Assembly (NCBI RefSeq): GCF_003003215.1
Contig: NZ_PVUF01000009.1
Span: forward strand, 62,001-126,000
Source: Tritonibacter scottomollicae
GTDB taxonomy: Bacteria; Pseudomonadota; Alphaproteobacteria; Rhodobacterales; Rhodobacteraceae
Length of the DNA: 64,000 nucleotides
Reading direction: 5' to 3'
The notes under the pieces were generated by a model, which had not been told where the DNA came from, ran no database searches, and worked only from the letters and a program-made list of their open reading frames with translations. The translations under genes were made by a program, and so were the position numbers. Shown here piece by piece: positions 1 to 64,000 of the stretch (its first letter is position 1; each line of letters starts with the position of its first letter).

Positions 1-220
1 CCTCCAGCTTCAGAATCGAGGAGAAGAGCTTCACCAGCTCAAACCGGTTTATCGGGGAGCCGAGGTAGTACCAGCTGCCGTCGCGCGCGATCCGCATATC
101 CAGATCACCGCAGAACGGCGGGTTCCACAGATGCACCGGCGGCAATCCGCCCTTGCCAGCCGCCTTTGCGCTTGCTTCAAGGGCATCTGCATTGGGGGTC
201 ACAACTTTTTGTCCACTCAT
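1..220 (-). CDS. DUF1285 domain protein, 3' part outside window
   Basis: The first 73 codons of a gene read leftwards from an ATG at 220 and run off the left edge. The translation starts [20 protein letters not shown] and continues through a segment with [18 protein letters not shown] and [13 protein letters not shown], which are typical of the DUF1285 family of small alphaproteobacterial proteins. The function of that family is not established to my knowledge. The gene is divergent from the MoxR ATPase operon with only 64 bp between the starts, so the two probably share a promoter region. The call rests on the N-terminal third only. Confidence 0.8.
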
Positions 221-284
221 TCGTTTTGCCATTCCATCTGCGCGCGATACACTCAAACCATATAAGCCCACGGGAAGGGAAGTC

Positions 285-1292
285 ATGAGCGAAGCACAGG
301 ATCTTTTGTCCGACATCGAGGCGCTGGAAACCAAGCTGCAGGAGGCACGGACCTCCATCACCCGCCGGTTCATCGGCCAGGAACGGGTGGTGGACCTGAC
401 GCTGGCGACGCTGCTCTGCGGTGGTCACGGGCTGCTGATCGGCCTGCCCGGCCTCGGCAAGACCCGCCTGGTCGAGGCGCTATCGACGGTTATGGGCCTC
501 AATGGCAACCGGGTGCAATTCACGCCCGACCTGATGCCCGCCGATATCCTCGGCTCGGAGGTGCTGGACACCGCCGCCGACGGCACCCGGGCGTTCCGGT
601 TTGTGCAGGGGCCGATCTTCTGCCAGCTGCTGATGGCGGATGAGATCAACCGCGCCTCGCCCCGAACGCAATCGGCGCTTTTGCAGGCGATGCAGGAAAA
701 GACCGTCACCGTTGCTGGTGCGGATCGGGCACTGGAGGCGCCGTTCCACGTGCTGGCCACCCAGAACCCGATCGAACAGGAGGGCACCTATCCGCTGCCC
801 GAAGCACAGCTGGACCGTTTCCTGCTGCAGATCGACGTCCCCTACCCTGACCGCGACACCGAGCGTGATATCCTGCTGGCCACCACCGGCGTCGAGGAAG
901 AAGAGGCGCATCAGGTCTTTACCGCTGCCGAACTGATCGCCGCGCAGACGCTTCTGCGTCGGATGCCCGTCGGTGAATCGGTGGTCGAAGTGATCCTCGA
1001 TCTCGTGCGCGCCTTCCGTCCTGACGAACCTGACGTGACCGCCCGGGTGGCACAGACCGTGGCCTGGGGGCCGGGACCACGCGCCGCGCAGGCGCTGATG
1101 ATGGCGGTCCGGGCGCGGGCGCTGCTGCAAGGGCGGCTGGCGCCCAACGCCGAGGATGTGATCGAGATGGCCCGCCCGGTGCTGAGCCACCGGATGCAAC
1201 TGAACTTTGCCGCACGGGCACGCGGTGACAACCTGGCGGATCTGATCGACGAGACCGCCGCCGCATTGGTCCGGACCGAGGCCGCAGCGTGA
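285..1292 (+). CDS. MoxR-family AAA+ ATPase
   Basis: A 335-residue AAA+ ATPase of the MoxR group, which act as chaperones that activate or insert cofactors into partner proteins, usually ones with von Willebrand A-like folds. The Walker A motif GLPGLGKT lies near residue 53, Walker B LLMADEIN near residue 115, followed by [16 protein letters not shown], which is characteristic of MoxR. The ATG at 285 is preferred to in-frame starts further upstream because a purine-rich GGGAAGGGA lies just before it and the family normally begins about here. It is the first gene of a tightly packed operon with DUF58, BatA/DUF4159 and a large membrane protein, the usual partners of this class. The substrate is unknown. 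Confidence 0.93.
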
Positions 1293-2197
1293 GCCAGCCC
1301 GCGTCCTCTCGCAACGGCATCGCGGATATCCCCGCTGGACAGCTCCGCACCCGCGCCGAAGAGGCCGCCAGTGTCCTGCCGCCCCTGCTGGTGCAGGCGC
1401 AGCAGCTGGCGGGCGCGGTTTTGTTGGGGGAGCACGGACGCAGGCGCTCGGGCGTCGGTGATGACTTCTGGCAGTATCGCCCGGTGCAGCAGGGCGACAG
1501 TCGCCGCATGATCGACCACCGCCGATCAGCCCGAGGCGATCAGCAATTTGTCCGCGAACGGGAATGGCAAATCGCCCAGACCGTTCACCTCTGGGTCGAT
1601 CAGGGGCAATCCATGCGCTTTGCCTCTGACACAAACTTGCCGCGCAAGATCGACCGGGCGCGCCTGCTGTCATTGGCTGCAGCGGTGCTGATGATCCGTG
1701 GGGGCGAGCGTGTCGGCCTGACCGGCGGGCAGCTACCGCCCCGCCGTGGCAATATGCAAGTCCTGCGCATGGCACAGCATTTCACCGATGATGACGATAC
1801 CCCCTACGCCCCGCCAGAGCACAGGGCGCTGATCCCGCATGCTAGGGCGCTGTTTGTGTCCGATTTCCTCGGCCCGTTTGAGGAGTTGGAGATCGCGCTC
1901 ACCAAAGCTGCGGATCGCGGGCTGCGCGGGGTGCTGTTGCAGGTCCTGGACCCCAGCGAAGAACTGTTCCCCTTTGCCGGGCGCACCCGCTTTGAAGGTC
2001 CGGGCAATGGCGTCACCCATGAAACACTGAAAGCCTCCGCCCTGCGCGACCGCTATCTGGAGCGCCTGGCCGAGCGGCGGGACGCGCTGGAGCGCCTGTG
2101 CCGCGCTGCGGGCTGGACACTGGGGCTGCATCATACCGGGGACAGCGCGCAATCTGGCCTGCTCTGGCTTTATCACGCATTGGAGCGACGCCAATGA
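1289..2197 (+). CDS. DUF58 domain protein
   Basis: A 302-residue DUF58 protein, the standard companion of MoxR ATPases and thought to have a vWA-like fold. The DUF58 signature is visible near residues 45-90: GRRRSGVGDDFWQYRPVQQG then DSRRMIDHRRSA, followed by a vWA-like strand with VHLWVDQGQSM. There is no transmembrane helix, so the protein is probably cytoplasmic or peripheral. The GTG start at 1289 overlaps the stop of the ATPase gene, so translation is likely coupled. DUF58 proteins are presumed targets or adaptors of the ATPase, but no biochemical activity can be read from the sequence. Confidence 0.9.
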   Translation: MSQPASSRNGIADIPAGQLRTRAEEAASVLPPLLVQAQQLAGAVLLGEHGRRRSGVGDDFWQYRPVQQGDSRRMIDHRRSARGDQQFVREREWQIAQTVHLWVDQGQSMRFASDTNLPRKIDRARLLSLAAAVLMIRGGERVGLTGGQLPPRRGNMQVLRMAQHFTDDDDTPYAPPEHRALIPHARALFVSDFLGPFEELEIALTKAADRGLRGVLLQVLDPSEELFPFAGRTRFEGPGNGVTHETLKASALRDRYLERLAERRDALERLCRAAGWTLGLHHTGDSAQSGLLWLYHALERRQ

Positions 2198-4956
2198 CCA
2201 TGATCGCCGGCATAGGTTTTGCCAGTCCCTGGTTGCTGCTGGGGCTGTTGGTGCTGCCAATCCTGTGGCTGCTGCTGCGCGCCATCCCGCCCGCGCCAAA
2301 GCGGCAGCCGTTCCCTGCGGTGACGCTGCTTCTGGGGTTGAAGGATGACGAAAGCCTGTCGGATCGCACACCGTGGTGGCTGTTGCTCCTGCGCATGCTG
2401 GCGGTTGCGGCGGCGATCATTGGCCTCTCTGGTCCGGTCCTGAACCCGGTACAGGAACACGGCGGCTCCGGCCCCCTGCTGATCGTGATGGACTCGGGCT
2501 GGGGCGGAGCGCCAAATTGGGAGCAGAACCGCGCTCAGATCGAAGCGGAGCTCTCCGAAGCCGGGCGGGCGGGGCGCCCCGTCGCCATGCTGCGTCTCAC
2601 CGCACCGGAACCGTTGCAATTCCTCGCTGCCGCGCAATGGACCCGGCAGCTGGCAGGGATGACACCCGCGCCATGGGTCGCCGCCCCTGCTCAGGTGGCC
2701 ACGGCCCTCGACGTGATTTCCGAGACCGATGGCGGTTTCGACACGCTCTGGCTCAGCGATGGGGTGGAAATGCAGGGCCGCAGCGATCTGGTCACCGCGC
2801 TGGCCGAACGTGGCGAAATTGATGTCTACGAAAGCGGCGCGCCGGTGATCGGCCTGCTGCCTGCCACATATGAAGATGGCCTGATCGTGCTCCACGCCGC
2901 GCGCAGCACGGCCGGTCTGGCGCAAGAGGCCACGGTGCAGGCGCTTGGCCCCGACCCCAGCGGCACCGAACGCGCACTGGCCTCGGCTACGTTGGAGTTC
3001 GACGCGGCAGCGCATCATACCGAGGCGCAGCTGGCACTGCCGATGGAGCTGCGCGCCCGCATCAGCCGCTTTGAAATCCTCAACACCCGCTCTGCCGGGG
3101 CAGTTTCGCTGACCGATGATCGGCTGCGGCGACGCGAGGTTGCGCTGATCTCGGCCCAGAGCAGCGACGAGGGTCTCGCACTGCTGTCCCCTCTGCATTA
3201 TCTGCGTCAGGCGCTGGAGCCGACGGCGGAGCTGCTGGAAGGGGCGCTGTCGGACCTGCTGCCCGCCAACCCGGATGTGGTGGTGCTGGCCGATGTGGCC
3301 CGACTGGCCCCGGCACAGGAAAAAGCACTGATCGACTGGGTGGATCAGGGCGGGCTGCTGCTGCGCTTTGCCGGGCCACGTCTGGCCGCCAGCGACACCG
3401 CCCGCGACACCGAGGAGCCGCTGATGCCGGTGCGCCTGCGCATCGGCGGACGTAGCATCGGCGGCGCCATGAGCTGGGGCGAACCCAAGGCGCTGGCCCC
3501 CTTTGGCGAGGGCTCGCCCTTTTACGGGCTGGAGATCCCGCAGGAGGTCACGATCAGCTCGCAGGTGATGGCGCAGCCGGACCCCGAACTGGCCAGCCGT
3601 GTGGTGGCCGAGCTGAGTGACGGCACGCCACTGGTCACCCGCAAGCCGCTGGGTCAGGGGCAGGTCATCCTGTTCCATGTCACGGCCAATGCGGAATGGA
3701 GCACCCTGCCGCTGTCGGGCCTGTTCGTCGAGATGCTGGAACGGCTCGCAGTCTCCTCCGCCGCCAAACCTCCGGTGGCCGATGATCTGGAGGGCACCAC
3801 CTGGCAGGCCGCCGAGGTTCTTGATGGCTTTGGCCGCCTGACGGACGCCGACACGCTGGCCGGGGTCGCCGGGCCGGATCTGGTCGAGGCGCCCTCTGGT
3901 CCCGAGCTGCAACCGGGGCTTTATACCAGCGGCAGCCGTGCCTATGCCCGCAACGTCCTGCGGGAGGGCGATGATGTGCTGCCCACATCCTGGCCCGCGT
4001 CGGTGCCGGTGATGACTTATGAGGGGGCAGATGAACGGCCGCTTGGCGGTCTGCTGTTAGGTGCGGCGCTGGTGATGCTGGCCCTGGATATTGCCGCAGC
4101 GTTGCTGGTGTCCGGCCTCTGGTCACCCGCCCGTACGGCGGCAATCTTCCTGATGAGTGGTCTCATGCTTGGGGTGCCGCAGGAGATGCTGGCCCAATCG
4201 GTCACCACCCCGACCGACCTTACCGCTGAGCTGACTTTGGCACATGTTCTGACCGGCGATGCCAAGACCGACCGCATTACCTCCGAGGGGCTACAGGGGC
4301 TGAGCAACGTTCTGACCCTCCGCACGTCGATCGAGCCTGCACCGCCTTACGGCGTTGATCTGGAGACGGATGAGCTGGCGTTCTTTCCCTTCCTCTACTG
4401 GCCGGTGACGGAAGGCCAGCCGCTGCCCTCCTCCGATGCCTATGCCAAGCTCAACGCCTATCTGCGCACCGGCGGCATGATCCTCTTTGACACCCGCGAT
4501 GCGGATCTGGCGCAGGCCGGAGCCACCAGCAACGCTGCGCGGCGACTACAGCAACTGGCGCTGCCGCTGGACATCCCGCCACTGGAGCCATTGCCCGCCG
4601 ACCACGTGCTGACCCGGGCCTTCTATCTGCTACAGGATTTTCCTGGTCGTCATCCGCGTGGTCAGATCTGGGTCGAGGCCGCGCCCGAGGATGCCGAACA
4701 GGTCGAGGGGCTGCCGTTTCGCAACCTCAACGACGGGGTGACACCGGTGGTCATCGGCGGCAACGACTGGGCCGCGGCCTGGGCGGTGGATCAAGACAAC
4801 GCCCCCCTTTACCCGGTCGGACGCGGCTTTGCCGGCGAACGGCAGCGGGAACTGGCACGGCGCTTTGGCGTCAACCTGCTGATGCATGTGCTGACCGGCA
4901 ACTACAAATCCGACCAGGTGCATGTGCCGGCACTGCTTGATCGATTAGGGCAATAG
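2194..4956 (+). CDS. BatA/DUF4159 domain membrane protein
   Basis: A 920-residue membrane protein. The N terminus (residues about 1-85) has two hydrophobic segments around the conserved ASPWLLLGLLVLPILWLLL and matches the N-terminal domain of aerotolerance (BatA-type) proteins. The middle is a vWA-like and glutamine-amidotransferase-like periplasmic region. Two further hydrophobic segments lie near residues 615-660. The C-terminal third is a DUF4159 domain (ELAFFPFLYWPVTEG, then LRTGGMILFDTRDADL). The ATG at 2194 forms an ATGA overlap with the DUF58 stop and is preferred to in-frame upstream starts. MoxR-DUF58-DUF4159 sets are common in Rhodobacterales and are linked to envelope stress or maturation, but the job is not established here. 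Confidence 0.9.
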   Translation: MTMIAGIGFASPWLLLGLLVLPILWLLLRAIPPAPKRQPFPAVTLLLGLKDDESLSDRTPWWLLLLRMLAVAAAIIGLSGPVLNPVQEHGGSGPLLIVMDSGWGGAPNWEQNRAQIEAELSEAGRAGRPVAMLRLTAPEPLQFLAAAQWTRQLAGMTPAPWVAAPAQVATALDVISETDGGFDTLWLSDGVEMQGRSDLVTALAERGEIDVYESGAPVIGLLPATYEDGLIVLHAARSTAGLAQEATVQALGPDPSGTERALASATLEFDAAAHHTEAQLALPMELRARISRFEILNTRSAGAVSLTDDRLRRREVALISAQSSDEGLALLSPLHYLRQALEPTAELLEGALSDLLPANPDVVVLADVARLAPAQEKALIDWVDQGGLLLRFAGPRLAASDTARDTEEPLMPVRLRIGGRSIGGAMSWGEPKALAPFGEGSPFYGLEIPQEVTISSQVMAQPDPELASRVVAELSDGTPLVTRKPLGQGQVILFHVTANAEWSTLPLSGLFVEMLERLAVSSAAKPPVADDLEGTTWQAAEVLDGFGRLTDADTLAGVAGPDLVEAPSGPELQPGLYTSGSRAYARNVLREGDDVLPTSWPASVPVMTYEGADERPLGGLLLGAALVMLALDIAAALLVSGLWSPARTAAIFLMSGLMLGVPQEMLAQSVTTPTDLTAELTLAHVLTGDAKTDRITSEGLQGLSNVLTLRTSIEPAPPYGVDLETDELAFFPFLYWPVTEGQPLPSSDAYAKLNAYLRTGGMILFDTRDADLAQAGATSNAARRLQQLALPLDIPPLEPLPADHVLTRAFYLLQDFPGRHPRGQIWVEAAPEDAEQVEGLPFRNLNDGVTPVVIGGNDWAAAWAVDQDNAPLYPVGRGFAGERQRELARRFGVNLLMHVLTGNYKSDQVHVPALLDRLGQ

Positions 4957-5001
4957 CGCCATGGCCACCCTCCAATTCGCGCCGCAAGGAGCCCATCCGC
5001 A

Positions 5002-7044
5002 ATGACGCAATCCATCCTCTTCGACCCGCTGGTGCCCTGGCTGGTGCTAGCCGGTCTGGCCGGGCTGAGCACGCTGGCGCTGGGGCTGGCAATCTGGCGG
5101 CGGCTTTCAGGCTGGGCGCTGCGCGCGGGCGCAGCACTTGTGCTGCTGGTCGCGCTGGCTGGCCCGGTGATGCAGGTCGAGGACCGCAGCCCGCTCAGTG
5201 ATATCGTCATCGTCGCTGAGGACCGCACCGCCAGCCAGCACCTGTCCGACCGCCCCGACCAGATGACGGTTGCGCGCGCCGAACTGGAAGCCGCACTGGC
5301 CGGGCGCGCCAACACCGAGGTGCGCTGGATCACCGTGGAGGACAGCCCAGACGATGGCGGCACCCAGCTGATGGACGCGCTAACCCGAGCCCTGGCCGAT
5401 GAGCCGCGCGCCCGGGTGGCCGGGCTGATCGCGCTGTCCGACGGGCAAGTGCACGACATGGCCCGCGCGCCTGACCTGCCCGCACCGCTGCATCTGTTGA
5501 TGACGGGCCGCTCGGACGACTGGGACCGCCGCCTGATCGTCAAGAACGCGCCCTCCTTCGGCATCATCGGCGAACCGATCACCCTGTCACTCCGGGTCGA
5601 GGATCAGGGCGCTGTGCCCGATGATGCGCGGCTGACGGAGTTGCAGATCTCCATCGATGGTGGCGAGGCGCAGACTTTCCGCCTGCCGGTGGGGGTCGAT
5701 TTCGACCTGCCGCTGACCCTGCCCCATGGCGGCCGCAACGTGGTGGAGTTCCGCGTCCCCGAGGCCGAGGGCGAGCTGACCGCCCGCAACAACGCCGCGT
5801 TGTTGCAGATCAACGGCGTGCGGGACCGGCTGCGGGTACTGCTGGTTTCCGGCGCGCCGCATCCGGGCGGGCGCACCTGGCGCAACCTGCTGAAATCCGA
5901 CAGCGCCGTCGATCTGGTGCATTTCACCATCCTGCGCCCGCCGGAAAAACAGGATGGTGTGCCGGTGGACGAGCTGTCGCTGATCGCCTTCCCAACCCGC
6001 GAACTGTTCCTGGAGAAGATCGAGGATTTCGATCTCATCATCTTTGACCGCTACAAGCGGCGCGGCATCCTGCCCTCAGCCTATCTCGAGAATGTGGCCA
6101 ACTACGTGCGCCGCGGTGGAGCGGTGCTGGTGGCGGCGGGGCCGGATTTCGCCAGCGCCGACAGTATTTTTCGCACACCTCTCGCGGAGGTTCTGCCTGC
6201 CAGCCCCTCGGCCCGCGTACTGGAAGAGCCCTATCGCCCCACCATCAGCGAGACCGGCCTGCAGCATCCGGTCACCGCAGAGCTGACCGGCGCCGAGGAC
6301 TGGGGGCGCTGGATGCGGCAGGTGGAGCTGGAAACTACCGGCGGCACCACCCTGATGCGCGGCATCGGCGAGCGCCCCCTGCTGACGCTGGACCGGGTGG
6401 AGGAGGGCCGTGTCGCGCTACTGGCCTCGGACCACGCCTGGCTGTGGAGTCGCGGATATGAGGGCGGCGGTCCGCAGCTGGAACTGCTGCGCCGTCTCGC
6501 CCATTGGATGATGAAGGAGCCGGAGCTGGAAGAAGAGGTGCTCACCGCCGAGGCCACCGGCCAGCGCATGCGAATCCAGCGGCGCACGCTTGGGGAAACC
6601 GTCGGCCCGGTGACGGTGACCGCCCCGGACGGCAGCACCTCGCAGGTTCGCTTGCGCGAGGCACGTCCCGGTCTCTGGGAGGGGCGCTATGAAAGTGATC
6701 AGATCGGCCTCTACCATCTGGCGGAGGGCGATGAGCGTGCGGTGATCGGTCTCGGCCCTGCCGCGCCCCGGGAGTTCGAACAGACCATCGCCACCGCCGC
6801 TGTGATGTCGCCCTTGGTGCGCAGCCTGCGCGGCGGTGCTGTGGCGCTGGAGGATGGGCTGCCATCGTTGCGCAACATCCGGGAGGGGCGGCCTGCTGCG
6901 GGGCGTGGCTGGGTTGGTCTGGTGCCGCGTGGCGCCTATGAGACCACCGCCGTGACCCAGTCGCCGCTGTTGCCCGCGTGGCTGTTGGTGCTGCTGGCCG
7001 CGTCACTGCTGATCGGCGCCTGGCTGCGCGAAGGGCGCAGCTGA
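5002..7044 (+). CDS. Large membrane protein of the MoxR operon (vWA / class I amidotransferase-like)
   Basis: A 680-residue protein with two hydrophobic helices at the N terminus (residues about 10-55), a long soluble central region and one C-terminal helix (LLPAWLLVLLAASLLIGAWL) ending a few residues before the stop. The central part resembles the amidotransferase-like domain seen in DUF4159-associated membrane proteins, for example DLIIFDRYKRRGILP and YVRRGGAVLVAAGPDF. A Shine-Dalgarno AAGGAG lies 10 bases upstream of the ATG. It follows the DUF4159 gene by 45 bp and closes the operon. The topology suggests a large periplasmic domain anchored at both ends. No catalytic residues could be assigned. 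Confidence 0.85.
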   Translation: MTQSILFDPLVPWLVLAGLAGLSTLALGLAIWRRLSGWALRAGAALVLLVALAGPVMQVEDRSPLSDIVIVAEDRTASQHLSDRPDQMTVARAELEAALAGRANTEVRWITVEDSPDDGGTQLMDALTRALADEPRARVAGLIALSDGQVHDMARAPDLPAPLHLLMTGRSDDWDRRLIVKNAPSFGIIGEPITLSLRVEDQGAVPDDARLTELQISIDGGEAQTFRLPVGVDFDLPLTLPHGGRNVVEFRVPEAEGELTARNNAALLQINGVRDRLRVLLVSGAPHPGGRTWRNLLKSDSAVDLVHFTILRPPEKQDGVPVDELSLIAFPTRELFLEKIEDFDLIIFDRYKRRGILPSAYLENVANYVRRGGAVLVAAGPDFASADSIFRTPLAEVLPASPSARVLEEPYRPTISETGLQHPVTAELTGAEDWGRWMRQVELETTGGTTLMRGIGERPLLTLDRVEEGRVALLASDHAWLWSRGYEGGGPQLELLRRLAHWMMKEPELEEEVLTAEATGQRMRIQRRTLGETVGPVTVTAPDGSTSQVRLREARPGLWEGRYESDQIGLYHLAEGDERAVIGLGPAAPREFEQTIATAAVMSPLVRSLRGGAVALEDGLPSLRNIREGRPAAGRGWVGLVPRGAYETTAVTQSPLLPAWLLVLLAASLLIGAWLREGRS

Positions 7045-7154
7045 CATAACTCATGGGTCGCTTACGGACCTGAGCCCTGAGTCGCGCGGCGTTGGAGCAG
7101 CAGCAACCTACGCCAGCGCTTGTGGCCTGAGGCATTTTTCACGCAGTGGGCCAA

Positions 7155-7205
7155 GCGCCGCGCCTTTGGCGCGGCGCGGGTCGCATCGGGCAAAGCCCGA
7201 TGCGA
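7155..7205. repeat. Two adjacent perfect hairpins in the 7045-7268 gap
   Basis: The 224-bp gap between convergent genes holds two back-to-back perfect inverted repeats. The first is GCGCCGCGCC, loop TTT, GGCGCGGCGC (7155-7177). The second is TCGCATCGGGC, loop AAA, GCCCGATGCGA (7181-7205). Neither is followed by a T-run on either strand, so they are not classical intrinsic terminators, although they could stall polymerase or protect 3' ends between convergent operons. The paired tight hairpins look like a REP-type palindromic unit. I see nothing else in this gap. Confidence 0.6.
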
Positions 7206-7268
7206 AACCCTTCACTCCTCAGATGTTCTTGCAAACCACCGCGGGCAGGTGGGCTTGGACAATGTCCC

Positions 7269-8135
7269 TCAAGACGACGGCCCAAACAGCACCGACACCT
7301 CCGGGCTTCCCGGCAGGCCCTCGTAGCTCACCGTCGCACCGCCCTTGAGGCTGCCCGGTGGCACCAACGGTCCGAAAGAGCCCACCGAGACCAAATCTCC
7401 CGCCTTGAAGGTCACGCCAACCGCGTGCAGCCAGAGGATCGTCTCCGCCGGATGCCCCAGAACGGAGGTTCCAGGCGCGGAGAGCACGACTTCGCCCGCG
7501 CCATCGCGCAGCTGCACCTGCATCTCGGCCAGCGCCTTGGTCATTGCCGCGGCGTCCGCCACCGGGATCGCTGCGCCCAGAACCCCGTGTCGCGCGCCCA
7601 CCCCCATTGCGGTGATCGTTTCAGGCGTCATCGGCTGGCTTTGGTCCACCGCAAGATCCGGCAGTTCGATGAAGGGGCGGATGCTGGAAATGTTCTGCAT
7701 CACTTCCTCGCGCGTGGTGGCGGAATTGACGGCGGAATCGCCGATCTCCAGCACCAGATCCGCCTCCACCATCGGCACCGCGCCCCAGGGCACGTCGAGC
7801 GTCGCGCCACTCTCAAGCATCATGTCACGATAAAGCACGCCGCGCACCGGCGCACTGGCGCCAAACCGCTCCTGCGCCGGGGTGCTGGTCAGCCCTGCCT
7901 TGTAGCCGATCACCGGACCCAGATGCGCAGCCAAGGCATCGCTCAGACGGGCTTGGGTGCAAAGTGCATCCACCATCGTGCCGCCCTGCCCCAGTGCTTC
8001 GGTTGGACGATGATCCATGTAATCTGCCACAAACCGCGCCACCTCCTCGTCGCTGGCGCAATCGGCGGCAGCGCTGCCCGCCCCGATCACCCCCGCCGCG
8101 ATCAGCGCCCAAATCCAGTGTCCTACCTGCTGCAT
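7269..8135 (-). CDS. Exported 2-keto-4-pentenoate hydratase / fumarylacetoacetase-fold protein
   Basis: A 288-residue protein whose body matches the 2-keto-4-pentenoate hydratase / fumarylacetoacetase family. It has IGYKAGLTS, with the conserved lysine region of hydratases; VEADLVLEIGD at the site of the family's E-x-E metal ligands, with Asp at the second position; and IRPFIELPD carrying the usual third Glu. Unusually it begins with a clear Sec signal peptide (MQQVGHWIWALIAAGVIGAG, then SAAADCAS), so the enzyme should act in the periplasm, whereas the family is normally cytosolic in aromatic catabolism. A Shine-Dalgarno GAGGAGG lies about 9 bases before the ATG. It follows pbpC by 26 bp on the same strand and is probably its operon partner. 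The substrate is unknown. Confidence 0.85.
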   Translation of the reverse strand: MQQVGHWIWALIAAGVIGAGSAAADCASDEEVARFVADYMDHRPTEALGQGGTMVDALCTQARLSDALAAHLGPVIGYKAGLTSTPAQERFGASAPVRGVLYRDMMLESGATLDVPWGAVPMVEADLVLEIGDSAVNSATTREEVMQNISSIRPFIELPDLAVDQSQPMTPETITAMGVGARHGVLGAAIPVADAAAMTKALAEMQVQLRDGAGEVVLSAPGTSVLGHPAETILWLHAVGVTFKAGDLVSVGSFGPLVPPGSLKGGATVSYEGLPGSPEVSVLFGPSS

Positions 8136-8161
8136 TCCGCTCGCCTCCTCTTTCGCTCGCG

Positions 8162-10342
8162 TCAGCCCGTCTCCTCGATCTCGACGGTCACCCGGGCAGA
8201 TTGCCCGTCCGCGTCGATCACCACAAGCGTGGCGTGGCCCGGCCCGGGGCTCGGCAGGTCGAGATCACGGGACCGCAGACCCCGGGCCACCGGCAGTCCG
8301 TTGGCCAGCACCGTGAAGGGCAGCCGCCCGCCGCGCAGCTTCAGCGCCAGACGGCCTTCCACCAGCGCCAGCCGGGCGCGGATGGGCGGAAAGACCACCT
8401 CCGGCGCCCCGATGCCAGTGTCGGAAAACACCTCATCCCGGTCCCGGAACCGCTGCAACGGCTGCGGCAGCTCGGCCGAGGACAGCACCAGCGCATTGGG
8501 CGGCGGCGGTGACAACGGCGTCAGGTCGGGCTTCAGCGCAGCAAAGGCCTCGAACAGCACCGGCGCCGCCAGTTCCGCGCCAAAGACGCCGGGAACCGGG
8601 GTGCCATCCGCCCGTCCCAGCCAGACCCCGATCACATGCTGGCCGTCCCAGCCCACGGCCCAGGCATCCCGATGCCCGTAGGAGGTGCCGGTCTTATAGG
8701 GCAGCACGCCAGCCCGGGCACCGCGCGGCACCGGCACATCGCGCAGGATATTGCCAAGATACCAGGCTGCCACGGGGGAAATCACCCGCGGGGTCGGGTC
8801 GCTGCCGTCGCCTGCCTGAACCGTCAGCCGTGGTCCCGCGCCCCCCGCTGCCAGAACCGCATACATCTGCACCAGATCCTGCAGGCTGACACCAACGCCA
8901 CCAAGGCTCACCGCCAGCCCGGGTTTGCCGCCCGGCAGCACGGGGCGCATGCCGGCCTGACGCATTGCCGCCATCAACCGCGAGGGACCAAGAGCGTCGG
9001 TCAGGGTCACCACCGGCGTGTTAAGTGACATCTGCAGCGCATCCCGCACGCGAATGTCGCCGCGAAAGCTGCCGTCAAAATTCTGCGGCGCGTAGCCGCC
9101 AAAGGACACCGGCGCGTCGCGGATCAGCGTATCGGGATGCACCAGCCCCTCGTCAAAGGCGAGGCCGTAGACCAGCGGTTTCAGGGTCGAGCCGGGCGAG
9201 CGCTCAGCCGTCACCATATCGACAAAGCCGCGCCGCGCGGAATTGGTATAGTCCGGCGCACCGATGCGGGCGAGGATCTCGCCCGTGTGGTGATCCGCCA
9301 CGATCATCGCCGCACTGAGCCGCGGCCCCGCCGCCGTCACCCGCCGGTGCAGCACCGCCTGTAGCCGCGCCTGCAGATCGGCGTCCAGCGTCACGTCGAA
9401 CCGCGCCTGCGCTGGCGAGGCCGTCCGCAGCTGGTCGCCCAGATGCGGCGCCAGCAACGGGAACGGGCGGCGGCTGTCCGGCACCCGTGCCTGCGCCGCC
9501 TGACGCGCGACCTGTGCCGACAGTACCCCGGCTTCATAGCTGCGTTGCAACACCCGCGCCCGTGCGGAGCGTGCTGCACTTACCGAACGGTCGGGGCGTC
9601 GCGTTTCCGGCGATTGCGGCAGCGCCACCAGCAGCGCCGCCTCGGCGGCGGTCAGGCGGTGCGGCTCCTTGCCGAACCAGGCAAAGCTCGCCGCCCGCAC
9701 CCCTTCGAGATTGCCGCCAAAGGGCGCATGGGTCAGATAGAGCGTCAGGATCTCCGGTTTGGACAGCTGCCGCTCCAGCGCCAGCGCCACCCGGATCTGG
9801 CGCAGCTTGCCGCTCCATCGACCGGTGGAACCATCCTCCAGCAGCCGCGCCACCTGCATGGTCAGCGTGGAGCCGCCGGATACTGTGCGCCCGTGCCACA
9901 GGGCCTGCCCGGCCGCGCGCAGCATCGCCAGCGGGTCAACCCCCATATGCGTGTCGAACCGCTTGTCTTCGTAGGCGCGCAGCATCTGCAGATAGGTCGG
10001 GTCAACATCCTCGGCCCGCACCGCCATGCGCCAGATGCCATCCTCCACCGGATAGGCCCGCAACAGGCGTCCGGTGCGGTCCCGCAGCTCGACCGAGGTT
10101 TCCGCAAGCCTGCGCGGCAGCTCGGTGGCCGCGACCCAAGCCTCCAGCCCTTTGCCACCCAGAAGACCTGCAACCAGCATCACCAACAGCGGCGTCCGGA
10201 GCCGCGCCATCGTCTGGACCAAGGGGCGGGCACCGCCCCCGCCTGACCGAACGGTCAGGCCGCGCCCGGCCCCGGCAGGGGCCGGGCGCCCCCGCCGTCG
10301 CCGCAACATGCGCCGCCAGCCGGGGCGATCTGTCGGTGTCAT
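8162..10342 (-). CDS. pbpC: Penicillin-binding protein 1C (transglycosylase/transpeptidase)
   Basis: A 726-residue bifunctional peptidoglycan synthase of the PBP1C class. After an Arg-rich cytoplasmic tail of about 45 residues comes one signal-anchor helix (LRTPLLVMLVAGLLGG). The glycosyltransferase family 51 domain follows, with its catalytic-Glu motif EDKRFDTHMGVD near residue 125 and GGSTLTMQVARLL. The transpeptidase domain has the active-site motif SPGSTLKP near residue 382 and KTGTS near residue 550. The C terminus is the small beta-domain typical of PBP1C. The ATG overlaps the alpha-2-macroglobulin stop (ATGA), the classic pbpC/alpha-2-macroglobulin pairing in which the macroglobulin is thought to guard the periplasm while PBP1C repairs the wall. 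Confidence 0.95.
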   Translation of the reverse strand: MTPTDRPGWRRMLRRRRGRPAPAGAGRGLTVRSGGGGARPLVQTMARLRTPLLVMLVAGLLGGKGLEAWVAATELPRRLAETSVELRDRTGRLLRAYPVEDGIWRMAVRAEDVDPTYLQMLRAYEDKRFDTHMGVDPLAMLRAAGQALWHGRTVSGGSTLTMQVARLLEDGSTGRWSGKLRQIRVALALERQLSKPEILTLYLTHAPFGGNLEGVRAASFAWFGKEPHRLTAAEAALLVALPQSPETRRPDRSVSAARSARARVLQRSYEAGVLSAQVARQAAQARVPDSRRPFPLLAPHLGDQLRTASPAQARFDVTLDADLQARLQAVLHRRVTAAGPRLSAAMIVADHHTGEILARIGAPDYTNSARRGFVDMVTAERSPGSTLKPLVYGLAFDEGLVHPDTLIRDAPVSFGGYAPQNFDGSFRGDIRVRDALQMSLNTPVVTLTDALGPSRLMAAMRQAGMRPVLPGGKPGLAVSLGGVGVSLQDLVQMYAVLAAGGAGPRLTVQAGDGSDPTPRVISPVAAWYLGNILRDVPVPRGARAGVLPYKTGTSYGHRDAWAVGWDGQHVIGVWLGRADGTPVPGVFGAELAAPVLFEAFAALKPDLTPLSPPPPNALVLSSAELPQPLQRFRDRDEVFSDTGIGAPEVVFPPIRARLALVEGRLALKLRGGRLPFTVLANGLPVARGLRSRDLDLPSPGPGHATLVVIDADGQSARVTVEIEETG

Positions 10343-13300
10343 TCGACCTGCAGCCGTCCCGCCGCCGTATTGGCGCGATAGGCCGGGCGATACATGTCCT
10401 CAACCGAGGCCGCCGGATGGTGGAACTCACCGGGGCTGACCGCGCGCACCATATAGGCCAGCGTGATCGGATCGTCCCCCCGCGAGGTCACCGCCGCCAG
10501 AAAGCGATCCGACCGGAACTCAACGTGATCTGCCTCCCAGAGGCTCAGCCAGTCCAGATCGCGCAGATCGCCGGAGCGCAGCAGGTTGGGATTGTCGATC
10601 TCCAGGCCTGCCGGCAGCGGATCATTGACCATCAGCCGGGCACCGATCTCCTCTTGCGGCAGCACCCGCAGCACCGTCACCAGCCGGGTGCCGACCTCGA
10701 CCGAGGTCAGATCCAACGGCTCCCCTTCCAACGTGTAATACTCCCGCGTCAGTGCAAAGCCGTAGCCACGCGCCGCAGGCGGCACGATAGGCACGCCGAT
10801 GCGGGTCAGGGTGATGTCGGTGCTCCGCCCGGAGGCCGCCGTGACCGACAGATCTGCCGGACTGTCACCCTCCATCACCTCGACAAAAGCGCCGCTAACG
10901 GGCTGGCCATTGACCCGCAGGCCGGAGTCTTCGGGATTGTCGACGAGCGCCTGCGCCGCCATCAGGCTCCACGCGGCTTCCTGGGTGGAGCGATACCCGT
11001 CACCGCCCGAAACCCGCGCCGTGAGGTAGTCGCGATTAACCGCCGTGCTGCCGGCCTCCACCGCGAGCGCCAAGACCGCAGCCGAATCACGCAGCTGGGT
11101 GCCGTAATCGACACGCCACACTGGCTTTTCCGCGCCTTGGCCTGCGATCATCTGCGCGGCGCGGGCAAACATCTTGTCCGCCCGGCGCTGATCGCCATAG
11201 GCCGCCAGTGCGGCCCCCAGTTGCGCCGCGCCCATCGGGGTTGAGAAGGCCTCGGCCTTCACATCCGCATAATACCGCAGATCCCCCATCGCCGCAGCGC
11301 CCTCCCGCGCCAGCACCAGCAGCGCATAGGCCACTTGCTCACCGCCGCTGTCAAAATCGGGCGCGTAGTTCAACCGATTGCGCAGATTGTCCATGGCGCG
11401 GGCAAAGGCCTGATCCGGCACGATGTAGCCTTTGGTCCGGGCCCGGCTGAGGAAGTCGGACGCATAGGCATCCAGCCACAAATCGCCGCTTTCGGCGCGC
11501 CAGAGGCCAAAGGCGCCATTGGCGGCCTGCCGGGTCAGTACCTTGCGGATGGCGCCGTTGATGCGCGCGTCCACCTTGGGGCCATCGCCCAGACCGGCGG
11601 CCTCGGCGACCGACGACAGATAGAGGAGCGGCAGCGCCTTCGACGTCACCTGCTCGGTGCAGCCATAGGGGTAGCCGTCCAGTTGCGACAACAGCCCCGG
11701 CACGTCGAACTTGGCCAGCGGACCGGCCGACATCACCGCGCGGGCGGAGCCGGGGCGCAACCCTTCGAACACATCCGCGTTGAACAGGAAGCTGTCACCG
11801 CCCGCCAACGAGAAGCGCCGGGTCTCCGAGACCTCCGGATCATTGGCCCGCACCGGCAGGCGCAGGGTCTGGTCCAGCACCTCGCCGCCGGGGGTGGTCA
11901 GGCTCAGGCGCAGCTCGGGATCGCCCACGGCCTCTGCCGTGACCGGAAGTTCCAGCAGCACCCGGCCCTGTTCGGTGAGCGTCACCGAGGGCGGCAGCGC
12001 CCCCAGTTGCAGCCCGGCCCCGATCACCTCAGCTCCCAGTCCGATCTCGCCCGCAGGTCCGTCGGCGTGGGTGATATCCAGCCGGATGCGGCTCTGATCG
12101 CCGGGCGCGAGGAAGCGCGGCAGCGAGGCGGTCAACACCACGGGATCGCGCACGATCATGTCGGCCTCCGCCTGCCCGACCGAGCGGTCAGTCCAGGCGA
12201 CGGCCATCAGCCGCACGGTGCCGTTGAAGTCCGGCAGATCAATGGGCAGGGTCACGCTGCCATCGTTCCCAACCTGCACCGCACCGTGGAAGACCGACAT
12301 CAGATCCTGCGTCGGCGGGGGGGACTGGAATTGCGCCCCAAGCCCGGCATCGCCGCCGGAGCGCACACGTCCCAACGCGCCGTTGCCGGGGTCGATGAGA
12401 CGGCCATAGATGTCGCGCAGCTCCACCCCCAGACGCCGCTGACCGTGGAAATAGCCCACGGGATCCGGGCTCTGAAAGCCGGTGAGGTTGAGAATGCCGA
12501 CATCAACGGCGGCCAGCGTCAGCCAGACCTCCTCGCCCGCCTCGGCCCCGGCGACAGTCACGGTCGCCTCGACCGTCTGGCGGGGGCGGGTTACTTCGGG
12601 GGTCTTGATCGTGACATCCAACTCCTGCCCCGGCTGGGTCACCGCAGCGTGGGCGATGCCCAGTGCCCGGGTCGGGGTGCGGCCCTGCCGACTGGCGACG
12701 GGCTGCACGACAGAGGCGGTCACATAGGCACCGCTGCCCCACTCGGATGTGACCTCAAGCGGGATCACGTTCTCGCCCGCCGTCACCTCAACCGCCTGAC
12801 GGTGGATCAGCTCGCTGCCCATGACGGAGATCAGCGCGGTGCCCGCCGCTTGCGGTACGATACGCAGGCGAGCGGTGTCGCCGGGGGTATAGCTTTCGCC
12901 ATCCAGCGACAGTTCCAGACGATCCGGGGTCTGCGCATCGGAGGCGGGCACATACCAGCCGGCGTAGAAATCCTGCGCAGCGGTCACGTAGTCGCCATCC
13001 AGACGTTCCACCACCAGCTCGTAGCGGCCCCAGTCTACCGGCGCGGTGACCGCCACCGGATCGCCGCCCAGCATCGCCTCGCCCGAGGCCACGCGGGTGC
13101 GGCGGGTGATCGGCTCCCACTGCCAGTCGCCATAGAGCTGATACCATTGATAGCGCGTCTCGACCCGGTTCAGCACCCATTGCACCTGCATCGGCGCGGG
13201 GGTGAGATCCGGTGCGAGCGAGATCAACTCGAAGCCGGCCTCGGTGCCCTCGGCCACCACGTCATCGGCAAACTGCGTCTTGATCCCGATCACGGGGGTC

Positions 13301-15786
13301 GCAGGCTGTACCGGCACGGTCAGTTCACGCTCAACCGGGCGGGCGGAGCCATCGGAAAGCCGCGTGCGCAAGCGTGCCTCAAGCGGCAGGCCGGCGGCTT
13401 CGACCTCGGGCAGGTCACCGATGGCCACGGACTGCCCTTTTGGGTCCGTTTCATCGCCACCAAAATACCTGGTCTGGCGGGTGGTCTGCGCATCATAGCG
13501 ACCAAAGCGATAGCCGGGCCAATCCGCAAGCTGCCGCACCGGGGCGAGAGAAACGTCGCCCTCGACACTCAGGCCAGCGCCGGGAGCGCCAAACAGGAAG
13601 CGCGCGTTGATGTCGACAACCAGCTGGCCGCCGGGGCGCAGGCTGGCGACGTCGCGGATGTCCTGCTCGAAATCGATCCGCTCGGGTAGGAAATCCTCGA
13701 CCAATACGGTTTGCCGCGCCAGCGGATCGGCCTTTGGATCGGTGTAGAGCTCCACCGCCCAGGAGCCGCGCGGGGCGCTGTCGCCCACGGGCAAGGCAAA
13801 CACATGGCCACCCGCATTGCCACCGTCAGAGATATGGCGCGAATATTCCACACCGTCAGGGCGTTTCAGCACCGCGATCAGCGGCAGGCCTTCGATGGCC
13901 TGCGCGCGGGGATCGCGCGACAGGGCGGTGACGTTGATGGTTTCACCGGCACGATAAGCACCACGATCCGTGGTCAGGAAGACATCAACCGGACCGGGCG
14001 CGGGACGGCCCTCGACACCACGATCCGACAGATCAAAAGCGGCATCACGCAGCGACAGGAAGGCAAAGTCCTCCTCACCCGCACGGGCCAGCAGCATCGC
14101 GGGCGCGGCGCTGCCGGTGCCCCGCGTCAAGCCTGGTGCAAAATGCGCATAGCCGGTGGCATCGCTAGTGGCTCGGGCAATCACCGCGTTGGCCTCCGAG
14201 ATCAGCTCGACCTCGACGCCTGTGCGGGCCTTGGCATCCGACAGGCCCTGAACCTGCACATGCAAACCATCGGCCCCAGACATGGAGCTGAGGCCAAGAT
14301 CCGTGAGCACAAACCACTGCATCGCCGCCGGGCTGTCATATGGATCGGCGCCCGGCACCGCCGCGCTGAGCGCGTAGATGCCCACAGGTTGGTCGGCCAG
14401 CACATCGTCCAGCGGCAACCGTGTGGTCATGTCGCGGTTGAGATCCTGTTCCACCTCGGCGGTGCCGGTCCAGAGTTCCTCGGCGAGCGTGGCGTCAAAA
14501 CTGTCGCTCTGCCACTGGTTCAGCGGGCGTGCGAACAGATCCTCCTGCATGCTGCGCAACAGGTTGCGATCGCTAATGCGGGAGAGTTTTAGATCGAGCT
14601 TGTCGACATTGACCGTCTCCACCGGCAGCGCAATCACATCGCTGCGCGCCAGCACATAGGCGCGACCGGGGAAGCGCACCGAGGGGCTGCGGTCGCGGAT
14701 GTATTGGCTGAGGTCGACGTCCTTGATCAGTGTCTCGCCATTGGCCGCCGGAAGGCCCCGGCGCAGGGTGACCCGCAGGTGCTGACCATGGCTGAGACCG
14801 GTGAGGCATAGCTCCTGCCCCGCGGCTTCAACCGCCAGACCCTCGGCCTCGGATTTCACGTAATCGCCATAGGTTACGCCGGTTTTGACCAACTCCTCGG
14901 AGAAGACGACGCACATGCGCGGGTCGGCACTGTCGGCCTCGACCCGGGTATCGCTGACGCGGAAGCCGTATTTTGCCACGGCCGGGCTCAGAATGTCAGC
15001 AATTTGCTTACGAGGTTCGATGGTCTCCGCCAGACGCAGCACGGAAATCATATCGCGGCCACGTCCCAGTTTCTCCAGTGCGAGTGCAGTCTCAGTCAGG
15101 GCGGTGGCCTGCATTGGCGGCGAGTCAGCACGCAGATATCCATTCAGCGCGGCCGCAACGGCCTCGGCATGATTGCGGCGGGTTTCACTGCCGCCATCTG
15201 TCGGCATTGCGCGCATGTAGCGGGCGTATTCGACCCAGAGATCGGCAGCGTCGCTGAGGGCCACGGCTTCGCCCATCCAGCGGACAGCCATTTCGGCATT
15301 ATTGCCGACAAAGAACTGTTGCGCCCCTTCGACCAGCGTGTCGAGATCACGTCCGCTCAGCTGGTACCGCGTGCCGATCTCGACGGCGAGATCACGCGCA
15401 GACGCGATATCCACGCCACCGGGCAAGGACAGCCGGGACGCGCGCTCCGCGGCACGTGCAGCGAGGCCTTCATCCACCGACAGTTTGCGGACCGTCAGGG
15501 CGCCGACAAAGGAGGAGGGATCGCGCAGCGCTGATTTCGGGAAACAGGCATCGGATTTCAGATTGTAGACGAAGCCGACACAGGCCGATTGCGTAGCGCA
15601 GGCCCGCTGGCAGGACTTCAGAGATGTATCGAAGAGCGCCTGCAGGTCGGCACCAAAATGATCGGTGTCAGGCTGCGAGACAAACCGTTGTGCCGGCAAA
15701 GGACCAGAATCATCAGCCTGGGCCTGCACTGCGGGCACCGAAATATGAGAAAAAAGAAAAGTGAATAAAATCAAAAGGCGCCGCAT
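10339..15786 (-). CDS. Alpha-2-macroglobulin family protein with PAN domain
   Basis: A 1815-residue bacterial alpha-2-macroglobulin, a periplasmic protease trap. The start at 15786 follows an AGGGAGAA ribosome site and gives a Sec signal peptide (MRRLLILFTFLFSHISVPAV, then QAQA). There is no lipobox cysteine, so the protein is probably soluble rather than a lipoprotein. Residues about 30-105 look like a PAN/Apple domain with paired cysteines (SCQRACATQSACVGFVYN). The MG domains follow. The thioester motif is intact: YGCTEQ with the reactive Cys at about residue 1376. It is translationally coupled to pbpC downstream. An in-frame start 66 bases upstream is rejected because it would bury the signal peptide. 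Confidence 0.95.
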   Translation of the reverse strand: MRRLLILFTFLFSHISVPAVQAQADDSGPLPAQRFVSQPDTDHFGADLQALFDTSLKSCQRACATQSACVGFVYNLKSDACFPKSALRDPSSFVGALTVRKLSVDEGLAARAAERASRLSLPGGVDIASARDLAVEIGTRYQLSGRDLDTLVEGAQQFFVGNNAEMAVRWMGEAVALSDAADLWVEYARYMRAMPTDGGSETRRNHAEAVAAALNGYLRADSPPMQATALTETALALEKLGRGRDMISVLRLAETIEPRKQIADILSPAVAKYGFRVSDTRVEADSADPRMCVVFSEELVKTGVTYGDYVKSEAEGLAVEAAGQELCLTGLSHGQHLRVTLRRGLPAANGETLIKDVDLSQYIRDRSPSVRFPGRAYVLARSDVIALPVETVNVDKLDLKLSRISDRNLLRSMQEDLFARPLNQWQSDSFDATLAEELWTGTAEVEQDLNRDMTTRLPLDDVLADQPVGIYALSAAVPGADPYDSPAAMQWFVLTDLGLSSMSGADGLHVQVQGLSDAKARTGVEVELISEANAVIARATSDATGYAHFAPGLTRGTGSAAPAMLLARAGEEDFAFLSLRDAAFDLSDRGVEGRPAPGPVDVFLTTDRGAYRAGETINVTALSRDPRAQAIEGLPLIAVLKRPDGVEYSRHISDGGNAGGHVFALPVGDSAPRGSWAVELYTDPKADPLARQTVLVEDFLPERIDFEQDIRDVASLRPGGQLVVDINARFLFGAPGAGLSVEGDVSLAPVRQLADWPGYRFGRYDAQTTRQTRYFGGDETDPKGQSVAIGDLPEVEAAGLPLEARLRTRLSDGSARPVERELTVPVQPATPVIGIKTQFADDVVAEGTEAGFELISLAPDLTPAPMQVQWVLNRVETRYQWYQLYGDWQWEPITRRTRVASGEAMLGGDPVAVTAPVDWGRYELVVERLDGDYVTAAQDFYAGWYVPASDAQTPDRLELSLDGESYTPGDTARLRIVPQAAGTALISVMGSELIHRQAVEVTAGENVIPLEVTSEWGSGAYVTASVVQPVASRQGRTPTRALGIAHAAVTQPGQELDVTIKTPEVTRPRQTVEATVTVAGAEAGEEVWLTLAAVDVGILNLTGFQSPDPVGYFHGQRRLGVELRDIYGRLIDPGNGALGRVRSGGDAGLGAQFQSPPPTQDLMSVFHGAVQVGNDGSVTLPIDLPDFNGTVRLMAVAWTDRSVGQAEADMIVRDPVVLTASLPRFLAPGDQSRIRLDITHADGPAGEIGLGAEVIGAGLQLGALPPSVTLTEQGRVLLELPVTAEAVGDPELRLSLTTPGGEVLDQTLRLPVRANDPEVSETRRFSLAGGDSFLFNADVFEGLRPGSARAVMSAGPLAKFDVPGLLSQLDGYPYGCTEQVTSKALPLLYLSSVAEAAGLGDGPKVDARINGAIRKVLTRQAANGAFGLWRAESGDLWLDAYASDFLSRARTKGYIVPDQAFARAMDNLRNRLNYAPDFDSGGEQVAYALLVLAREGAAAMGDLRYYADVKAEAFSTPMGAAQLGAALAAYGDQRRADKMFARAAQMIAGQGAEKPVWRVDYGTQLRDSAAVLALAVEAGSTAVNRDYLTARVSGGDGYRSTQEAAWSLMAAQALVDNPEDSGLRVNGQPVSGAFVEVMEGDSPADLSVTAASGRSTDITLTRIGVPIVPPAARGYGFALTREYYTLEGEPLDLTSVEVGTRLVTVLRVLPQEEIGARLMVNDPLPAGLEIDNPNLLRSGDLRDLDWLSLWEADHVEFRSDRFLAAVTSRGDDPITLAYMVRAVSPGEFHHPAASVEDMYRPAYRANTAAGRLQVE

Positions 15787-15937
15787 GGCATTCTCCCTGT
15801 CAACGCGCAGAGGCTCGCATGCGGTTAACCTCATGGCAAGCATGCTCGCCATACCACTAGCGCTAAAGGCAAATTAAGGATTGGCTGCGAGATTGAGGCC
15901 GCAGGTTTGGAAATGAGTAGTGTTGGAGTTGGCGCAT

Positions 15938-18190
15938 ATGTCGCTTGCTGATAAATTGGCCCAGGAACGCAGAGCCCGTCTGGCGGCAGAGCGACTACTG
16001 GAGCTGAAACAAGCGGAATTGACGGACGCCAACCGCAAGCTCGGTCGGCATGCGCTGGCCTTGACCAAACGCATCGGTGCAACGCAGGCAGAGATCGCGA
16101 CCTTTCGTAACGAAAACGAAAAGGTCAAAAGTGATCTCAACACCGCCAATGAGAAGGTTGAACAGGCCGAACGACGCCTGTGGCATTCCATTCAGGCCTT
16201 TCAGGACGGGTTTGCGTTTTTCGACAACAACAGCAAGCTGATCGGCGCCAACACCGCCTACCTCAACATCTTTGAAGGGGTCGAGGAGGTCTCGCCCGGC
16301 GTATCCTACGTGCGCATTCTGCAGATCCTGACGGATGAGGGGCTGATCGACACCGAGGAACTCTCGGCGGATGCCTGGCGCGCCACGATGACCGAACGCT
16401 GGATGTCGCCCGCGCCGGAACCCACGGTGATCCGCCTGTGGAATGACCGCTACCTGAAGCTGATCGACCAACGCGGCCATGATGGCGATATCGTCAGCCT
16501 TGCACTCGATATCACCGCGACCGTGCATTACGAGGAAGAGCTGCGCACGGCCCGCGAACGCGCCGAGGCCGCCAACCGCGCCAAATCCGCTTTCCTCGCC
16601 AACATGAGCCATGAGATCCGCACGCCGATGAACGGTGTCGTGGGCATGGCCGAGCTGCTGAACGATACCAGCCTCAGCGAAGAACAGCGCCTATACGCAA
16701 ACACCATCAAGAATTCCGGCGACGCGCTCTTGGTGATCATCAATGACGTGCTCGACTATTCCAAGATCGAGGCGGAAAAGCTGGTCCTGCATCCCGAACC
16801 CTTCGATCTGGAGGCCTGCATGCATGAGGTGGTCATGCTGCTTCAGGCCAACGCCCGCGACAAGGGTCTGACATTGCTGGTGGATTACGATCTGTTCATG
16901 CCGACCAGCTTCATCGGCGACCCGGGTCGCATTCGTCAGATCCTGACCAACCTCATCGGGAATGCGGTGAAATTCACCAACACCGGCCATGTGACCACAC
17001 GGGTCACCGGGGTGCCCCATCCCGAAGACAACACCGTGATGCTGCATATCGCGATCGAGGACACCGGCATCGGCATACCCGAGGAAAAAATCCAGCACAT
17101 CTTTGGCGAGTTCAATCAGGTCGAGGATGAAGCCAATCGCCAGTTCGAGGGCACCGGTCTTGGCCTTGCGATCACCGAACGGCTGATCAAGATGATGGAT
17201 GGCGAAATATGGGTCGAGAGTGAGCTTGGCCAAGGGTCATGCTTTGGGTTCCGCCTGCCGCTCGTGGTATCAAACGGCAGCCAGATCAATGCGCCGGAGC
17301 TGCCGGAGAACCTGAACTGCGTGATGATCGTGGACGACATGGAGGTCAATCGCGAGATCCTCAACCGCCAGCTGCAACGCCTTGGGCTCAAGGTGCTTGC
17401 GGTGAACAACGGCGCCGAGGCGCTGGAGAAGGTCTCCGACGAGGTTGATCTGGTGATCACCGATCGCAACCTGCCCGGCATGGATGGGCTGAAGCTGGCA
17501 CGCAGCCTGCGGCACGCGCAGCGGAATATGCCGGTGCTGTTGCTGTCATCCGACCCCGCCGACAGTCGCGACCCCGCGATCCGCGAGATCTTTTCTGGTG
17601 TCTTGCAAAAACCGCTACCACGCGGCGCACTCTTTACGGCGCTGGCGGGTCTCAACACATCGACAATGGACGTTGAAACATCCCCTGCCCCAACGGACAC
17701 GACACCCCCGCCATCGACCGGGTCTCCCCCCCAAGAGACGCCAAAGCAGGCAGGTCAATCAGATCAACGGCCAATGCGAATTCTGGCGGCAGAAGACAAC
17801 CGCACCAACCAACTTGTGTTCCGCAAGATGGTGAAAGACCTGAACATCGATCTGCAGTTTGCCGGCAATGGGCAGGAAGCGGTGGAACTCTACCAGAACT
17901 TCAAGCCCGACATGATCTTCATGGACATCTCGATGCCCAAAATGGACGGCAAGGAAGCCACCCGCACGATTCGGGGACTGGAGCATGAGTCAGGGCGTCG
18001 GATCAAGATCGTGGCGCTCACCGCCCATGCCATGGACGGTGACTCCGAGGGTATTCTGGCGGCTGGCCTCGACGATTATTTGACCAAACCGCTCCGCAAG
18101 GCCCTGATCCACGAGCGTATCATGGACAACAAGCCTGATGATGTGGCGCCGCTGACCGACGAGGCGGGCCGGCTGCGCGCCACCGGCTAG
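15938..18190 (+). CDS. Soluble hybrid histidine kinase with two receiver domains
   Basis: A 750-residue sensor kinase without transmembrane helices. Order: N-terminal coiled coil (residues about 1-75, rich in Lys/Glu/Ala), a PAS-like domain (RLWHSIQAFQDGFAFFDNNS), HisKA with phospho-acceptor His in SHEIRTPMNG near residue 224, HATPase with DTGIGIPEEK and GTGLGLAI, then two receivers with phosphorylatable Asp in VITDRNLPGMDG (about residue 508) and MIFMDISMPKMDG (about 661), joined by a Pro/Thr-rich linker. The ATG at 15938 has GGAG 10 bases upstream and is preferred to a GTG at 15920. No response regulator or HPt gene lies nearby, so its output is unknown. It ends 3 bp from convergent yaaA. 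Confidence 0.93.
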   Translation: MSLADKLAQERRARLAAERLLELKQAELTDANRKLGRHALALTKRIGATQAEIATFRNENEKVKSDLNTANEKVEQAERRLWHSIQAFQDGFAFFDNNSKLIGANTAYLNIFEGVEEVSPGVSYVRILQILTDEGLIDTEELSADAWRATMTERWMSPAPEPTVIRLWNDRYLKLIDQRGHDGDIVSLALDITATVHYEEELRTARERAEAANRAKSAFLANMSHEIRTPMNGVVGMAELLNDTSLSEEQRLYANTIKNSGDALLVIINDVLDYSKIEAEKLVLHPEPFDLEACMHEVVMLLQANARDKGLTLLVDYDLFMPTSFIGDPGRIRQILTNLIGNAVKFTNTGHVTTRVTGVPHPEDNTVMLHIAIEDTGIGIPEEKIQHIFGEFNQVEDEANRQFEGTGLGLAITERLIKMMDGEIWVESELGQGSCFGFRLPLVVSNGSQINAPELPENLNCVMIVDDMEVNREILNRQLQRLGLKVLAVNNGAEALEKVSDEVDLVITDRNLPGMDGLKLARSLRHAQRNMPVLLLSSDPADSRDPAIREIFSGVLQKPLPRGALFTALAGLNTSTMDVETSPAPTDTTPPPSTGSPPQETPKQAGQSDQRPMRILAAEDNRTNQLVFRKMVKDLNIDLQFAGNGQEAVELYQNFKPDMIFMDISMPKMDGKEATRTIRGLEHESGRRIKIVALTAHAMDGDSEGILAAGLDDYLTKPLRKALIHERIMDNKPDDVAPLTDEAGRLRATG

Positions 18191-18193
18191 GGG

Positions 18194-18958
18194 TCAGCCC
18201 TTGCGCAGAAACACCGGCTTATCGGTCTCCGACAATTCGGGCTGATACGCATAGCCACCGCTGTCGAAACCACGGATCGCTTCGGCGTCGGTCAACCGAT
18301 GCTGGATGATGAAGCGAGCCATCGCGCCACGGGCCTTCTTGGCATAGAAACTCACAACCTTGGGCCCGCCCGGCTTATCTTCCATAAACACCGGGGTCAC
18401 GACGCGCAGCTTCAGCGCCTGCAGATCCACGGCGCCAAAATACTCCTGGCTGGCACAGTTCACCAGCAGATCGCCCCCCACGGCCCCGGCTTGCGCATTC
18501 AGCGCTTCTGCAATTTTGCTGCCCCAGTACTCGTAGAGGTTCTTGCCCTTGGCCGTCTTCAGCCGCGAGCCCATCTCCAGCCGGTAGGGCTGCATTCCGT
18601 CTAGCGGCCGCAGTAGCCCATAAAGGCCTGAAAGAATGCGGAAATGATCCTGCGCCCAGGCCATCTCCTCCGCGTCGAGCGAGGCCGCATCAAACCCCTG
18701 ATAAGTATCGCCGGCAAAGGCCAGCGCGGCGGGGCGCAGGTTCTCGAATTTGGGGTCATCTTCAAACGTGCGAAAGCGGTCGTGGTTCAGCTTGGCCAGA
18801 TCCTCGCTGATATGCATCAGCTTCATCAGATCGCCCACCGACAGCTTGCGTGCCTCTTCGGCCAGCGCGATGGCGTCGCCCTGCAGCGCCGGATAGGTCA
18901 TGTCCACATCGCGGTCGGACCAGTCGAGTTTCTTGGCGGGGGATGTCACTACAAGCAT
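18194..18958 (-). CDS. yaaA: Peroxide stress protein YaaA (DUF328/UPF0246)
   Basis: A 254-residue protein matching the YaaA family, which in E. coli is induced by OxyR, binds DNA and limits free iron during hydrogen peroxide stress. Family landmarks are the opening MLVVTSPAKKLDW, the segment GLYGLLRPLDGMQPYRLEMG, the NLYEYWG stretch, and LVNCASQEYF. Length is as usual for the family. It converges on the hybrid kinase gene with only 3 bp between stops, and it lies on the same strand as recQ, whose stop is 30 bp upstream of the yaaA start, so the two may be co-transcribed. Confidence 0.95.
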   Translation of the reverse strand: MLVVTSPAKKLDWSDRDVDMTYPALQGDAIALAEEARKLSVGDLMKLMHISEDLAKLNHDRFRTFEDDPKFENLRPAALAFAGDTYQGFDAASLDAEEMAWAQDHFRILSGLYGLLRPLDGMQPYRLEMGSRLKTAKGKNLYEYWGSKIAEALNAQAGAVGGDLLVNCASQEYFGAVDLQALKLRVVTPVFMEDKPGGPKVVSFYAKKARGAMARFIIQHRLTDAEAIRGFDSGGYAYQPELSETDKPVFLRKG

Positions 18959-18988
18959 TCACTGCCTCCGTTGGTTCTGGACACCGAC

Positions 18989-21028
18989 TTAGCCCGCGCC
19001 GCGCAAGACGTCCAGAAACGCCATGGCGAAACGTTCCGCGCGGCGCTCCCCCAGCAAACGTTCAAGACCCGTTTCATCATCACTGCGCATCTGCGCCACT
19101 TTCGCCAGCTGCGAGGCCGAACAGGTCAGTGGCTTCTGGGTGCCGCACTCGCCCCGTTGCAATCGCGCCTGCACTTCCAGCAGCGTGTCGTAGATCGAGC
19201 CCTGTTCGCGCCCGGCCAGCTTACGCCGCGCCGGGTGCAGCGCCTCTGCCTCGCCGGTGATCACGGTGAGGAAGGCATCGCCGTAGCGCTCCAGCTTCTT
19301 GGCGCCGACACCGCTGATCCGTGCCATCTCGTCCAGGGTCTGCGGGCGTTTCTCGGCCATCTCGATCAGGGTGCGGTCGGGGAAGATCACATAGGCCGGG
19401 ACTTTTTGCGCCTCGGCCAGGGCGCGGCGTTTGGCCTTCAGGGCAGAGAGCAGCGGCGCGTCTTCATCCGAGACCAGCGCCTTCACTGCCGGACGGCGGG
19501 TGGCGGATTTCACGGTGTCCTTGCGCAGGGTGATCTCCGCCTCTCCGCGCAGGATCGGCAGCGCCGGTTCGGTCATCCGCAGCGCGCCGTGGCGTTCCGG
19601 GTCGGGCCGTACCAGGTCGCGGCCCATCATCTGACGAAAGATCGCCTGCCATTCCGGTTTCGAGTGATCCTTGCCGCAGCCGAAGACCGACAGGTCGTCA
19701 TGGCGCTTCTGCCGCACCCGGTCATTGGCGTTGCCGATCAGGATGTCGATCAGATGTCCCGCGCCATAGGTTTCATCGGTGCGCAGGATCGCCGACAGCG
19801 CCTTCCTCACCGAGGTGGTGCCATCAAAGGTCGCCACCGGCGTGTCGCAGAGATCGCAATTACCGCAGGGCTGCGCCTCTTCGCCGAAATAGCCCAGCAG
19901 GGTCTGGCGGCGGCAGATCATCGCCTCGGCCAGACCCAGCAGCGCATTGAGCCGCGCATGGTCAGCGCCGCGGCGTTCAGGCGGGGCGAGCCCTTCGTCG
20001 ATCTGGGTGCGGCGCAGGCGAATGTCCTCGGGGCCGAACAGCGTCATTGTTTCCGCCGGGGCGCCATCGCGACCGGCACGGCCGATCTCCTGATAATAGG
20101 CCTCGATGCTTTTGGGCAGATCCGCATGGGCCACCCAGCGGATATCAGGCTTGTCGATACCCATGCCAAAGGCCACCGTGGCCACCACGATCAGACCATC
20201 CTCGCGCGCAAACCGTGTCTCGACGATGCGCCGGTCCTCGGCCTCCATGCCGCCGTGATAGTGGCAGGCCACATGGCCCGAGGCCTCCAGCGCGCGGGCG
20301 ATGTCCTCGGTCTTGGCACGGGTGCCACAATAGACGATGCCGGACTGGCCGCGCCGTGCATCGGCAAACTCAAGGATCTGTTTGCGCGGGCTGTCTTTGG
20401 CGGCAAAGGCGAGGTGAATGTTGGGTCGATCAAAGCCGCGCAAAAAGGCGCGCGGCGCCTCGCCATCGAACAGCTTCTGGACGATTTCAGCTTGGGTTTC
20501 CTGATCCGCCGTTGCGGTAAAGGCCGCCAGCGGCACATCCAGCGCCCGACGCAGCTCTCCGATGCGCAGATAGTCAGGGCGGAAATCATGGCCCCACTGG
20601 CTGACGCAATGGGCCTCGTCCACCGCGATCAGCGACACGCCGATGCGGCGCAGCATGCCCATGGCGCTGCCCGCCGCCAGACGTTCGGGGGCCATATAAA
20701 GCAGCTTCAGCTCGCCCGCCTCGATGGCATTCCAGACCGCCTCGGTCTCTTCTTCCGTGTTGCCGGAGGTGAGCGCGCCCGCGCAGACGCCGGCCTCCTG
20801 CAAAGCGCGGACCTGATCGCGCATCAGGGCGATTAGCGGCGAGATCACTACGGTGATCCCATCGCGCCGCAGCGCAGGCAGCTGGAAACACAGGGATTTG
20901 CCGCCCCCGGTGGGCATGATCGCCAGTACGTTTTCGCCCGCGGTCACGGCATCGACGATCTCTTCCTGACCGGGGCGAAAGCCGTCGAATCCAAAGATAT
21001 CGCGCAACAGGGGGATTGCGTCGCTCAT
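18989..21028 (-). CDS. recQ: ATP-dependent DNA helicase RecQ
   Basis: A 679-residue 3'-5' DNA helicase acting in recombination and replication-fork repair. Helicase domain: Walker A MPTGGGKSLCFQLPA near residue 40, DEAH box (VDEAHCVSQWGHDFR), and motif VI region YYQEIGRAGRDG. Next comes the zinc-binding subdomain with cysteines in ICRRQTLLGYFGEE and CGNCDLCDTP, then a winged-helix RQC domain, and a C-terminal HRDC domain (LPAYVIF-like segment VPAYVIFPDRTLIEMA). Length is somewhat greater than E. coli RecQ. It lies between yggT and yaaA on the same strand. Confidence 0.97.
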   Translation of the reverse strand: MSDAIPLLRDIFGFDGFRPGQEEIVDAVTAGENVLAIMPTGGGKSLCFQLPALRRDGITVVISPLIALMRDQVRALQEAGVCAGALTSGNTEEETEAVWNAIEAGELKLLYMAPERLAAGSAMGMLRRIGVSLIAVDEAHCVSQWGHDFRPDYLRIGELRRALDVPLAAFTATADQETQAEIVQKLFDGEAPRAFLRGFDRPNIHLAFAAKDSPRKQILEFADARRGQSGIVYCGTRAKTEDIARALEASGHVACHYHGGMEAEDRRIVETRFAREDGLIVVATVAFGMGIDKPDIRWVAHADLPKSIEAYYQEIGRAGRDGAPAETMTLFGPEDIRLRRTQIDEGLAPPERRGADHARLNALLGLAEAMICRRQTLLGYFGEEAQPCGNCDLCDTPVATFDGTTSVRKALSAILRTDETYGAGHLIDILIGNANDRVRQKRHDDLSVFGCGKDHSKPEWQAIFRQMMGRDLVRPDPERHGALRMTEPALPILRGEAEITLRKDTVKSATRRPAVKALVSDEDAPLLSALKAKRRALAEAQKVPAYVIFPDRTLIEMAEKRPQTLDEMARISGVGAKKLERYGDAFLTVITGEAEALHPARRKLAGREQGSIYDTLLEVQARLQRGECGTQKPLTCSASQLAKVAQMRSDDETGLERLLGERRAERFAMAFLDVLRGAG

Positions 21029-21100
21029 GTGAGGGGCCTGTGGGTTGGTCTGCTCATGCTATGCGCGGCACAATCCCACAGGTGGAATCGGGGGGCAAGA

Positions 21101-21151
21101 GGTGCAGGGCGGGATGGCGTTCAATTGACGCGCCTTACATCGCCCTGCACC
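21101..21151. other. Two-tier stem-loop between yggT and recQ
   Basis: A perfect 11-bp inverted repeat (GGTGCAGGGCG at 21101-21111 and CGCCCTGCACC at 21141-21151) encloses a smaller hairpin (GCGT, loop TCAATTG, ACGC). It starts 9 bp after the yggT stop. On the minus strand, the direction of transcription of both neighbours, no T-run follows, so it would be a non-classical terminator or a processing signal rather than a standard intrinsic terminator. Confidence 0.45.
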
Positions 21152-21159
21152 AGATCGGA

Positions 21160-21447
21160 TTAGTAGAAAACGCTCGCGTTGTTCACGAGAATGATGCGCA
21201 GAGCGTAGACCGCGACCAGAACCACCAACGGCGCCAGATCAATACCCTGCATGTTAGGCAGAACACGGCGCACCGGCGCATAGATCGGCTCAAGAATACG
21301 GTTGAGACCATACCAGATCTGCGCAACGAACTGCTGGTTCAGGTTCAGAACCTGGAAATTGATCAGCCAGCTCATGATCACGTGGGCAATGATGAAGAAC
21401 CAGACAATGTCCAGAACCAGCATCAGAATTTGAAACAGCGACTGCAT
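21160..21447 (-). CDS. YggT family membrane protein
   Basis: A 95-residue integral membrane protein with two hydrophobic segments, LMLVLDIVWFFIIAHVIMSW and LAPLVVLVAVYALRIILV, separated by the conserved YggT loop containing YGLNRILEPIYAPVRRVLPN. YggT proteins occur widely, often near cell-division or osmotic-stress genes, but their function is poorly defined. Upstream of the ATG the minus strand reads AAAGAGGAAATTTCAAAG, giving a plausible GAGGA ribosome site. Confidence 0.92.
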   Translation of the reverse strand: MQSLFQILMLVLDIVWFFIIAHVIMSWLINFQVLNLNQQFVAQIWYGLNRILEPIYAPVRRVLPNMQGIDLAPLVVLVAVYALRIILVNNASVFY

Positions 21448-21580
21448 CTTTGAAATTTCCTCTTTCGCTCTGCATCACAGGTAGGCGGGACATGCCGATT
21501 TCGCAACCCTTCCGCAAGGTCCCTGGTTGACGTGAAGTGAACGGGTGGCATCTAGGGAACAAGTAAACCGGAGTGTTCAG

Positions 21581-22159
21581 ATGTACCCGATTGTCCGCCT
21601 GCTGAAAGACGCTGTTCTTGCCAGCCGCCAACCGCGCCTTGCGCCGCTCGACACCCATGTGTCGCGCCACCATTGCTGGCCCTGGGACATCGACATCTGG
21701 ATGGAGCTGAACAACGGCCGCACGCTGACGCTCTATGATCTCGGGCGCACCATGCTGACCTTGCGCAGCGGGCTGGCCGGGGTGCTGAAGCGCGAAGGCT
21801 GGGCAGTGGCTGTGGCCGGTACGTCGATCAGGTATCGCCGCCGCATCAAGGCCTTTGAACGTTTTGAGATGAAAAGCCGGGCAATCGGCTGGGACGACCG
21901 GTTTATTTATGTGGAACAGGGCATGTGGAAGGCCAACGGTGACTGCGCCAACCATGCGCTGTTGCGCACGGTGGTGACGGACAAGAACGGTATCGTGGCC
22001 CCCGCGCGGGTGATCAAGGCCTGGGGGTTGGATATCGACAGCCCGCCCCTGCCCGACTGGGTGCTGGCCTGGTGCGCGGCAGAAGACAAGCGCCCCTGGC
22101 CGCCGATGAGCGACGCCGAGGCCGACCCGGACCACGTGAGGCTTGCCAGCGCCTCCTGA
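21581..22159 (+). CDS. Thioesterase-like hotdog-fold protein
   Basis: A 192-residue protein resembling acyl-CoA thioesterases of the 4HBT/THEM6-like hotdog family. It has the feature WDIDIWMELNNGRTLTLYDL, where family members carry an N-x-x-[YR]-[LF]-like helix start, and later the FIYVEQGMWKANGDCANHAL segment. The start at 21581 has GGAG seven bases upstream. A longer reading from a GTG at 21545 has no ribosome site. It precedes an MFS gene on the same strand by 42 bp. The substrate is unknown. Confidence 0.75.
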   Translation: MYPIVRLLKDAVLASRQPRLAPLDTHVSRHHCWPWDIDIWMELNNGRTLTLYDLGRTMLTLRSGLAGVLKREGWAVAVAGTSIRYRRRIKAFERFEMKSRAIGWDDRFIYVEQGMWKANGDCANHALLRTVVTDKNGIVAPARVIKAWGLDIDSPPLPDWVLAWCAAEDKRPWPPMSDAEADPDHVRLASAS

Positions 22160-22201
22160 CCCCTGCCATACCTTGCCCGAACAGGCACATCGGGGACAGT
22201 G

Positions 22202-23587
22202 ATGGCAGAGGTTTCAGTGGCGCAGGGCATTCCCCTGCGCAAACGCATCTGGGGGTGGTGGTTCTTTGACTGGGCCAGCCAGCCCTATCACACCCTGCTG
22301 GTGACCTTTATCTTTGGCCCCTTCTTTGCCGCCACCGCGACGGAGTATTTCCTCGCCACCGGGCTGGATGGCGAAGCGGCGCGGGCGCAGGCGCAATCGA
22401 GCTGGTCGCTCTGCCTGACCATCACCGGGCTGATCATCGGGCTTTCGGCGCCGTTCCTCGGGGCACTGGCAGACATTGCCGGGCGCAAGATGCCTTGGAT
22501 CATCGGCTTTTCCGTCGCCTATGTGGTCGGCTCAGCCGGTCTGTGGTTCATGGACCCCGCAGGCAGCAACCTGTGGTGGATGCTGATAAGTTTCGGCATC
22601 GGCTTCATCGGCGCGGAGTTTGCGCTGATTTTCGTCAACGCGCAGCTGCCCTCGCTGGGCTCCAAGGAGGAAGTCGGGCAGCTGTCCGGTTCCGGCTTTG
22701 CCTTTGGCTATCTCGGCGGGGTGGTGGCCCTGTTCATCATGCTGCTGTTGTTTGTCGAGCAGGACAGCGGCAAGACGCTGATCGGCCTTGATCCCGCGCT
22801 CGGGCTGGACGCCAGCGCCAGAGAGGGCACCCGGGCCGTCGGCCCCTTTGTGGCGCTCTGGTTTGCGGTGTTCATGATCCCCTATTTCGCTTGGGTGCGC
22901 GACCCGCGTGGACCGCGTCTGGGCACGGCCAGTCTGACACGCGCAGTGTCCATGGTGGTCGCTTCCGTCAAAGGGTTGGGGCAGCGCCGCAGCCTGACCA
23001 GCTATCTGGTGTCTTCCATGCTTTATCGTGACGCGCTGAACGGGCTTTATGGCTTTGGCGGCGTCTATGCGGGGCTGGTGCTCGATTGGTCAATCACCCA
23101 GATCGGCATCTTCGGCATTATTGCCGCCGTTTCCGCCGCGCTGTTCAGCTGGGGCGGCGGGCTGGCGGACAAGCAATTCGGGCCGAAACCCGTCATCATC
23201 AGCGCCATACTGGTGCTGAGCCTGGTTTGCCTGATCGTCGTCAACATGTCCCGCACGCATCTTTTTGGCATCCCGCTGGCAGACGGGACAGCGCTTCCGG
23301 ATCAGGTGTTCTTTGCCTGCGGCGTGCTGATCGGCGGCTTCGGCGGAATATTGCAAGCCACCAGCCGCACCCTTATGGTGCGTCATACAACCCCAGAAAC
23401 CGCCACCGAAGCCTTTGGTTTATATGGACTTTCTGGACGAGCGACGGCCTTTCTTGCACCCGCACTGATCGGCCTAATGACAACAATGACAGGCAGTGCG
23501 CGCCTCGGAATTACACCGGTGATTGCGCTCTTTGCCCTTGGTCTGCTCTTATTGATGCGGGTGGATGGTGAAGGAGATCAGGTTTGA
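22202..23587 (+). CDS. MFS transporter, UMF1/Atg22-like family
   Basis: A 461-residue permease with about twelve hydrophobic segments. The opening RKRIWGWWFFDWASQPYHTL is typical of the UMF1 group (Atg22-related), followed by LVTFIFGPFF. The cytoplasmic loop GALADIAGRKMPWI is the MFS A-motif between helices 2 and 3. Substrates of this bacterial group are not established; eukaryotic relatives export amino acids from vacuoles. Two adjacent starts exist, GTG at 22199 and ATG at 22202; the ATG is chosen, with CGGGGA just upstream. The stop overlaps the mepA start by 4 bases, so the two genes are coupled. Confidence 0.9.
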   Translation: MAEVSVAQGIPLRKRIWGWWFFDWASQPYHTLLVTFIFGPFFAATATEYFLATGLDGEAARAQAQSSWSLCLTITGLIIGLSAPFLGALADIAGRKMPWIIGFSVAYVVGSAGLWFMDPAGSNLWWMLISFGIGFIGAEFALIFVNAQLPSLGSKEEVGQLSGSGFAFGYLGGVVALFIMLLLFVEQDSGKTLIGLDPALGLDASAREGTRAVGPFVALWFAVFMIPYFAWVRDPRGPRLGTASLTRAVSMVVASVKGLGQRRSLTSYLVSSMLYRDALNGLYGFGGVYAGLVLDWSITQIGIFGIIAAVSAALFSWGGGLADKQFGPKPVIISAILVLSLVCLIVVNMSRTHLFGIPLADGTALPDQVFFACGVLIGGFGGILQATSRTLMVRHTTPETATEAFGLYGLSGRATAFLAPALIGLMTTMTGSARLGITPVIALFALGLLLLMRVDGEGDQV

Positions 23588-24507
23588 GGTTTATTCGACA
23601 CGTCACCCTTGCGGCGCTGTTTCTGGCCGCCTGTGCCCCGGCACAGGACAGTCCGCGCGCATCCGCAACGGCATTTGCCAACAAGGCCGTGAATTCCACA
23701 GTGCCCGCGAAACAGCTGTTTGGTGCCAAGCGCAATAGCTCAGCCCAGCGCCCGGCGCCTCTCGGCTCCTACGCCAAGGGCTGTGTTGCAGGCGCGGCGC
23801 AGCTGCCGGAAACCGGACCCACCTGGCAAGCGATGCGCCTGAGCCGCAACCGCAACTGGGGCCATCCCGAAACGATTGACTTCATTCAGGACCTGAGCCG
23901 CGTGGCCGCACGTCAGCCCGGTTGGCAGGGCCTTTATGTGGGCGACATCAGCCAGCCGCGTGGCGGGCCGATGCTGTCGGGCCACCGCAGTCACCAGATC
24001 GGGCTGGATGCCGACATCTGGATGCTGCCGCCGAACCGTCTCGACCTGAGCCGCGATGCGCGTGAGAACATCTCCTCGATCTCTCTGCGGCGGGCGAGCG
24101 GTGCTTATGTCAACGACAACTGGAGCCCGCAGCATCAGGCTATTCTGAAGGCTGCCGCCTCCGATCCGCGTGTTGCACGCATATTTGTCTTTCCGGGCGC
24201 AAAGGTGAAGATGTGCGATACAGCCACCGGTGATCGCAGCTGGCTGCGCAAGATCCGCCCCTGGTGGGGGCACCACTACCATTTCCACGTCAGGCTGAAT
24301 TGCCCGCGCGGCGCCCGAGGCTGCGTCGAGCAGGATCCGCCACCACGCGGCGATGGCTGTGATGATGCCCGTGAATGGGTGTCCAACATCATCAACCCGC
24401 CGCCGCCAAAACCGGTTGACCCGAACGCGCCAAAGCCTAAACCGCGCAGGGACTACACCCTTTCGGATCTCCCCCAGCAATGCGCCGCCGTTCTCTCCTC
24501 CGACTGA
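23584..24507 (+). CDS. mepA: Penicillin-insensitive murein endopeptidase (probable lipoprotein)
   Basis: A 307-residue peptidoglycan hydrolase of the MepA (M74) family, which cuts D-Ala-meso-DAP cross-links. Zinc-site motifs are present: SGHRSHQIGLDADIWML (H-x6-D) and WWGHHYHFHVRLNCP (H-x-H). The N terminus MRFIRHVTLAALFLAACA contains the lipobox LAAC, so this version is probably membrane-anchored, whereas E. coli MepA is a soluble periplasmic enzyme. The start is a TTG within the TTGA overlap with the MFS stop; no better start was found and the signal peptide begins immediately. The 3' end overlaps the next gene by 28 bases. Confidence 0.92.
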   Translation: MRFIRHVTLAALFLAACAPAQDSPRASATAFANKAVNSTVPAKQLFGAKRNSSAQRPAPLGSYAKGCVAGAAQLPETGPTWQAMRLSRNRNWGHPETIDFIQDLSRVAARQPGWQGLYVGDISQPRGGPMLSGHRSHQIGLDADIWMLPPNRLDLSRDARENISSISLRRASGAYVNDNWSPQHQAILKAAASDPRVARIFVFPGAKVKMCDTATGDRSWLRKIRPWWGHHYHFHVRLNCPRGARGCVEQDPPPRGDGCDDAREWVSNIINPPPPKPVDPNAPKPKPRRDYTLSDLPQQCAAVLSSD

Positions 24508-25409
24508 TCACGCTCTCTGCCGCCCTGGTCGTCACGCTCTGCGCGGCAGCCTGGGCGGCCTCTGCGGTCTGGAAGGCGACGCAAACCGACAGCAACAGTG
24601 CCCGGCACATTGCCAGCTTCCGCTGGTCTGAAGAGGCTGATTGGTTTGGTGGCCTGTCCGGGCTTGAATTGAACAGCGACGGTACGCGGTTTGTTGCGAT
24701 CACTGATCGTTCCCATATCGTCGAAGGCACGCTGGTCCGGAAAGCAGGCAAGATCACCTCGGTTCGTATGCTGCGGGAGTCGCGGCTGCTGGATGCAGAC
24801 GGCACTCCGATCCAAAAAGGTGCCGAGGACAGCGAAGGGCTGGCGTTGGCTGGCGACGGGCATTTCTACGTCTCCTTCGAAAGCCCACATCGGGTTCTGG
24901 AGTATACCCCAGAAGGCCCTCGCGCACTGCCCTCACCAGAGGCATTCTCCAGCTTCCGCTTCAATGCCTCGTTCGAGAGTCTCGCCCGCGACGCCGCTGG
25001 GCAACTGTTGATGATCTCCGAAGCATCCTCGCGTCAGCCACAGGTTGCCCGCGTCTGGACCTGGTCCCGCGACACCGGCTGGCACGGCCTTGGCGCCTAT
25101 CCGGAGCAGGACGGGTTTCTGCCTGTTGGCGCAGATTTCGGGCCGGACGGGACGCTCTATGTGCTTGAGCGAAAGTTTGTCACCATCGGATTTCGCAGCC
25201 GCCTGCGCCGGTTCACCGTAACCAGTACAGGCCTTTCGGGTGGAGATGTGCTGCTCAATACGCCGCTGGCAGAGCATGACAACCTCGAGGGCCTCAGCAT
25301 CTGGCGAGACGACAGCGGGGCGCTTCGGGCCACCATGATCTCGGACGATAATTTCTTCTGGGTCCAGCGCACCGAGATTGTCGAGTACCGGCTGCCCGAC
25401 CCGCTCTGA
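24480..25409 (+). CDS. Exported esterase-like-of-phytase domain protein
   Basis: A 309-residue protein with an N-terminal Arg-rich signal sequence (MRRRSLLRLITLSAALVVTL then CAAAWAASA) and a body that fits the 'esterase-like activity of phytase' beta-propeller family. Landmarks are FGGLSGLELNSDGTRFVAIT, KGAEDSEGLALAGDGHFYVS, VGADFGPDGTLYVLERKF and DNLEGLSIWRDDSG. It is expected to be periplasmic. The start lies 28 bases inside mepA, so it is co-transcribed and possibly translationally coupled. No activity has been demonstrated for most members; a link to envelope or phosphate metabolism would be a guess. Confidence 0.85.
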   Translation: MRRRSLLRLITLSAALVVTLCAAAWAASAVWKATQTDSNSARHIASFRWSEEADWFGGLSGLELNSDGTRFVAITDRSHIVEGTLVRKAGKITSVRMLRESRLLDADGTPIQKGAEDSEGLALAGDGHFYVSFESPHRVLEYTPEGPRALPSPEAFSSFRFNASFESLARDAAGQLLMISEASSRQPQVARVWTWSRDTGWHGLGAYPEQDGFLPVGADFGPDGTLYVLERKFVTIGFRSRLRRFTVTSTGLSGGDVLLNTPLAEHDNLEGLSIWRDDSGALRATMISDDNFFWVQRTEIVEYRLPDPL

Positions 25410-25502
25410 GCGATCACGAATCGGGGAATCACTTGCCATTCCAGCCTGACCCGAATAACTGAGGCGATCCTTCGCGCCCGGTGTCCTGACCGGACGGGGT
25501 GC

Positions 25503-25533
25503 ACAAGTCTCCGCGACCTTGTCTAAAAAACGG
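25503..25533 (+). promoter_or_regulatory. Candidate preQ1-I riboswitch upstream of yhhQ
   Basis: The RNA would fold as stem ACAAG (25503-25507) with CUUGU (25518-25522), a 10-nt loop UCUCCGCGAC, and an A-rich tail CUAAAAAACGG (25523-25533). Loop CCG (25511-25513) can pair with tail CGG (25531-25533), giving the H-type pseudoknot of preQ1-I aptamers; the base before the 3' stem strand is C, as expected for the ligand-pairing cytosine. It ends 10 bases before the start codon of a queuosine-precursor transporter, where it could block initiation. The stem is AU-rich and the primary consensus is only partly met, so this is a candidate. Confidence 0.4.
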
Positions 25534-25542
25534 TATGAAAAC

Positions 25543-26175
25543 ATGACCCGCACTTATCTACCTGGCATTCTTGCCATGGCTGCCGTCGTGGTGGCCTCAA
25601 ACATTCTCGTACAATTCCTGTTCGGCAACTGGCTGACCTGGGGCGCGTTCACCTATCCGGTGGCCTTCCTTGTCACCGATGTCACCAACCGCGTCTATGG
25701 CGTCGGCCCTGCCCGCAAAGTGGTCTTGGCCGGCTTTGTCGTCGGTGTCATCTGCTCCCTCATCGGCACGCAGATCATGGGCGAATTTGGCCCGCTGGTG
25801 ACCCTGCGTATTGCGCTTGCCTCCGGCCTTGCCTTCCTGCTGGCGCAGCTGTCGGATGTCGCGATCTTTGCCCGCCTGCGTGGCGGCAAATGGTGGCGTG
25901 CACCGCTGGCCTCGACGCTGATCGGATCGTCGCTCGACACGGCGATCTTCTTCACCGTGGCCTTCTCCGGCGCGCTGAGCTTTATCGAACCCGCAAACGA
26001 CGTATCCTGGGCCGGTGAGATGTTGCCGCTGCTGGGCGTCGGCCCGATCAGCCCGCTCTGGGTCTCGCTGGCGGTCGCTGACTGGCTGGTGAAACTGTCT
26101 CTGGCTCTGCTCGCGCTGGTTCCGTTCCGCCTGATTGTTGCGCGCCTCACAAGCGCGCGGCCCGCGAACGCCTGA
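25543..26175 (+). CDS. yhhQ: Queuosine precursor transporter, YhhQ/COG1738 family
   Basis: A 210-residue membrane protein with six or so hydrophobic segments. The family signature is seen in GAFTYPVAFLVTDVTNRVYG and later SSLDTAIFFTVAFSGAL. YhhQ imports the 7-deazaguanines preQ0/preQ1 for queuosine modification of tRNA. The ATG at 25543 is chosen because the family starts just before the first helix; the ribosome site is weak, which would fit control by the structured leader listed immediately upstream. The gene stands alone on the plus strand and no other queuosine genes are in the window. Confidence 0.92.
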   Translation: MTRTYLPGILAMAAVVVASNILVQFLFGNWLTWGAFTYPVAFLVTDVTNRVYGVGPARKVVLAGFVVGVICSLIGTQIMGEFGPLVTLRIALASGLAFLLAQLSDVAIFARLRGGKWWRAPLASTLIGSSLDTAIFFTVAFSGALSFIEPANDVSWAGEMLPLLGVGPISPLWVSLAVADWLVKLSLALLALVPFRLIVARLTSARPANA

Positions 26176-26245
26176 TTTCGCGAGAATTTCATTTGGAGAT
26201 CCTCGAATTCCGTGCCAGTCTGAAATCAACGGAAACAGAGAGAAT

Positions 26246-26259
26246 AGGAGGTGATCCAG
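26246..26259 (+). promoter_or_regulatory. Extended Shine-Dalgarno, 14 nt complementary to the 16S tail
   Basis: AGGAGGTGATCCAG matches 14 consecutive bases of the complement of the conserved 16S rRNA 3' end (CTGGATCACCTCCT). Typical sites in this window show only 4-6 matches. Its GGAGG core ends 7 bases before a GTG that opens an 18-codon ORF. Such long pairing is expected to hold a 30S subunit firmly and may be regulatory. Confidence 0.6.
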
Positions 26260-26315
26260 TGTCAGAAAAGGTGTTGGAGCAAGGCGTAGCAACAACCGGA
26301 GCGGCCCGCCTCTGA
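26259..26315 (+). CDS. Putative 18-residue leader peptide upstream of arfB
   Basis: GTG start with ideal spacing from an exceptionally strong Shine-Dalgarno. It encodes MSEKVLEQGVATTGAARL and stops with TGA at 26313-26315. No run of one amino acid points to classical amino-acid attenuation. An intrinsic terminator lies 72 bases downstream and the ribosome-rescue gene arfB starts 86 bases after that. It could be a leader peptide, the coding part of a small mRNA, or a chance frame in a non-coding RNA. Support is the ribosome site alone. Confidence 0.4.
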   Translation: MSEKVLEQGVATTGAARL

Positions 26316-26387
26316 GGCAGCCCTCTTTGGCAGTGGCCGACCGGCGGGGTATTGCACCCTAACCTGCCTTTGCTCTCAAACTTTCGG

Positions 26388-26418
26388 AAGGGCCGCTCCC
26401 CTCGGGGCGGCCCTTTTT
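26388..26418 (+). terminator. Intrinsic terminator between leader ORF and arfB
   Basis: GC-rich stem GGGCCGC (26390-26396) with GCGGCCC (26407-26413), extended by CCC/GGG around a small loop with one bulged T, then TTTTT at 26414-26418. It would end transcription entering from upstream about 86 bases before the arfB start. The stretch 26176-26504, otherwise without a gene, holds only the extended ribosome site, the 18-codon ORF and this terminator; I see no tRNA or SRP RNA core in it. Confidence 0.8.
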
Positions 26419-26504
26419 ATATTCCCCCTGTATGTTCCACCTTCGCACATGCTCTCGTTGGTTTTTCATTTGCCCTTTGGCATCAACGTTCTATGGTCCG
26501 CACC

Positions 26505-26924
26505 ATGCTGCGTATCAGTGATGACATAACCCTGCAGGACTGGGAGCTGACCGAAAGCTTCATGCGTGCCTCCGGCCCCGGCGGGCAGAACGTGAACAAG
26601 GTGTCCTCTGCCGTGGAGCTCCGCTTCGAGGCAGAGCGTTCGCCGCATCTGCCGGGACCGGTCAAGACACGTCTGCGTCGTATTGCCGGACGCCGTTGGA
26701 CCAACGACGGCGCACTGGTGATGCAGTGTGACGAGACCCGCTCACAAGCCCGCAACCGAGAGATCATACGCGAGCGTCTGGCCGAGCTGATCCGCCGCGC
26801 ATTGGTCAAGCCCAAGCGGCGCATCGCCACCAAGCCGACCCGCGGCAGCGTGGAACGGCGTCTCAAGGCCAAGAAAACCCGCGCCGAAGTCAAGAACATG
26901 CGCGGGCGTGTCGACGGCGACTGA
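26505..26924 (+). CDS. arfB: Alternative ribosome-rescue factor ArfB (ICT1/YaeJ peptidyl-tRNA hydrolase)
   Basis: A 139-residue release-factor homologue that frees ribosomes stalled at mRNA 3' ends. The catalytic GGQ motif is in MRASGPGGQNVNKVSSAVEL near residue 25, and the C-terminal basic tail that reaches into the empty mRNA channel is present (KPKRRIATKPTRGS, ERRLKAKKTRAEVK). The ATG at 26505 gives MLRISDD, aligning with the start of E. coli ArfB (MIVISRH as remembered). An ATG at 26493 is the alternative; neither has a good ribosome site. Expression probably depends on a promoter or read-through 3' of the upstream terminator. Confidence 0.95.
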   Translation: MLRISDDITLQDWELTESFMRASGPGGQNVNKVSSAVELRFEAERSPHLPGPVKTRLRRIAGRRWTNDGALVMQCDETRSQARNREIIRERLAELIRRALVKPKRRIATKPTRGSVERRLKAKKTRAEVKNMRGRVDGD

Positions 26925-26995
26925 ATTACACGATTGCCCTTCTGATCACTGCGCGCCATCCTGCCCGAAACAAGCGATTTGAGGGAGGATTATTC

Positions 26996-27742
26996 ATGCG
27001 TCTCAAGGACAAAACCGCCATCGTAACCGGCGGCGCTTCCGGGTTTGGACAGGGCATCGTAGAGGCATTCCTGCGCGAAGGTGCGCGGGTGATGATCGCA
27101 GATATCAACGGAGATGCTGCCGCTGATCTGGCCCACCGCTGCGGCGACAAAGCCATCGCACAGCGCGTCGACGTTGGCGACCGCGCCTCGGTCAACGCCA
27201 TGAGCGAGGCCGCGCGACAGGCCTTTGGCCAAGTCGATATCCTGGTGAACAACGCCGGTGTCACCCATCTTCCGACGCCCCTGGAGGAGGTCTCCGAGGA
27301 AGAGTTCGACCGGGTGGTCAACGTGAACATGAAATCCGTCTACCTGACCGCGCAGGCGCTGGTGCCGCATATGAAAGCGCAGGGCAGCGGTGCAATCCTC
27401 AATGTTGCCTCCACCGCGGGCGTGTCACCGCGTCCCAACCTCAATTGGTATAATGCCTCCAAGGGCTGGATGATCACGGCGACCCGCACCATGGCGGTCG
27501 AACTGGCCCCCTCCGGCGTGCGCGTGAATGCAATCAATCCGGTGGCGGGCGAAACGCCTCTGTTGAAGTCCTTCATGGGAGAGGACACGCCGGAGGTGCG
27601 GGCAAAATTCCTCTCCACCATTCCGCTGGGTCGCTTCTCCACGCCACAGGACATGGGCAACGCGGCGCTCTACCTCTGTTCGGACGAGGCCAGCATGGTC
27701 ACCGGCGTCTGCATGGAGGTGGACGGCGGCAGGTGTATCTGA
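26996..27742 (+). CDS. SDR-family oxidoreductase
   Basis: A 248-residue short-chain dehydrogenase/reductase of the classical type. Cofactor motif TGGASGFGQG at residues 11-20, an acidic ADIN after the second strand (favouring NAD), NNAG near residue 88, the catalytic Ser in NVASTAG, and YNASKG with Tyr and Lys near residues 155-159. The C terminus TGVCMEVDGGRCI is typical of this family. GAGGGA lies nine bases upstream of the ATG. Substrate specificity cannot be read; relatives are annotated as glucose 1-dehydrogenase or 3-oxoacyl-ACP reductase-like. It precedes a P1 peptidase by 99 bp. Confidence 0.9.
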   Translation: MRLKDKTAIVTGGASGFGQGIVEAFLREGARVMIADINGDAAADLAHRCGDKAIAQRVDVGDRASVNAMSEAARQAFGQVDILVNNAGVTHLPTPLEEVSEEEFDRVVNVNMKSVYLTAQALVPHMKAQGSGAILNVASTAGVSPRPNLNWYNASKGWMITATRTMAVELAPSGVRVNAINPVAGETPLLKSFMGEDTPEVRAKFLSTIPLGRFSTPQDMGNAALYLCSDEASMVTGVCMEVDGGRCI

Positions 27743-27841
27743 CGCAGGCCTCCCCCACCAAACGGCGCGTCAGCGCTGACACTGCGCGCCCGGCACGGGC
27801 GCTCCGCTTTGCACCCCTCCCTCCCGCAAGGATCAGAGAAA

Positions 27842-28861
27842 ATGAAACCCGGCCCCCGCAACCTGATCACCGATGTCGCCGGCCTCAAGGTCGGCAATGC
27901 ATCCGACACGGCGTTGAAGTCCGGAACCACAGTGCTGACCGCAGATCAGCCCTTTACCGCTGCCGTGCATATTATGGGGGGGGCGCCGGGCACCCGAGAG
28001 ACCGATCTGCTCGCCCCCGACAAAACGGTGCAGGCGGTGGACGCTCTGGTTCTGTCTGGCGGCTCTGCATATGGGCTCGATGCCTGTTCCGGTGTTGTGG
28101 ACGGGCTGCGGGCCATGGGGCGCGGCTTTCGCCTTGGTCCCGCGCTGGTTCCGATCGTCCCCGGTGCCATTATCTTCGACCTGCTGAATGGCGGAGAGAA
28201 GGATTGGGACCAAAACCCCTACCCCGCTCTGGGCCGCGCTGCGCTGCAAAACGCACGTGCGGATTTTGCGCTCGGCACCAGTGGTGCCGGGACTGGCGCG
28301 CTCACCGGGATGCAAAAGGGCGGGCTTGGCTCATCCTCGCTGGTGCTCGACAGCGGACACACCGTCGGCGCGCTGGTGGTCGCAAACCCGATCGGATCGG
28401 TCACCACACCGGGCGAACGGCATTTCTGGGCCGCACCGTTTGAGATCGACGCGGAGTTTGGCGGCCTTGGCCCCGACCCGGCAGCGGGGCTCGGGCGCAG
28501 TTTGCACAGCCGCAAGATGGAAGCCATGGCTGCGCTGGCCGGTGCACCAGTGTCCTCAAACGGCTCAAACACCACCATTGCCATCGTCGCGACAGACGCC
28601 GCACTGACCAAGGCCGAGGCCCAGCGCATGGCAACCACCGCGCACGACGGCATGGCCCGCGCCATCCTACCCTCACATGGGCCACATGACGGCGATCTGG
28701 TGTTTGCAGCTGCAACCGGGTCCCGCCCTCTGGAGGATCCGGCACAGGACATGCTGGGCCTGTGTCACGCCGCCTCGCTGTGCCTGGCCCGTGCGATTGC
28801 CCGTGCGGTCTACGAAGCGCGTCCGGCCGATGGAGATATCCTGCCGTGCTGGCAGGCCTGA
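27842..28861 (+). CDS. P1 family (DmpA/S58) self-processing aminopeptidase
   Basis: A 339-residue Ntn-hydrolase-like peptidase of family S58. The predicted autocleavage site is Gly241-Ser242 in SSNGSNTTIAIVATDA, where Ser242 becomes the N-terminal nucleophile of the small subunit, as in DmpA. Other family landmarks are NLITDVAGLKVGNA at the N terminus, LSGGSAYGLDACSGVVDGL and FALGTSGAGTGALTG. The ATG at 27842 follows AAGGATCAGAG. Known members release N-terminal D- or L-amino acids or cleave beta-peptides. The natural substrate is not evident from the neighbours. Confidence 0.9.
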   Translation: MKPGPRNLITDVAGLKVGNASDTALKSGTTVLTADQPFTAAVHIMGGAPGTRETDLLAPDKTVQAVDALVLSGGSAYGLDACSGVVDGLRAMGRGFRLGPALVPIVPGAIIFDLLNGGEKDWDQNPYPALGRAALQNARADFALGTSGAGTGALTGMQKGGLGSSSLVLDSGHTVGALVVANPIGSVTTPGERHFWAAPFEIDAEFGGLGPDPAAGLGRSLHSRKMEAMAALAGAPVSSNGSNTTIAIVATDAALTKAEAQRMATTAHDGMARAILPSHGPHDGDLVFAAATGSRPLEDPAQDMLGLCHAASLCLARAIARAVYEARPADGDILPCWQA

Positions 28862-28994
28862 TCGGCAAGTCTTTTGGCATGATTTGAAAGTGATTTCTGA
28901 TCAGCGCGACCACATGTCTCTTATGTCGCGTTGACTTCACACCGGAAACACCCCGAACCTGCCGCCAGCGACTAGAACTCATAGGAGCCAGTTT

Positions 28995-29444
28995 ATGAAA
29001 CGAATTCTAACCACCGCCGCGCTTGTCTGTCTCGCGATGCCAGCCCTTGCCGAAGGCGACGCCGAGAAGGGCGAGAAAGCCTTCAACAAGTGCAAATCCT
29101 GTCACCAGATCGTCTCTGACACGGATGAAACCATCGTCAGAGGCGGCAGAACCGGCCCCAACCTCTGGGGCATCGCTGGCCGTCAGGCTGGCACCGTCGA
29201 GGATTTCCGCTACGGAGATGATCTCGTAGCTGCAGGTGAAGCCGGACTGGTCTGGGATGAGGCCAAATTCCTGGCCTACGTCCAGGACCCGCGTGGCTTC
29301 CTCAAGGAAGAGCTTGACGATAGTGGCGCCAAATCCAAGATGTCCTTTCGCCTGAAGAAAGGCGGCGAGGATGTCTACGCCTATCTCGCTCAGTTTGGCC
29401 CAGCCGAGGCCGTAGCGGACGACGCGGCCACCGCGACCGACTAA
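28995..29444 (+). CDS. cycA: Cytochrome c-550 / cytochrome c2
   Basis: A 149-residue class I cytochrome c, the soluble periplasmic electron carrier between the bc1 complex and terminal oxidases. The signal peptide MKRILTTAALVCLAMPALA is followed by mature EGDAEKGEKAFNKCKSCHQI with heme-binding C33-x-x-C36-H37; the sixth ligand is Met116 in GAKSKMSF. The pattern TGPNLWGIAGRQAG and the KFLAYVQDPRGFLKE region match cytochromes c550/c2 of Paracoccus and Rhodobacter. A ribosome site AGGAG precedes the ATG, and a GC hairpin follows the stop. Confidence 0.95.
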   Translation: MKRILTTAALVCLAMPALAEGDAEKGEKAFNKCKSCHQIVSDTDETIVRGGRTGPNLWGIAGRQAGTVEDFRYGDDLVAAGEAGLVWDEAKFLAYVQDPRGFLKEELDDSGAKSKMSFRLKKGGEDVYAYLAQFGPAEAVADDAATATD

Positions 29445-29472
29445 GGTCTGTCTTGGCGAAATCTTGCGACAC

Positions 29473-29499
29473 ACGCCGCGGCCTTCCGGGCCGCGGCGT
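29473..29499 (+). terminator. GC hairpin downstream of cycA
   Basis: Perfect 11-bp stem ACGCCGCGGCC (29473-29483) and GGCCGCGGCGT (29489-29499) with loop TTCCG, followed by CTTGCGT rather than a full T-run. It sits 29 bases after the cytochrome stop and before idi. Probably a terminator of moderate strength. Confidence 0.65.
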
Positions 29500-29599
29500 C
29501 TTGCGTCATCGCCCGCGCACTTGAGATATGTCACGGCTTGCCCTACATGACCGGCTTTCCACACGCGGCCCCATCCGGCCGCTCATCCGCAGGAGCACC

Positions 29600-30154
29600 A
29601 TGCCAGAGCGCCGCCCCGATCTGATCCCCGCCTGGGTCGATGATACGTTGACCCCGGTGGACAAGTTGCGCGCCCATCAGGAGGGCCTGCGGCACAAGGC
29701 CGTTTCCGTCTTTGTGGTCCAGGGCCGTGAGATCCTGATGCAGCGACGGGCGATGGGCAAATACCATACGCCCGGCCTCTGGGCGAACACCTGCTGCACC
29801 CATCCGATGTGGCGCGAAGCCTCGGATCATTGCGCGGTGCGCAGGCTGGAAGAGGAACTCGGCCTCTCCGGCTTGCACCCGGAATACCGCCACACGCTGG
29901 AGTATCGTGCCGACGTGGGCGATGGTTTGATCGAGCATGAGGTGGTCGATGTCTATCTGGCCCATATGCTGGCGCCGCTTGGCCTCGCGCCAAACCCGGC
30001 AGAGGTGATGGAGACCCGCTGGGTCGATTATCATGATCTTCTGGCCGAGGTCAGCCGCCACCCAGAGCGTTTCACGCCATGGTTGAAGATCTATCTTGCG
30101 GAGTATGCCGACGTGATCTTCGGCCCGGACCTGATTGTCTCTTCACGCATCTGA
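29600..30154 (+). CDS. idi: Isopentenyl-diphosphate delta-isomerase, type 1
   Basis: A 184-residue Nudix-fold enzyme interconverting isopentenyl and dimethylallyl diphosphate for isoprenoid synthesis. The active-site Cys is in GLWANTCCTHPM and the metal-binding Glu in RRLEEELGL, both as in E. coli Idi. The C-terminal FTPWLKIYLAEY segment is also conserved. The ATG at 29600 has AGGAG four bases upstream; an in-frame start 72 bases earlier would add an unrelated tail. It is followed by a FAD monooxygenase gene 68 bp downstream. Confidence 0.95.
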   Translation: MPERRPDLIPAWVDDTLTPVDKLRAHQEGLRHKAVSVFVVQGREILMQRRAMGKYHTPGLWANTCCTHPMWREASDHCAVRRLEEELGLSGLHPEYRHTLEYRADVGDGLIEHEVVDVYLAHMLAPLGLAPNPAEVMETRWVDYHDLLAEVSRHPERFTPWLKIYLAEYADVIFGPDLIVSSRI

Positions 30155-30222
30155 GGCCTGTCTGCGGCTTGCGTTTTGTTTTGAACGCGTGGTCTTATGC
30201 CGCGCGGGAGGAACCGGAACAG

Positions 30223-31479
30223 ATGACAGTTTTGATTGCAGGCGGCGGTATCGCCGGGCTCACCCTCGGGTTGACGCTTCACCAGATCGGGGTGCCGTTT
30301 AAGGTCTTCGAGGCCACGCGGGAGCTGAAGCCCATGGGGGTTGGCATCAACCTCCAGCCCAATGCGGTGCGCGAACTCTTCGATCTGGGACTGGAAGCCG
30401 AGCTGGATACCATAGGCGTGCGCACGCAGAGCCTTGGTTTCTTCTCCAAGCTCGGAAACACGATCTGGGAAGAGCCGCGCGGGATGGACGCGGGCTATGC
30501 TTGGCCGCAGTTTTCCGTGCACCGTGGCGAACTGCAGATGCTGCTGTACCGGACGTTGCTTGACCGGGCTGGACCGGATGTGATCGAGACCAACGCCCGC
30601 GCCGTGGGCTGGGCAGATACGGGCACGGAGGCGAAATTGCAGCTTGCCGACGGGCGCCAGGCCTCGGGCGCCTTGGTGGTGGCCGCTGACGGCATCCACT
30701 CCGCCCTGCGTGCCGCTGAATACCCCGGTGAAGGCGCTCCGATTTGGGATGGGCGCATCCTGTGGCGTGCCACCACCCGCGCGCCGCTGTTTCGGGGCGA
30801 GGGCGCGATGGTGATGATCGGCCATGATGATCTGCGGTTTGTATCCTACCCGATCTCCACCCCCGATACAGACGGCCTCGCCACGCTCAACTGGATTGCG
30901 GAAAAGCGCTTTGACCCCAATCAGGATTTCCAGCGCGAGGACTGGAACCGGGCCGTAGACGTGGAACGCTTCGTGGCGGAGTTTACAGACTGGCGGTTCG
31001 ACTGGATCGACGTGCCCGCCCTGATCCGCGGCGCCGAGACGGTTTATGAATACCCGATGGTGGATCGCGATCCGCTGCCGCGCTGGACCTTCGGCCGCCG
31101 CACCCTGATGGGAGACGCCGCGCATCCGACCTATCCGGTGGGATCAAACGGAGCGAGCCAGGCGATTCTGGATGCTCGCGTGATGGGGGCACATGTCCTG
31201 ACACAGGGGCTGACCCCGAAAGCGCTACACGCCTATGAGGCCGAGATGCGCCCGGCGGCCACCAAGATTGGCATGGCGAATCGCTCTGGCAACGGCCCGG
31301 ATGCGGTATTGCAGCAGGTCGAGGCCCTGTGTGGCGGCGCGTTTGAAAACATCGACAGCGTTATCCCACGGGCCGATCTGGCCGCGCATGCCGCGAAATA
31401 CAAAGCCATCTCCGGCTTTTCCATCGAGGCTCTCAACGCGCGACCGCGCACCATTGCCGACGGTGCGCGACTGGCCTGA
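30223..31479 (+). CDS. FAD-dependent monooxygenase (PhzS/salicylate hydroxylase-like)
   Basis: A 418-residue group A flavoprotein monooxygenase. The N terminus MTVLIAGGGIAGLTLGLTL is the GxGxxG FAD-binding fold, and the second FAD motif GDAAHPTYPVGSNGASQAIL lies near residue 300. NAVRELFDLGLE and the SNGASQ segment resemble PhzS-type enzymes acting on aromatic rings, but the substrate cannot be inferred. An upstream GGGAGGA precedes the ATG at 30223; a longer frame from 30079 overlaps idi and is rejected. It converges with glpK. Confidence 0.88.
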   Translation: MTVLIAGGGIAGLTLGLTLHQIGVPFKVFEATRELKPMGVGINLQPNAVRELFDLGLEAELDTIGVRTQSLGFFSKLGNTIWEEPRGMDAGYAWPQFSVHRGELQMLLYRTLLDRAGPDVIETNARAVGWADTGTEAKLQLADGRQASGALVVAADGIHSALRAAEYPGEGAPIWDGRILWRATTRAPLFRGEGAMVMIGHDDLRFVSYPISTPDTDGLATLNWIAEKRFDPNQDFQREDWNRAVDVERFVAEFTDWRFDWIDVPALIRGAETVYEYPMVDRDPLPRWTFGRRTLMGDAAHPTYPVGSNGASQAILDARVMGAHVLTQGLTPKALHAYEAEMRPAATKIGMANRSGNGPDAVLQQVEALCGGAFENIDSVIPRADLAAHAAKYKAISGFSIEALNARPRTIADGARLA

Positions 31480-31481
31480 CA

Positions 31482-31510
31482 GCAGGGCCCCGAACGCGCC
31501 GGGGCCCTGC
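31482..31510. terminator. Bidirectional hairpin between the monooxygenase gene and glpK
   Basis: Perfect 11-bp inverted repeat GCAGGGCCCCG (31482-31492) and CGGGGCCCTGC (31500-31510) with a 7-base loop, located between two convergent genes. There is no strong T-run on either side. Position and stability suggest a shared terminator. Confidence 0.65.
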
Positions 31511-31530
31511 CATCATCAGACTCGTTTCGG

Positions 31531-33015
31531 TTAGACCCCGATCACTGCCTGAACGGCACGTTTCCAACGGGCATAGGCCTCTTCGCGGCGGCCTGTGTCC
31601 AGCATCGGCTTGAACTCGCGATCCAGCGCCCAGGTTGCGGCAAAGCCTTCCTGATCCGGGTAAACACCCGCCTTCATTCCGGCGAGCCAAGCAGCGCCCA
31701 GCGCCGTGGTTTCCTGCATCACAGGACGATCAACAGCCGCGCCGAGAATGTCCGACAGGCTCTGCATCGCCCAGTCGCTGGCGCTCATGCCGCCGTCGAC
31801 GCGCAGGGTGACATTGGCCTCGCCCTGCCAGTCGGCCCGCATCGCCTCCCAGAGGTCACGGGTCTGATAGGCCACGCTTTGCAGGGCCGCGCGAGCAAAT
31901 TCTGCCGGACCAGAATTGCGGGTTAGCCCAAACATGCCGCCACGACATTCGGGTTCCCAATAGGGGGCGCCTAGACCGGTGAAGGCAGGCACCAGGATCA
32001 CGTCCTGCGTCGGGTCCGACTTATCCGCCAGCACGCCCGACTCACTCGCCTTGCCGATAATGCCCAGCCCATCGCGCAGCCATTGCACCGCTGCACCTGC
32101 GATGAATATCGACCCTTCCAGCGCATATGTCGGCTTGCCGTCCAACTGATAGGCGATGGTGGTCAGCATGCGGTTCTTCGACAGCACCGGTGTGTCGCCA
32201 GTGTTCAGCAGCGCAAAGCACCCGGTGCCATAGGTGGATTTCATCATCCCCGGTTTGAAACAGGTCTGGCCCACGGTGGCGGCCTGTTGGTCCCCAGCCA
32301 CCCCAAGGATCGGGATAGCGCCACCCAGATGCTCTGCAGAGGTGTGTCCGAAGTCCGCAGCACTGTCTTTGACCTCGGGCAGGAGGGCCATCGGAACGTC
32401 GAGTATCTTGCAAATCTCCGCGCTCCACTGGCCGTCCTTGATGTCATACATCAGCGTGCGGGCCGCGTTGGTGGCGTCAGTGGCGTGCGAGCCCCCCCCG
32501 GTCAGACGCCAGATCAGGAAGCTGTCGACGGTTCCGAACAGCAGTTCCCCCGCCTCGGCGCGGGCGCGGGTCCCTTCGACCGTATCGAGGATCCACTTTA
32601 CTTTGGTGCCCGAGAAGTAGGGATCCAGCAACAGACCGGTGGTTTCCCGCACCAGATCCTCATGCCCCTCGTCGCGGAGCGCTTCGCATGTTTCTGCCGT
32701 GCGCCGATCCTGCCAGACGATCGCATTATGGACCGCCTTCCCGGTCGCCTTGTCCCAGACCACCGTGGTTTCGCGCTGGTTGGTGATGCCGATCCCGGCA
32801 ATGTCGGAGGCGGAAACACCCTTTTGCTCAAGCACCTTGCGGCAGGTGGAGAGCGTGGTGGCCCAGAGGTCCTCCGGGTCATGCTCAACCCAGCCCGCCT
32901 GCGGGTAGTGCTGGGGAAACTCCTCCTGCGCCACGGCGGCCACCTGCATATCAGCATCGAACAGGATCGCGCGCGTCGAGGTGGTTCCCTGGTCGATCGC
33001 AAGAATGAATGTCAT
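31531..33015 (-). CDS. glpK: Glycerol kinase
   Basis: A 494-residue FGGY-family kinase making glycerol 3-phosphate. N-terminal phosphate motif [18 protein letters not shown], then [18 protein letters not shown] and [10 protein letters not shown] are glycerol kinase hallmarks; the adenosine motif [16 protein letters not shown] is present near residue 340. The start at 33015 has GGAGGGG about six bases upstream and directly opens the conserved domain, so a longer frame is rejected. No glycerol facilitator or glycerol-3-phosphate dehydrogenase gene lies nearby. A palindrome overlaps the likely promoter. Confidence 0.97.
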
Positions 33016-33060
33016 GAGGTCCCCTCCAAAGTATCTCTTGGGGCGGAGATTAGGCATAAA

Positions 33061-33097
33061 TTGTTAGCGCGACCAGCCCCTACTAATCAATTAGTAG
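33061..33097 (-). promoter_or_regulatory. Putative glpK promoter with palindromic operator
   Basis: An 8-bp perfect inverted repeat CTACTAAT-CA-ATTAGTAG lies at 33080-33097 between panC and glpK. On the minus strand a possible -35 TTGATT (33090-33085) falls inside it and a possible -10 TAACAA (33066-33061) follows 18 bases later. A repressor bound to the palindrome would block the -35. The regulator is unknown. Confidence 0.4.
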
Positions 33098-33117
33098 ATC
33101 AAGAGTCTGAATTGCGC

Positions 33118-33969
33118 TCACACAGCGATGTTGTCGATCAGGCGCACCCCATCGAGCCACGCCGCCACGAACATCCGCGCCGGGCGATCAAGGCGCTCCA
33201 TCGTGCGGAGTGTCTCGGCACAGCGCAGGTCGATGTATTCCACCTCAGAAAACCCCAAATCTGCCAGCTGGCGGCGCATCCCGGCCTCTTGCGCGGCGTA
33301 GACCTCTCCGGCGCGCAAACGTTCGGCGGCGGCCTCCATCATGGGGTTCAATTGACCTGCTACCGCCACCGCCGCAGGCGACAGCCGCATATTGCGCGAA
33401 GACATGGCAAGACCGGAGGCTTCACGGACAGTGGGGCACCCGATCACCTCAATAGGAATATCCAGATCCCGCGCCATGCGTTTGACAACCATCAACTGCT
33501 GATAGTCCTTTTCGCCAAAGAATGCCCTGTCGGCGCCGGACTGCAAGAACAGCTTGGCCACCACGGTCGCGACGCCCTCAAAATGCCCCGGACGATTGGG
33601 GCCCTCCATCACGTCGGTCACGCCAGTGAGGCTGATCGTCGTCGCATAGCCCTCTGGATAAATCTGATCCGGATCGGGCACATAGATCGCGTCAGCACCA
33701 TAGGGGGCGAGCTTCTCGGCATCGTCGTGCTCAGTGCGCGGATAGTTCGCCAGATCTTCGGGGCTGTTGAACTGCTTCGGGTTCACGAAAATGGTCACGA
33801 CAACGTGGTCACACGCCGCCTTCGCAGCCTCCACCAATGACAAGTGACCGGCGTGCAATGCGCCCATGGTGGGCACGAGGGCGAGTGTCTCACCCTTCTG
33901 GGTCCAGTCGCGGCGCAGCGCGCGCAGGTCTTCAAGGCGGCGCAAAATCGGAGTCGTCATGTTTGGCAT
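33118..33969 (-). CDS. panC: Pantothenate synthetase
   Basis: A 283-residue enzyme that ligates pantoate and beta-alanine in coenzyme A synthesis. Motifs: the HIGH-like VPTMGALHAGHLSLVE, VVTIFVNPKQFNSPEDL, the second nucleotide motif GADRAFFGEKDYQQL, and SSRNMRLSP near residue 190. The ATG at 33969 has GAAGGA four bases upstream; a second ATG nine bases later is possible. The gap to panB is 6 bp, so the two form a panBC operon. Confidence 0.97.
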   Translation of the reverse strand: MPNMTTPILRRLEDLRALRRDWTQKGETLALVPTMGALHAGHLSLVEAAKAACDHVVVTIFVNPKQFNSPEDLANYPRTEHDDAEKLAPYGADAIYVPDPDQIYPEGYATTISLTGVTDVMEGPNRPGHFEGVATVVAKLFLQSGADRAFFGEKDYQQLMVVKRMARDLDIPIEVIGCPTVREASGLAMSSRNMRLSPAAVAVAGQLNPMMEAAAERLRAGEVYAAQEAGMRRQLADLGFSEVEYIDLRCAETLRTMERLDRPARMFVAAWLDGVRLIDNIAV

Positions 33970-33975
33970 GGTCCT

Positions 33976-34809
33976 TCAGGTCTTCTTGGCCGGGGCCTGA
34001 TCGGCAAAGGTATGTTCGGGTGCCGGAAAGCGTCGCGCCCGTACCTCGGTGGCATATTCTGCAATCGCGGCCTCGGCCTGGGTCCCAAGATCGGCATAGC
34101 GTTTCACGAACTTCGGTTTGAAGGCGGTGAAGAAGCCCAGCATGTCATCCACAACCAGCACCTGGCCATCGCACCCCACCGAGGCGCCAATGCCAATGGT
34201 GGGAATGTCCACAATTTCAGTGACCTGATCGGCCAGGGTGGCAGGCACTTTTTCCAGCACCACGGCAAAGGCACCGGCATCGGCCACCGCGCGGGCATCG
34301 GCGATCAGCGGCTTGGCCGCCTCATCGCGGCCCTGCACCCTGTAGCCGCCCAGCGTGTTGATAGATTGCGGCGTCAGCCCGATATGCGCCATCACCGGGA
34401 TGCCCCGTTTGACAAGGACGCGGATGGTTTCGGCCATCTCCACGCCGCCTTCGAGCTTGACCGCAGCGGCGCCGGTTTCCGCCATCAGACGGGCCGCATT
34501 GCGAAAGGCCTGCGCCGGGCTTTCCTCGTAGGAGCCAAACGGCATGTCGATCACCATCATGGCGTGGCTCAGTCCCCGGGCGACGGCGGCCCCATGCATC
34601 ACCATCATGTCCATCGTCACGCCCAACGTCGACGGCAGACCGTGCAGCACCATGCCGACACTGTCGCCGACCAGAACAAAATCGCAATGTTCATCCATCA
34701 GTCGCGCCATCGGAGTGGTATAGGCGGTAAGGCTCACGATGGGGGTCTGCCCCTTCATGGCGCGGATATCCGCCGCATTGAGGGCAGTTTTTCGGGCGGT
34801 GGCGCTCAT
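33976..34809 (-). CDS. panB: 3-methyl-2-oxobutanoate hydroxymethyltransferase
   Basis: A 277-residue enzyme making ketopantoate from 2-oxoisovalerate and methylene-tetrahydrofolate, the first step of pantothenate synthesis. Family motifs include [37 protein letters not shown] in [13 protein letters not shown], and [15 protein letters not shown]. The start at 34809 has GGGAG seven bases upstream and gives the usual family length; an in-frame start at 34872 lacks one. It is the first gene of panBC and is divergent from an ABC substrate-binding protein gene. Confidence 0.97.
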
Positions 34810-35043
34810 GTCTCGGCTCCCTGTCTGGGCCTGCGCTGCGGGACTGGTCGCCGCCTGCCGGCAGGTGACCATTTCGGCACAGTGGAAATTCTATATCAAC
34901 TGACACAGCTGCATACCAGCCGTGCGGCAGCGCAGCAAAGCTTGATTACGTCGCGAAAAAGACCGACGCTCTGTTCAATCGCCCCAGCAACGTGGGCGCA
35001 ATGATCCGGCGGACGCCCAGCGCCCGTCGACAGAGGAGGACCT

Positions 35044-36528
35044 GTGACGATGAAATTGAAGAAGCCCTTTGTGGCCGCGGTCTCCGCGCTTGGCCTGATG
35101 GCCGGAGCGGCGTGGGCCAAGGATACAGTGACATATGCCACGCAGCTGGAGCCCCCACATCTGGACCCGACCGGCGGCGCAGCGCAGGCGATCGACACCG
35201 TGGTGTATCTCAATATCTTCGAGGGTTTGACACGCTTTACCCCGGATGGGGCCGTTGTCCCGCTGCTGGCCAAGTCATGGGATATCTCCGAGGACGGGAT
35301 GACCTATACGTTCACGCTGCAGGACGGCGTGACCTTCCACGATGGCACCGCCATGACGGCGGAGGACGTGAAATTCTCGCTGGACCGCGCCCGTGCCGAA
35401 GACAGCACCAACGCGCAGAAATCACTCTTCTCCACCATCTCAGACGTCAAGGCGACAGAGCCGCAAACCGTTGTGGTCACCTTGTCGGAACCAAACGGTA
35501 GCCTTCTGTTCAACCTCGCCTGGGGGGATGCGGTCATCGTCGCACAGGAGAGCGTCGAGACCCTGAAAACCGCACCTGTGGGCACCGGCCCTTATCGCTT
35601 CAACGAGTGGGTTCAGGGCGACCGTGTGGAACTGGTGCGCAATCCCAATTACTGGGGTGAAATCCCCGAGCTGACCAGCGCGACGATCAAGTTCATTTCA
35701 GATCCGACCGCCGCGTTTGCTGCCATGATGGCCGAAGATATCGACGCGTTTGACAATTTTCCGGCGCCAGAGAACATGGTGCAGTTTGAGGCGGATCCCC
35801 GGTTTCAGGTCATCATCGGCTCCACCGAAGGGGAAACGATCCTCTCCACCAACAATGCGCAGGCACCATTCGACAATCCCAAGGTCCGCGAGGCCCTGGC
35901 CCATGCGATTGACCGCAACGCGATCATCGACGGTGCCATGTTCGGCTACGGCACCCCGATCGGAACCCATTTCGCCCCCCATAATCCGGCCTATGTGGAC
36001 CTGACCGCTCAGTCTGACTTTGATCCGGAAAAGGCCCGCGCATTGCTCGCCGAGGCCGGGCTGTCCGACGGGTTTGAAACCACGCTGCACCTGCCGCCCC
36101 CCGCCTATGCCCGCCGTGGAGGCGAGATCGTGGCGGCTCAGCTGGCTCAGGTCGGTATCAAGGCCGAGATCATCAATGTCGAATGGGCGCAGTGGCTGGA
36201 AACGGTGTTCAAGGGCAAGACGTTCGGCCTCACCATCGTCAGCCACACGGAGCCGATGGACATCGGCATTTACACACGCCCGGACTATTACTTTCAGTAT
36301 GACAATCCGGACCTGCAGGGTGTGATGAACCGTTTGAACGCCACAACGGATCCAGACAAGCGGACAGAAATGCTGCAGGAGGCGCAGACAATCATCGCTG
36401 ACGACTACGTCAACGGCTATCTGTTCCAGCTTGCAAAGCTTGGTATCGCCAAGGCTGGTTTACAGGGAGTCTGGGCCAACGCACCCACCGCAGCGATCGA
36501 GATCGGCGCGCTGAGCTGGGCGGAATAA
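35044..36528 (+). CDS. ABC transporter substrate-binding protein, family 5 (peptide/nickel type)
   Basis: A 494-residue periplasmic binding protein with signal peptide KKPFVAAVSALGLMAGAAWA. The SBP family 5 pattern is visible in SWDISEDGMTYTFTLQDGV, FHDGTAMTAEDVKFSLDRA and VGTGPYRFNEWVQGDRVELV. GTG at 35044 or ATG at 35050 may be the start; AGGAGG lies 4 and 10 bases upstream respectively. Its presumed permeases and ATPase are 1.3 kb downstream on the same strand, separated by a deacetylase gene on the opposite strand. Family members bind peptides, but some carry other amines or opines, so the ligand is open. Confidence 0.92.
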   Translation: MTMKLKKPFVAAVSALGLMAGAAWAKDTVTYATQLEPPHLDPTGGAAQAIDTVVYLNIFEGLTRFTPDGAVVPLLAKSWDISEDGMTYTFTLQDGVTFHDGTAMTAEDVKFSLDRARAEDSTNAQKSLFSTISDVKATEPQTVVVTLSEPNGSLLFNLAWGDAVIVAQESVETLKTAPVGTGPYRFNEWVQGDRVELVRNPNYWGEIPELTSATIKFISDPTAAFAAMMAEDIDAFDNFPAPENMVQFEADPRFQVIIGSTEGETILSTNNAQAPFDNPKVREALAHAIDRNAIIDGAMFGYGTPIGTHFAPHNPAYVDLTAQSDFDPEKARALLAEAGLSDGFETTLHLPPPAYARRGGEIVAAQLAQVGIKAEIINVEWAQWLETVFKGKTFGLTIVSHTEPMDIGIYTRPDYYFQYDNPDLQGVMNRLNATTDPDKRTEMLQEAQTIIADDYVNGYLFQLAKLGIAKAGLQGVWANAPTAAIEIGALSWAE

Positions 36529-36562
36529 GGCCGGACCGCTGCAGTTTTCGCGCCGTCTTTAG

Positions 36563-36590
36563 GGGCGTCGGGTCACCTGGCCCGGCGTCC
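36563..36590. terminator. Hairpin between convergent binding-protein and deacetylase genes
   Basis: GGGCGTCGGG (36563-36572) can pair with CCCGGCGTCC (36581-36590) over a loop of 8 bases, with two wobble positions. It sits between the stops of convergent genes. No T-run follows on either strand, so the terminator call is moderate. Confidence 0.5.
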
Positions 36591-36615
36591 TCAACCAAGA
36601 CATAGCGGTCTGCCA

Positions 36616-37758
36616 CTAGGCGCGCCGCACCCTTTGACCGGCGGCTTGCCATCGTTGCCTCAAGTGCGCGACGCGATCCGTGATGTCCTGTCGTATTGGC
36701 CCGTTGCGTGGCGCATCGCGCAATGTGCTGAACCAATGCTCCGGCGGGTTGCGACCAAGGCGGTGGCCCTTGAACTCCAGCGCGCGCAGGAGTGCCTCAG
36801 CCTCTGGCGGCAGATGGTCAGGGATCTCTGCCCCCAGCAATGTGGCCCAGACCCCGGTCCATAACCGCCCCACCGACCACGGGTTATACCCGCCACCGCC
36901 GAGAACCAAGTAACGCGGTGCCAAGCCATTCAGCGCCGCCACCACTGCCCAATGGGCAGTGTTTGACAGGTCGAGATGCGCCAGCGGATCCTCGGTCACC
37001 GCATCTGCCCCGCATTGCAAGACCACCGCATCCGGCGCGAAATCCGCCACCGCAGGCACGACCAGCGCATCACGGATATATGCCATCTCGCTGTCGTTCA
37101 GCCCCCGCGGCACTGGCAGGTTCAGCGCCGAGCCGCCGGCGTCGTCCTGCAGCAGCCCGGTCTTCGGCCAGAGGTTCTCCTCATGCACCGAGATCATCAG
37201 CACGTCGGGATCGCCTGCAAAGGCGGCCTCGACCCCGTCGCAGTGATGCGCGTCAATATCCACATAGGCGATCCGCGGAGCACCATGATGGCGCAGCGAC
37301 AACATCGCGAGCACCGGATCGTTCAGATAGCAAAACCCGTTGGCCCGATCCGGCATGCCGTGATGAGTGCCGCCCGCCGGATTGTAGACCACCCCACCCC
37401 GGGCCAGCAATTCTCCGGCCAGGATCGACCCGCCCGCCGCCGTAGCCGGGCGGCGAAAGACCTCCGGGAAGACCGGGTTCGACACGGTGCCAATGTGGTG
37501 GCGCGCTCTCACATCGGCGCTGGCCTCCTGCGCGGCCTCTGCCGCTTGAAGGGCCGCCACATACTCAGGCGTGTGAAAGGCGTGCAACGCGGCTGGCTTG
37601 GCCCGAGGCGATGTCACGAATGCCTCTTGCGGCAGCCAACCCATCGCTCGCGACAAGTCCATCACGGTCGACACACGCGGCACCCGCAGCGGATGCGAGC
37701 GGCCATAGGACGACCCGCGATAAATTTCATGACCGATGAAAAGAGGGCGTGGCAGCAT
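36616..37758 (-). CDS. Histone deacetylase family / acetylpolyamine amidohydrolase-like protein
   Basis: A 380-residue zinc deacetylase of the arginase/HDAC fold. The active-site features are all visible: GGTHHGMPDRANGFCYLND (paired His near residue 128), VDIDAHHCDGVE with the zinc Asp and His near residue 167, LQCGADAVTEDPL and the late GGGGYNPWSVGRLW. Bacterial members are AcuC-like or deacetylate acetylated polyamines. The start at 37758 fits the beginning of the conserved domain; a longer frame to 37809 has no ribosome site. It lies reversed between the binding-protein gene and the permease genes of an ABC importer, which suggests the imported compound is acetylated. Confidence 0.9.
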   Translation of the reverse strand: MLPRPLFIGHEIYRGSSYGRSHPLRVPRVSTVMDLSRAMGWLPQEAFVTSPRAKPAALHAFHTPEYVAALQAAEAAQEASADVRARHHIGTVSNPVFPEVFRRPATAAGGSILAGELLARGGVVYNPAGGTHHGMPDRANGFCYLNDPVLAMLSLRHHGAPRIAYVDIDAHHCDGVEAAFAGDPDVLMISVHEENLWPKTGLLQDDAGGSALNLPVPRGLNDSEMAYIRDALVVPAVADFAPDAVVLQCGADAVTEDPLAHLDLSNTAHWAVVAALNGLAPRYLVLGGGGYNPWSVGRLWTGVWATLLGAEIPDHLPPEAEALLRALEFKGHRLGRNPPEHWFSTLRDAPRNGPIRQDITDRVAHLRQRWQAAGQRVRRA

Positions 37759-37867
37759 CTCACAATAGCTAGCGAACCGCGCCGAATTGGCAAGCGCCGC
37801 GACACGCAAAGCAGTTTTGTAATCATGCCTCTGGACGCATGACCTGCGCGCGCCTAACGTGCCGTCA

Positions 37868-38815
37868 ATGCTGCACTATCTCCTCAAACGACTGATGTCG
37901 CTGATCCTGAGCCTTGCCGTCGCCTCGATGGTAATCTTTGCCGTGATCGAGGTGGCACCGGGTGATCCCGCCTCCTTCATGCTCGGCACGGGCGCGCAGG
38001 AGGATACGGTGGCCGCCCTGCGCAGCGAACTGGGCCTCGATCAAGGCAAGGTCAGCCGCTACCTGACCTGGGTCGGCGGCATGCTGACCGGAGATTTCGG
38101 CACCTCCTACACCTACCGCACCCCGGTGGCAGAGATGGTGGGCGAGCGCCTCTGGGTGTCCCTGCCGCTGGCACTTTATGCGCTGACGCTATCGACGCTG
38201 ATCGCCCTGCCCGCCGGGATCTATGCCGCCGCGCGCCGGGGCAAGGCGGGCGACATGGCCGTGATGGGCGCGACGCAGCTGGGCGTGGCGGTGCCGAACT
38301 TCTGGTTCGCGATGCTGCTGGTGCTGGTGTTTGCCATCAATCTGCGCTGGTTCTCCGCCGGAGGATTTGTCGGCTGGGACAAGGGGCTCTGGGCCGGGCT
38401 GCACGCGCTAACCCTGCCGGCGGTGGCGCTGGCCCTGCCGCAGGCGGCGATCCTCGCCCGTGTCATGCGTTCAGCGCTGCTGGAAGTGCTAGGCGAGGAC
38501 TTCATGCGCTCCGCTCGCGCCAAGGGGCTGAGCCAGCGGCAAGCGATCCGCCGTCACGGGGTACGCAATGCGCTGATCCCGGTGCTGACCATCATCGGGC
38601 TGCAGTTTTCCTTTCTGTTGGCGGGTGCGATTATCATCGAGCAGGTGTTCTATCTCCCCGGTCTGGGTCGACTGGTGTTCCAGGCGATCTCGGCGCGCGA
38701 TCTGATCGTGGTGGAAAGCGTGGTGATGCTGCTGGTCTTTGCGGTGATCCTGGTGAATTTCCTCGTCGATCTGACCTATGCGGTGGTTGATCCGCGGCTT
38801 CGGAGGGCGGCATGA
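37868..38815 (+). CDS. ABC transporter permease (DppB/GsiC-like)
   Basis: A 315-residue inner-membrane permease for peptide/nickel-type importers. It has a first helix (LSLILSLAVASMVIFAVIEV), APGDPASFMLG and GLDQGKVSRYLTWVGGMLTG typical of DppB-like proteins, five further helices, and the cytoplasmic EAA-type loop EDFMRSARAKGLSQRQAIRR contacting the ATPase. The ATG at 37868 is used; a GTG nine bases earlier is also in frame and no clear ribosome site supports either. The stop overlaps the start of a tiny ORF that leads to the second permease gene. Confidence 0.92.
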   Translation: MLHYLLKRLMSLILSLAVASMVIFAVIEVAPGDPASFMLGTGAQEDTVAALRSELGLDQGKVSRYLTWVGGMLTGDFGTSYTYRTPVAEMVGERLWVSLPLALYALTLSTLIALPAGIYAAARRGKAGDMAVMGATQLGVAVPNFWFAMLLVLVFAINLRWFSAGGFVGWDKGLWAGLHALTLPAVALALPQAAILARVMRSALLEVLGEDFMRSARAKGLSQRQAIRRHGVRNALIPVLTIIGLQFSFLLAGAIIIEQVFYLPGLGRLVFQAISARDLIVVESVVMLLVFAVILVNFLVDLTYAVVDPRLRRAA

Positions 38816-38943
38816 CAGGCATCAACTCTGAAGTTAAGTGTCCGGCCTTGCCGGACCGCGCCCGAGCCTCCCCACGGGAGGGCGCTTCGCACCCACCCAG
38901 GGTCGAGCGCAGTCCTCATATCTTGCACGCGAGGGCGTCATGA
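38812..38943 (+). CDS. 43-residue bridging ORF between permease genes, spanning a palindromic repeat
   Basis: An ATG at 38812 overlaps the stop of the first permease as ATGA, and the ORF's TGA (38941-38943) overlaps the ATG of the second permease in the same way. The frame is open for 43 codons. Most of it consists of a palindrome-rich stretch, and the translation is Pro/Arg-rich with no recognisable domain. It most likely serves translational coupling across an inserted repeat; the original junction may have been the ATGACAGGC start. Whether a stable peptide is made is doubtful. Confidence 0.4.
   Translation: MTGINSEVKCPALPDRARASPREGASHPPRVERSPHILHARAS
38840..38886. repeat. Palindromic repeat-like element
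   Basis: Hairpin GTCCGGC, loop CTT, GCCGGAC at 38840-38856 is followed at once by a second potential stem, GCGCCC near 38858 with GGGCGC near 38880. It looks like a REP-type intergenic palindrome inserted between two co-transcribed permease genes. I found no second copy of the same sequence in this window. Confidence 0.5.
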
Positions 38944-39755
38944 ACCGAAGCCTGTTTCTTGGCGGTCTTCTCTCGGGGATCATGCTGCTTCTGGCCATAG
39001 CCTCCTTTGTGTGGACACCGTTTGATCATGCGGTGATGAACATCCCCGACAAGCTCCAGACGCCAAACGCCACGCACTGGCTGGGCACCGATCATTTTGG
39101 CCGCGATATCCTGTCGATGGTGATGGTCGGTGCGCGCACCTCACTGGCGGTGGCACTGCTGGCCGTCGGCATCGGCGTCGGGCTGGGCGTTCCCCTGGGC
39201 CTTGCTGCCGCCGCAACCCGCGGATCGTGGCTGGATGAGGTCATCATGCGCGGCAATGATCTGGTCTTTGCCTTCCCCTCGCTGGTGATCGCGATCCTGA
39301 TCACCGCCGTCTTTGGCCCCAGCGCCACCAATGCCATCATCGCCATCGGCATCTTCAACATCCCGGTCTTTGCCCGCGTCGCTCGGGGCGGCAGCCTCAG
39401 CCTCTGGGCGCGGGAATTCATTCTGACCGCGCGTGTGGCGGGCAAATCCCGCGCCCGCATCTCGGCCGAGCATATCCTGCCCAATATCGCCAATCTGCTG
39501 ATTGTGCAGGGCACCATCCAGTTCTCGCTGGGCATTCTGGCCGAAGCCGGACTGTCCTACGTGGGTCTTGGCGCCCAACCCCCGACCCCCAGTTGGGGCC
39601 GCATGCTGGCCGAGGCGCAGACCCTCGTCAGCCTGGCGCCGCATCTGGCCATCGTGCCGGGGCTGGCGATCATCCTCACCGTAGTGGGGCTGAACCTCCT
39701 TGGCGACGGGCTGCGCGACCGGTTTGATCCGCGCCTGATGGAGGGCCGCGCGTGA
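38940..39755 (+). CDS. ABC transporter permease (DppC/GsiD-like)
   Basis: A 271-residue inner-membrane permease, partner of the preceding one. Landmarks are the LGTDHFGRDILSMVMVGARTS segment typical of DppC-type proteins, several helices and the EAA-loop REFILTARVAGKSRARISAE followed by HILPNIANLLIV. The N terminus is shorter than in E. coli DppC. The ATG at 38940 is preceded by GAGGG and overlaps the stop of the bridging ORF. A longer in-frame start at 38838 would begin inside the palindromic repeat and is rejected. The stop overlaps the ATPase start (GTGA). Confidence 0.92.
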   Translation: MNRSLFLGGLLSGIMLLLAIASFVWTPFDHAVMNIPDKLQTPNATHWLGTDHFGRDILSMVMVGARTSLAVALLAVGIGVGLGVPLGLAAAATRGSWLDEVIMRGNDLVFAFPSLVIAILITAVFGPSATNAIIAIGIFNIPVFARVARGGSLSLWAREFILTARVAGKSRARISAEHILPNIANLLIVQGTIQFSLGILAEAGLSYVGLGAQPPTPSWGRMLAEAQTLVSLAPHLAIVPGLAIILTVVGLNLLGDGLRDRFDPRLMEGRA

Positions 39756-41362
39756 GCCTACTGGACATCTCCGGCCTCACGCTGTCGATCGGGGCGCTGC
39801 CGATCCTGCGCGATGTGACCCTGTCGATCGCCGCCGGCGAGATCCTTGCGGTCACCGGCGAAAGTGGCTCCGGCAAGTCGATGACCGCGCTTGCGGTGAT
39901 GCGCCTGCTGCCGCAGGCCGCGGCCACCCGCGGCGCGGTCTATCTGGAGGACGAAGACCTCTGCGCCCTCAGTGAAGACGAGATGTGCCAGCGTCGGGGG
40001 CGTGACATCGGCATGGTGTTTCAGGAACCGATGACGGCGCTGAACCCGGTGATGACCATCGGCGCGCAGGTGATGGAAACCATCCTGATCCACACCGAAA
40101 CCTCCACCGCCGATGCGCAGGCAGAGGCCGCCCGCGTCCTCACCCGCGTCGGGCTGCCACCGGAGCGGTTTCCGCTGGACCGCTACCCGCATGAACTGTC
40201 AGGCGGGCAACGCCAGCGGGCGGTGATCGCCATGGCCATCGCGCTGCGTCCGAAACTGCTGATTGCGGATGAACCGACCACCGCACTTGATGTCACCACG
40301 CAGGCGCAGATCCTCGACCTGCTGCGCGATCTGGTGCGCGAATATGGCATGGGGCTGATGATCATCACCCATGACCTCGCGGTCGTGGCAGGGCTTGCCG
40401 ACCGCATCGTGGTGATGCGCAAGGGCGAGGTGGTGGAGCGTGGCCCGACCATGAGCGTCCTGACCCACCAGCGCCATCCCTACACGCGGATGCTGTTCGA
40501 GGCGTCGCGCCATGCGGTCACCCTGCCCGCCGCACCAGCGGCTCCCGCCCCCTTGCTGGAGGTACGCGAAGCCGTGCGGGATTATACCACCCCGCGCAAA
40601 GGCTGGCTTGGCAAACCGGGGCGGTTCCGCGCGGTGAACAACGTCAGCTTCACGCTCCACAAGGGCGAACGTCTGGGGCTGGTGGGCGAGTCGGGCTGCG
40701 GCAAATCCACCCTGACCCGGGCCCTTCTGGGCCTCGAAGAGCTGCAGGGCGGTGAGCTGCTGCTGAATGGTCAGCCGCTGTCGCAACAGCGCAGCCCCGC
40801 TGAACGGCAGGCGATGCAGGTGGTGTTCCAGGACCCCTACGGCAGCTTCAATCCCCGCCACCGGGTCGAACGGCTGGTGACCGAACCCTTTCACCTGTCG
40901 CCGGATGCCCCCATGGGCCGCGCCCGGCAGGATCTCGTGGCGCAGGTGCTGGAGGACGTGGGCCTGTCCGCTGCCGACGCGCAGAAATACCCACATCAGT
41001 TCTCCGGCGGGCAACGCCAGCGTATCGCCATCGCCCGGGCGCTCATCACTCGGCCTGAACTGATCCTCTTTGATGAGGCAGTCTCGGCGCTGGATGTCTC
41101 GGTCCGTGCACGCATCCTCGATCTGATTGCCGACCTCTGCGACGCCTATGGGCTGACCTATCTCTTTATTAGCCACGACCTGAGCGTGGTGCGCGAGGTC
41201 TGCGACCGGGTGCTGGTCATGCAAAAGGGCGAAATCGTCGAACAAGGCCCGGTGGAAGATGTCTTTACCGCGCCCAAACACGCCTACACCCAGACACTGC
41301 TGGCCGCCGCCCCCGTGCTACCGGATATCACGCCGACCGAACCGCTCGAGACCCCGGCATGA
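39752..41362 (+). CDS. ABC transporter ATP-binding protein with two nucleotide-binding domains
   Basis: A 536-residue fused ATPase equivalent to DppD plus DppF. The first domain has Walker [11 protein letters not shown], signature [13 protein letters not shown] and Walker [13 protein letters not shown]; the second has [31 protein letters not shown] and [12 protein letters not shown]. Both sites look complete. A typical oligopeptide-transporter C-terminal region follows the first domain ([11 protein letters not shown]) and the second ([12 protein letters not shown]). The GTG start overlaps the permease stop. It powers the importer encoded by the two permeases and probably the binding protein upstream. 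Confidence 0.95.
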
Positions 41363-41832
41363 GCGTCACGCTCTCGCTGATCCTGCCGCGAGAGCGGGGA
41401 CGGCTTGCCAGCCTGCTGGCGCCCTATTTTGCCGAGGTGGCCCCGCAGGCCCGCATCGACCCGACCGAGCGCGCAGGCCAGCTGCTCAATCGCAGGGATG
41501 TCACCACCTTCTGGATCCACGACGCGGCCCGTCGGGTCGGCTTTGCCATCGTGCTGAACCTGCCCGATGACCGGCGCGAATTGTCCGAATTCATGATCCT
41601 GCCGCAACACCGTCGCCGGGGGCTGGGCATGCAGGCGGCAGCGCTTATCCTCAATGAATTTCCCGGCTTCTGGCGTATGGGCATCTCCCGACATTCACCG
41701 GCGGCAGCGGCGTTCTGGGGCACCCGCCTCAGCCTGCTGCCCAATGTCAGGGCCCTGCAGGAGGGCGCGCCCTTCACCGACCATCAGGTCAAGAGCTTCA
41801 CCTTTGAAATCCAAGGACCGCATCATGGCTGA
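41359..41832 (+). CDS. GNAT-family N-acetyltransferase
   Basis: A 157-residue acetyltransferase. The acetyl-CoA pyrophosphate loop is in ILPQHRRRGLGMQAAALIL (R-x-x-G-x-G/A pattern), preceded by a beta strand VGFAIVLNL and followed by a strand and helix with FPGFWRMGISRHSPAAAAFW. The start overlaps the ATPase stop (ATGA) and its own stop overlaps the aldehyde dehydrogenase start by 8 bases, so all are one operon. With an importer, a deacetylase-fold protein and an aldehyde dehydrogenase alongside, acetylation of an amine is a reasonable guess but the substrate is not visible. Confidence 0.85.
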   Translation: MSVTLSLILPRERGRLASLLAPYFAEVAPQARIDPTERAGQLLNRRDVTTFWIHDAARRVGFAIVLNLPDDRRELSEFMILPQHRRRGLGMQAAALILNEFPGFWRMGISRHSPAAAAFWGTRLSLLPNVRALQEGAPFTDHQVKSFTFEIQGPHHG

Positions 41833-43282
41833 CACCCCTCCCCTCTGGTTCGACCCGCACCTGTGCTGCATCGCCGGACAGTGGCGCCCCGCACAGGATG
41901 GCGCCACCCTGCCGTTGACGAACCCCTCAGATGGTAGCGAAATCTGCCAGATAGCACGCGGTCAGTCTGCCGATATCGACGCCGCCGTTGCCGCAGCGCA
42001 GGCCGCGCAAGAGGGTGCATGGGGCGAGATGAGCGCCACCGAGCGTGGCCGTATCCTGACCCGCCTCGGCCAGGTGATATCCCAGAACGTGGACAGGCTT
42101 GCAGCGCTGGAGGTGTTGGACGTCGGCAAGCCGCTCAGCCAGGCGCGCGCCGATGCGGTGGCGCTGGCGCGCTACTGCGAATTTTACGGTGGAGCGGCGG
42201 ACAAGATCACCGGCGACACCATCCCCTATATGAACGGTTACACCGTCTTCACTCTGCGCGAACCCTTTGGCGTCACCGGCCATATCGTGCCTTGGAACTA
42301 CCCGATGCAGATCATCGGACGCTCTGTTGGCGCGGCGCTGGCGATGGGCAATTCCTGCGTGCTGAAACCCGCAGAAGAGGCCTGCCTCACCGCGCTGGCA
42401 TTTGCCCATCTGGCAGCGGAGGCGGGCCTGCCCGCAGGGGCGTTGAACGTGGTGCCGGGGCTGGGGGCGGAGGCCGGGGCGGCACTTTCGGGCCATGCGG
42501 GGGTTCAGCACATTTCCTTCACCGGCTCGGTTGCCACAGGCGCGCTGGTGCAGGCCGCAGCGGCGAAAAACGTGGTGCCGGTGACGCTGGAACTGGGCGG
42601 CAAATCCCCGCAGATCGTCTTTGCCGACGCAGACCTCGACGCGGCCCTGCCCTTTCTCGTCAACGCCGGCATCCAGAACGGCGGCCAGACCTGCTCTGCC
42701 GCCTCGCGCATCCTGGTCGAACGCCCGGTCTACGAGGCGGTCAAGGCGCGCATGGCTGCGGCCTATGCCGACCTTACCGTCGGCCCGGCGGCAGAGGACT
42801 TGCGGCTTGGTCCGCTGATCTCAACCCGCCAGAAGGAGATCGTCGAAGGCTTCCTGGGCAAAGGTGCGGATCTCGAAATCGCGGGTCAGGGCCGGATCAG
42901 CGACAACGCGCCAGAAGCAGGCGCCTATGTCCGCCCCACCCTGTTTGCCGATGTGCCCGCCGATCATCCGCTGGCGCAGCAGGAGATCTTCGGCCCGGTG
43001 CAGGTGCTGATCCCGTTCGAGACCGAGGCCGAGGCGGTCAGGATCGCCAACAGCACCGACTACGGCCTTGTTGCCGCCCTCTGGACCCGCGACGGGGCCC
43101 GGCAACTCCGGCTGGCCAAGCGGCTGAAAGCGGGACAAGTCTTCCTCAACACCTATGGCGCGGGCGGCGGCGTGGAACTGCCATTTGGCGGCATCGGCAA
43201 ATCCGGCCATGGCCGCGAGAAGGGCTTCGAGGCGCTCTATGGCTTCTCACAATTGAAAACCGTGGCCGCCCACCACGGCTGA
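41825..43282 (+). CDS. Aldehyde dehydrogenase (betaine/aminobutyraldehyde type)
   Basis: A 485-residue NAD(P)-dependent aldehyde dehydrogenase. Motifs: VPWNYPMQIIGRSVGAAL, VTLELGGKSPQIVF with the catalytic Glu near residue 257, GGQTCSAASRILV with the catalytic Cys near residue 290, and QQEIFGPVQVLIPF. The segment GVELPFGGIGKSGHGREKG at the end is typical of this family. The ATG at 41825 follows AAGGA and overlaps the acetyltransferase stop. The nearest functional groups oxidise betaine aldehyde or aminoaldehydes from polyamines, which would suit the neighbouring deacetylase and ABC importer. The exact substrate is open. Confidence 0.9.
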   Translation: MADTPPLWFDPHLCCIAGQWRPAQDGATLPLTNPSDGSEICQIARGQSADIDAAVAAAQAAQEGAWGEMSATERGRILTRLGQVISQNVDRLAALEVLDVGKPLSQARADAVALARYCEFYGGAADKITGDTIPYMNGYTVFTLREPFGVTGHIVPWNYPMQIIGRSVGAALAMGNSCVLKPAEEACLTALAFAHLAAEAGLPAGALNVVPGLGAEAGAALSGHAGVQHISFTGSVATGALVQAAAAKNVVPVTLELGGKSPQIVFADADLDAALPFLVNAGIQNGGQTCSAASRILVERPVYEAVKARMAAAYADLTVGPAAEDLRLGPLISTRQKEIVEGFLGKGADLEIAGQGRISDNAPEAGAYVRPTLFADVPADHPLAQQEIFGPVQVLIPFETEAEAVRIANSTDYGLVAALWTRDGARQLRLAKRLKAGQVFLNTYGAGGGVELPFGGIGKSGHGREKGFEALYGFSQLKTVAAHHG

Positions 43283-43288
43283 TCATTT

Positions 43289-43347
43289 CATCTTTTCAGA
43301 AATACCTCGGGGGTGAGGGCCACTGGCCCGAGGGGGCAGCGCCCCCT
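43289..43347 (+). repeat. ATACCTCGG-hairpin repeat, copy A
   Basis: Just after the aldehyde dehydrogenase stop: CATCTTTTCAGAAATACCTC followed by GGGGG, then hairpin GGGCC-ACT-GGCCC (43317-43329) and hairpin AGGGGGC-AGC-GCCCCCT (43331-43347). The same leader and hairpin design recurs at 51411-51480 and 52908-52952. It may act as a terminator or 3'-end element for the gene upstream. Confidence 0.6.
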
Positions 43348-43361
43348 GTCACCACCGGCGA

Positions 43362-44651
43362 TCAGACAATCACGTCCATGCTCTCCTGTGCCCCAACACC
43401 AAAGACCCGCTTGTAGCGCGCAATCTCCTCCGCCGGTCCCATCGCTTTCTCCGGGTTATCCGACAGCTTTACCGTGGGACGTCCGTTGGCCGAGACCGCC
43501 TTGCAGACCAGCGAGAATGGCGCCAGCCCGTCATCGGGTACCAACCCGCGGAAGTCATTGGTCAGCAGTGTGCCCCAGCCGAACGACGCCTTCACCCGGC
43601 CTGAGAACTGCCGGTGCAGCTCGGCGATCTTGTCCACGTCGAGCCCGTCGGAGAAGATTACCCGCTTTTCACGCGGGTCCTCGCCGCGCTCTTGCCACCA
43701 GCGGATGGCGATCTCGGCCGCCGCCGCAGGATCGCCGCTGTCGACGCGAATGCCGGTCCAGCCCGCAAGCCAATCCGGCGCATTGTCGAGGAACCCTTGG
43801 GTGCCATAGGTATCCGGCAGGATGATGCGCAGGTTGCCGTCGTGCTCTTCGTGCCAGTCGGACATCACATCATAGGGCGCACGCGCCAGGGCGGCGTCAT
43901 CCTCGGCCAGCGCCGAATAGACCATCGGCAGCTCATGGGCATTGGTGCCGATCGCTTCCACCTCGCGCCGCATGGCAATGAAACAGTTCGAGGTGCCGGT
44001 GAAGGATGACCCCAGCCCCTCCATCATCGCCTGCACGCACCAGTCCTGCCAGAGGAACCCATGCCGCCGACGGGTGCCGAAATCCGCAATACCAAGCCCG
44101 TCGATGCCGCGCAGCGTCTCGATCTTCTCCCAGACACGGGTCATGGCGCGGGCATAGAGGATCTGGAGTTCGAACCGGTCCATCTGATCCAGCACCGCGC
44201 GCGAGCGCAGCTCCATCAGCACCGCCAATGCCGGTATTTCCCACAGCATCACCTCAGGCCAGGAGCCCTCAAACGTCAGCTCGTATTGGTCGCCCTTGCG
44301 CTCCAGGTGGTAGGGCGGCAGGCGCAGCCCCTCGAACCACTCCATGAAGTCTGGGCGGAACATCTGCCGCTTGCCGTAGAACGTATTGCCGCGCAGCCAG
44401 GTGCTTTCCCCCCGGCTCAGTGACAGCGAGCGGATATGATCCAGCTGTTCGCGCAGCTCCCCCTCATCGATCAGCTTTGCCAGAGGCACCGAGGTGGAGC
44501 GATTGATCAGCGAAAAGGTGACCTGTGTGTCCGGCTTATTGCGGAACACCGACTGGCACATCAGCAGCTTGTAGAAATCCGTATCAATCAGGGACCGGAC
44601 GATCGGATCGATCTTCCACTTGTGATTGTAGACGCGCGTTGCAATATCCAA
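43362..44651 (-). CDS. pncB: Nicotinate phosphoribosyltransferase
   Basis: A 429-residue enzyme of NAD salvage, joining nicotinate and PRPP. Typical segments are SLIDTDFYKLLMCQSVFRN at the N terminus, FGTRRRHGFLWQDW, GTSNCFIAMRREVEAIGTNA, and TGIRVDSGDPAAAAE, with KRVIFSDGLDVDKI contributing to PRPP binding. The reading frame opens with TTG at 44651, preceded by GAGG eight bases upstream; no ATG lies near enough to keep the conserved N terminus. It is the last gene of a minus-strand group with a hybrid kinase and pncA. Confidence 0.95.
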   Translation of the reverse strand: MDIATRVYNHKWKIDPIVRSLIDTDFYKLLMCQSVFRNKPDTQVTFSLINRSTSVPLAKLIDEGELREQLDHIRSLSLSRGESTWLRGNTFYGKRQMFRPDFMEWFEGLRLPPYHLERKGDQYELTFEGSWPEVMLWEIPALAVLMELRSRAVLDQMDRFELQILYARAMTRVWEKIETLRGIDGLGIADFGTRRRHGFLWQDWCVQAMMEGLGSSFTGTSNCFIAMRREVEAIGTNAHELPMVYSALAEDDAALARAPYDVMSDWHEEHDGNLRIILPDTYGTQGFLDNAPDWLAGWTGIRVDSGDPAAAAEIAIRWWQERGEDPREKRVIFSDGLDVDKIAELHRQFSGRVKASFGWGTLLTNDFRGLVPDDGLAPFSLVCKAVSANGRPTVKLSDNPEKAMGPAEEIARYKRVFGVGAQESMDVIV

Positions 44652-44714
44652 GGGCCGACCTCTTCCGGTTGTTCACCGATTGATAGGACAGGCTGCGCCA
44701 GTTCAGCAAGCAGT

Positions 44715-47033
44715 TCAACCGCCTTCGGTCTCTCGGGCGGTTTCGGCGAATTCCAGCAACAGGTTCAGCAACTCGTGGCGCGACAGCGGTTTGCACAGGA
44801 ATGTGTCCATGCCGGCCTCAAAACAGGCTTCGCGACTGGTGTCGTCCGCATTGGCGGTCAACGCGGCGATAAACGGCTGCACGATGTCGAGTTTGCGAAT
44901 GGCGCGGGTTGCTTCAAGCCCATTCACCTCCGGCATCGACATATCCATCAGGATGATCTGTGGTTTGAAACCGACCGTCAGCTCCTCTGCCTCCGCGCCA
45001 TTGCGGGCGAAACGCAGATTGAGTGGCGCATCAGCCAGGAATTTGCTGATCAAAAGACGATTGACCCGGTTGTCCTCGGCGACCAGCAACCGCAGCCCGT
45101 CCAGCCCTGACAGGTCCGGAAGATGGCTCACCGTTTCGGACACTGCCACCGGTACAGTCGGGTTGGAGGCCAGCTCCAGATCGAGTGTCAGCTTGAAACA
45201 AGAGCCCTTGCCAGGTGTGGATGTCACGCTGATGTCACCGCCCATGGCCTGCGCCAGCCCCCGAGAGATCGACAGCCCAAGCCCGGTGCCGCCGTATTTC
45301 CGTGAAATCGCATTATCCGCCTGCGAAAACCGCTCAAAGATATGATCCAGCTTGTCTGCCGGTATCCCAATCCCCGTGTCCTGCACCGCAATGACAGTCG
45401 CAAGCGCCTCATCGCGCATCTCGGCGCTGACCCGGATTTTGACATTGCCAGTGGTGGTGAATTTTACGGCATTGCCCACCAAGTTGACGAGGATCTGGCG
45501 CAAACGGCGATCATCCCCACACACCCAGGCGGGCACATCGGGATCGATATTGATCGAGAGCGACAGCTGTTTCTCATCCGCCTGACCACGGAGCAGAAGC
45601 GCAGTGTCGCGCACGCAGGCGTGTAGATCGAATTCCACATTGAACAGGGACACCCCGGCTGCGTTCATACGCGACAGGTCCAGCACATCGTTGATCAGCG
45701 ACAACAGAGCGCGGGAGGAACTGAGGATCGTCTCGGTGTAGAGTTTCTGGTCCTCGCTCAGTTCGGTGGCCTGCAGCATCTGCGCCATGCCGATCACCCC
45801 GTTCATCGGCGTGCGGAATTCGTGGCTCATGGTTGCGAGGAACTCTTCCTTGATACGCGCGCCCTCTTCGGCTGCCCTGCGGGCTTCTTTCAATTCGCGT
45901 TCGTGCTCCTTGGTCGCGGTCACGTCCCGCTCCACCGCGATGTAGGTCTCCACGCGACCCGCATCATCGAAAACAGGGACCTGATTTGTTTCGATCCAGA
46001 TGTTCTTGCCATCCTTGCGCCGATTGATCAGCTCTGCCCGAAACGGACGGGCCTCCTTGCGGCCATCCTCAATGAACCGCAATGTGTCCTTGTCAGTCGC
46101 ATCACTGTTTAGGATCGCTCCCGGATTGCACCCCACCAGCTCATCAAAGGAGTAGCCGGTCATGCGCGAGAAACCGTCGTTGACCCAGCGTACGATCCCA
46201 TCGCACCCGATCAGCATGACGCCATCATTGGCGTGTTCGGCGATCATTGCCAGGCGCCGCGCCTCCTGCTTCTGATCGAACAGGCGCATATAGGCATCTT
46301 CGAGCGCCTGTCGCTGCAGTGCCTGCGACCGCAGAGTGCGTCGCGCATTTCGATGCCTTTTCTGAACCAGCACCAGAAACCAGATTTGTGTCAGGGCGAA
46401 GGCCAGGAAGCCGGCGCCCATGACCTGCAAGCTTTTGCTATCGGCTTCATGTACCTGCAAGATATGCGCTGCAATCCCAAGCGGCGGCAAGAGCAGGAAG
46501 ATCAAGCGCACCGTGGCCGACCACGGCGAATAGCGAAAATCAAGAGAAGCGCTTAGCGAGGCGCCAAGTACGATGCACAAGGCAAAGAAGGGCTCAACCA
46601 GCACATCATGAGAGCTGCGCTCCACATGCACTCGAAAATAAGGGATGATTGCGAAGGCGCAGATACACAGCGCATGCACCCCTGAATAGACCGAGATTAC
46701 CAGATGTGCCCGAGCGAGCGGCAGCCCTGCATTCAGACGCTTGGGCAAGTTGCGCAGATATGCGGTCTCTGCCAGATCAGCGGTCAGGTAGATTGCAAAA
46801 ACAAGCAAGGGCCAGAAGGTGCTGAAAATCAGCGACAGAACAAGAGTCGCTCCAACGGCTACCGAAAGGCGGCCATAGAAAAGCCTGCTGCGAATGACTG
46901 CATAGCGCGACAATAGCCCCTTGGGGCTGAACTGAGCATTGTGTAACGACAGTGGGCCGTCTGATGCAGGTTTGGTCTGCTCCATGTCACGTGTACTCGG
47001 TTGCGCCTGCTCTCTGTCGGCAGGCTCAGACAT
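44715..47033 (-). CDS. Membrane-bound hybrid histidine kinase with PAS and receiver domains
   Basis: A 772-residue sensor kinase. Residues about 50-225 hold roughly six hydrophobic helices (for example LSVAVGATLVLSLIF and WPLLVFAIYLTADLAETAYL) forming a membrane sensor region. Then come a short coiled coil, a PAS/PAC module (NDGVMLIGCDGIVRWVNDGF; YIAVERDVTATKEHERE), HisKA with SHEFRTPMNGVIG (His near residue 402), HATPase with DTGIGIPADK and GGTGLGLS, and a receiver with phospho-Asp in ILMDMSMPEVNG near residue 697. It lies between pncA and pncB with gaps of 38 and 63 bp on the same strand, so it is probably co-transcribed with NAD salvage genes. Confidence 0.93.
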   Translation of the reverse strand: MSEPADREQAQPSTRDMEQTKPASDGPLSLHNAQFSPKGLLSRYAVIRSRLFYGRLSVAVGATLVLSLIFSTFWPLLVFAIYLTADLAETAYLRNLPKRLNAGLPLARAHLVISVYSGVHALCICAFAIIPYFRVHVERSSHDVLVEPFFALCIVLGASLSASLDFRYSPWSATVRLIFLLLPPLGIAAHILQVHEADSKSLQVMGAGFLAFALTQIWFLVLVQKRHRNARRTLRSQALQRQALEDAYMRLFDQKQEARRLAMIAEHANDGVMLIGCDGIVRWVNDGFSRMTGYSFDELVGCNPGAILNSDATDKDTLRFIEDGRKEARPFRAELINRRKDGKNIWIETNQVPVFDDAGRVETYIAVERDVTATKEHERELKEARRAAEEGARIKEEFLATMSHEFRTPMNGVIGMAQMLQATELSEDQKLYTETILSSSRALLSLINDVLDLSRMNAAGVSLFNVEFDLHACVRDTALLLRGQADEKQLSLSINIDPDVPAWVCGDDRRLRQILVNLVGNAVKFTTTGNVKIRVSAEMRDEALATVIAVQDTGIGIPADKLDHIFERFSQADNAISRKYGGTGLGLSISRGLAQAMGGDISVTSTPGKGSCFKLTLDLELASNPTVPVAVSETVSHLPDLSGLDGLRLLVAEDNRVNRLLISKFLADAPLNLRFARNGAEAEELTVGFKPQIILMDMSMPEVNGLEATRAIRKLDIVQPFIAALTANADDTSREACFEAGMDTFLCKPLSRHELLNLLLEFAETARETEGG

Positions 47034-47071
47034 CTTCTTACAGCACTGAGATTAACAAATGACCGACTTGC

Positions 47072-47665
47072 TCAGGCAAATTTCACGCCCCGCTGACGCA
47101 TATTCTCCATTTGGGTGCTCAGAGATCCGTCAAGGTCGATCGCCCGGCAGGCGTCGAGCACAACCCTGACGGAGAAATTGAGACGACGGGCATCCAGCGC
47201 GGAAAAGGCGACACAGAAATCCGTGGCCAAACCGACCATCGTCAGATCCGTGATCCCGCGGCTGCGCAAATATCCTTCGAGCCCGGTCGGAGTGATCTGA
47301 TCGTTCTCAAAAAACGCAGAGTAGCTATCAACATCGGGACGAAACCCCTTGCGAATGATCAGGTCGCCATCGGTTCGCAAATCGGAGTGAAACGCCGCGC
47401 CCGAGCTGTCCTGCACACAGTGATCCGGCCATAACACCTGTTGGCCATAGGGCATCTCCGTCGTATCGAACGGCCCGTGTCCGGGATGCGAGCTGGCAAA
47501 GGAAGAATGCCCCGATGGATGCCAGTCCTGAGTCAGAACCACCGTATCGAACTGCTGCATCATGGCATTGATGGGTGCGACCACCTGATCTCCATCCGGC
47601 ACGGCCAGCGCTCCGCCGGGGCAGAAATCATTCTGCACATCGATTACGATCAGCGCTTCGGTCAT
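47072..47665 (-). CDS. pncA: Nicotinamidase
   Basis: A 197-residue cysteine hydrolase converting nicotinamide to nicotinate. Catalytic Asp in LIVIDVQNDFCPGGALAV, zinc ligands in LTQDWHPSGHSSFASSH, and the active Cys in VGLATDFCVAFSALDARR are all present. Three starts are close together; the ATG at 47665 is chosen, seven bases after GGAG, with an ATG at 47668 as the alternative and a TTG at 47677 unlikely. Its product feeds pncB two genes downstream. It is divergent from trhO. Confidence 0.95.
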   Translation of the reverse strand: MTEALIVIDVQNDFCPGGALAVPDGDQVVAPINAMMQQFDTVVLTQDWHPSGHSSFASSHPGHGPFDTTEMPYGQQVLWPDHCVQDSSGAAFHSDLRTDGDLIIRKGFRPDVDSYSAFFENDQITPTGLEGYLRSRGITDLTMVGLATDFCVAFSALDARRLNFSVRVVLDACRAIDLDGSLSTQMENMRQRGVKFA

Positions 47666-47880
47666 CATCGTCTCCAATATCGTTCATATCGTTGGCTCTG
47701 TCTGATCAGAAGACTGCGCCAAACAGCCTGCAAGCGCAATCAACCACAAGGTGTTTCACCCTGAGGTCGCCTGTGACTCGAACGCCAGCAAATGATATAT
47801 TTCAGCTACTTATTTGCGCGCTCATGGTTGACATTTTCTCATCTTGCAAAATTGCGCACTTCGCTCTATCCGCCCCTTCT

Positions 47881-48774
47881 ATGTACACCATTGCCGCACT
47901 CTACCAGTTCACCCGCTTTGACGATCCAGCCGCGCTAAAGCCGGCGCTGCTCGACCTGTGTCTTGCGCAAGACGTCAAGGGCTCGCTTCTGCTGGCCAAG
48001 GAAGGGATCAACGGAACGATCGCGGGGCCGCGGCGCGGGATCGACACAGTTCTTGCGCACATCAAGTCCCTGCCCGGGTGTGGCGGGCTGGAGTGGAAGG
48101 AAGCGACAGCAGAGCAAGCTCCCTTTGGCAAGATGAAGGTGCGGCTGAAGAAAGAGATCGTCACCATGGGCCAGCCCGACGTCGATCCGCGCGCCACGGT
48201 CGGCCACTATGTAGAACCGGGTGAATGGAACGACCTGATCCGCTCTGACGATGTGGTGGTGATCGACACCCGGAATGACTACGAGGTCGCCATCGGCACC
48301 TTCGAAGGCGCTCTGGACCCGAAAACCGAGAGTTTTCGCGAATTTCCGAAATGGTGGGAAGAGAACAAGGACCGCTTTCACAACAAGCGCGTTGCCATGT
48401 TCTGCACAGGCGGCATTCGCTGCGAGAAGTCGACCAACTACCTGCTCTCGCAGGGGGTCGAGGACGTCTATCACCTGAAGGGCGGCATCCTGCGTTACCT
48501 TGAGGAAATGCCCGAGGACAACAGCACCTGGCAGGGCGAGTGTTTTGTCTTCGACAATCGCGTGTCTGTCGGGCACGGGCTGGCGGAAGGCCCCCACGAG
48601 CTATGCCACGGCTGCCGACGTCCGATCTTGCCTGCCGACAAGGCGCGCCCGGAGTTCGAGGCCGGGGTCTCCTGTCACCAATGCCGCGACACCACCAGCG
48701 ACGCGGACAAAGCGCGCTTCCGTGAGCGGCAGAAACAAATCCGCCTGGCGCGCGAGCGCGGCGAGCTCAGCTGA
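47881..48774 (+). CDS. trhO: tRNA uridine 5-hydroxylase TrhO (rhodanese-domain)
   Basis: A 297-residue protein of the YceA/TrhO family, which makes 5-hydroxyuridine at position 34 of tRNAs. It has an N-terminal acylphosphatase-like domain (KGSLLLAKEGINGTIAG), a rhodanese domain with VVIDTRNDYEVAIGTFEGAL and active-site Cys near residue 175 in MFCTGGIRCEKS, and a C-terminal cysteine pair region (CHGCRRPILP, CHQCRD) that resembles a zinc site. The ATG at 47881 matches the family start; no obvious ribosome site precedes it, so the message could be nearly leaderless. A longer frame starting at 47575 is rejected because it reads through the pncA intergenic region. Confidence 0.95.
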   Translation: MYTIAALYQFTRFDDPAALKPALLDLCLAQDVKGSLLLAKEGINGTIAGPRRGIDTVLAHIKSLPGCGGLEWKEATAEQAPFGKMKVRLKKEIVTMGQPDVDPRATVGHYVEPGEWNDLIRSDDVVVIDTRNDYEVAIGTFEGALDPKTESFREFPKWWEENKDRFHNKRVAMFCTGGIRCEKSTNYLLSQGVEDVYHLKGGILRYLEEMPEDNSTWQGECFVFDNRVSVGHGLAEGPHELCHGCRRPILPADKARPEFEAGVSCHQCRDTTSDADKARFRERQKQIRLARERGELS

Positions 48775-48778
48775 CGTT

Positions 48779-49645
48779 TTAAAGACCGCGTTCCAACCAG
48801 CCAGATACCTCGTCCCAAAGAGCCTCACGCCCCGGGCGAAAGGCGCCTTCGTGCCCGATGCGGTTCACGCCGTACTCTCGTGGACTGCGCACGACCAGTT
48901 CCGTATCCGCACTCGGATAAACCGCGAGCAGGTCCCGTCCACTCGCGCGCGTGGCTATGGGATCATCCGAGAAGATCCACGACCGGATCGGCGCGTTGAC
49001 CTCTGCATAGGCTTGAGGATGCAGGGCGCCCTCTAGATCAGGCTGGAAATAGCCCCGCCGGTGGCTCCAGCGTCTCCATGTGCGGAACAGACGCGGAGGC
49101 AGCGCCTCGCCCTGCCAGCCTCCGATCGGCATCACAGCCTTGTGCCGCCACAAAGAGTAGCTTCCCAGTCCCCACCAGAAGTAGAGTTCCTTAGGTATAT
49201 TCCGCCAGTGATGGCCGCCCCAGTAACCGGTTCCAATACTGAGAAACGCATGCCGTAGCAGCCGGGATTGGTTCGGCATCAAACCCAGAAAATGCCCCCC
49301 CACACTATGCGCTACATGCGTGAGCGGGAGATCACCGGCAACGCGCGCCAGAACATCAACTGCGGCGGACATGTCATACCGGCCCCAGTCGGAGTACTCG
49401 ATATTGGCAAAGCCATGCCCAGCGTTGAAGGATCCACCGATACCGCGATAGTCGTAGGTCAATACCATTGCACCCCGCCCCGCAAGATACTGTGCAAAAT
49501 GACGGTAGAACCTGCGGGGAAACCCTGTGCCCGCCGACATCATCACCGCGTGTGTCGCTTCGGCTTGACTGTGGTACAGCGTGCCCGCCAGAGGCCAACC
49601 ATCTGCCGCCGCAAAGCCAATGTCTTCGATCAAAGTTTCAGCCAC
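48779..49645 (-). CDS. Alpha/beta-hydrolase
   Basis: A 288-residue serine hydrolase-fold protein. VMMSAGTGFPRRFYRHFAQY forms the oxyanion region, VLTYDYRGIGGS follows, and the nucleophile elbow is HVAHSVGGHFLG (Ser near residue 114). A late Asp in FSDDPIATRAS and His in NRIGHEGAF complete a plausible triad. The GTG start overlaps the MarR regulator stop by 8 bases, so the regulator and hydrolase form a unit. The substrate is unknown. Confidence 0.88.
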   Translation of the reverse strand: MAETLIEDIGFAAADGWPLAGTLYHSQAEATHAVMMSAGTGFPRRFYRHFAQYLAGRGAMVLTYDYRGIGGSFNAGHGFANIEYSDWGRYDMSAAVDVLARVAGDLPLTHVAHSVGGHFLGLMPNQSRLLRHAFLSIGTGYWGGHHWRNIPKELYFWWGLGSYSLWRHKAVMPIGGWQGEALPPRLFRTWRRWSHRRGYFQPDLEGALHPQAYAEVNAPIRSWIFSDDPIATRASGRDLLAVYPSADTELVVRSPREYGVNRIGHEGAFRPGREALWDEVSGWLERGL

Positions 49646-50111
49646 GGGACGCTGGGCCTCCTGTGATGATCTTGTCGGCGTTGTCTTCCAGATGGGTCAG
49701 AAAGCGCCGGATCACCTCGCATTCCTCGTCGCTGAACGGAGCCAGCAAGGTTGCATTATAGTGACGCGTGTCCTGACGTGCGCGCATCGCCAGCGCTTCG
49801 CCCTTCTCGGTCAGGTGGACGAGAATGCTGCGTCCATCGGTTGTCGCCGGTTTGCGGGATACCAACCCTCGCGTGCTCAGCCGGTCTACCAGACCTGTGA
49901 TGCCGGAGTTGGCCATGGAAAGCTGGGCGGCAAGTGCGGTTGATGGAAGGGCACCGTCGTTCAGCAGGATAATCAGCACCGCCATCTGGCTAGTGCTCAG
50001 ATCCAGTTCCTGCCGGCCGCGATTGTCTGCAGCACGGAACAACGCGCTATGGGCCTTTTGCAAGTGATGAAAGACACGAAACCTTGTCAAACCAATCTCC
50101 TTCGCATGCAA
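49638..50111 (-). CDS. MarR-family transcriptional regulator
   Basis: A 157-residue winged-helix repressor of the MarR type. Helix-turn-helix segment STSQMAVLIILLNDGALPST then ALAAQLSMANSGITGLVDRL, followed by the wing GLVSRKPATTDGRSILVHLT. Dimerisation helices flank it. It is upstream of and overlaps the alpha/beta-hydrolase gene, which it may control. Its ligand and operator are unknown; no convincing palindrome was found before its start. Confidence 0.92.
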   Translation of the reverse strand: MHAKEIGLTRFRVFHHLQKAHSALFRAADNRGRQELDLSTSQMAVLIILLNDGALPSTALAAQLSMANSGITGLVDRLSTRGLVSRKPATTDGRSILVHLTEKGEALAMRARQDTRHYNATLLAPFSDEECEVIRRFLTHLEDNADKIITGGPASRG

Positions 50112-50187
50112 AGCAATTTAGTTTGTATAGGAACTACTTTCAGCTCCTGACAATGGTGTCCCGACGTCAGGCAAGCGCGTCTCGATA

Positions 50188-50218
50188 CAAAAAAGGCCAC
50201 GCCCAGGGGGCGCGGCCT
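50188..50218 (-). terminator. Intrinsic terminator of the TRAP/gamma-glutamyl operon
   Basis: On the minus strand AGGCCGCGCCC pairs with GGGCGTGGCCT (one G-U), loop of 3, followed by TTTTTT (the A-run at 50188-50193 on the plus strand). It lies 24 bases after the iron alcohol dehydrogenase stop and separates that operon from the MarR gene. Confidence 0.85.
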
Positions 50219-50242
50219 CTCTCATTTCGGGGGGCGACCCTG

Positions 50243-51388
50243 TCAGAGCGCAGCTTTGAACAGCTGCGTCAGGTTTTCTTCGGTCAGTTTGATCGGGTTT
50301 CCGCCGCAGCTCGGATCAATGATCGCGCCTTTGACCAGCTCCGGAATCGAGTCCTCGGTCACGCCCAGTTCGGAAAGGCCACGCGGGATGCCGAGACTGT
50401 CATTGAACTCCTGCACAAAGGCTCTGAAGCCTTCAAAGCCCCCCTCAATCCCGAGGTAGGCTGCCGCGATGTCAAACCGCTCCGATATCTCGGAGGCGTT
50501 GAACTCCAGCACAGCAGGCATGCAGACTGCATTGGTGGTTCCATGGTGAGTATTGAAATGCGCACCAATCGGGTGGCTCATGGCGTGGATTGCACCGAGG
50601 CCTTTCTGAAAGGCTGTCGCGCCCATGGCCGCCGCAGACATCATATGCGCGCGCGCCTCAATGTCGGTGCCATCGGCGTAAGCGCGCGGCAGGTAGTCCT
50701 TGACCAGGCGCATGCCTTCAAGCGCCATGCCCTGAGACATCGGATGGTAGTGCGGCGAGGAGAATGCCTCGACACAGTGAGCAAAGGCATCGAGGCCGGT
50801 GCCCGCGGTAATGAACTTGGGCATGCCGACGGTCAGTTCGGGATCGCAAATCACCACGGTGGGCAGGACCTTGGGGTGGAAGATGATCTTTTTCTGATGG
50901 GTAACACTGTCGGTGATCACAGAGGCACGGCCCACTTCAGAGCCAGTGCCCGCAGTGGTCGGCACCGCGATGATAGGCGCGATAGCGTCTGCATCGGCGC
51001 GGGTCCACCAGTCGCCGATATCCTCGAAATCCCAGACCGGGCGGGTCTGGCCCGCCATGAAGGCAACCATCTTGCCCAGATCAAGACCGGAGCCGCCGCC
51101 AAAGGCAATCACGCCGTCGTGGCCACCTGCCTTGTAGGCCGCGACACCGGCATCGAGGTTCTTCTCGTTCGGGTTGGGGTCCACCTCTGAAAACATCCCG
51201 CGACCAAGGCCGGCGGCCTCCATGATGTCGAGGGTGGATTTTGTCACGGGTAGATCCGCAAGCCCCTTGTCGGTGACGAGCAGTGGCTTCTTGATCCCGG
51301 CCTGCGCGCAGGCATCGGCCAGTTCCTTGATCCGACCGGCGCCGAATTTGATTGCGGTCGGGTATGACCAGTTTCCAGTGAGAGACAT
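50243..51388 (-). CDS. Iron-containing alcohol dehydrogenase
   Basis: A 381-residue group III NAD-dependent dehydrogenase. NAD-binding GGGSGLDLGKMVAFMAG, then VPTTAGTGSEVGRASVI, and metal ligands in AGTGLDAFAHCVEAFSS (Asp, His) near residue 199 and HAMSHPIGAHFNTHHGTTNA (two His). The ATG at 51388 is preferred, 8-9 bases after AGGA; an ATG at 51394 is only 2-3 bases from it. It is the last gene of the TRAP operon before a strong terminator. In that setting it may oxidise a hydroxyl group on an imported or gamma-glutamylated compound. Confidence 0.93.
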   Translation of the reverse strand: MSLTGNWSYPTAIKFGAGRIKELADACAQAGIKKPLLVTDKGLADLPVTKSTLDIMEAAGLGRGMFSEVDPNPNEKNLDAGVAAYKAGGHDGVIAFGGGSGLDLGKMVAFMAGQTRPVWDFEDIGDWWTRADADAIAPIIAVPTTAGTGSEVGRASVITDSVTHQKKIIFHPKVLPTVVICDPELTVGMPKFITAGTGLDAFAHCVEAFSSPHYHPMSQGMALEGMRLVKDYLPRAYADGTDIEARAHMMSAAAMGATAFQKGLGAIHAMSHPIGAHFNTHHGTTNAVCMPAVLEFNASEISERFDIAAAYLGIEGGFEGFRAFVQEFNDSLGIPRGLSELGVTEDSIPELVKGAIIDPSCGGNPIKLTEENLTQLFKAAL

Positions 51389-51410
51389 CAGCATGTTCCT
51401 GTGGTGAGCC

Positions 51411-51480
51411 GGGGTGGGGGCGCTGCCCCCGCTTGCCATACGGCAAGCTCCCCCGAGGTATTTTCAAAAAGATGAAGGGG
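51411..51480 (-). repeat. ATACCTCGG-hairpin repeat, copy B
   Basis: Read on the minus strand directly after the aldehyde dehydrogenase stop: CCTTCATCTTTTTGAAAATA, then CCTCGGGGG, a hairpin GCTTGCC-GTAT-GGCAAGC (plus 51431-51448) and a hairpin of GGGGGC with GCCCCC (51416-51430). The core and order match copy A at 43289. Confidence 0.6.
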
Positions 51481-51481
51481 G

Positions 51482-52864
51482 TTAGCCCGTGACTTTTTTC
51501 AGGTGGTAGGACTTGGGTCGGGTCAGGTTGTGATAGCCGATCATCGACAGGCCACCGCCGCGACCGGTGTTCTTGCAACCGGTCCAACACAGCCCCGGAT
51601 CGAGGTAGTCGGCGCGGTTCATGAACACGGTGCCGGTTTCGATCTGATCGCCCACGGCTTGCGCGCGCTCCAGATCCTTGGTCCAGATCGAGGCGGTGAG
51701 ACCAAATTCGCTGTCGTTCATCAGCTTGATGGCTTCTTCGTCGGAAGAGACCTTCATGATGCCAACGACCGGGCCGAAGCTCTCATCGCGCATCACCCGC
51801 ATCTCATGGGTGACATTGGTCAGGATCTGCGGCGTCAGATAGGCGCCGCCATCGTCTGCCTCCATGGTGGCGATATGGGCCACGGCGCCCTGTTCGACCG
51901 CCTCGGCGATCTGATCGCGCACCTCTTGAGCAAAGCGCACATTGGCCATCGGGCCGATGGTCGTCTCCGCCTCAAGCGGGTTGCCGAGCTTGTAGCCATT
52001 GACCACCGCCAGGGCCTTTTCAAGGAAGCTGTCGTAAAGGCTTTCATGGACATAGATGCGTTCGATGCCGCAGCAGCACTGGCCGGAGTTGAACATGGCC
52101 CCGTCGATCAACGTGTCGACCGCCGCATCCACATCGGCGTCCTCCATGACATAGCCGGGATCCTTGCCGCCTAGTTCGGTGCCCACGCCGGTGAAAGTGC
52201 CCGCTGCGGCGCGTTCCATTGCCTGACCACCGCCGACGGATCCGGTGAAGTTCACAAAATCAAACGCCTTTTCGGCAATCAGCGCCGATGTGGTATCATG
52301 ATCGAGGAACACATTCTTGAACACAGCTTCGGGCACGCCCGCTGCATGGAAGGCCTTTGCCATCCGTTCCCCGACCAGCAAAGTCTGGGTTGCATGTTTC
52401 AGCACCACACTATTGCCCGCAATGAGCGCCGGAGCGACCGTGTTGATAGCGGTCATATATGGGTAGTTCCAAGGCGCCACGACAAAGACCACGCCGTGGG
52501 GAATGCGCTTGATGTAGCGTTTGAACGTCGCGTCTTCGCCGACCTCGATATCCGCCAGCGACTCAGCCGCGATCTGCGCCAAATGTGATGCGCGTTCGTT
52601 AAACCCGCCAAACTCGCCGCCAAAGCGAACGGGACGGCCCATCATATGGGCAAGCTCCGGCACGATCTCGTCGTTCATCTCGCCAATGGCAGCCACACCC
52701 GCCATCACAAGGTCAATCCGCTCCTGAAGCGGGCGCGCCGCCCAGGCCTTCTGTGCCGTCCGCACAGCGACCACCTCGGCGCGGGCGGCGTCCAGATCCA
52801 GCGTCTCGCGGCTGGCGTAGACCGATCCGTCGATCGGCGAAATACAGTTCAGTGTCTTGCCCAT
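51482..52864 (-). CDS. Aldehyde dehydrogenase
   Basis: A 460-residue NAD(P)-dependent aldehyde dehydrogenase. FVVAPWNYPYMTAINTVAPA, catalytic Glu in GVGTELGGKDPGYV, catalytic Cys in FNSGQCCCGIERIYV near residue 260, and ESFGPVVGIMKVSSDEEAI. The ATG at 52864 has GGAGGAG about eight bases upstream; a longer frame to 52921 is rejected. It sits between a gamma-glutamyl ligase-like gene and an iron alcohol dehydrogenase gene on the same strand, the order expected if it oxidises an aldehyde formed from an alcohol. Confidence 0.92.
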   Translation of the reverse strand: MGKTLNCISPIDGSVYASRETLDLDAARAEVVAVRTAQKAWAARPLQERIDLVMAGVAAIGEMNDEIVPELAHMMGRPVRFGGEFGGFNERASHLAQIAAESLADIEVGEDATFKRYIKRIPHGVVFVVAPWNYPYMTAINTVAPALIAGNSVVLKHATQTLLVGERMAKAFHAAGVPEAVFKNVFLDHDTTSALIAEKAFDFVNFTGSVGGGQAMERAAAGTFTGVGTELGGKDPGYVMEDADVDAAVDTLIDGAMFNSGQCCCGIERIYVHESLYDSFLEKALAVVNGYKLGNPLEAETTIGPMANVRFAQEVRDQIAEAVEQGAVAHIATMEADDGGAYLTPQILTNVTHEMRVMRDESFGPVVGIMKVSSDEEAIKLMNDSEFGLTASIWTKDLERAQAVGDQIETGTVFMNRADYLDPGLCWTGCKNTGRGGGLSMIGYHNLTRPKSYHLKKVTG

Positions 52865-52907
52865 TGGCCAACTCCTCCGGGGGCGCAGGATACGGCCCCG
52901 ATTATGT

Positions 52908-52952
52908 TCAGCTTTTTCCAAATACCTCGGGTGTGCGGGGGCTGGCCCCCGC
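52908..52952 (+). repeat. ATACCTCGG-hairpin repeat, copy C
   Basis: TTCAGCTTTTTCCAAATACC then TCGGGTGT and hairpin GCGGGGGC-TG-GCCCCCGC (52935-52952). It shares the TTC-CTTTTT-AAATACCTCGGG core with copies A and B but is oriented against both neighbouring genes. Confidence 0.5.
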
Positions 52953-52966
52953 CTGTCCGCGCGATA

Positions 52967-54319
52967 TCAGGCTTTCTCAAACCCGCGCGCAACTTCGTAG
53001 TCGGTCACCACGCGGTTGAACTCTTCAATCTCCCATTCAGCCGCGCGGGCATAATGAGTGATCACCTCTTCGCCAAAGGCCTCACGCAGCATATCAGACG
53101 CCAAAAGCGCCTCACGTGCGGCCAACAAGGTGTTCGGTATGTGCTGCTGCGGCTTACCCGCATAGGCGTCGCCAGCGAAGGCGTCCTGCAACTCGAGCTT
53201 CTCCTCGATCCCTTTGAGGCCCGCCGCCAGCATAGCAGCTTGTGCCAGATAGGGGTTCATATCAGATCCCGGCACTCGGCATTCCACCCGCACCGCCTTG
53301 CTTCCTTCACCGCACAGGCGGAAGGCGGCAGTCCGGTTATCAACCGACCAGACCAGCTGTGTCGGTGCAAAGGTGCCCTTGGCGAAACGCTTGTAGCTGT
53401 TGATGTAGGGCGCCATGAAATAGGTGAAGTCAGCCGCGTATTTCAACAGCCCCGCCATATAGTGGTCCATCAGCTTCGACTTGCCGAGCGGCGCGCTCTC
53501 ATCAAAGAAGGCGTTGGCGCCCTCTTTCCACAGCGACTGATGCACATGCGCGGCAGACCCGACTCGATCATGGTGCCATTTGGGCAGGAAGGTCGCGGCA
53601 TAACCCTGCTGGTGCGCGATTTCCTTGATGCCGTGCTTGGCCAGCGTGTGGTGGTCGGCGGTCGCCAAAGCCTCGTCATATTTGACGTTCAGCTCTTCCT
53701 GACCGGCTTCTGCCTCGCCCTTCGATCCTTCGATCGGAATACCCATGGCGCGCAAATGGTTGCGGATCGGGCGCATCACAGGTTCCTCCTTCGAGGTCTG
53801 CATGATGCTGTAATCTTCATTGTAGGTGGAGATTGGCTCAAGTTGCTGGAACCCACCGGCAGCGACTTCGTCATGGGTGCCTTTGAAGAGGAAAAACTCC
53901 AGCTCGGTCGCCATGACCGGCGACAGTCCCAGTTCCGCACAACGCGCGATCTGTGCCTTCAGCATTTCCCGCGGGGAATGCGCCACCGGCGCGTGGGTGT
54001 GGTGGTCGATCACATCACAGAGCACCATGGCGGTCCCATCGAGCCACGGCACCGGGCGCAGCGTCGAGAGGTCCGGCTTCATGATGTAGTCGCCGTATCC
54101 CCGCTCCCAGCTGGTGGAGGCATACCCATCGGGCGTTGCCATGGCGAGGTCGGTGGCCAGCAGATAGTTGCAGCAGTGGGTTTCACCTTCGGCCATCTCA
54201 AGAAAGGCCTCGGCGTGGAAGCGTTTGCCCATCAGGCGGCCCTGCATGTCCACAATGCAGACCAGCACGGTGTCGACCTGTCCGGCGGCGATCTGTTCCT
54301 TGAGATCCTCGAAAGTCAT
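52967..54319 (-). CDS. Glutamine synthetase family protein, probable gamma-glutamyl-amine ligase
   Basis: A 450-residue member of the glutamine synthetase superfamily, closest by eye to PuuA/GlnT-type enzymes that attach glutamate to an amine. Motifs: VCIVDMQGRLMGKRFHAEAF, active-site VMATELEFFLFKG, GEAEAGQEELNVKYDEALA, and AAHVHQSLWKEGANAFF, with NRTAAFRLCGEGSKAVRVEC near the end. It lacks the C-terminal adenylylation region of housekeeping GlnA as far as can be seen. The ATG at 54319 has GGGAA seven bases upstream. The TRAP transporter upstream and dehydrogenases downstream imply a catabolic rather than ammonia-assimilating job. Substrate unknown. Confidence 0.9.
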   Translation of the reverse strand: MTFEDLKEQIAAGQVDTVLVCIVDMQGRLMGKRFHAEAFLEMAEGETHCCNYLLATDLAMATPDGYASTSWERGYGDYIMKPDLSTLRPVPWLDGTAMVLCDVIDHHTHAPVAHSPREMLKAQIARCAELGLSPVMATELEFFLFKGTHDEVAAGGFQQLEPISTYNEDYSIMQTSKEEPVMRPIRNHLRAMGIPIEGSKGEAEAGQEELNVKYDEALATADHHTLAKHGIKEIAHQQGYAATFLPKWHHDRVGSAAHVHQSLWKEGANAFFDESAPLGKSKLMDHYMAGLLKYAADFTYFMAPYINSYKRFAKGTFAPTQLVWSVDNRTAAFRLCGEGSKAVRVECRVPGSDMNPYLAQAAMLAAGLKGIEEKLELQDAFAGDAYAGKPQQHIPNTLLAAREALLASDMLREAFGEEVITHYARAAEWEIEEFNRVVTDYEVARGFEKA

Positions 54320-54394
54320 CTGGCGTTCCCTGTTATTCTGACAGGGGGCAGGACAAAGCCCTGCCCCCGACATATGTTGGTTTTCTTACGGAGA

Positions 54395-55429
54395 TCAGCC
54401 GTAGCGATACGGACGACCGGCCTTGGCCATGTCGGCGTTGTACTTCTTGAAGATCTCGACAACGCGTGCCTTGGTCTCGGACTCGGCTGCGATCTCGTCC
54501 CAGAACTTCACGGCAGCGTCTTCGACCTGTTGCCATTCGGCATCGGGGATCGACGTCAGTTTCAGCTTGTCACCGTTGACCCGCAAGGACGCTTCACCAC
54601 CCCAATACCACCACTGACGATAGTAGTGCGACTGATCCGTGCAGACGCGGAACAGCGCCTGCAGATCTTCCGGAAGCTCATTCCAGCGATCCATATTGGC
54701 AAAGAACGACCCGGCCCAAGCACCCGAGATATTGTTGGTCAGGAAGTGGTTGGTCACATCGGCCCACCCGACGGTGTAGTCTTCGGTAATGCCGGACCAT
54801 GCGACGCCATCCAGCTCGCCGGTCTGCATCGCGACTTCGATGTCCTCCCATGGCAGGGTCACCGGCACCACGCCAAACTGGCTCAGGAAACGGCCCGCAG
54901 TCGGGAAGGTGAAGACGCGCTTGCCCTTCAGATCCTCAAGTGAGTTGATCGGGTCTTTGGTGGCAAAATGGCAGGGATCCCAGGCCCCGGCAGAGATGTG
55001 CTTCACGCCGACCTTGGAGTATTCCTCGTCCCAGATCTCGTTCAGGCCGTACTGGTTGAACAACACCGGCACGTCGAGCGAATAGCGGGACGCGAAGGGG
55101 AAATAGCCACCAAAGACGGTGACTTCGGTCGGTGACGCCATGGAGTCATCATCGGACTGCACCGCATCGATCGTGCCTTTTTGCATTGCGCGGAACAGCT
55201 CGCCGGTGGGCACCAGCTGATCGGCGTAGAACAGCTCGATCTGCATGCGGTCGCCTGCGATCTTGTTGAACATCTTGATCGCCGGATCGATCACATGAGC
55301 TGCCAGCGCAGGACCGGCATAGGTCTGCATCCGCCAGGTGATCTTGTTCTGCGCGATGGCCGGGGTGGCCAGCGGAGCCGCCGCGGCGCCCAGCGCTGTG
55401 GTCTTTAGAAAATTACGACGTGTTGTCAT
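54395..55429 (-). CDS. dctP: TRAP transporter substrate-binding protein DctP
   Basis: A 344-residue periplasmic binding protein of the DctP family. It begins with a Tat signal, MTTRRNFLKTTALGAAAAPL, carrying the twin-arginine RRNFL motif. The conserved core LFYADQLVPTGELFRAMQKG, TIDAVQSDDDS and the FPTAGRFLSQFG region near residue 180 are typical, with the Arg used by TRAP proteins to bind carboxylates or sulfonates probably in this area. It is downstream of the membrane components in the same operon and upstream of the gamma-glutamyl ligase gene. The ligand is not known; the neighbouring enzymes suggest an amine or amide with an alcohol group. Confidence 0.92.
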   Translation of the reverse strand: MTTRRNFLKTTALGAAAAPLATPAIAQNKITWRMQTYAGPALAAHVIDPAIKMFNKIAGDRMQIELFYADQLVPTGELFRAMQKGTIDAVQSDDDSMASPTEVTVFGGYFPFASRYSLDVPVLFNQYGLNEIWDEEYSKVGVKHISAGAWDPCHFATKDPINSLEDLKGKRVFTFPTAGRFLSQFGVVPVTLPWEDIEVAMQTGELDGVAWSGITEDYTVGWADVTNHFLTNNISGAWAGSFFANMDRWNELPEDLQALFRVCTDQSHYYRQWWYWGGEASLRVNGDKLKLTSIPDAEWQQVEDAAVKFWDEIAAESETKARVVEIFKKYNADMAKAGRPYRYG

Positions 55430-55458
55430 GTCTTTCAGTCTCCTCTGTCGGACTAAGT

Positions 55459-56196
55459 TCAATGGCTGTGCCCGCAGGGCCTCAGCCGTCTGAATCCTTC
55501 CCGGAGCCGTTGCGGTGCATTCTCGCGAAGGATGTCGCCATGCGCGAGCACGACGATATTGGGCTGCCAATCCAGCATCCGGGTCAGCGCATCGCGCAAC
55601 TTGTCCCGATTGCCGGAGAAGGACATCCAGATGTCCAACGGCATTTTTCCATTGGGGGCGAGGATACCCGCCACCCAGGCAAAGGGTCGGATCCACAGGG
55701 GCAGATCCTTGCCATGCATGTTCTCGATCAGGTCGGTGAGCACCAGCGTGTGGCTCTTTTTGTGAAAGAACACGACCTCTGTGTGCACCTTGCTCCCCCG
55801 AACGATAAGTTGATCAATCTCACCCGACCAGTCTGTCGCAGGGCCGTCCTCCAAATCTCGATCAAAGGTGATCTCGACCTTGCGGCTCTGTGCCCGCTCC
55901 CGCACGCCGGGTGACGCCCATGCGATGGTATCAGCACAGTGGCGCTGCCAATCCGCGATGTAGGCGTAGTGAATCCAGTTGGGCGACACGAGGTGACGGA
56001 TGGTGCCCAGCCTCTTCAGTTCTTCCGCCAATGCCTCTGTGTAGGCGATGGGCGAATGCAGGAAGAGGTCGCCGTTCGCCAGCCGGATGACCGTCATCCG
56101 GGTCGGGAAAGGGATCCGGTAGAAGTCGATGGTCGGACCATCCACAATCCAGATATCCTCACCCAGAGGCGTCAGGAGAGGCCCGTCATTTCCCAT
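55459..56196 (-). CDS. DUF4336 domain protein
   Basis: A 245-residue protein of the DUF4336 family, which has a metallo-beta-lactamase-like outline. Seen here are GEDIWIVDGPTIDFYRIPFP at the start, LVSPNWIHYAYIADWQRH in the middle, and LVLTDLIENMHGKDLP with NIVVLAHGDIL at the end. The classical H-x-H-x-D-H metal site is not evident. The ATG at 56196, with GGAGA seven bases upstream, lies 11 bases inside dctM, so it is translationally coupled and belongs to the TRAP operon. Function unknown; a hydrolase acting on the imported compound is one possibility. Confidence 0.8.
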   Translation of the reverse strand: MGNDGPLLTPLGEDIWIVDGPTIDFYRIPFPTRMTVIRLANGDLFLHSPIAYTEALAEELKRLGTIRHLVSPNWIHYAYIADWQRHCADTIAWASPGVRERAQSRKVEITFDRDLEDGPATDWSGEIDQLIVRGSKVHTEVVFFHKKSHTLVLTDLIENMHGKDLPLWIRPFAWVAGILAPNGKMPLDIWMSFSGNRDKLRDALTRMLDWQPNIVVLAHGDILRENAPQRLREGFRRLRPCGHSH

Positions 56197-57505
56197 AGAC
56201 GGTCTCCGGCAGCCACAGCGCAATTTGCGGGAACGCCATGATGATCGCCAGCGCCAGAACCATGATCCCAACAAACGGCACGATCGAACGATAGATATCC
56301 GTCAGCGAGATTTCCGGCGGGGCCATCGCGCGCATCAGGAACAGGTTGTAGCCAAACGGCGGCGTCATATAGGCGATTTGCGTGGTGATCGTGTAGAGCA
56401 CACCATACCAGACCAGATCAAAGCCAAGTGCGGCCACCAGCGGCACATAGAGCGGCGCCACGATCACCAGCATGGCGGTATCATCAAGGAAGGTGCCCAT
56501 GATGATGAAGCTGAGCTGCATCAGGATCAGGATCATCCAGGGGTTGAGACCCAGCTGCTCGGTGAACAGGCTGTCGATCGCCTTGACCGCGCCGAGACCG
56601 TCAAACACCGCGCCAAAGCCAAGGGCCGCGAGAATGATCCACATGAACATGCAGGAAATCGCCAGCGTGCTCTTCGTGCAGGATTCGAAGATCTTCCAGG
56701 TCATGCGGCGCTTTGCGACCGATGCCGCCAATGCGGTGAGCGCGCCAATGGCTGAGCTTTCCACCAGCGAGGTCCAGCCGTTGACGAACGGCACCATCAT
56801 CGCGGCAAAGATCATCAACGGCAGCGCCCCGGCCCAGAGCAGACGCAGCTTCTCGGCCCGCGGGACCTCATGCGCATCTTCCATGGCCGGGCCCAGCTCC
56901 GGGTTCGCTTTGCAGCGCAGCCAGATGTAGAGGATAAACAGGCCCGCCATCATCAGCCCCGGCACGACCCCGGCAAGCCAGAGCTGCCCGACCGGCTGAC
57001 GCGCAATCATCGCATAGAGCACCAGAACCACCGAGGGCGGCACCAGAATGCCTAAGGAGGACCCCGCCTGAATGACGCCGGTCACCATGGTTTTGTCATA
57101 GCCGCGCCGCAGAAGTTCCGGCAGCGCGATCGTGGCACCGATGGCCATGCCCGCCACCGACAGGCCGTTCATGGCCGAAACCAGCACCATCAGGCCGATG
57201 GTACCAATTGCAAGCCCGCCATTGATCGGCCCCATCCAGACATGGAACATCTTGTAGAGGTCATCGGCCAGGCGGCTCTCGCTCAGCACGTAGCCCATGA
57301 AAATGAACATCGGCAGGGTCAGCAGCGGGTACCATTTCATCAGCTTCATCGCAGCTGAGAAGGGGATATCATAGCCGCCCACGCCCCACAGCAGCAGCGC
57401 CGCTACGGCACCCACCGCGCCAATGGCACCAAAGACGCGCTGCCCAGTAAAGAGCATCAGCATCATCGATGCAAACATGAAGATGGCGATATATTCCTGG
57501 CTCAT
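56186..57505 (-). CDS. dctM: TRAP transporter large permease DctM
   Basis: A 439-residue membrane protein with about twelve helices and the DctM hallmarks TGQRVFGAIGAVGAVAALLL, LPMFIFMGYVLSESRLADDL, GLMVLVSAMNGLSVAGMAIG and ILVPPSVVLVLYAM. It is the ion-coupled transport subunit of a TRAP carrier and would work with DctQ and DctP encoded beside it. The start overlaps the dctQ stop by 4 bases and the stop overlaps the DUF4336 gene by 11. Confidence 0.95.
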   Translation of the reverse strand: MSQEYIAIFMFASMMLMLFTGQRVFGAIGAVGAVAALLLWGVGGYDIPFSAAMKLMKWYPLLTLPMFIFMGYVLSESRLADDLYKMFHVWMGPINGGLAIGTIGLMVLVSAMNGLSVAGMAIGATIALPELLRRGYDKTMVTGVIQAGSSLGILVPPSVVLVLYAMIARQPVGQLWLAGVVPGLMMAGLFILYIWLRCKANPELGPAMEDAHEVPRAEKLRLLWAGALPLMIFAAMMVPFVNGWTSLVESSAIGALTALAASVAKRRMTWKIFESCTKSTLAISCMFMWIILAALGFGAVFDGLGAVKAIDSLFTEQLGLNPWMILILMQLSFIIMGTFLDDTAMLVIVAPLYVPLVAALGFDLVWYGVLYTITTQIAYMTPPFGYNLFLMRAMAPPEISLTDIYRSIVPFVGIMVLALAIIMAFPQIALWLPETVYGK

Positions 57506-58089
57506 GAGGCGCGCTCGCTTGGGATGTCATGGCCCTTGAGGCGGGCGATATCTTTGAAGAGTTCCGAGATGGCTTGCAGCAGCATCAAGAAGAAGCCGAA
57601 GACCATGATGGATTTGATTGGCCAGATGAAAGGGCGCCACGCGGTGGACGCACGCTCCATATGGCCAATTTCTTCGGCGCCGGTGATCAAGCCCCAGAAG
57701 AAGGCAAAGGGATTGTCGCCCCAATAGCCCAATGAATACGCCGTGGATCCAAGTCCGCCGTAGAACAGAATGGCCAGATAGGTGATCAGCGCCAGGACGG
57801 TGAAGGCATCGAACCACGCTTTCCGTCGTGTCGACCAATTGTGATAGAACAGATCCATGCGCACGTTCGAGCCCAACTGGATCGAGTAAGCGCCGCCGAG
57901 AATGTAATAGGTGACCATGGCAAATTGTGCCATTTCCAGGGTCCAGAGCGAGGGCAGAAAGAAGGTCTTGGAGATCGAGGACCACAACAGGATCCCCATC
58001 ATCGCAAACAACCCCCACATCATCACGCGGCCGATCCGATAATTTACCGCATCAACCACGCGCACATATCCAAGCATGGCGCCGATCAT
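57502..58089 (-). CDS. dctQ: TRAP transporter small permease DctQ
   Basis: A 195-residue protein with four hydrophobic helices, including MMWGLFAMMGILLWSSISKT and AQFAMVTYYILGGAYSIQLG, and the DctQ pattern NVRMDLFYHNWSTRRKAWFD. It pairs with DctM in the membrane. It overlaps dctM by 4 bases and the upstream amidohydrolase gene by 4, confirming operon structure. Confidence 0.93.
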   Translation of the reverse strand: MIGAMLGYVRVVDAVNYRIGRVMMWGLFAMMGILLWSSISKTFFLPSLWTLEMAQFAMVTYYILGGAYSIQLGSNVRMDLFYHNWSTRRKAWFDAFTVLALITYLAILFYGGLGSTAYSLGYWGDNPFAFFWGLITGAEEIGHMERASTAWRPFIWPIKSIMVFGFFLMLLQAISELFKDIARLKGHDIPSERAS

Positions 58090-58850
58090 GCAAACGCCTC
58101 CTTCAGGGTGGAGCGGATCCAGGGCGCGAGCTGTTCAGCCCAATCCGCTTGCTGCTCCGCCGTGGCAATCAGATCGTTTCGTATTTCCAGCATGACGTTC
58201 AGCAGCCCGTTGTCGCAGCCATGCAAATCCAGCGTATGTGCAACCCCGTCCGCGGCGCTGTACGGTTCATTCAACCGAACATTCCACGGCAAGGTTTCGG
58301 GCTGCCTGACCATCATCGCCTCGGCAAAGCGATCATCGCGCCCATGCAGCAGACCCAACTCCACCGCCCGGCTCTCGCCTTTGTAGATCGGCGTGAAGCT
58401 ATGCACCGTGACCATCAGGCGCAACGCGTCCTTGCCCCGGTTAATTTCATCGGCAAGCGCGGCGCAGAACGGTTCGTACACCGCCTGCACACGCTGCGCA
58501 CGTGCGGCATCCGACAGATTTTGATTGCCCGGCACGTCAAAAATCTCTGACGCTGCGGGAATTGCGGTCGGTGACTCCGGCGGTCGGTTGAGGTCATAAA
58601 CCAGACGCGAGATGCGCCCCTCGACAAGCGGGCCCTGCAACAGTTCTGCCAGTTTGCGGGCCACGCCCAGCGCACCTGGATCCCAGGCAATGTGACTATT
58701 GCGTGCAGAGACTTCGAGGCCAAGATCCGCCAAACCCGGAGGGATCCAGTTGGCGGCGTGTTCACACACCACAATCACCTCAGCCCCAGCAGCTGATGAG
58801 GTCGTTGAGAAGGAGGGACCGAAGTCAAAGGCAGAGGAATCCGTATTCAT
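58086..58850 (-). CDS. N-formylglutamate amidohydrolase family protein
   Basis: A 254-residue zinc amidohydrolase of the HutG (N-formylglutamate deformylase) family. Motifs: VIVVCEHAANWIPPGL with zinc-site residues, HIAWDPGALGVARKLAEL, VTVHSFTPIYKGESR, and LHGCDNGLLNVMLEIRNDLI. The ATG at 58850 is chosen over an ATG at 58859 that sits directly on the GAAGAG. It is the first gene of the TRAP operon, and no other histidine-utilisation genes are here, so it may release glutamate from a gamma-glutamyl or N-acyl product instead. That is an inference from context. Confidence 0.85.
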   Translation of the reverse strand: MNTDSSAFDFGPSFSTTSSAAGAEVIVVCEHAANWIPPGLADLGLEVSARNSHIAWDPGALGVARKLAELLQGPLVEGRISRLVYDLNRPPESPTAIPAASEIFDVPGNQNLSDAARAQRVQAVYEPFCAALADEINRGKDALRLMVTVHSFTPIYKGESRAVELGLLHGRDDRFAEAMMVRQPETLPWNVRLNEPYSAADGVAHTLDLHGCDNGLLNVMLEIRNDLIATAEQQADWAEQLAPWIRSTLKEAFA

Positions 58851-58874
58851 ATGTAGCATGCTCTTCAGCCGGCA

Positions 58875-58927
58875 CCGTTCTGTCAATATGGTTTCTGTAA
58901 AAATTCTTTCATCATCATCCGTTCTGT
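58875..58927. promoter_or_regulatory. Three TTCTGT boxes in the divergent rpiR / TRAP operon region
   Basis: CCGTTCTGTCAA (58875), TTTCTGTAAA (58892) and CCGTTCTGTAAT (58919) repeat the core TTCTGT in one orientation with start-to-start distances of 15 and 29 bases. They lie between the divergent starts of an RpiR regulator and the TRAP operon, so they may be its binding sites. No clear -35/-10 pair was assigned. Confidence 0.45.
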
Positions 58928-58963
58928 AATAAAATGCGAAAAACCTGAGCAGGAGAGCCGTGG

Positions 58964-59821
58964 ATGCCGACGATCGCCGAGAAACTGAAAGCCCGCGAAC
59001 CTGAATTGACACGGGCGGAACGGCAACTGGCGGCAGCGATCTTGGACAACTATCCCATTCCGGGCCTCGGCAGCATCACAGAGCTGGCAGAGCTGGCCGA
59101 AGTCTCCACTCCTACAGTCGCTAGAATGGTGCAAAAGCTGGGTTTTTCCGGCTATCCCGAGTTCCAGCATGCCCTACGAGAAGAACTGCGGGAGATCATC
59201 TCCAACCCAGTGGAAAAGCGTGCCGAGCAGGCACCTGCCCTGCCTGAATCACATATGCTGAACCGCTACGCGGTGGGGGTTTACGACAACATTCGCGCCA
59301 CGCTGGAGAATGTGAACCTGGAGGAGTTCGACACGCTCTGCGCCCTCTTGGCGGACACGGATCACCGGGTCCATATTGCCGGTGGACGGCTCAGTGGCAC
59401 CTTGGCGCAGTCCTTCTACCTGCATCTGCAGATGATCCGAAGAGATGTCTTCATGATCCCGCCGCGGGCCTCTTGGACCCATTCGGTGCTCGACCTTCTG
59501 CCCGGCGATACGCTGATCCTGTTCGATATCCGTCGCTACGAGAACGCCACCCTGCTTCTGGCCGAAATGGCGCATGAGCGTGGGGTCAAGGTGGTGCTGT
59601 TCACCGATCAGTGGCGCTCACCGATCCAGAAGGAGGCGACATACACCTTTGCCGCGCGTATCGCGGTGCCGTCGGCCTGGGATTCAGGCCTCGCACTGCT
59701 GCTGCTGGTCGAAAGCATGATCGCCAAAATCCAGGAAGATCACTGGGAAACGGTGAAGGCGCGCACCGATGAGCTTGAGGCGGCCTTCGACCGTACCCGC
59801 CTGTTTCGCAAGTTCACCTGA
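58964..59821 (+). CDS. MurR/RpiR-family transcriptional regulator
   Basis: A 285-residue regulator with an N-terminal HTH_6 domain (LTRAERQLAAAILDNYPIPG, then LAELAEVSTPTVARMVQKLG) and a C-terminal SIS sugar-isomerase-like domain (VHIAGGRLSGTLAQSFYLHL to VVLFTDQWRSPI). AGGAGAG lies just upstream of the ATG. It is divergent from the nine-component TRAP operon and leads two downstream genes on its own strand, so it is the likely controller of both. RpiR regulators usually sense phosphorylated sugars or amino-sugar-like ligands; here the ligand is unknown. Confidence 0.92.
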   Translation: MPTIAEKLKAREPELTRAERQLAAAILDNYPIPGLGSITELAELAEVSTPTVARMVQKLGFSGYPEFQHALREELREIISNPVEKRAEQAPALPESHMLNRYAVGVYDNIRATLENVNLEEFDTLCALLADTDHRVHIAGGRLSGTLAQSFYLHLQMIRRDVFMIPPRASWTHSVLDLLPGDTLILFDIRRYENATLLLAEMAHERGVKVVLFTDQWRSPIQKEATYTFAARIAVPSAWDSGLALLLLVESMIAKIQEDHWETVKARTDELEAAFDRTRLFRKFT

Positions 59822-59879
59822 GCCCTGTTCCCCGAAAGCCAGCTCGGCTATTCTGCGCGCCGACCCGGATCAGGCGGAC

Positions 59880-61040
59880 ATGGATATGCGCAAGCCTCAC
59901 GACAGATTTCACCTCTCGCCCGAGACCCATGTCCTGACCCCGGATGTGGCCGGCCTGACGGCGCTGCTGGAGACCCTGCGTGAGGGCCATTCCCTTCTTG
60001 CACGCCCCTCGGAGGAGCCGATTTCCCCTGTGTTAGAGCCGAAACAGTGGCTCTATTGTCAAAGTTCCGGCTCTACAGGCTATGCCAAGACAATCCGGCG
60101 TACGCCCGACAGCTGGATCCGCAGCTTCGAGATGGATCAGGAGATGTTCGGTCTGTCCTCGGCGGATGTATACGCCAGCCTCGGCACGCTGTCGCATTCG
60201 CTGACGCTGTTTGCAGCCGTCGCGGCCTGTCATATCGGCGCCGACCTGGCGATGCTGGGGAACATGGCTCCGAGGGGGCAGATTGCTGGGCTTGAGCGCC
60301 TTGACGCCTCGGTGCTTTACGCCACGCCAGCGCAGCTTCGGCTGTTGCTGCGGGCGGGTGAGGGGCGGGTGCTTCCCGGTATCCGGCTGATCTTCTCCTC
60401 CGGTGGCAAACTAGATCAGACGACGCGTGCGGCGCTTGGCGTTTTGTTTCCGCAGGCCGAGGTGCAAGAGATCTTTGGCGCTACAGAGACCAGTTATATC
60501 ACGCTGGCCGGACCCGACGCCCCCGCGGGGTCCGTTGGCACGGCCTATCCGGGGGTTGAGCTGCGCCTGACGGAGATGGATGCGGCAGGCGTGGGCGAGA
60601 TCTGGATGCGCAGCCCGTTCCTGTTTGATGGCTACGCCGAAGGACACAGTGCCGAGACCCGCTGGGACGGCGATTGGCTCACCATTGGCGAGATGGGCTG
60701 GATCGACGCTGCCGGGAACCTCTACCCCAAGGGGCGGCGCAACCGCATGGTGACGGTGGCGGACAAGAACGTATTCCCCGAAGAAATCGAAGGCGTGCTG
60801 ATGCGGGTCGAAGGGGTGGAGCTTGCGGTGGCGCTGGCCTTGCCGGACGCCCTGCGCGGTCACCGGATTGTTGCTGTCATCCAGGGCACTGCCGAGGCCA
60901 ATAAACTGCGACACCTTTGCCGACAGGAGATTGGCGATCACGCCGCGCCTAAGGAGATCCGCCAACTTGCCACCCTCCCCATGCTGCCCGCCGGCAAGCC
61001 CGATTTGCGCGCGCTCGCGCGCCTGTGGGACGAAGTTTGA
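59880..61040 (+). CDS. Short AMP-dependent acyl ligase
   Basis: A 386-residue protein of the acyl-CoA synthetase/ANL superfamily. The nucleotide motif CQSSGSTGYAKTIRRTPDSW comes only about 60 residues from the start, against more than 150 in typical enzymes, so most of the N-terminal subdomain is absent. Later motifs are intact: FGATETSYITLAG, IGEMGWIDAAGNLYPKGRRN, DKNVFPEEIEGVL and the catalytic Lys in LPMLPAGKPDLRALA near the C terminus. The ATG at 59880 follows AGGCGGA. It is 58 bp after the rpiR gene and overlaps the thiolase gene by one base. Substrate and acceptor are unknown. Confidence 0.85.
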   Translation: MDMRKPHDRFHLSPETHVLTPDVAGLTALLETLREGHSLLARPSEEPISPVLEPKQWLYCQSSGSTGYAKTIRRTPDSWIRSFEMDQEMFGLSSADVYASLGTLSHSLTLFAAVAACHIGADLAMLGNMAPRGQIAGLERLDASVLYATPAQLRLLLRAGEGRVLPGIRLIFSSGGKLDQTTRAALGVLFPQAEVQEIFGATETSYITLAGPDAPAGSVGTAYPGVELRLTEMDAAGVGEIWMRSPFLFDGYAEGHSAETRWDGDWLTIGEMGWIDAAGNLYPKGRRNRMVTVADKNVFPEEIEGVLMRVEGVELAVALALPDALRGHRIVAVIQGTAEANKLRHLCRQEIGDHAAPKEIRQLATLPMLPAGKPDLRALARLWDEV

Positions 61041-62152
61041 TGCCGAGGATCATCGCGGCCCGCCGCACTGCTGTCGTTCCACACGGCGGCAAATTCGCCT
61101 TGTTAGAGCCACATAATCTGGCAAGACCGGTGATCGAGGCCTGTCTTGCGGATGCCGCGCTTGACGCCAGTGATGTCGGCGAACTGATCCTGTCCAACGC
61201 GCTCGGTGGCGGTGGCAACCCGGCGCGGATCGCGGCACTGGCCGCTGGCCTGCCGGAACGGGTGGCAGGCCTCAGCATCGACCGTCAATGCGCGGGCGGG
61301 CTGGATGCCATCCTGCTGGCACATGCGCTGATCGATGCCGGGATGCGCGAGGTGGTGATCGCGGGCGGAGCGGAGAGCTACTCCCGCCGACCATTGCGGT
61401 CCCGTACCTTTGCCGATGGTCGCCCTCCTGTTCCTTACGATCAGGCGCGGTTCACGCCCTGGGCCGAGCGTGATCCCGACATGGCCAAAGCGGCGGACAC
61501 ATTGGCCCGGACGCTCGATTTAACGCAGGACACTCAGGACGCCTGGGCGCAGCGCAGTCATGCCCGCGCCCGTGGGCATGCGGACAAAAGACAGGCCGAA
61601 ATTGTGCCCATTGAAGGCGTCACTGAGGATGCATTTACCCGCGATCTGACGGATCGGCATTGCCAGCGGGCGAAGACGGTCACCGGCAGCATCACCGCCG
61701 CAAACATGGCCGTGGCTGCGGATGCCGCCGCCTTTGTGGTGGTCGTCAGCGATCGTGTAGCGACGCACTTGCAGAAAGGCGGCATGACACTGGCGCAAGG
61801 CGTGACACTTGGCGCCACGCCCGATCAGCCCGGCCTCGCGCCCGTTCCCGCCATTCGCGAGGTGCTGCGCCGTCAGGGCCTGCAGCCCAATGATCTGCAG
61901 CGGGCAGAGATCATGGAGGCCTTTGCCGTTCAGGCGCTGGCTTGCGTCACAAACGCCCAGTTAGAGCCTGATATAGTCAATCCCGCTGGCGGTGCGCTGG
62001 CGCAGGGACACCCTGTTGGTGCCTCCGGCGCGATCCTCGCGGTGAAGCTGTTCCACGCCCTGCGTATCGGGGACGGGCCGGCCTTGGCCGCGATCGCCGC
62101 AGCCGGAGGACTCGGCACCGCCGCACTGTTTGAGGCCGTCGACCCAGACTGA
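61040..62152 (+). CDS. Thiolase-family protein lacking two catalytic residues
   Basis: A 370-residue thiolase-fold protein. The nucleophile Cys is present in SIDRQCAGGLDAILLA and the active-site His in GGALAQGHPVGASGA. However, the usual NEAFA is MEAFA, and the second catalytic Cys of the C-terminal C-x-G-G-G motif is replaced by Ala (IAAAGGLGTAALFE). Such a protein should not carry out standard thiolysis or Claisen condensation by the textbook mechanism. It begins in a TGATG junction with the short AMP-ligase gene, so the two are translationally coupled. It might act as an acyltransferase or a condensing enzyme with altered chemistry. Confidence 0.85.
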   Translation: MPRIIAARRTAVVPHGGKFALLEPHNLARPVIEACLADAALDASDVGELILSNALGGGGNPARIAALAAGLPERVAGLSIDRQCAGGLDAILLAHALIDAGMREVVIAGGAESYSRRPLRSRTFADGRPPVPYDQARFTPWAERDPDMAKAADTLARTLDLTQDTQDAWAQRSHARARGHADKRQAEIVPIEGVTEDAFTRDLTDRHCQRAKTVTGSITAANMAVAADAAAFVVVVSDRVATHLQKGGMTLAQGVTLGATPDQPGLAPVPAIREVLRRQGLQPNDLQRAEIMEAFAVQALACVTNAQLEPDIVNPAGGALAQGHPVGASGAILAVKLFHALRIGDGPALAAIAAAGGLGTAALFEAVDPD

Positions 62153-62179
62153 AAAAGGCGCCGCAGGACGCGACGCCTT
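62152..62179 (-). terminator. Terminator of katG
   Basis: On the minus strand AAGGCG-T-CGC pairs with GCG-C-GCCTT-like bases (AAGGCG at plus 62155-62160, CGCCTT at 62174-62179, inner CGC/GCG), followed by a T-run (AAAAA at plus 62152-62156). It lies 25 bases after the katG stop and also follows the thiolase stop on the other strand. Confidence 0.75.
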
Positions 62180-62204
62180 CCTCGATATTTTAGGCCTCAG
62201 CGGC

Positions 62205-64000
<1,796 letters not shown>

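Follow-up and report, generated by a model that had tools for sequence, protein, structure and literature searches.

The window, by which we mean the whole stretch of 64,000 nucleotides analysed from Tritonibacter scottomollicae, carries a run of minus-strand genes in which a TRAP carrier is found together with a glutamine synthetase-like (GS-like) ligase and two dehydrogenases, and it raises the question of which compound these genes import and convert, and whether such a combination is new. The explanation that we consider very probable from sequence comparison is that the run is the known ethanolamine (eto) operon of a Tritonibacter-group roseobacter, by which ethanolamine would be imported and gamma-glutamylated. 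The pathway is thus one already described in other strains, and the only undescribed feature, a small one, is a gene encoding a DUF4336 protein.

Gene order and the published eto operon

Eight genes follow one another on the minus strand: an FGase-family amidohydrolase, proposed to be a gamma-glutamylglycine amidohydrolase (GGAH; 58086..58850; PF05013, E 1.9e-38), the TRAP small permease dctQ/etoV (57502..58089; PF04290), the TRAP large permease dctM/etoW (56186..57505; PF06808, E 5.5e-66), the DUF4336 protein (55459..56196; PF14234, E 3.3e-16), the predicted ethanolamine-binding protein dctP/etoX of the TRAP carrier, which has a TAT signal (54395..55429; PF03480), the GS-like ligase, a proposed ethanolamine gamma-glutamylase (52967..54319; PF00120, E 9.8e-103), an aldehyde dehydrogenase (ALDH), the proposed producer of gamma-glutamylglycine (51482..52864; PF00171, E 6.3e-113), and an iron-containing alcohol dehydrogenase (Fe-ADH), proposed to be a gamma-glutamylethanolamide dehydrogenase (50243..51394; PF00465 and PF25137). 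The domain matches confirm all eight genes, their strand and their families as named in an earlier note on this DNA, whose nine-gene order holds for those eight and reaches nine only when the divergent plus-strand gene of an RpiR-family regulator (HTH_6 and SIS domains, PF01418 and PF01380; 58964..59821) is counted. That note had also reported four overlapping junctions, but the start sites chosen here give three, FGase/dctQ (4 nt), dctQ/dctM (4 nt) and dctM/DUF4336 (11 nt), while the remaining four junctions, from DUF4336 through Fe-ADH, leave 29, 75, 102 and 87 nt between the genes; these lengths depend on the chosen starts, and several genes have other possible start codons. The single intrinsic terminator claimed for the end of the operon was borne out (50184..50226, minus strand), with a fold of -29.7 kcal/mol, followed by a U run, against a mean of -11.3 for shuffled sequences (z -7.86; 0 of 200 shuffles as good), although a consensus terminator scan had no entry for this hairpin. 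Beyond the terminator, on the same strand, lie genes for a MarR-family regulator and an alpha/beta hydrolase (48779-50111). On the opposite side, the RpiR gene is followed on the plus strand by an AMP-ligase-like gene (386 aa, short for the family) and a thiolase gene (59880-62152). This pair, or the ligase alone at a contig end, adjoins the RpiR gene in 10 of 17 genus regions, and no match above 30% identity was found beside RpiR in 40 family regions.

The gene content and order correspond to the eto genes of Phaeobacter sp. MED193, given as RpiR, GGAH, EtoV, EtoW, EtoX, ETAGA, GAADDH and GETADH (Westermann et al. 2023, PMC10132767). According to the legend of Fig. 5 of that paper, MED193_10021-10056 comprises the same genes in the same order as the window, with the same divergent RpiR gene (MED193_10021); the window reads RpiR, divergent from GGAH-EtoV-EtoW-EtoX-ligase-ALDH-FeADH, with the extra DUF4336 gene between EtoW and EtoX. 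In contrast, the MED193 list has no DUF4336 gene between EtoW (10036) and EtoX (10041), where the locus tag numbers continue in regular steps of five. In the accessible text of the same report, phosphorylethanolamine raises the levels of five MED193 proteins, namely GGAH, EtoX and the three enzymes listed after EtoX, the Kd of EtoX for ethanolamine is 7.9 uM and it binds neither phosphorylethanolamine nor phosphocholine, the PhoX phosphatase frees ethanolamine outside the cell, alaninol is not among the EtoX analogues named, and Vetting et al. are cited for the pathway in Chromohalobacter and Agrobacterium (PMC10132767). Judging by titles and the beginnings of abstracts in the open-licence literature, this is the only paper found that concerns EtoX with ethanolamine. 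A similar pathway has been proposed around GlnA4 of Streptomyces, in which gamma-glutamylethanolamide is likewise converted to gamma-glutamylglycine and hydrolysed by an FGase-family enzyme; however, the gene legend there shows a short-chain dehydrogenase, other transporter genes and no TRAP carrier (PMC6529630).

By analogy with these systems, the TRAP carrier EtoXVW (DctP, DctQ and DctM) would import ethanolamine, the GS-like ligase would join it to the gamma-carboxyl group of glutamate at the expense of ATP, Fe-ADH would convert the resulting gamma-glutamylethanolamide to the aldehyde, ALDH would convert the aldehyde to gamma-glutamylglycine, and the FGase-family enzyme would split the latter into glycine and glutamate, so that glutamate could be reused. 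The RpiR-family regulator would control the operon, and DUF4336 would be an optional accessory tied to the TRAP carrier. For the window strain, we infer every catalytic step and the control by RpiR from homologues, which in the published accounts available provided the ethanolamine binding, the crystal with ethanolamine and the induction by phosphorylethanolamine. The chemistry proposed in the earlier note (import, attachment of glutamate, alcohol and aldehyde oxidation, release of glutamate) agrees with the published assignment, in which the substrate is ethanolamine (PMC10132767). Its view that a TRAP carrier combined with gamma-glutamylation would be new does not stand, because the pathway and an amino-alcohol TRAP carrier had already been published, together with an ethanolamine-bound structure, a Kd and induced proteins.

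An EtoX-like gene (E <= 1e-60) is present in 17 of 18 genus genomes and in 108 of 198 family genomes, the window's own included in both counts, and such genes are present on 17 plasmid records. The suggestion that the gene order might be conserved across the family was followed up in 57 regions around EtoX-like genes of other genomes, namely 17 genus regions (16 genomes) and 40 family regions hand-picked from the 108 EtoX-positive family genomes, a non-random sample mostly of longer contigs. The seven-gene core FGase-dctQ-dctM-dctP-GS-ALDH-FeADH is complete and in order in 44 of them, and from this the grouping of the eto genes is more than chance. Among the 13 regions in which the core is incomplete, three (L045, L046 and L085) are cut by contig ends, in two (L073 and L084) FGase is the one core gene not in view, in L075 the order is rearranged and FGase is missing, L079 has FGase and TRAP genes and no ligase, and in six (L050, L052, L053, L054, L077 and L083) the TRAP genes occur with none of the enzymes. 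Homologous operons lacking the ligase, which the earlier note had named as evidence that would count against its proposal, do exist in the form of several TRAP-only loci, but they are a minority among the 57 regions. Since several TRAP sets have no ligase nearby, the carrier is therefore not always coupled to these enzymes.

The binding protein, the ligase and the substrate

The window DctP aligns with 4uab_A without gaps over residues 27-343 (E 2.7e-190), and the second-best PDB sequence reaches only E 2.1e-16. In the available portions of the papers, 4UAB is described as Csal_0678 of Chromohalobacter salexigens crystallised with ethanolamine, in which Glu220 is the platform for the amine and the hydroxyl of the ligand (PMC12410723), and as lacking the arginine by which carboxylates are held in other TRAP proteins (PMC4646407); Vetting et al. 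are the source cited for it (PMC10132767, PMC4646407, PMC12410723). Its host is a gammaproteobacterium, and the two systems were compared by the near-identical binding protein only. In the window DctP, Glu216 lies within WSGITEDY and Phe173 within RVFTF. By alignment and with an assumed numbering offset, Glu216 would be the equivalent of the platform Glu220, and Phe173 would occupy, also by alignment, the position of the TRAP arginine; Glu216 is conserved in all 66 EtoX-like proteins compared. The window protein combines closeness to Csal_0678, a glutamate at the platform position and the lack of the TRAP arginine, features of an ethanolamine-type binding protein in which the residue equivalence is given by alignment only. 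The match to an ethanolamine-bound protein would settle the substrate as ethanolamine, and homology speaks against binding of a simple dicarboxylate, another outcome that the earlier note had listed against itself. The predicted structure of DctP was poor (pLDDT 45.2).

A second PDB entry, 4xf5, has a binding-protein sequence identical to that of 4UAB and presumably holds 2-amino-1-propanol. Together with the finding that the DctP of some operons is only ~63% identical, with partly different residues in the pocket region, this entry would favour an operon whose main substrate is a different small amine or amino alcohol (alaninol, aminopropanol or a polyamine), ethanolamine being secondary. We regard such an operon as improbable, because the window DctP is so close to the ethanolamine-bound protein and because of the induction by phosphorylethanolamine and the micromolar affinity of EtoX in MED193 (PMC10132767). 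It could also be argued that the GS-like protein, which lies within the glutamine synthetase fold family (PF00120), is an ordinary glutamine synthetase using ammonia, and that the run of genes has been brought together by chance. This has almost no credence in view of the conserved core order, and the scores of the protein with the GlnA, type III and gamma-glutamylputrescine synthetase models fall far short of the cut-offs, none of the equivalog cut-offs listed being reached. Furthermore, the ligase lacks the DGSS motif, which we take to be part of the ammonium site, whereas the genome's own GlnA (L001) has it. Activity with ammonia only, a further outcome named against the earlier proposal, thus appears unlikely from these comparisons. 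The closest PDB match of the ligase is 5dm3 (5dm3_A, E 1.5e-206), presumably the product of the neighbouring Csal gene. A ligase that gamma-glutamylates ethanolamine remains our preferred reading. Of the three FGase genes that the genome contains, the one in the operon scores lowest (133.6 bits vs 249.8 and 237). The EutB large subunit gave no PF06751 match in the genome, with E. coli as a positive control, and the classical ethanolamine ammonia-lyase (EutBC) route is therefore absent.

The DctP relatives of ~63% identity (L051, L086-L091, L125, L050, L052-L054, L084 and L085) can be divided by six positions of the pocket region into two types, DQYFED and AWFVEA, and the glutamate is kept in both. 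The DQYFED type (7 loci) occurs in complete operons; two of the seven loci of the AWFVEA type are in complete or nearly complete operons, and the others lie apart from the enzymes. At L053 (10771-15710), a lone AWFVEA-type TRAP set is located beside genes for a DeoR regulator, a DAO-family oxidoreductase and an FGGY kinase, a neighbourhood that looks like polyol use, and a DeoR gene is also found near L050.

The DUF4336 protein

The DUF4336 gene, to which the earlier note assigned no role, is the sole part of the operon that lies outside the published gene list as available, and its presence with the eto operon is an undescribed variation. In the open-licence literature, no published link of DUF4336 to ethanolamine was found by titles, and no paper was found that brings together ethanolamine, a TRAP transporter and the metallo-beta-lactamase fold. 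The predicted structure of the protein (pLDDT 91.6) has the alpha-beta/beta-alpha fold of the metallo-beta-lactamase superfamily, as Foldseek matched it to 2p97_A (TMq 0.65) and to many class B enzymes (E near 1e-9). The fold is alike, but identity is at most 18% among the matches listed; the HxHxDH metal motif of metallo-beta-lactamases is absent from the window sequence, and the DUF4336 profile had no match among PDB sequences at E 0.01. Six residues, N73, H76, E140, H145, D155 and H219, are invariant in all 50 sequences compared and may form a candidate metal site. DUF4336 is most likely a cytoplasmic metal-dependent hydrolase.

A DUF4336 gene is located between dctM and dctP in 4 of 18 genus genomes, the window's included. 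When the contigs of the best 80 of 413 DUF4336 relatives were examined, the nine closest (60-91% identity) were all found between dctM and dctP, in Epibacterium sp. Ofav1-8, Tritonibacter mobilis, Phaeobacter sp. HF9A, three Leisingera, Halocynthiibacter, Cribrihabitans and one alphaproteobacterial MAG, three of these loci (L118-L120) being in the same genomes as the three other genus positives. None of the other 71 loci (at most 59% identity) has this position, several of them showing one flank only. The boundary at 60% versus 59% was set once the neighbourhoods were known, and L126 lies on it (59.9%); a firmer criterion is the tree, computed by a quick method with a midpoint root from the window protein and 49 of the 80 loci, in which the nine relatives and the window protein form one clade with an SH-aLRT of 100. 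Eight of the nine loci are in complete operons, and the DUF4336 gene overlaps dctM by 11 or 17 nt in all nine. Since the FGase gene is kept in eight of the nine, DUF4336 is no replacement for FGase. Relatives of 47-49% identity, also among the best 80 of 413, come from records titled Alkalibacterium, Streptococcus sanguinis and cyanobacteria (L192, L193, L197 and L178). No plasmid-borne DUF4336 of at least 60% identity was found among 39 records, and 20 regions with homologues away from the operon, 11 of which had a DUF4336 frame, gave one neighbour pair common to two regions and no lead.

The ninth locus, L126 of the MAG (3003-8794), has PhoX-EtoV-EtoW-DUF4336-EtoX in a row on one strand, and none of the gamma-glutamyl pathway enzymes was found within 7 kb on either side. 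In this order a head-group phosphatase, uptake genes and DUF4336 are neighbours, and this single case points to a link of DUF4336 with uptake and not with the gamma-glutamyl enzymes. A search of 137 regions, this one included, revealed no further relative of this PhoX gene; the single PhoX gene of the window's genome lies on a different contig.

Whether DUF4336 takes part in ethanolamine use can be argued in both directions. That it is a passenger with no such role, for which we see somewhat less than an even chance, would fit its low frequency among complete operons of other genomes (present in 3 and missing from 41 of 44), its lack in the published MED193 list (PMC10132767), and the 17 of 197 other family genomes that contain an EtoX-like gene as well as a DUF4336 gene, the listed positions being close together in none of them. 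It would also fit the dctM tree, on which the presence of DUF4336 needs six gains or losses, at least four of them forced by well-supported branches. On the dctP tree, the operons with DUF4336 show hardly any clustering (8 changes, a number as low being reached by 43 and 56 of 500 shuffles). Both trees were built from the window, L121-L126 and the 44 operons with a complete core. DUF4336 is an old, optional part of the operon, often lost or moved. However, a mere passenger is difficult to reconcile with the same place and overlap in the nine closest relatives from several genera, the single clade of operon-linked copies, the invariant candidate metal residues, and the L126 MAG, which keeps DUF4336 with the TRAP genes and PhoX upstream where the enzymes are absent. 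We therefore tentatively propose, while judging it short of probable, that the operon-linked clade is a dedicated accessory of the ethanolamine TRAP carrier, a cytoplasmic metal-dependent hydrolase whose metal site would be unusual and which may free ethanolamine from an imported or leaked conjugate or may clear a gamma-glutamyl-aldehyde by-product.

The pathway in the window is a known marine route that leads from phospholipid head groups to glycine, and therefore no blind substrate screen is needed. The operon-linked clade of DUF4336 points at ethanolamine, and a role established for this clade would open a first way into the function of DUF4336.
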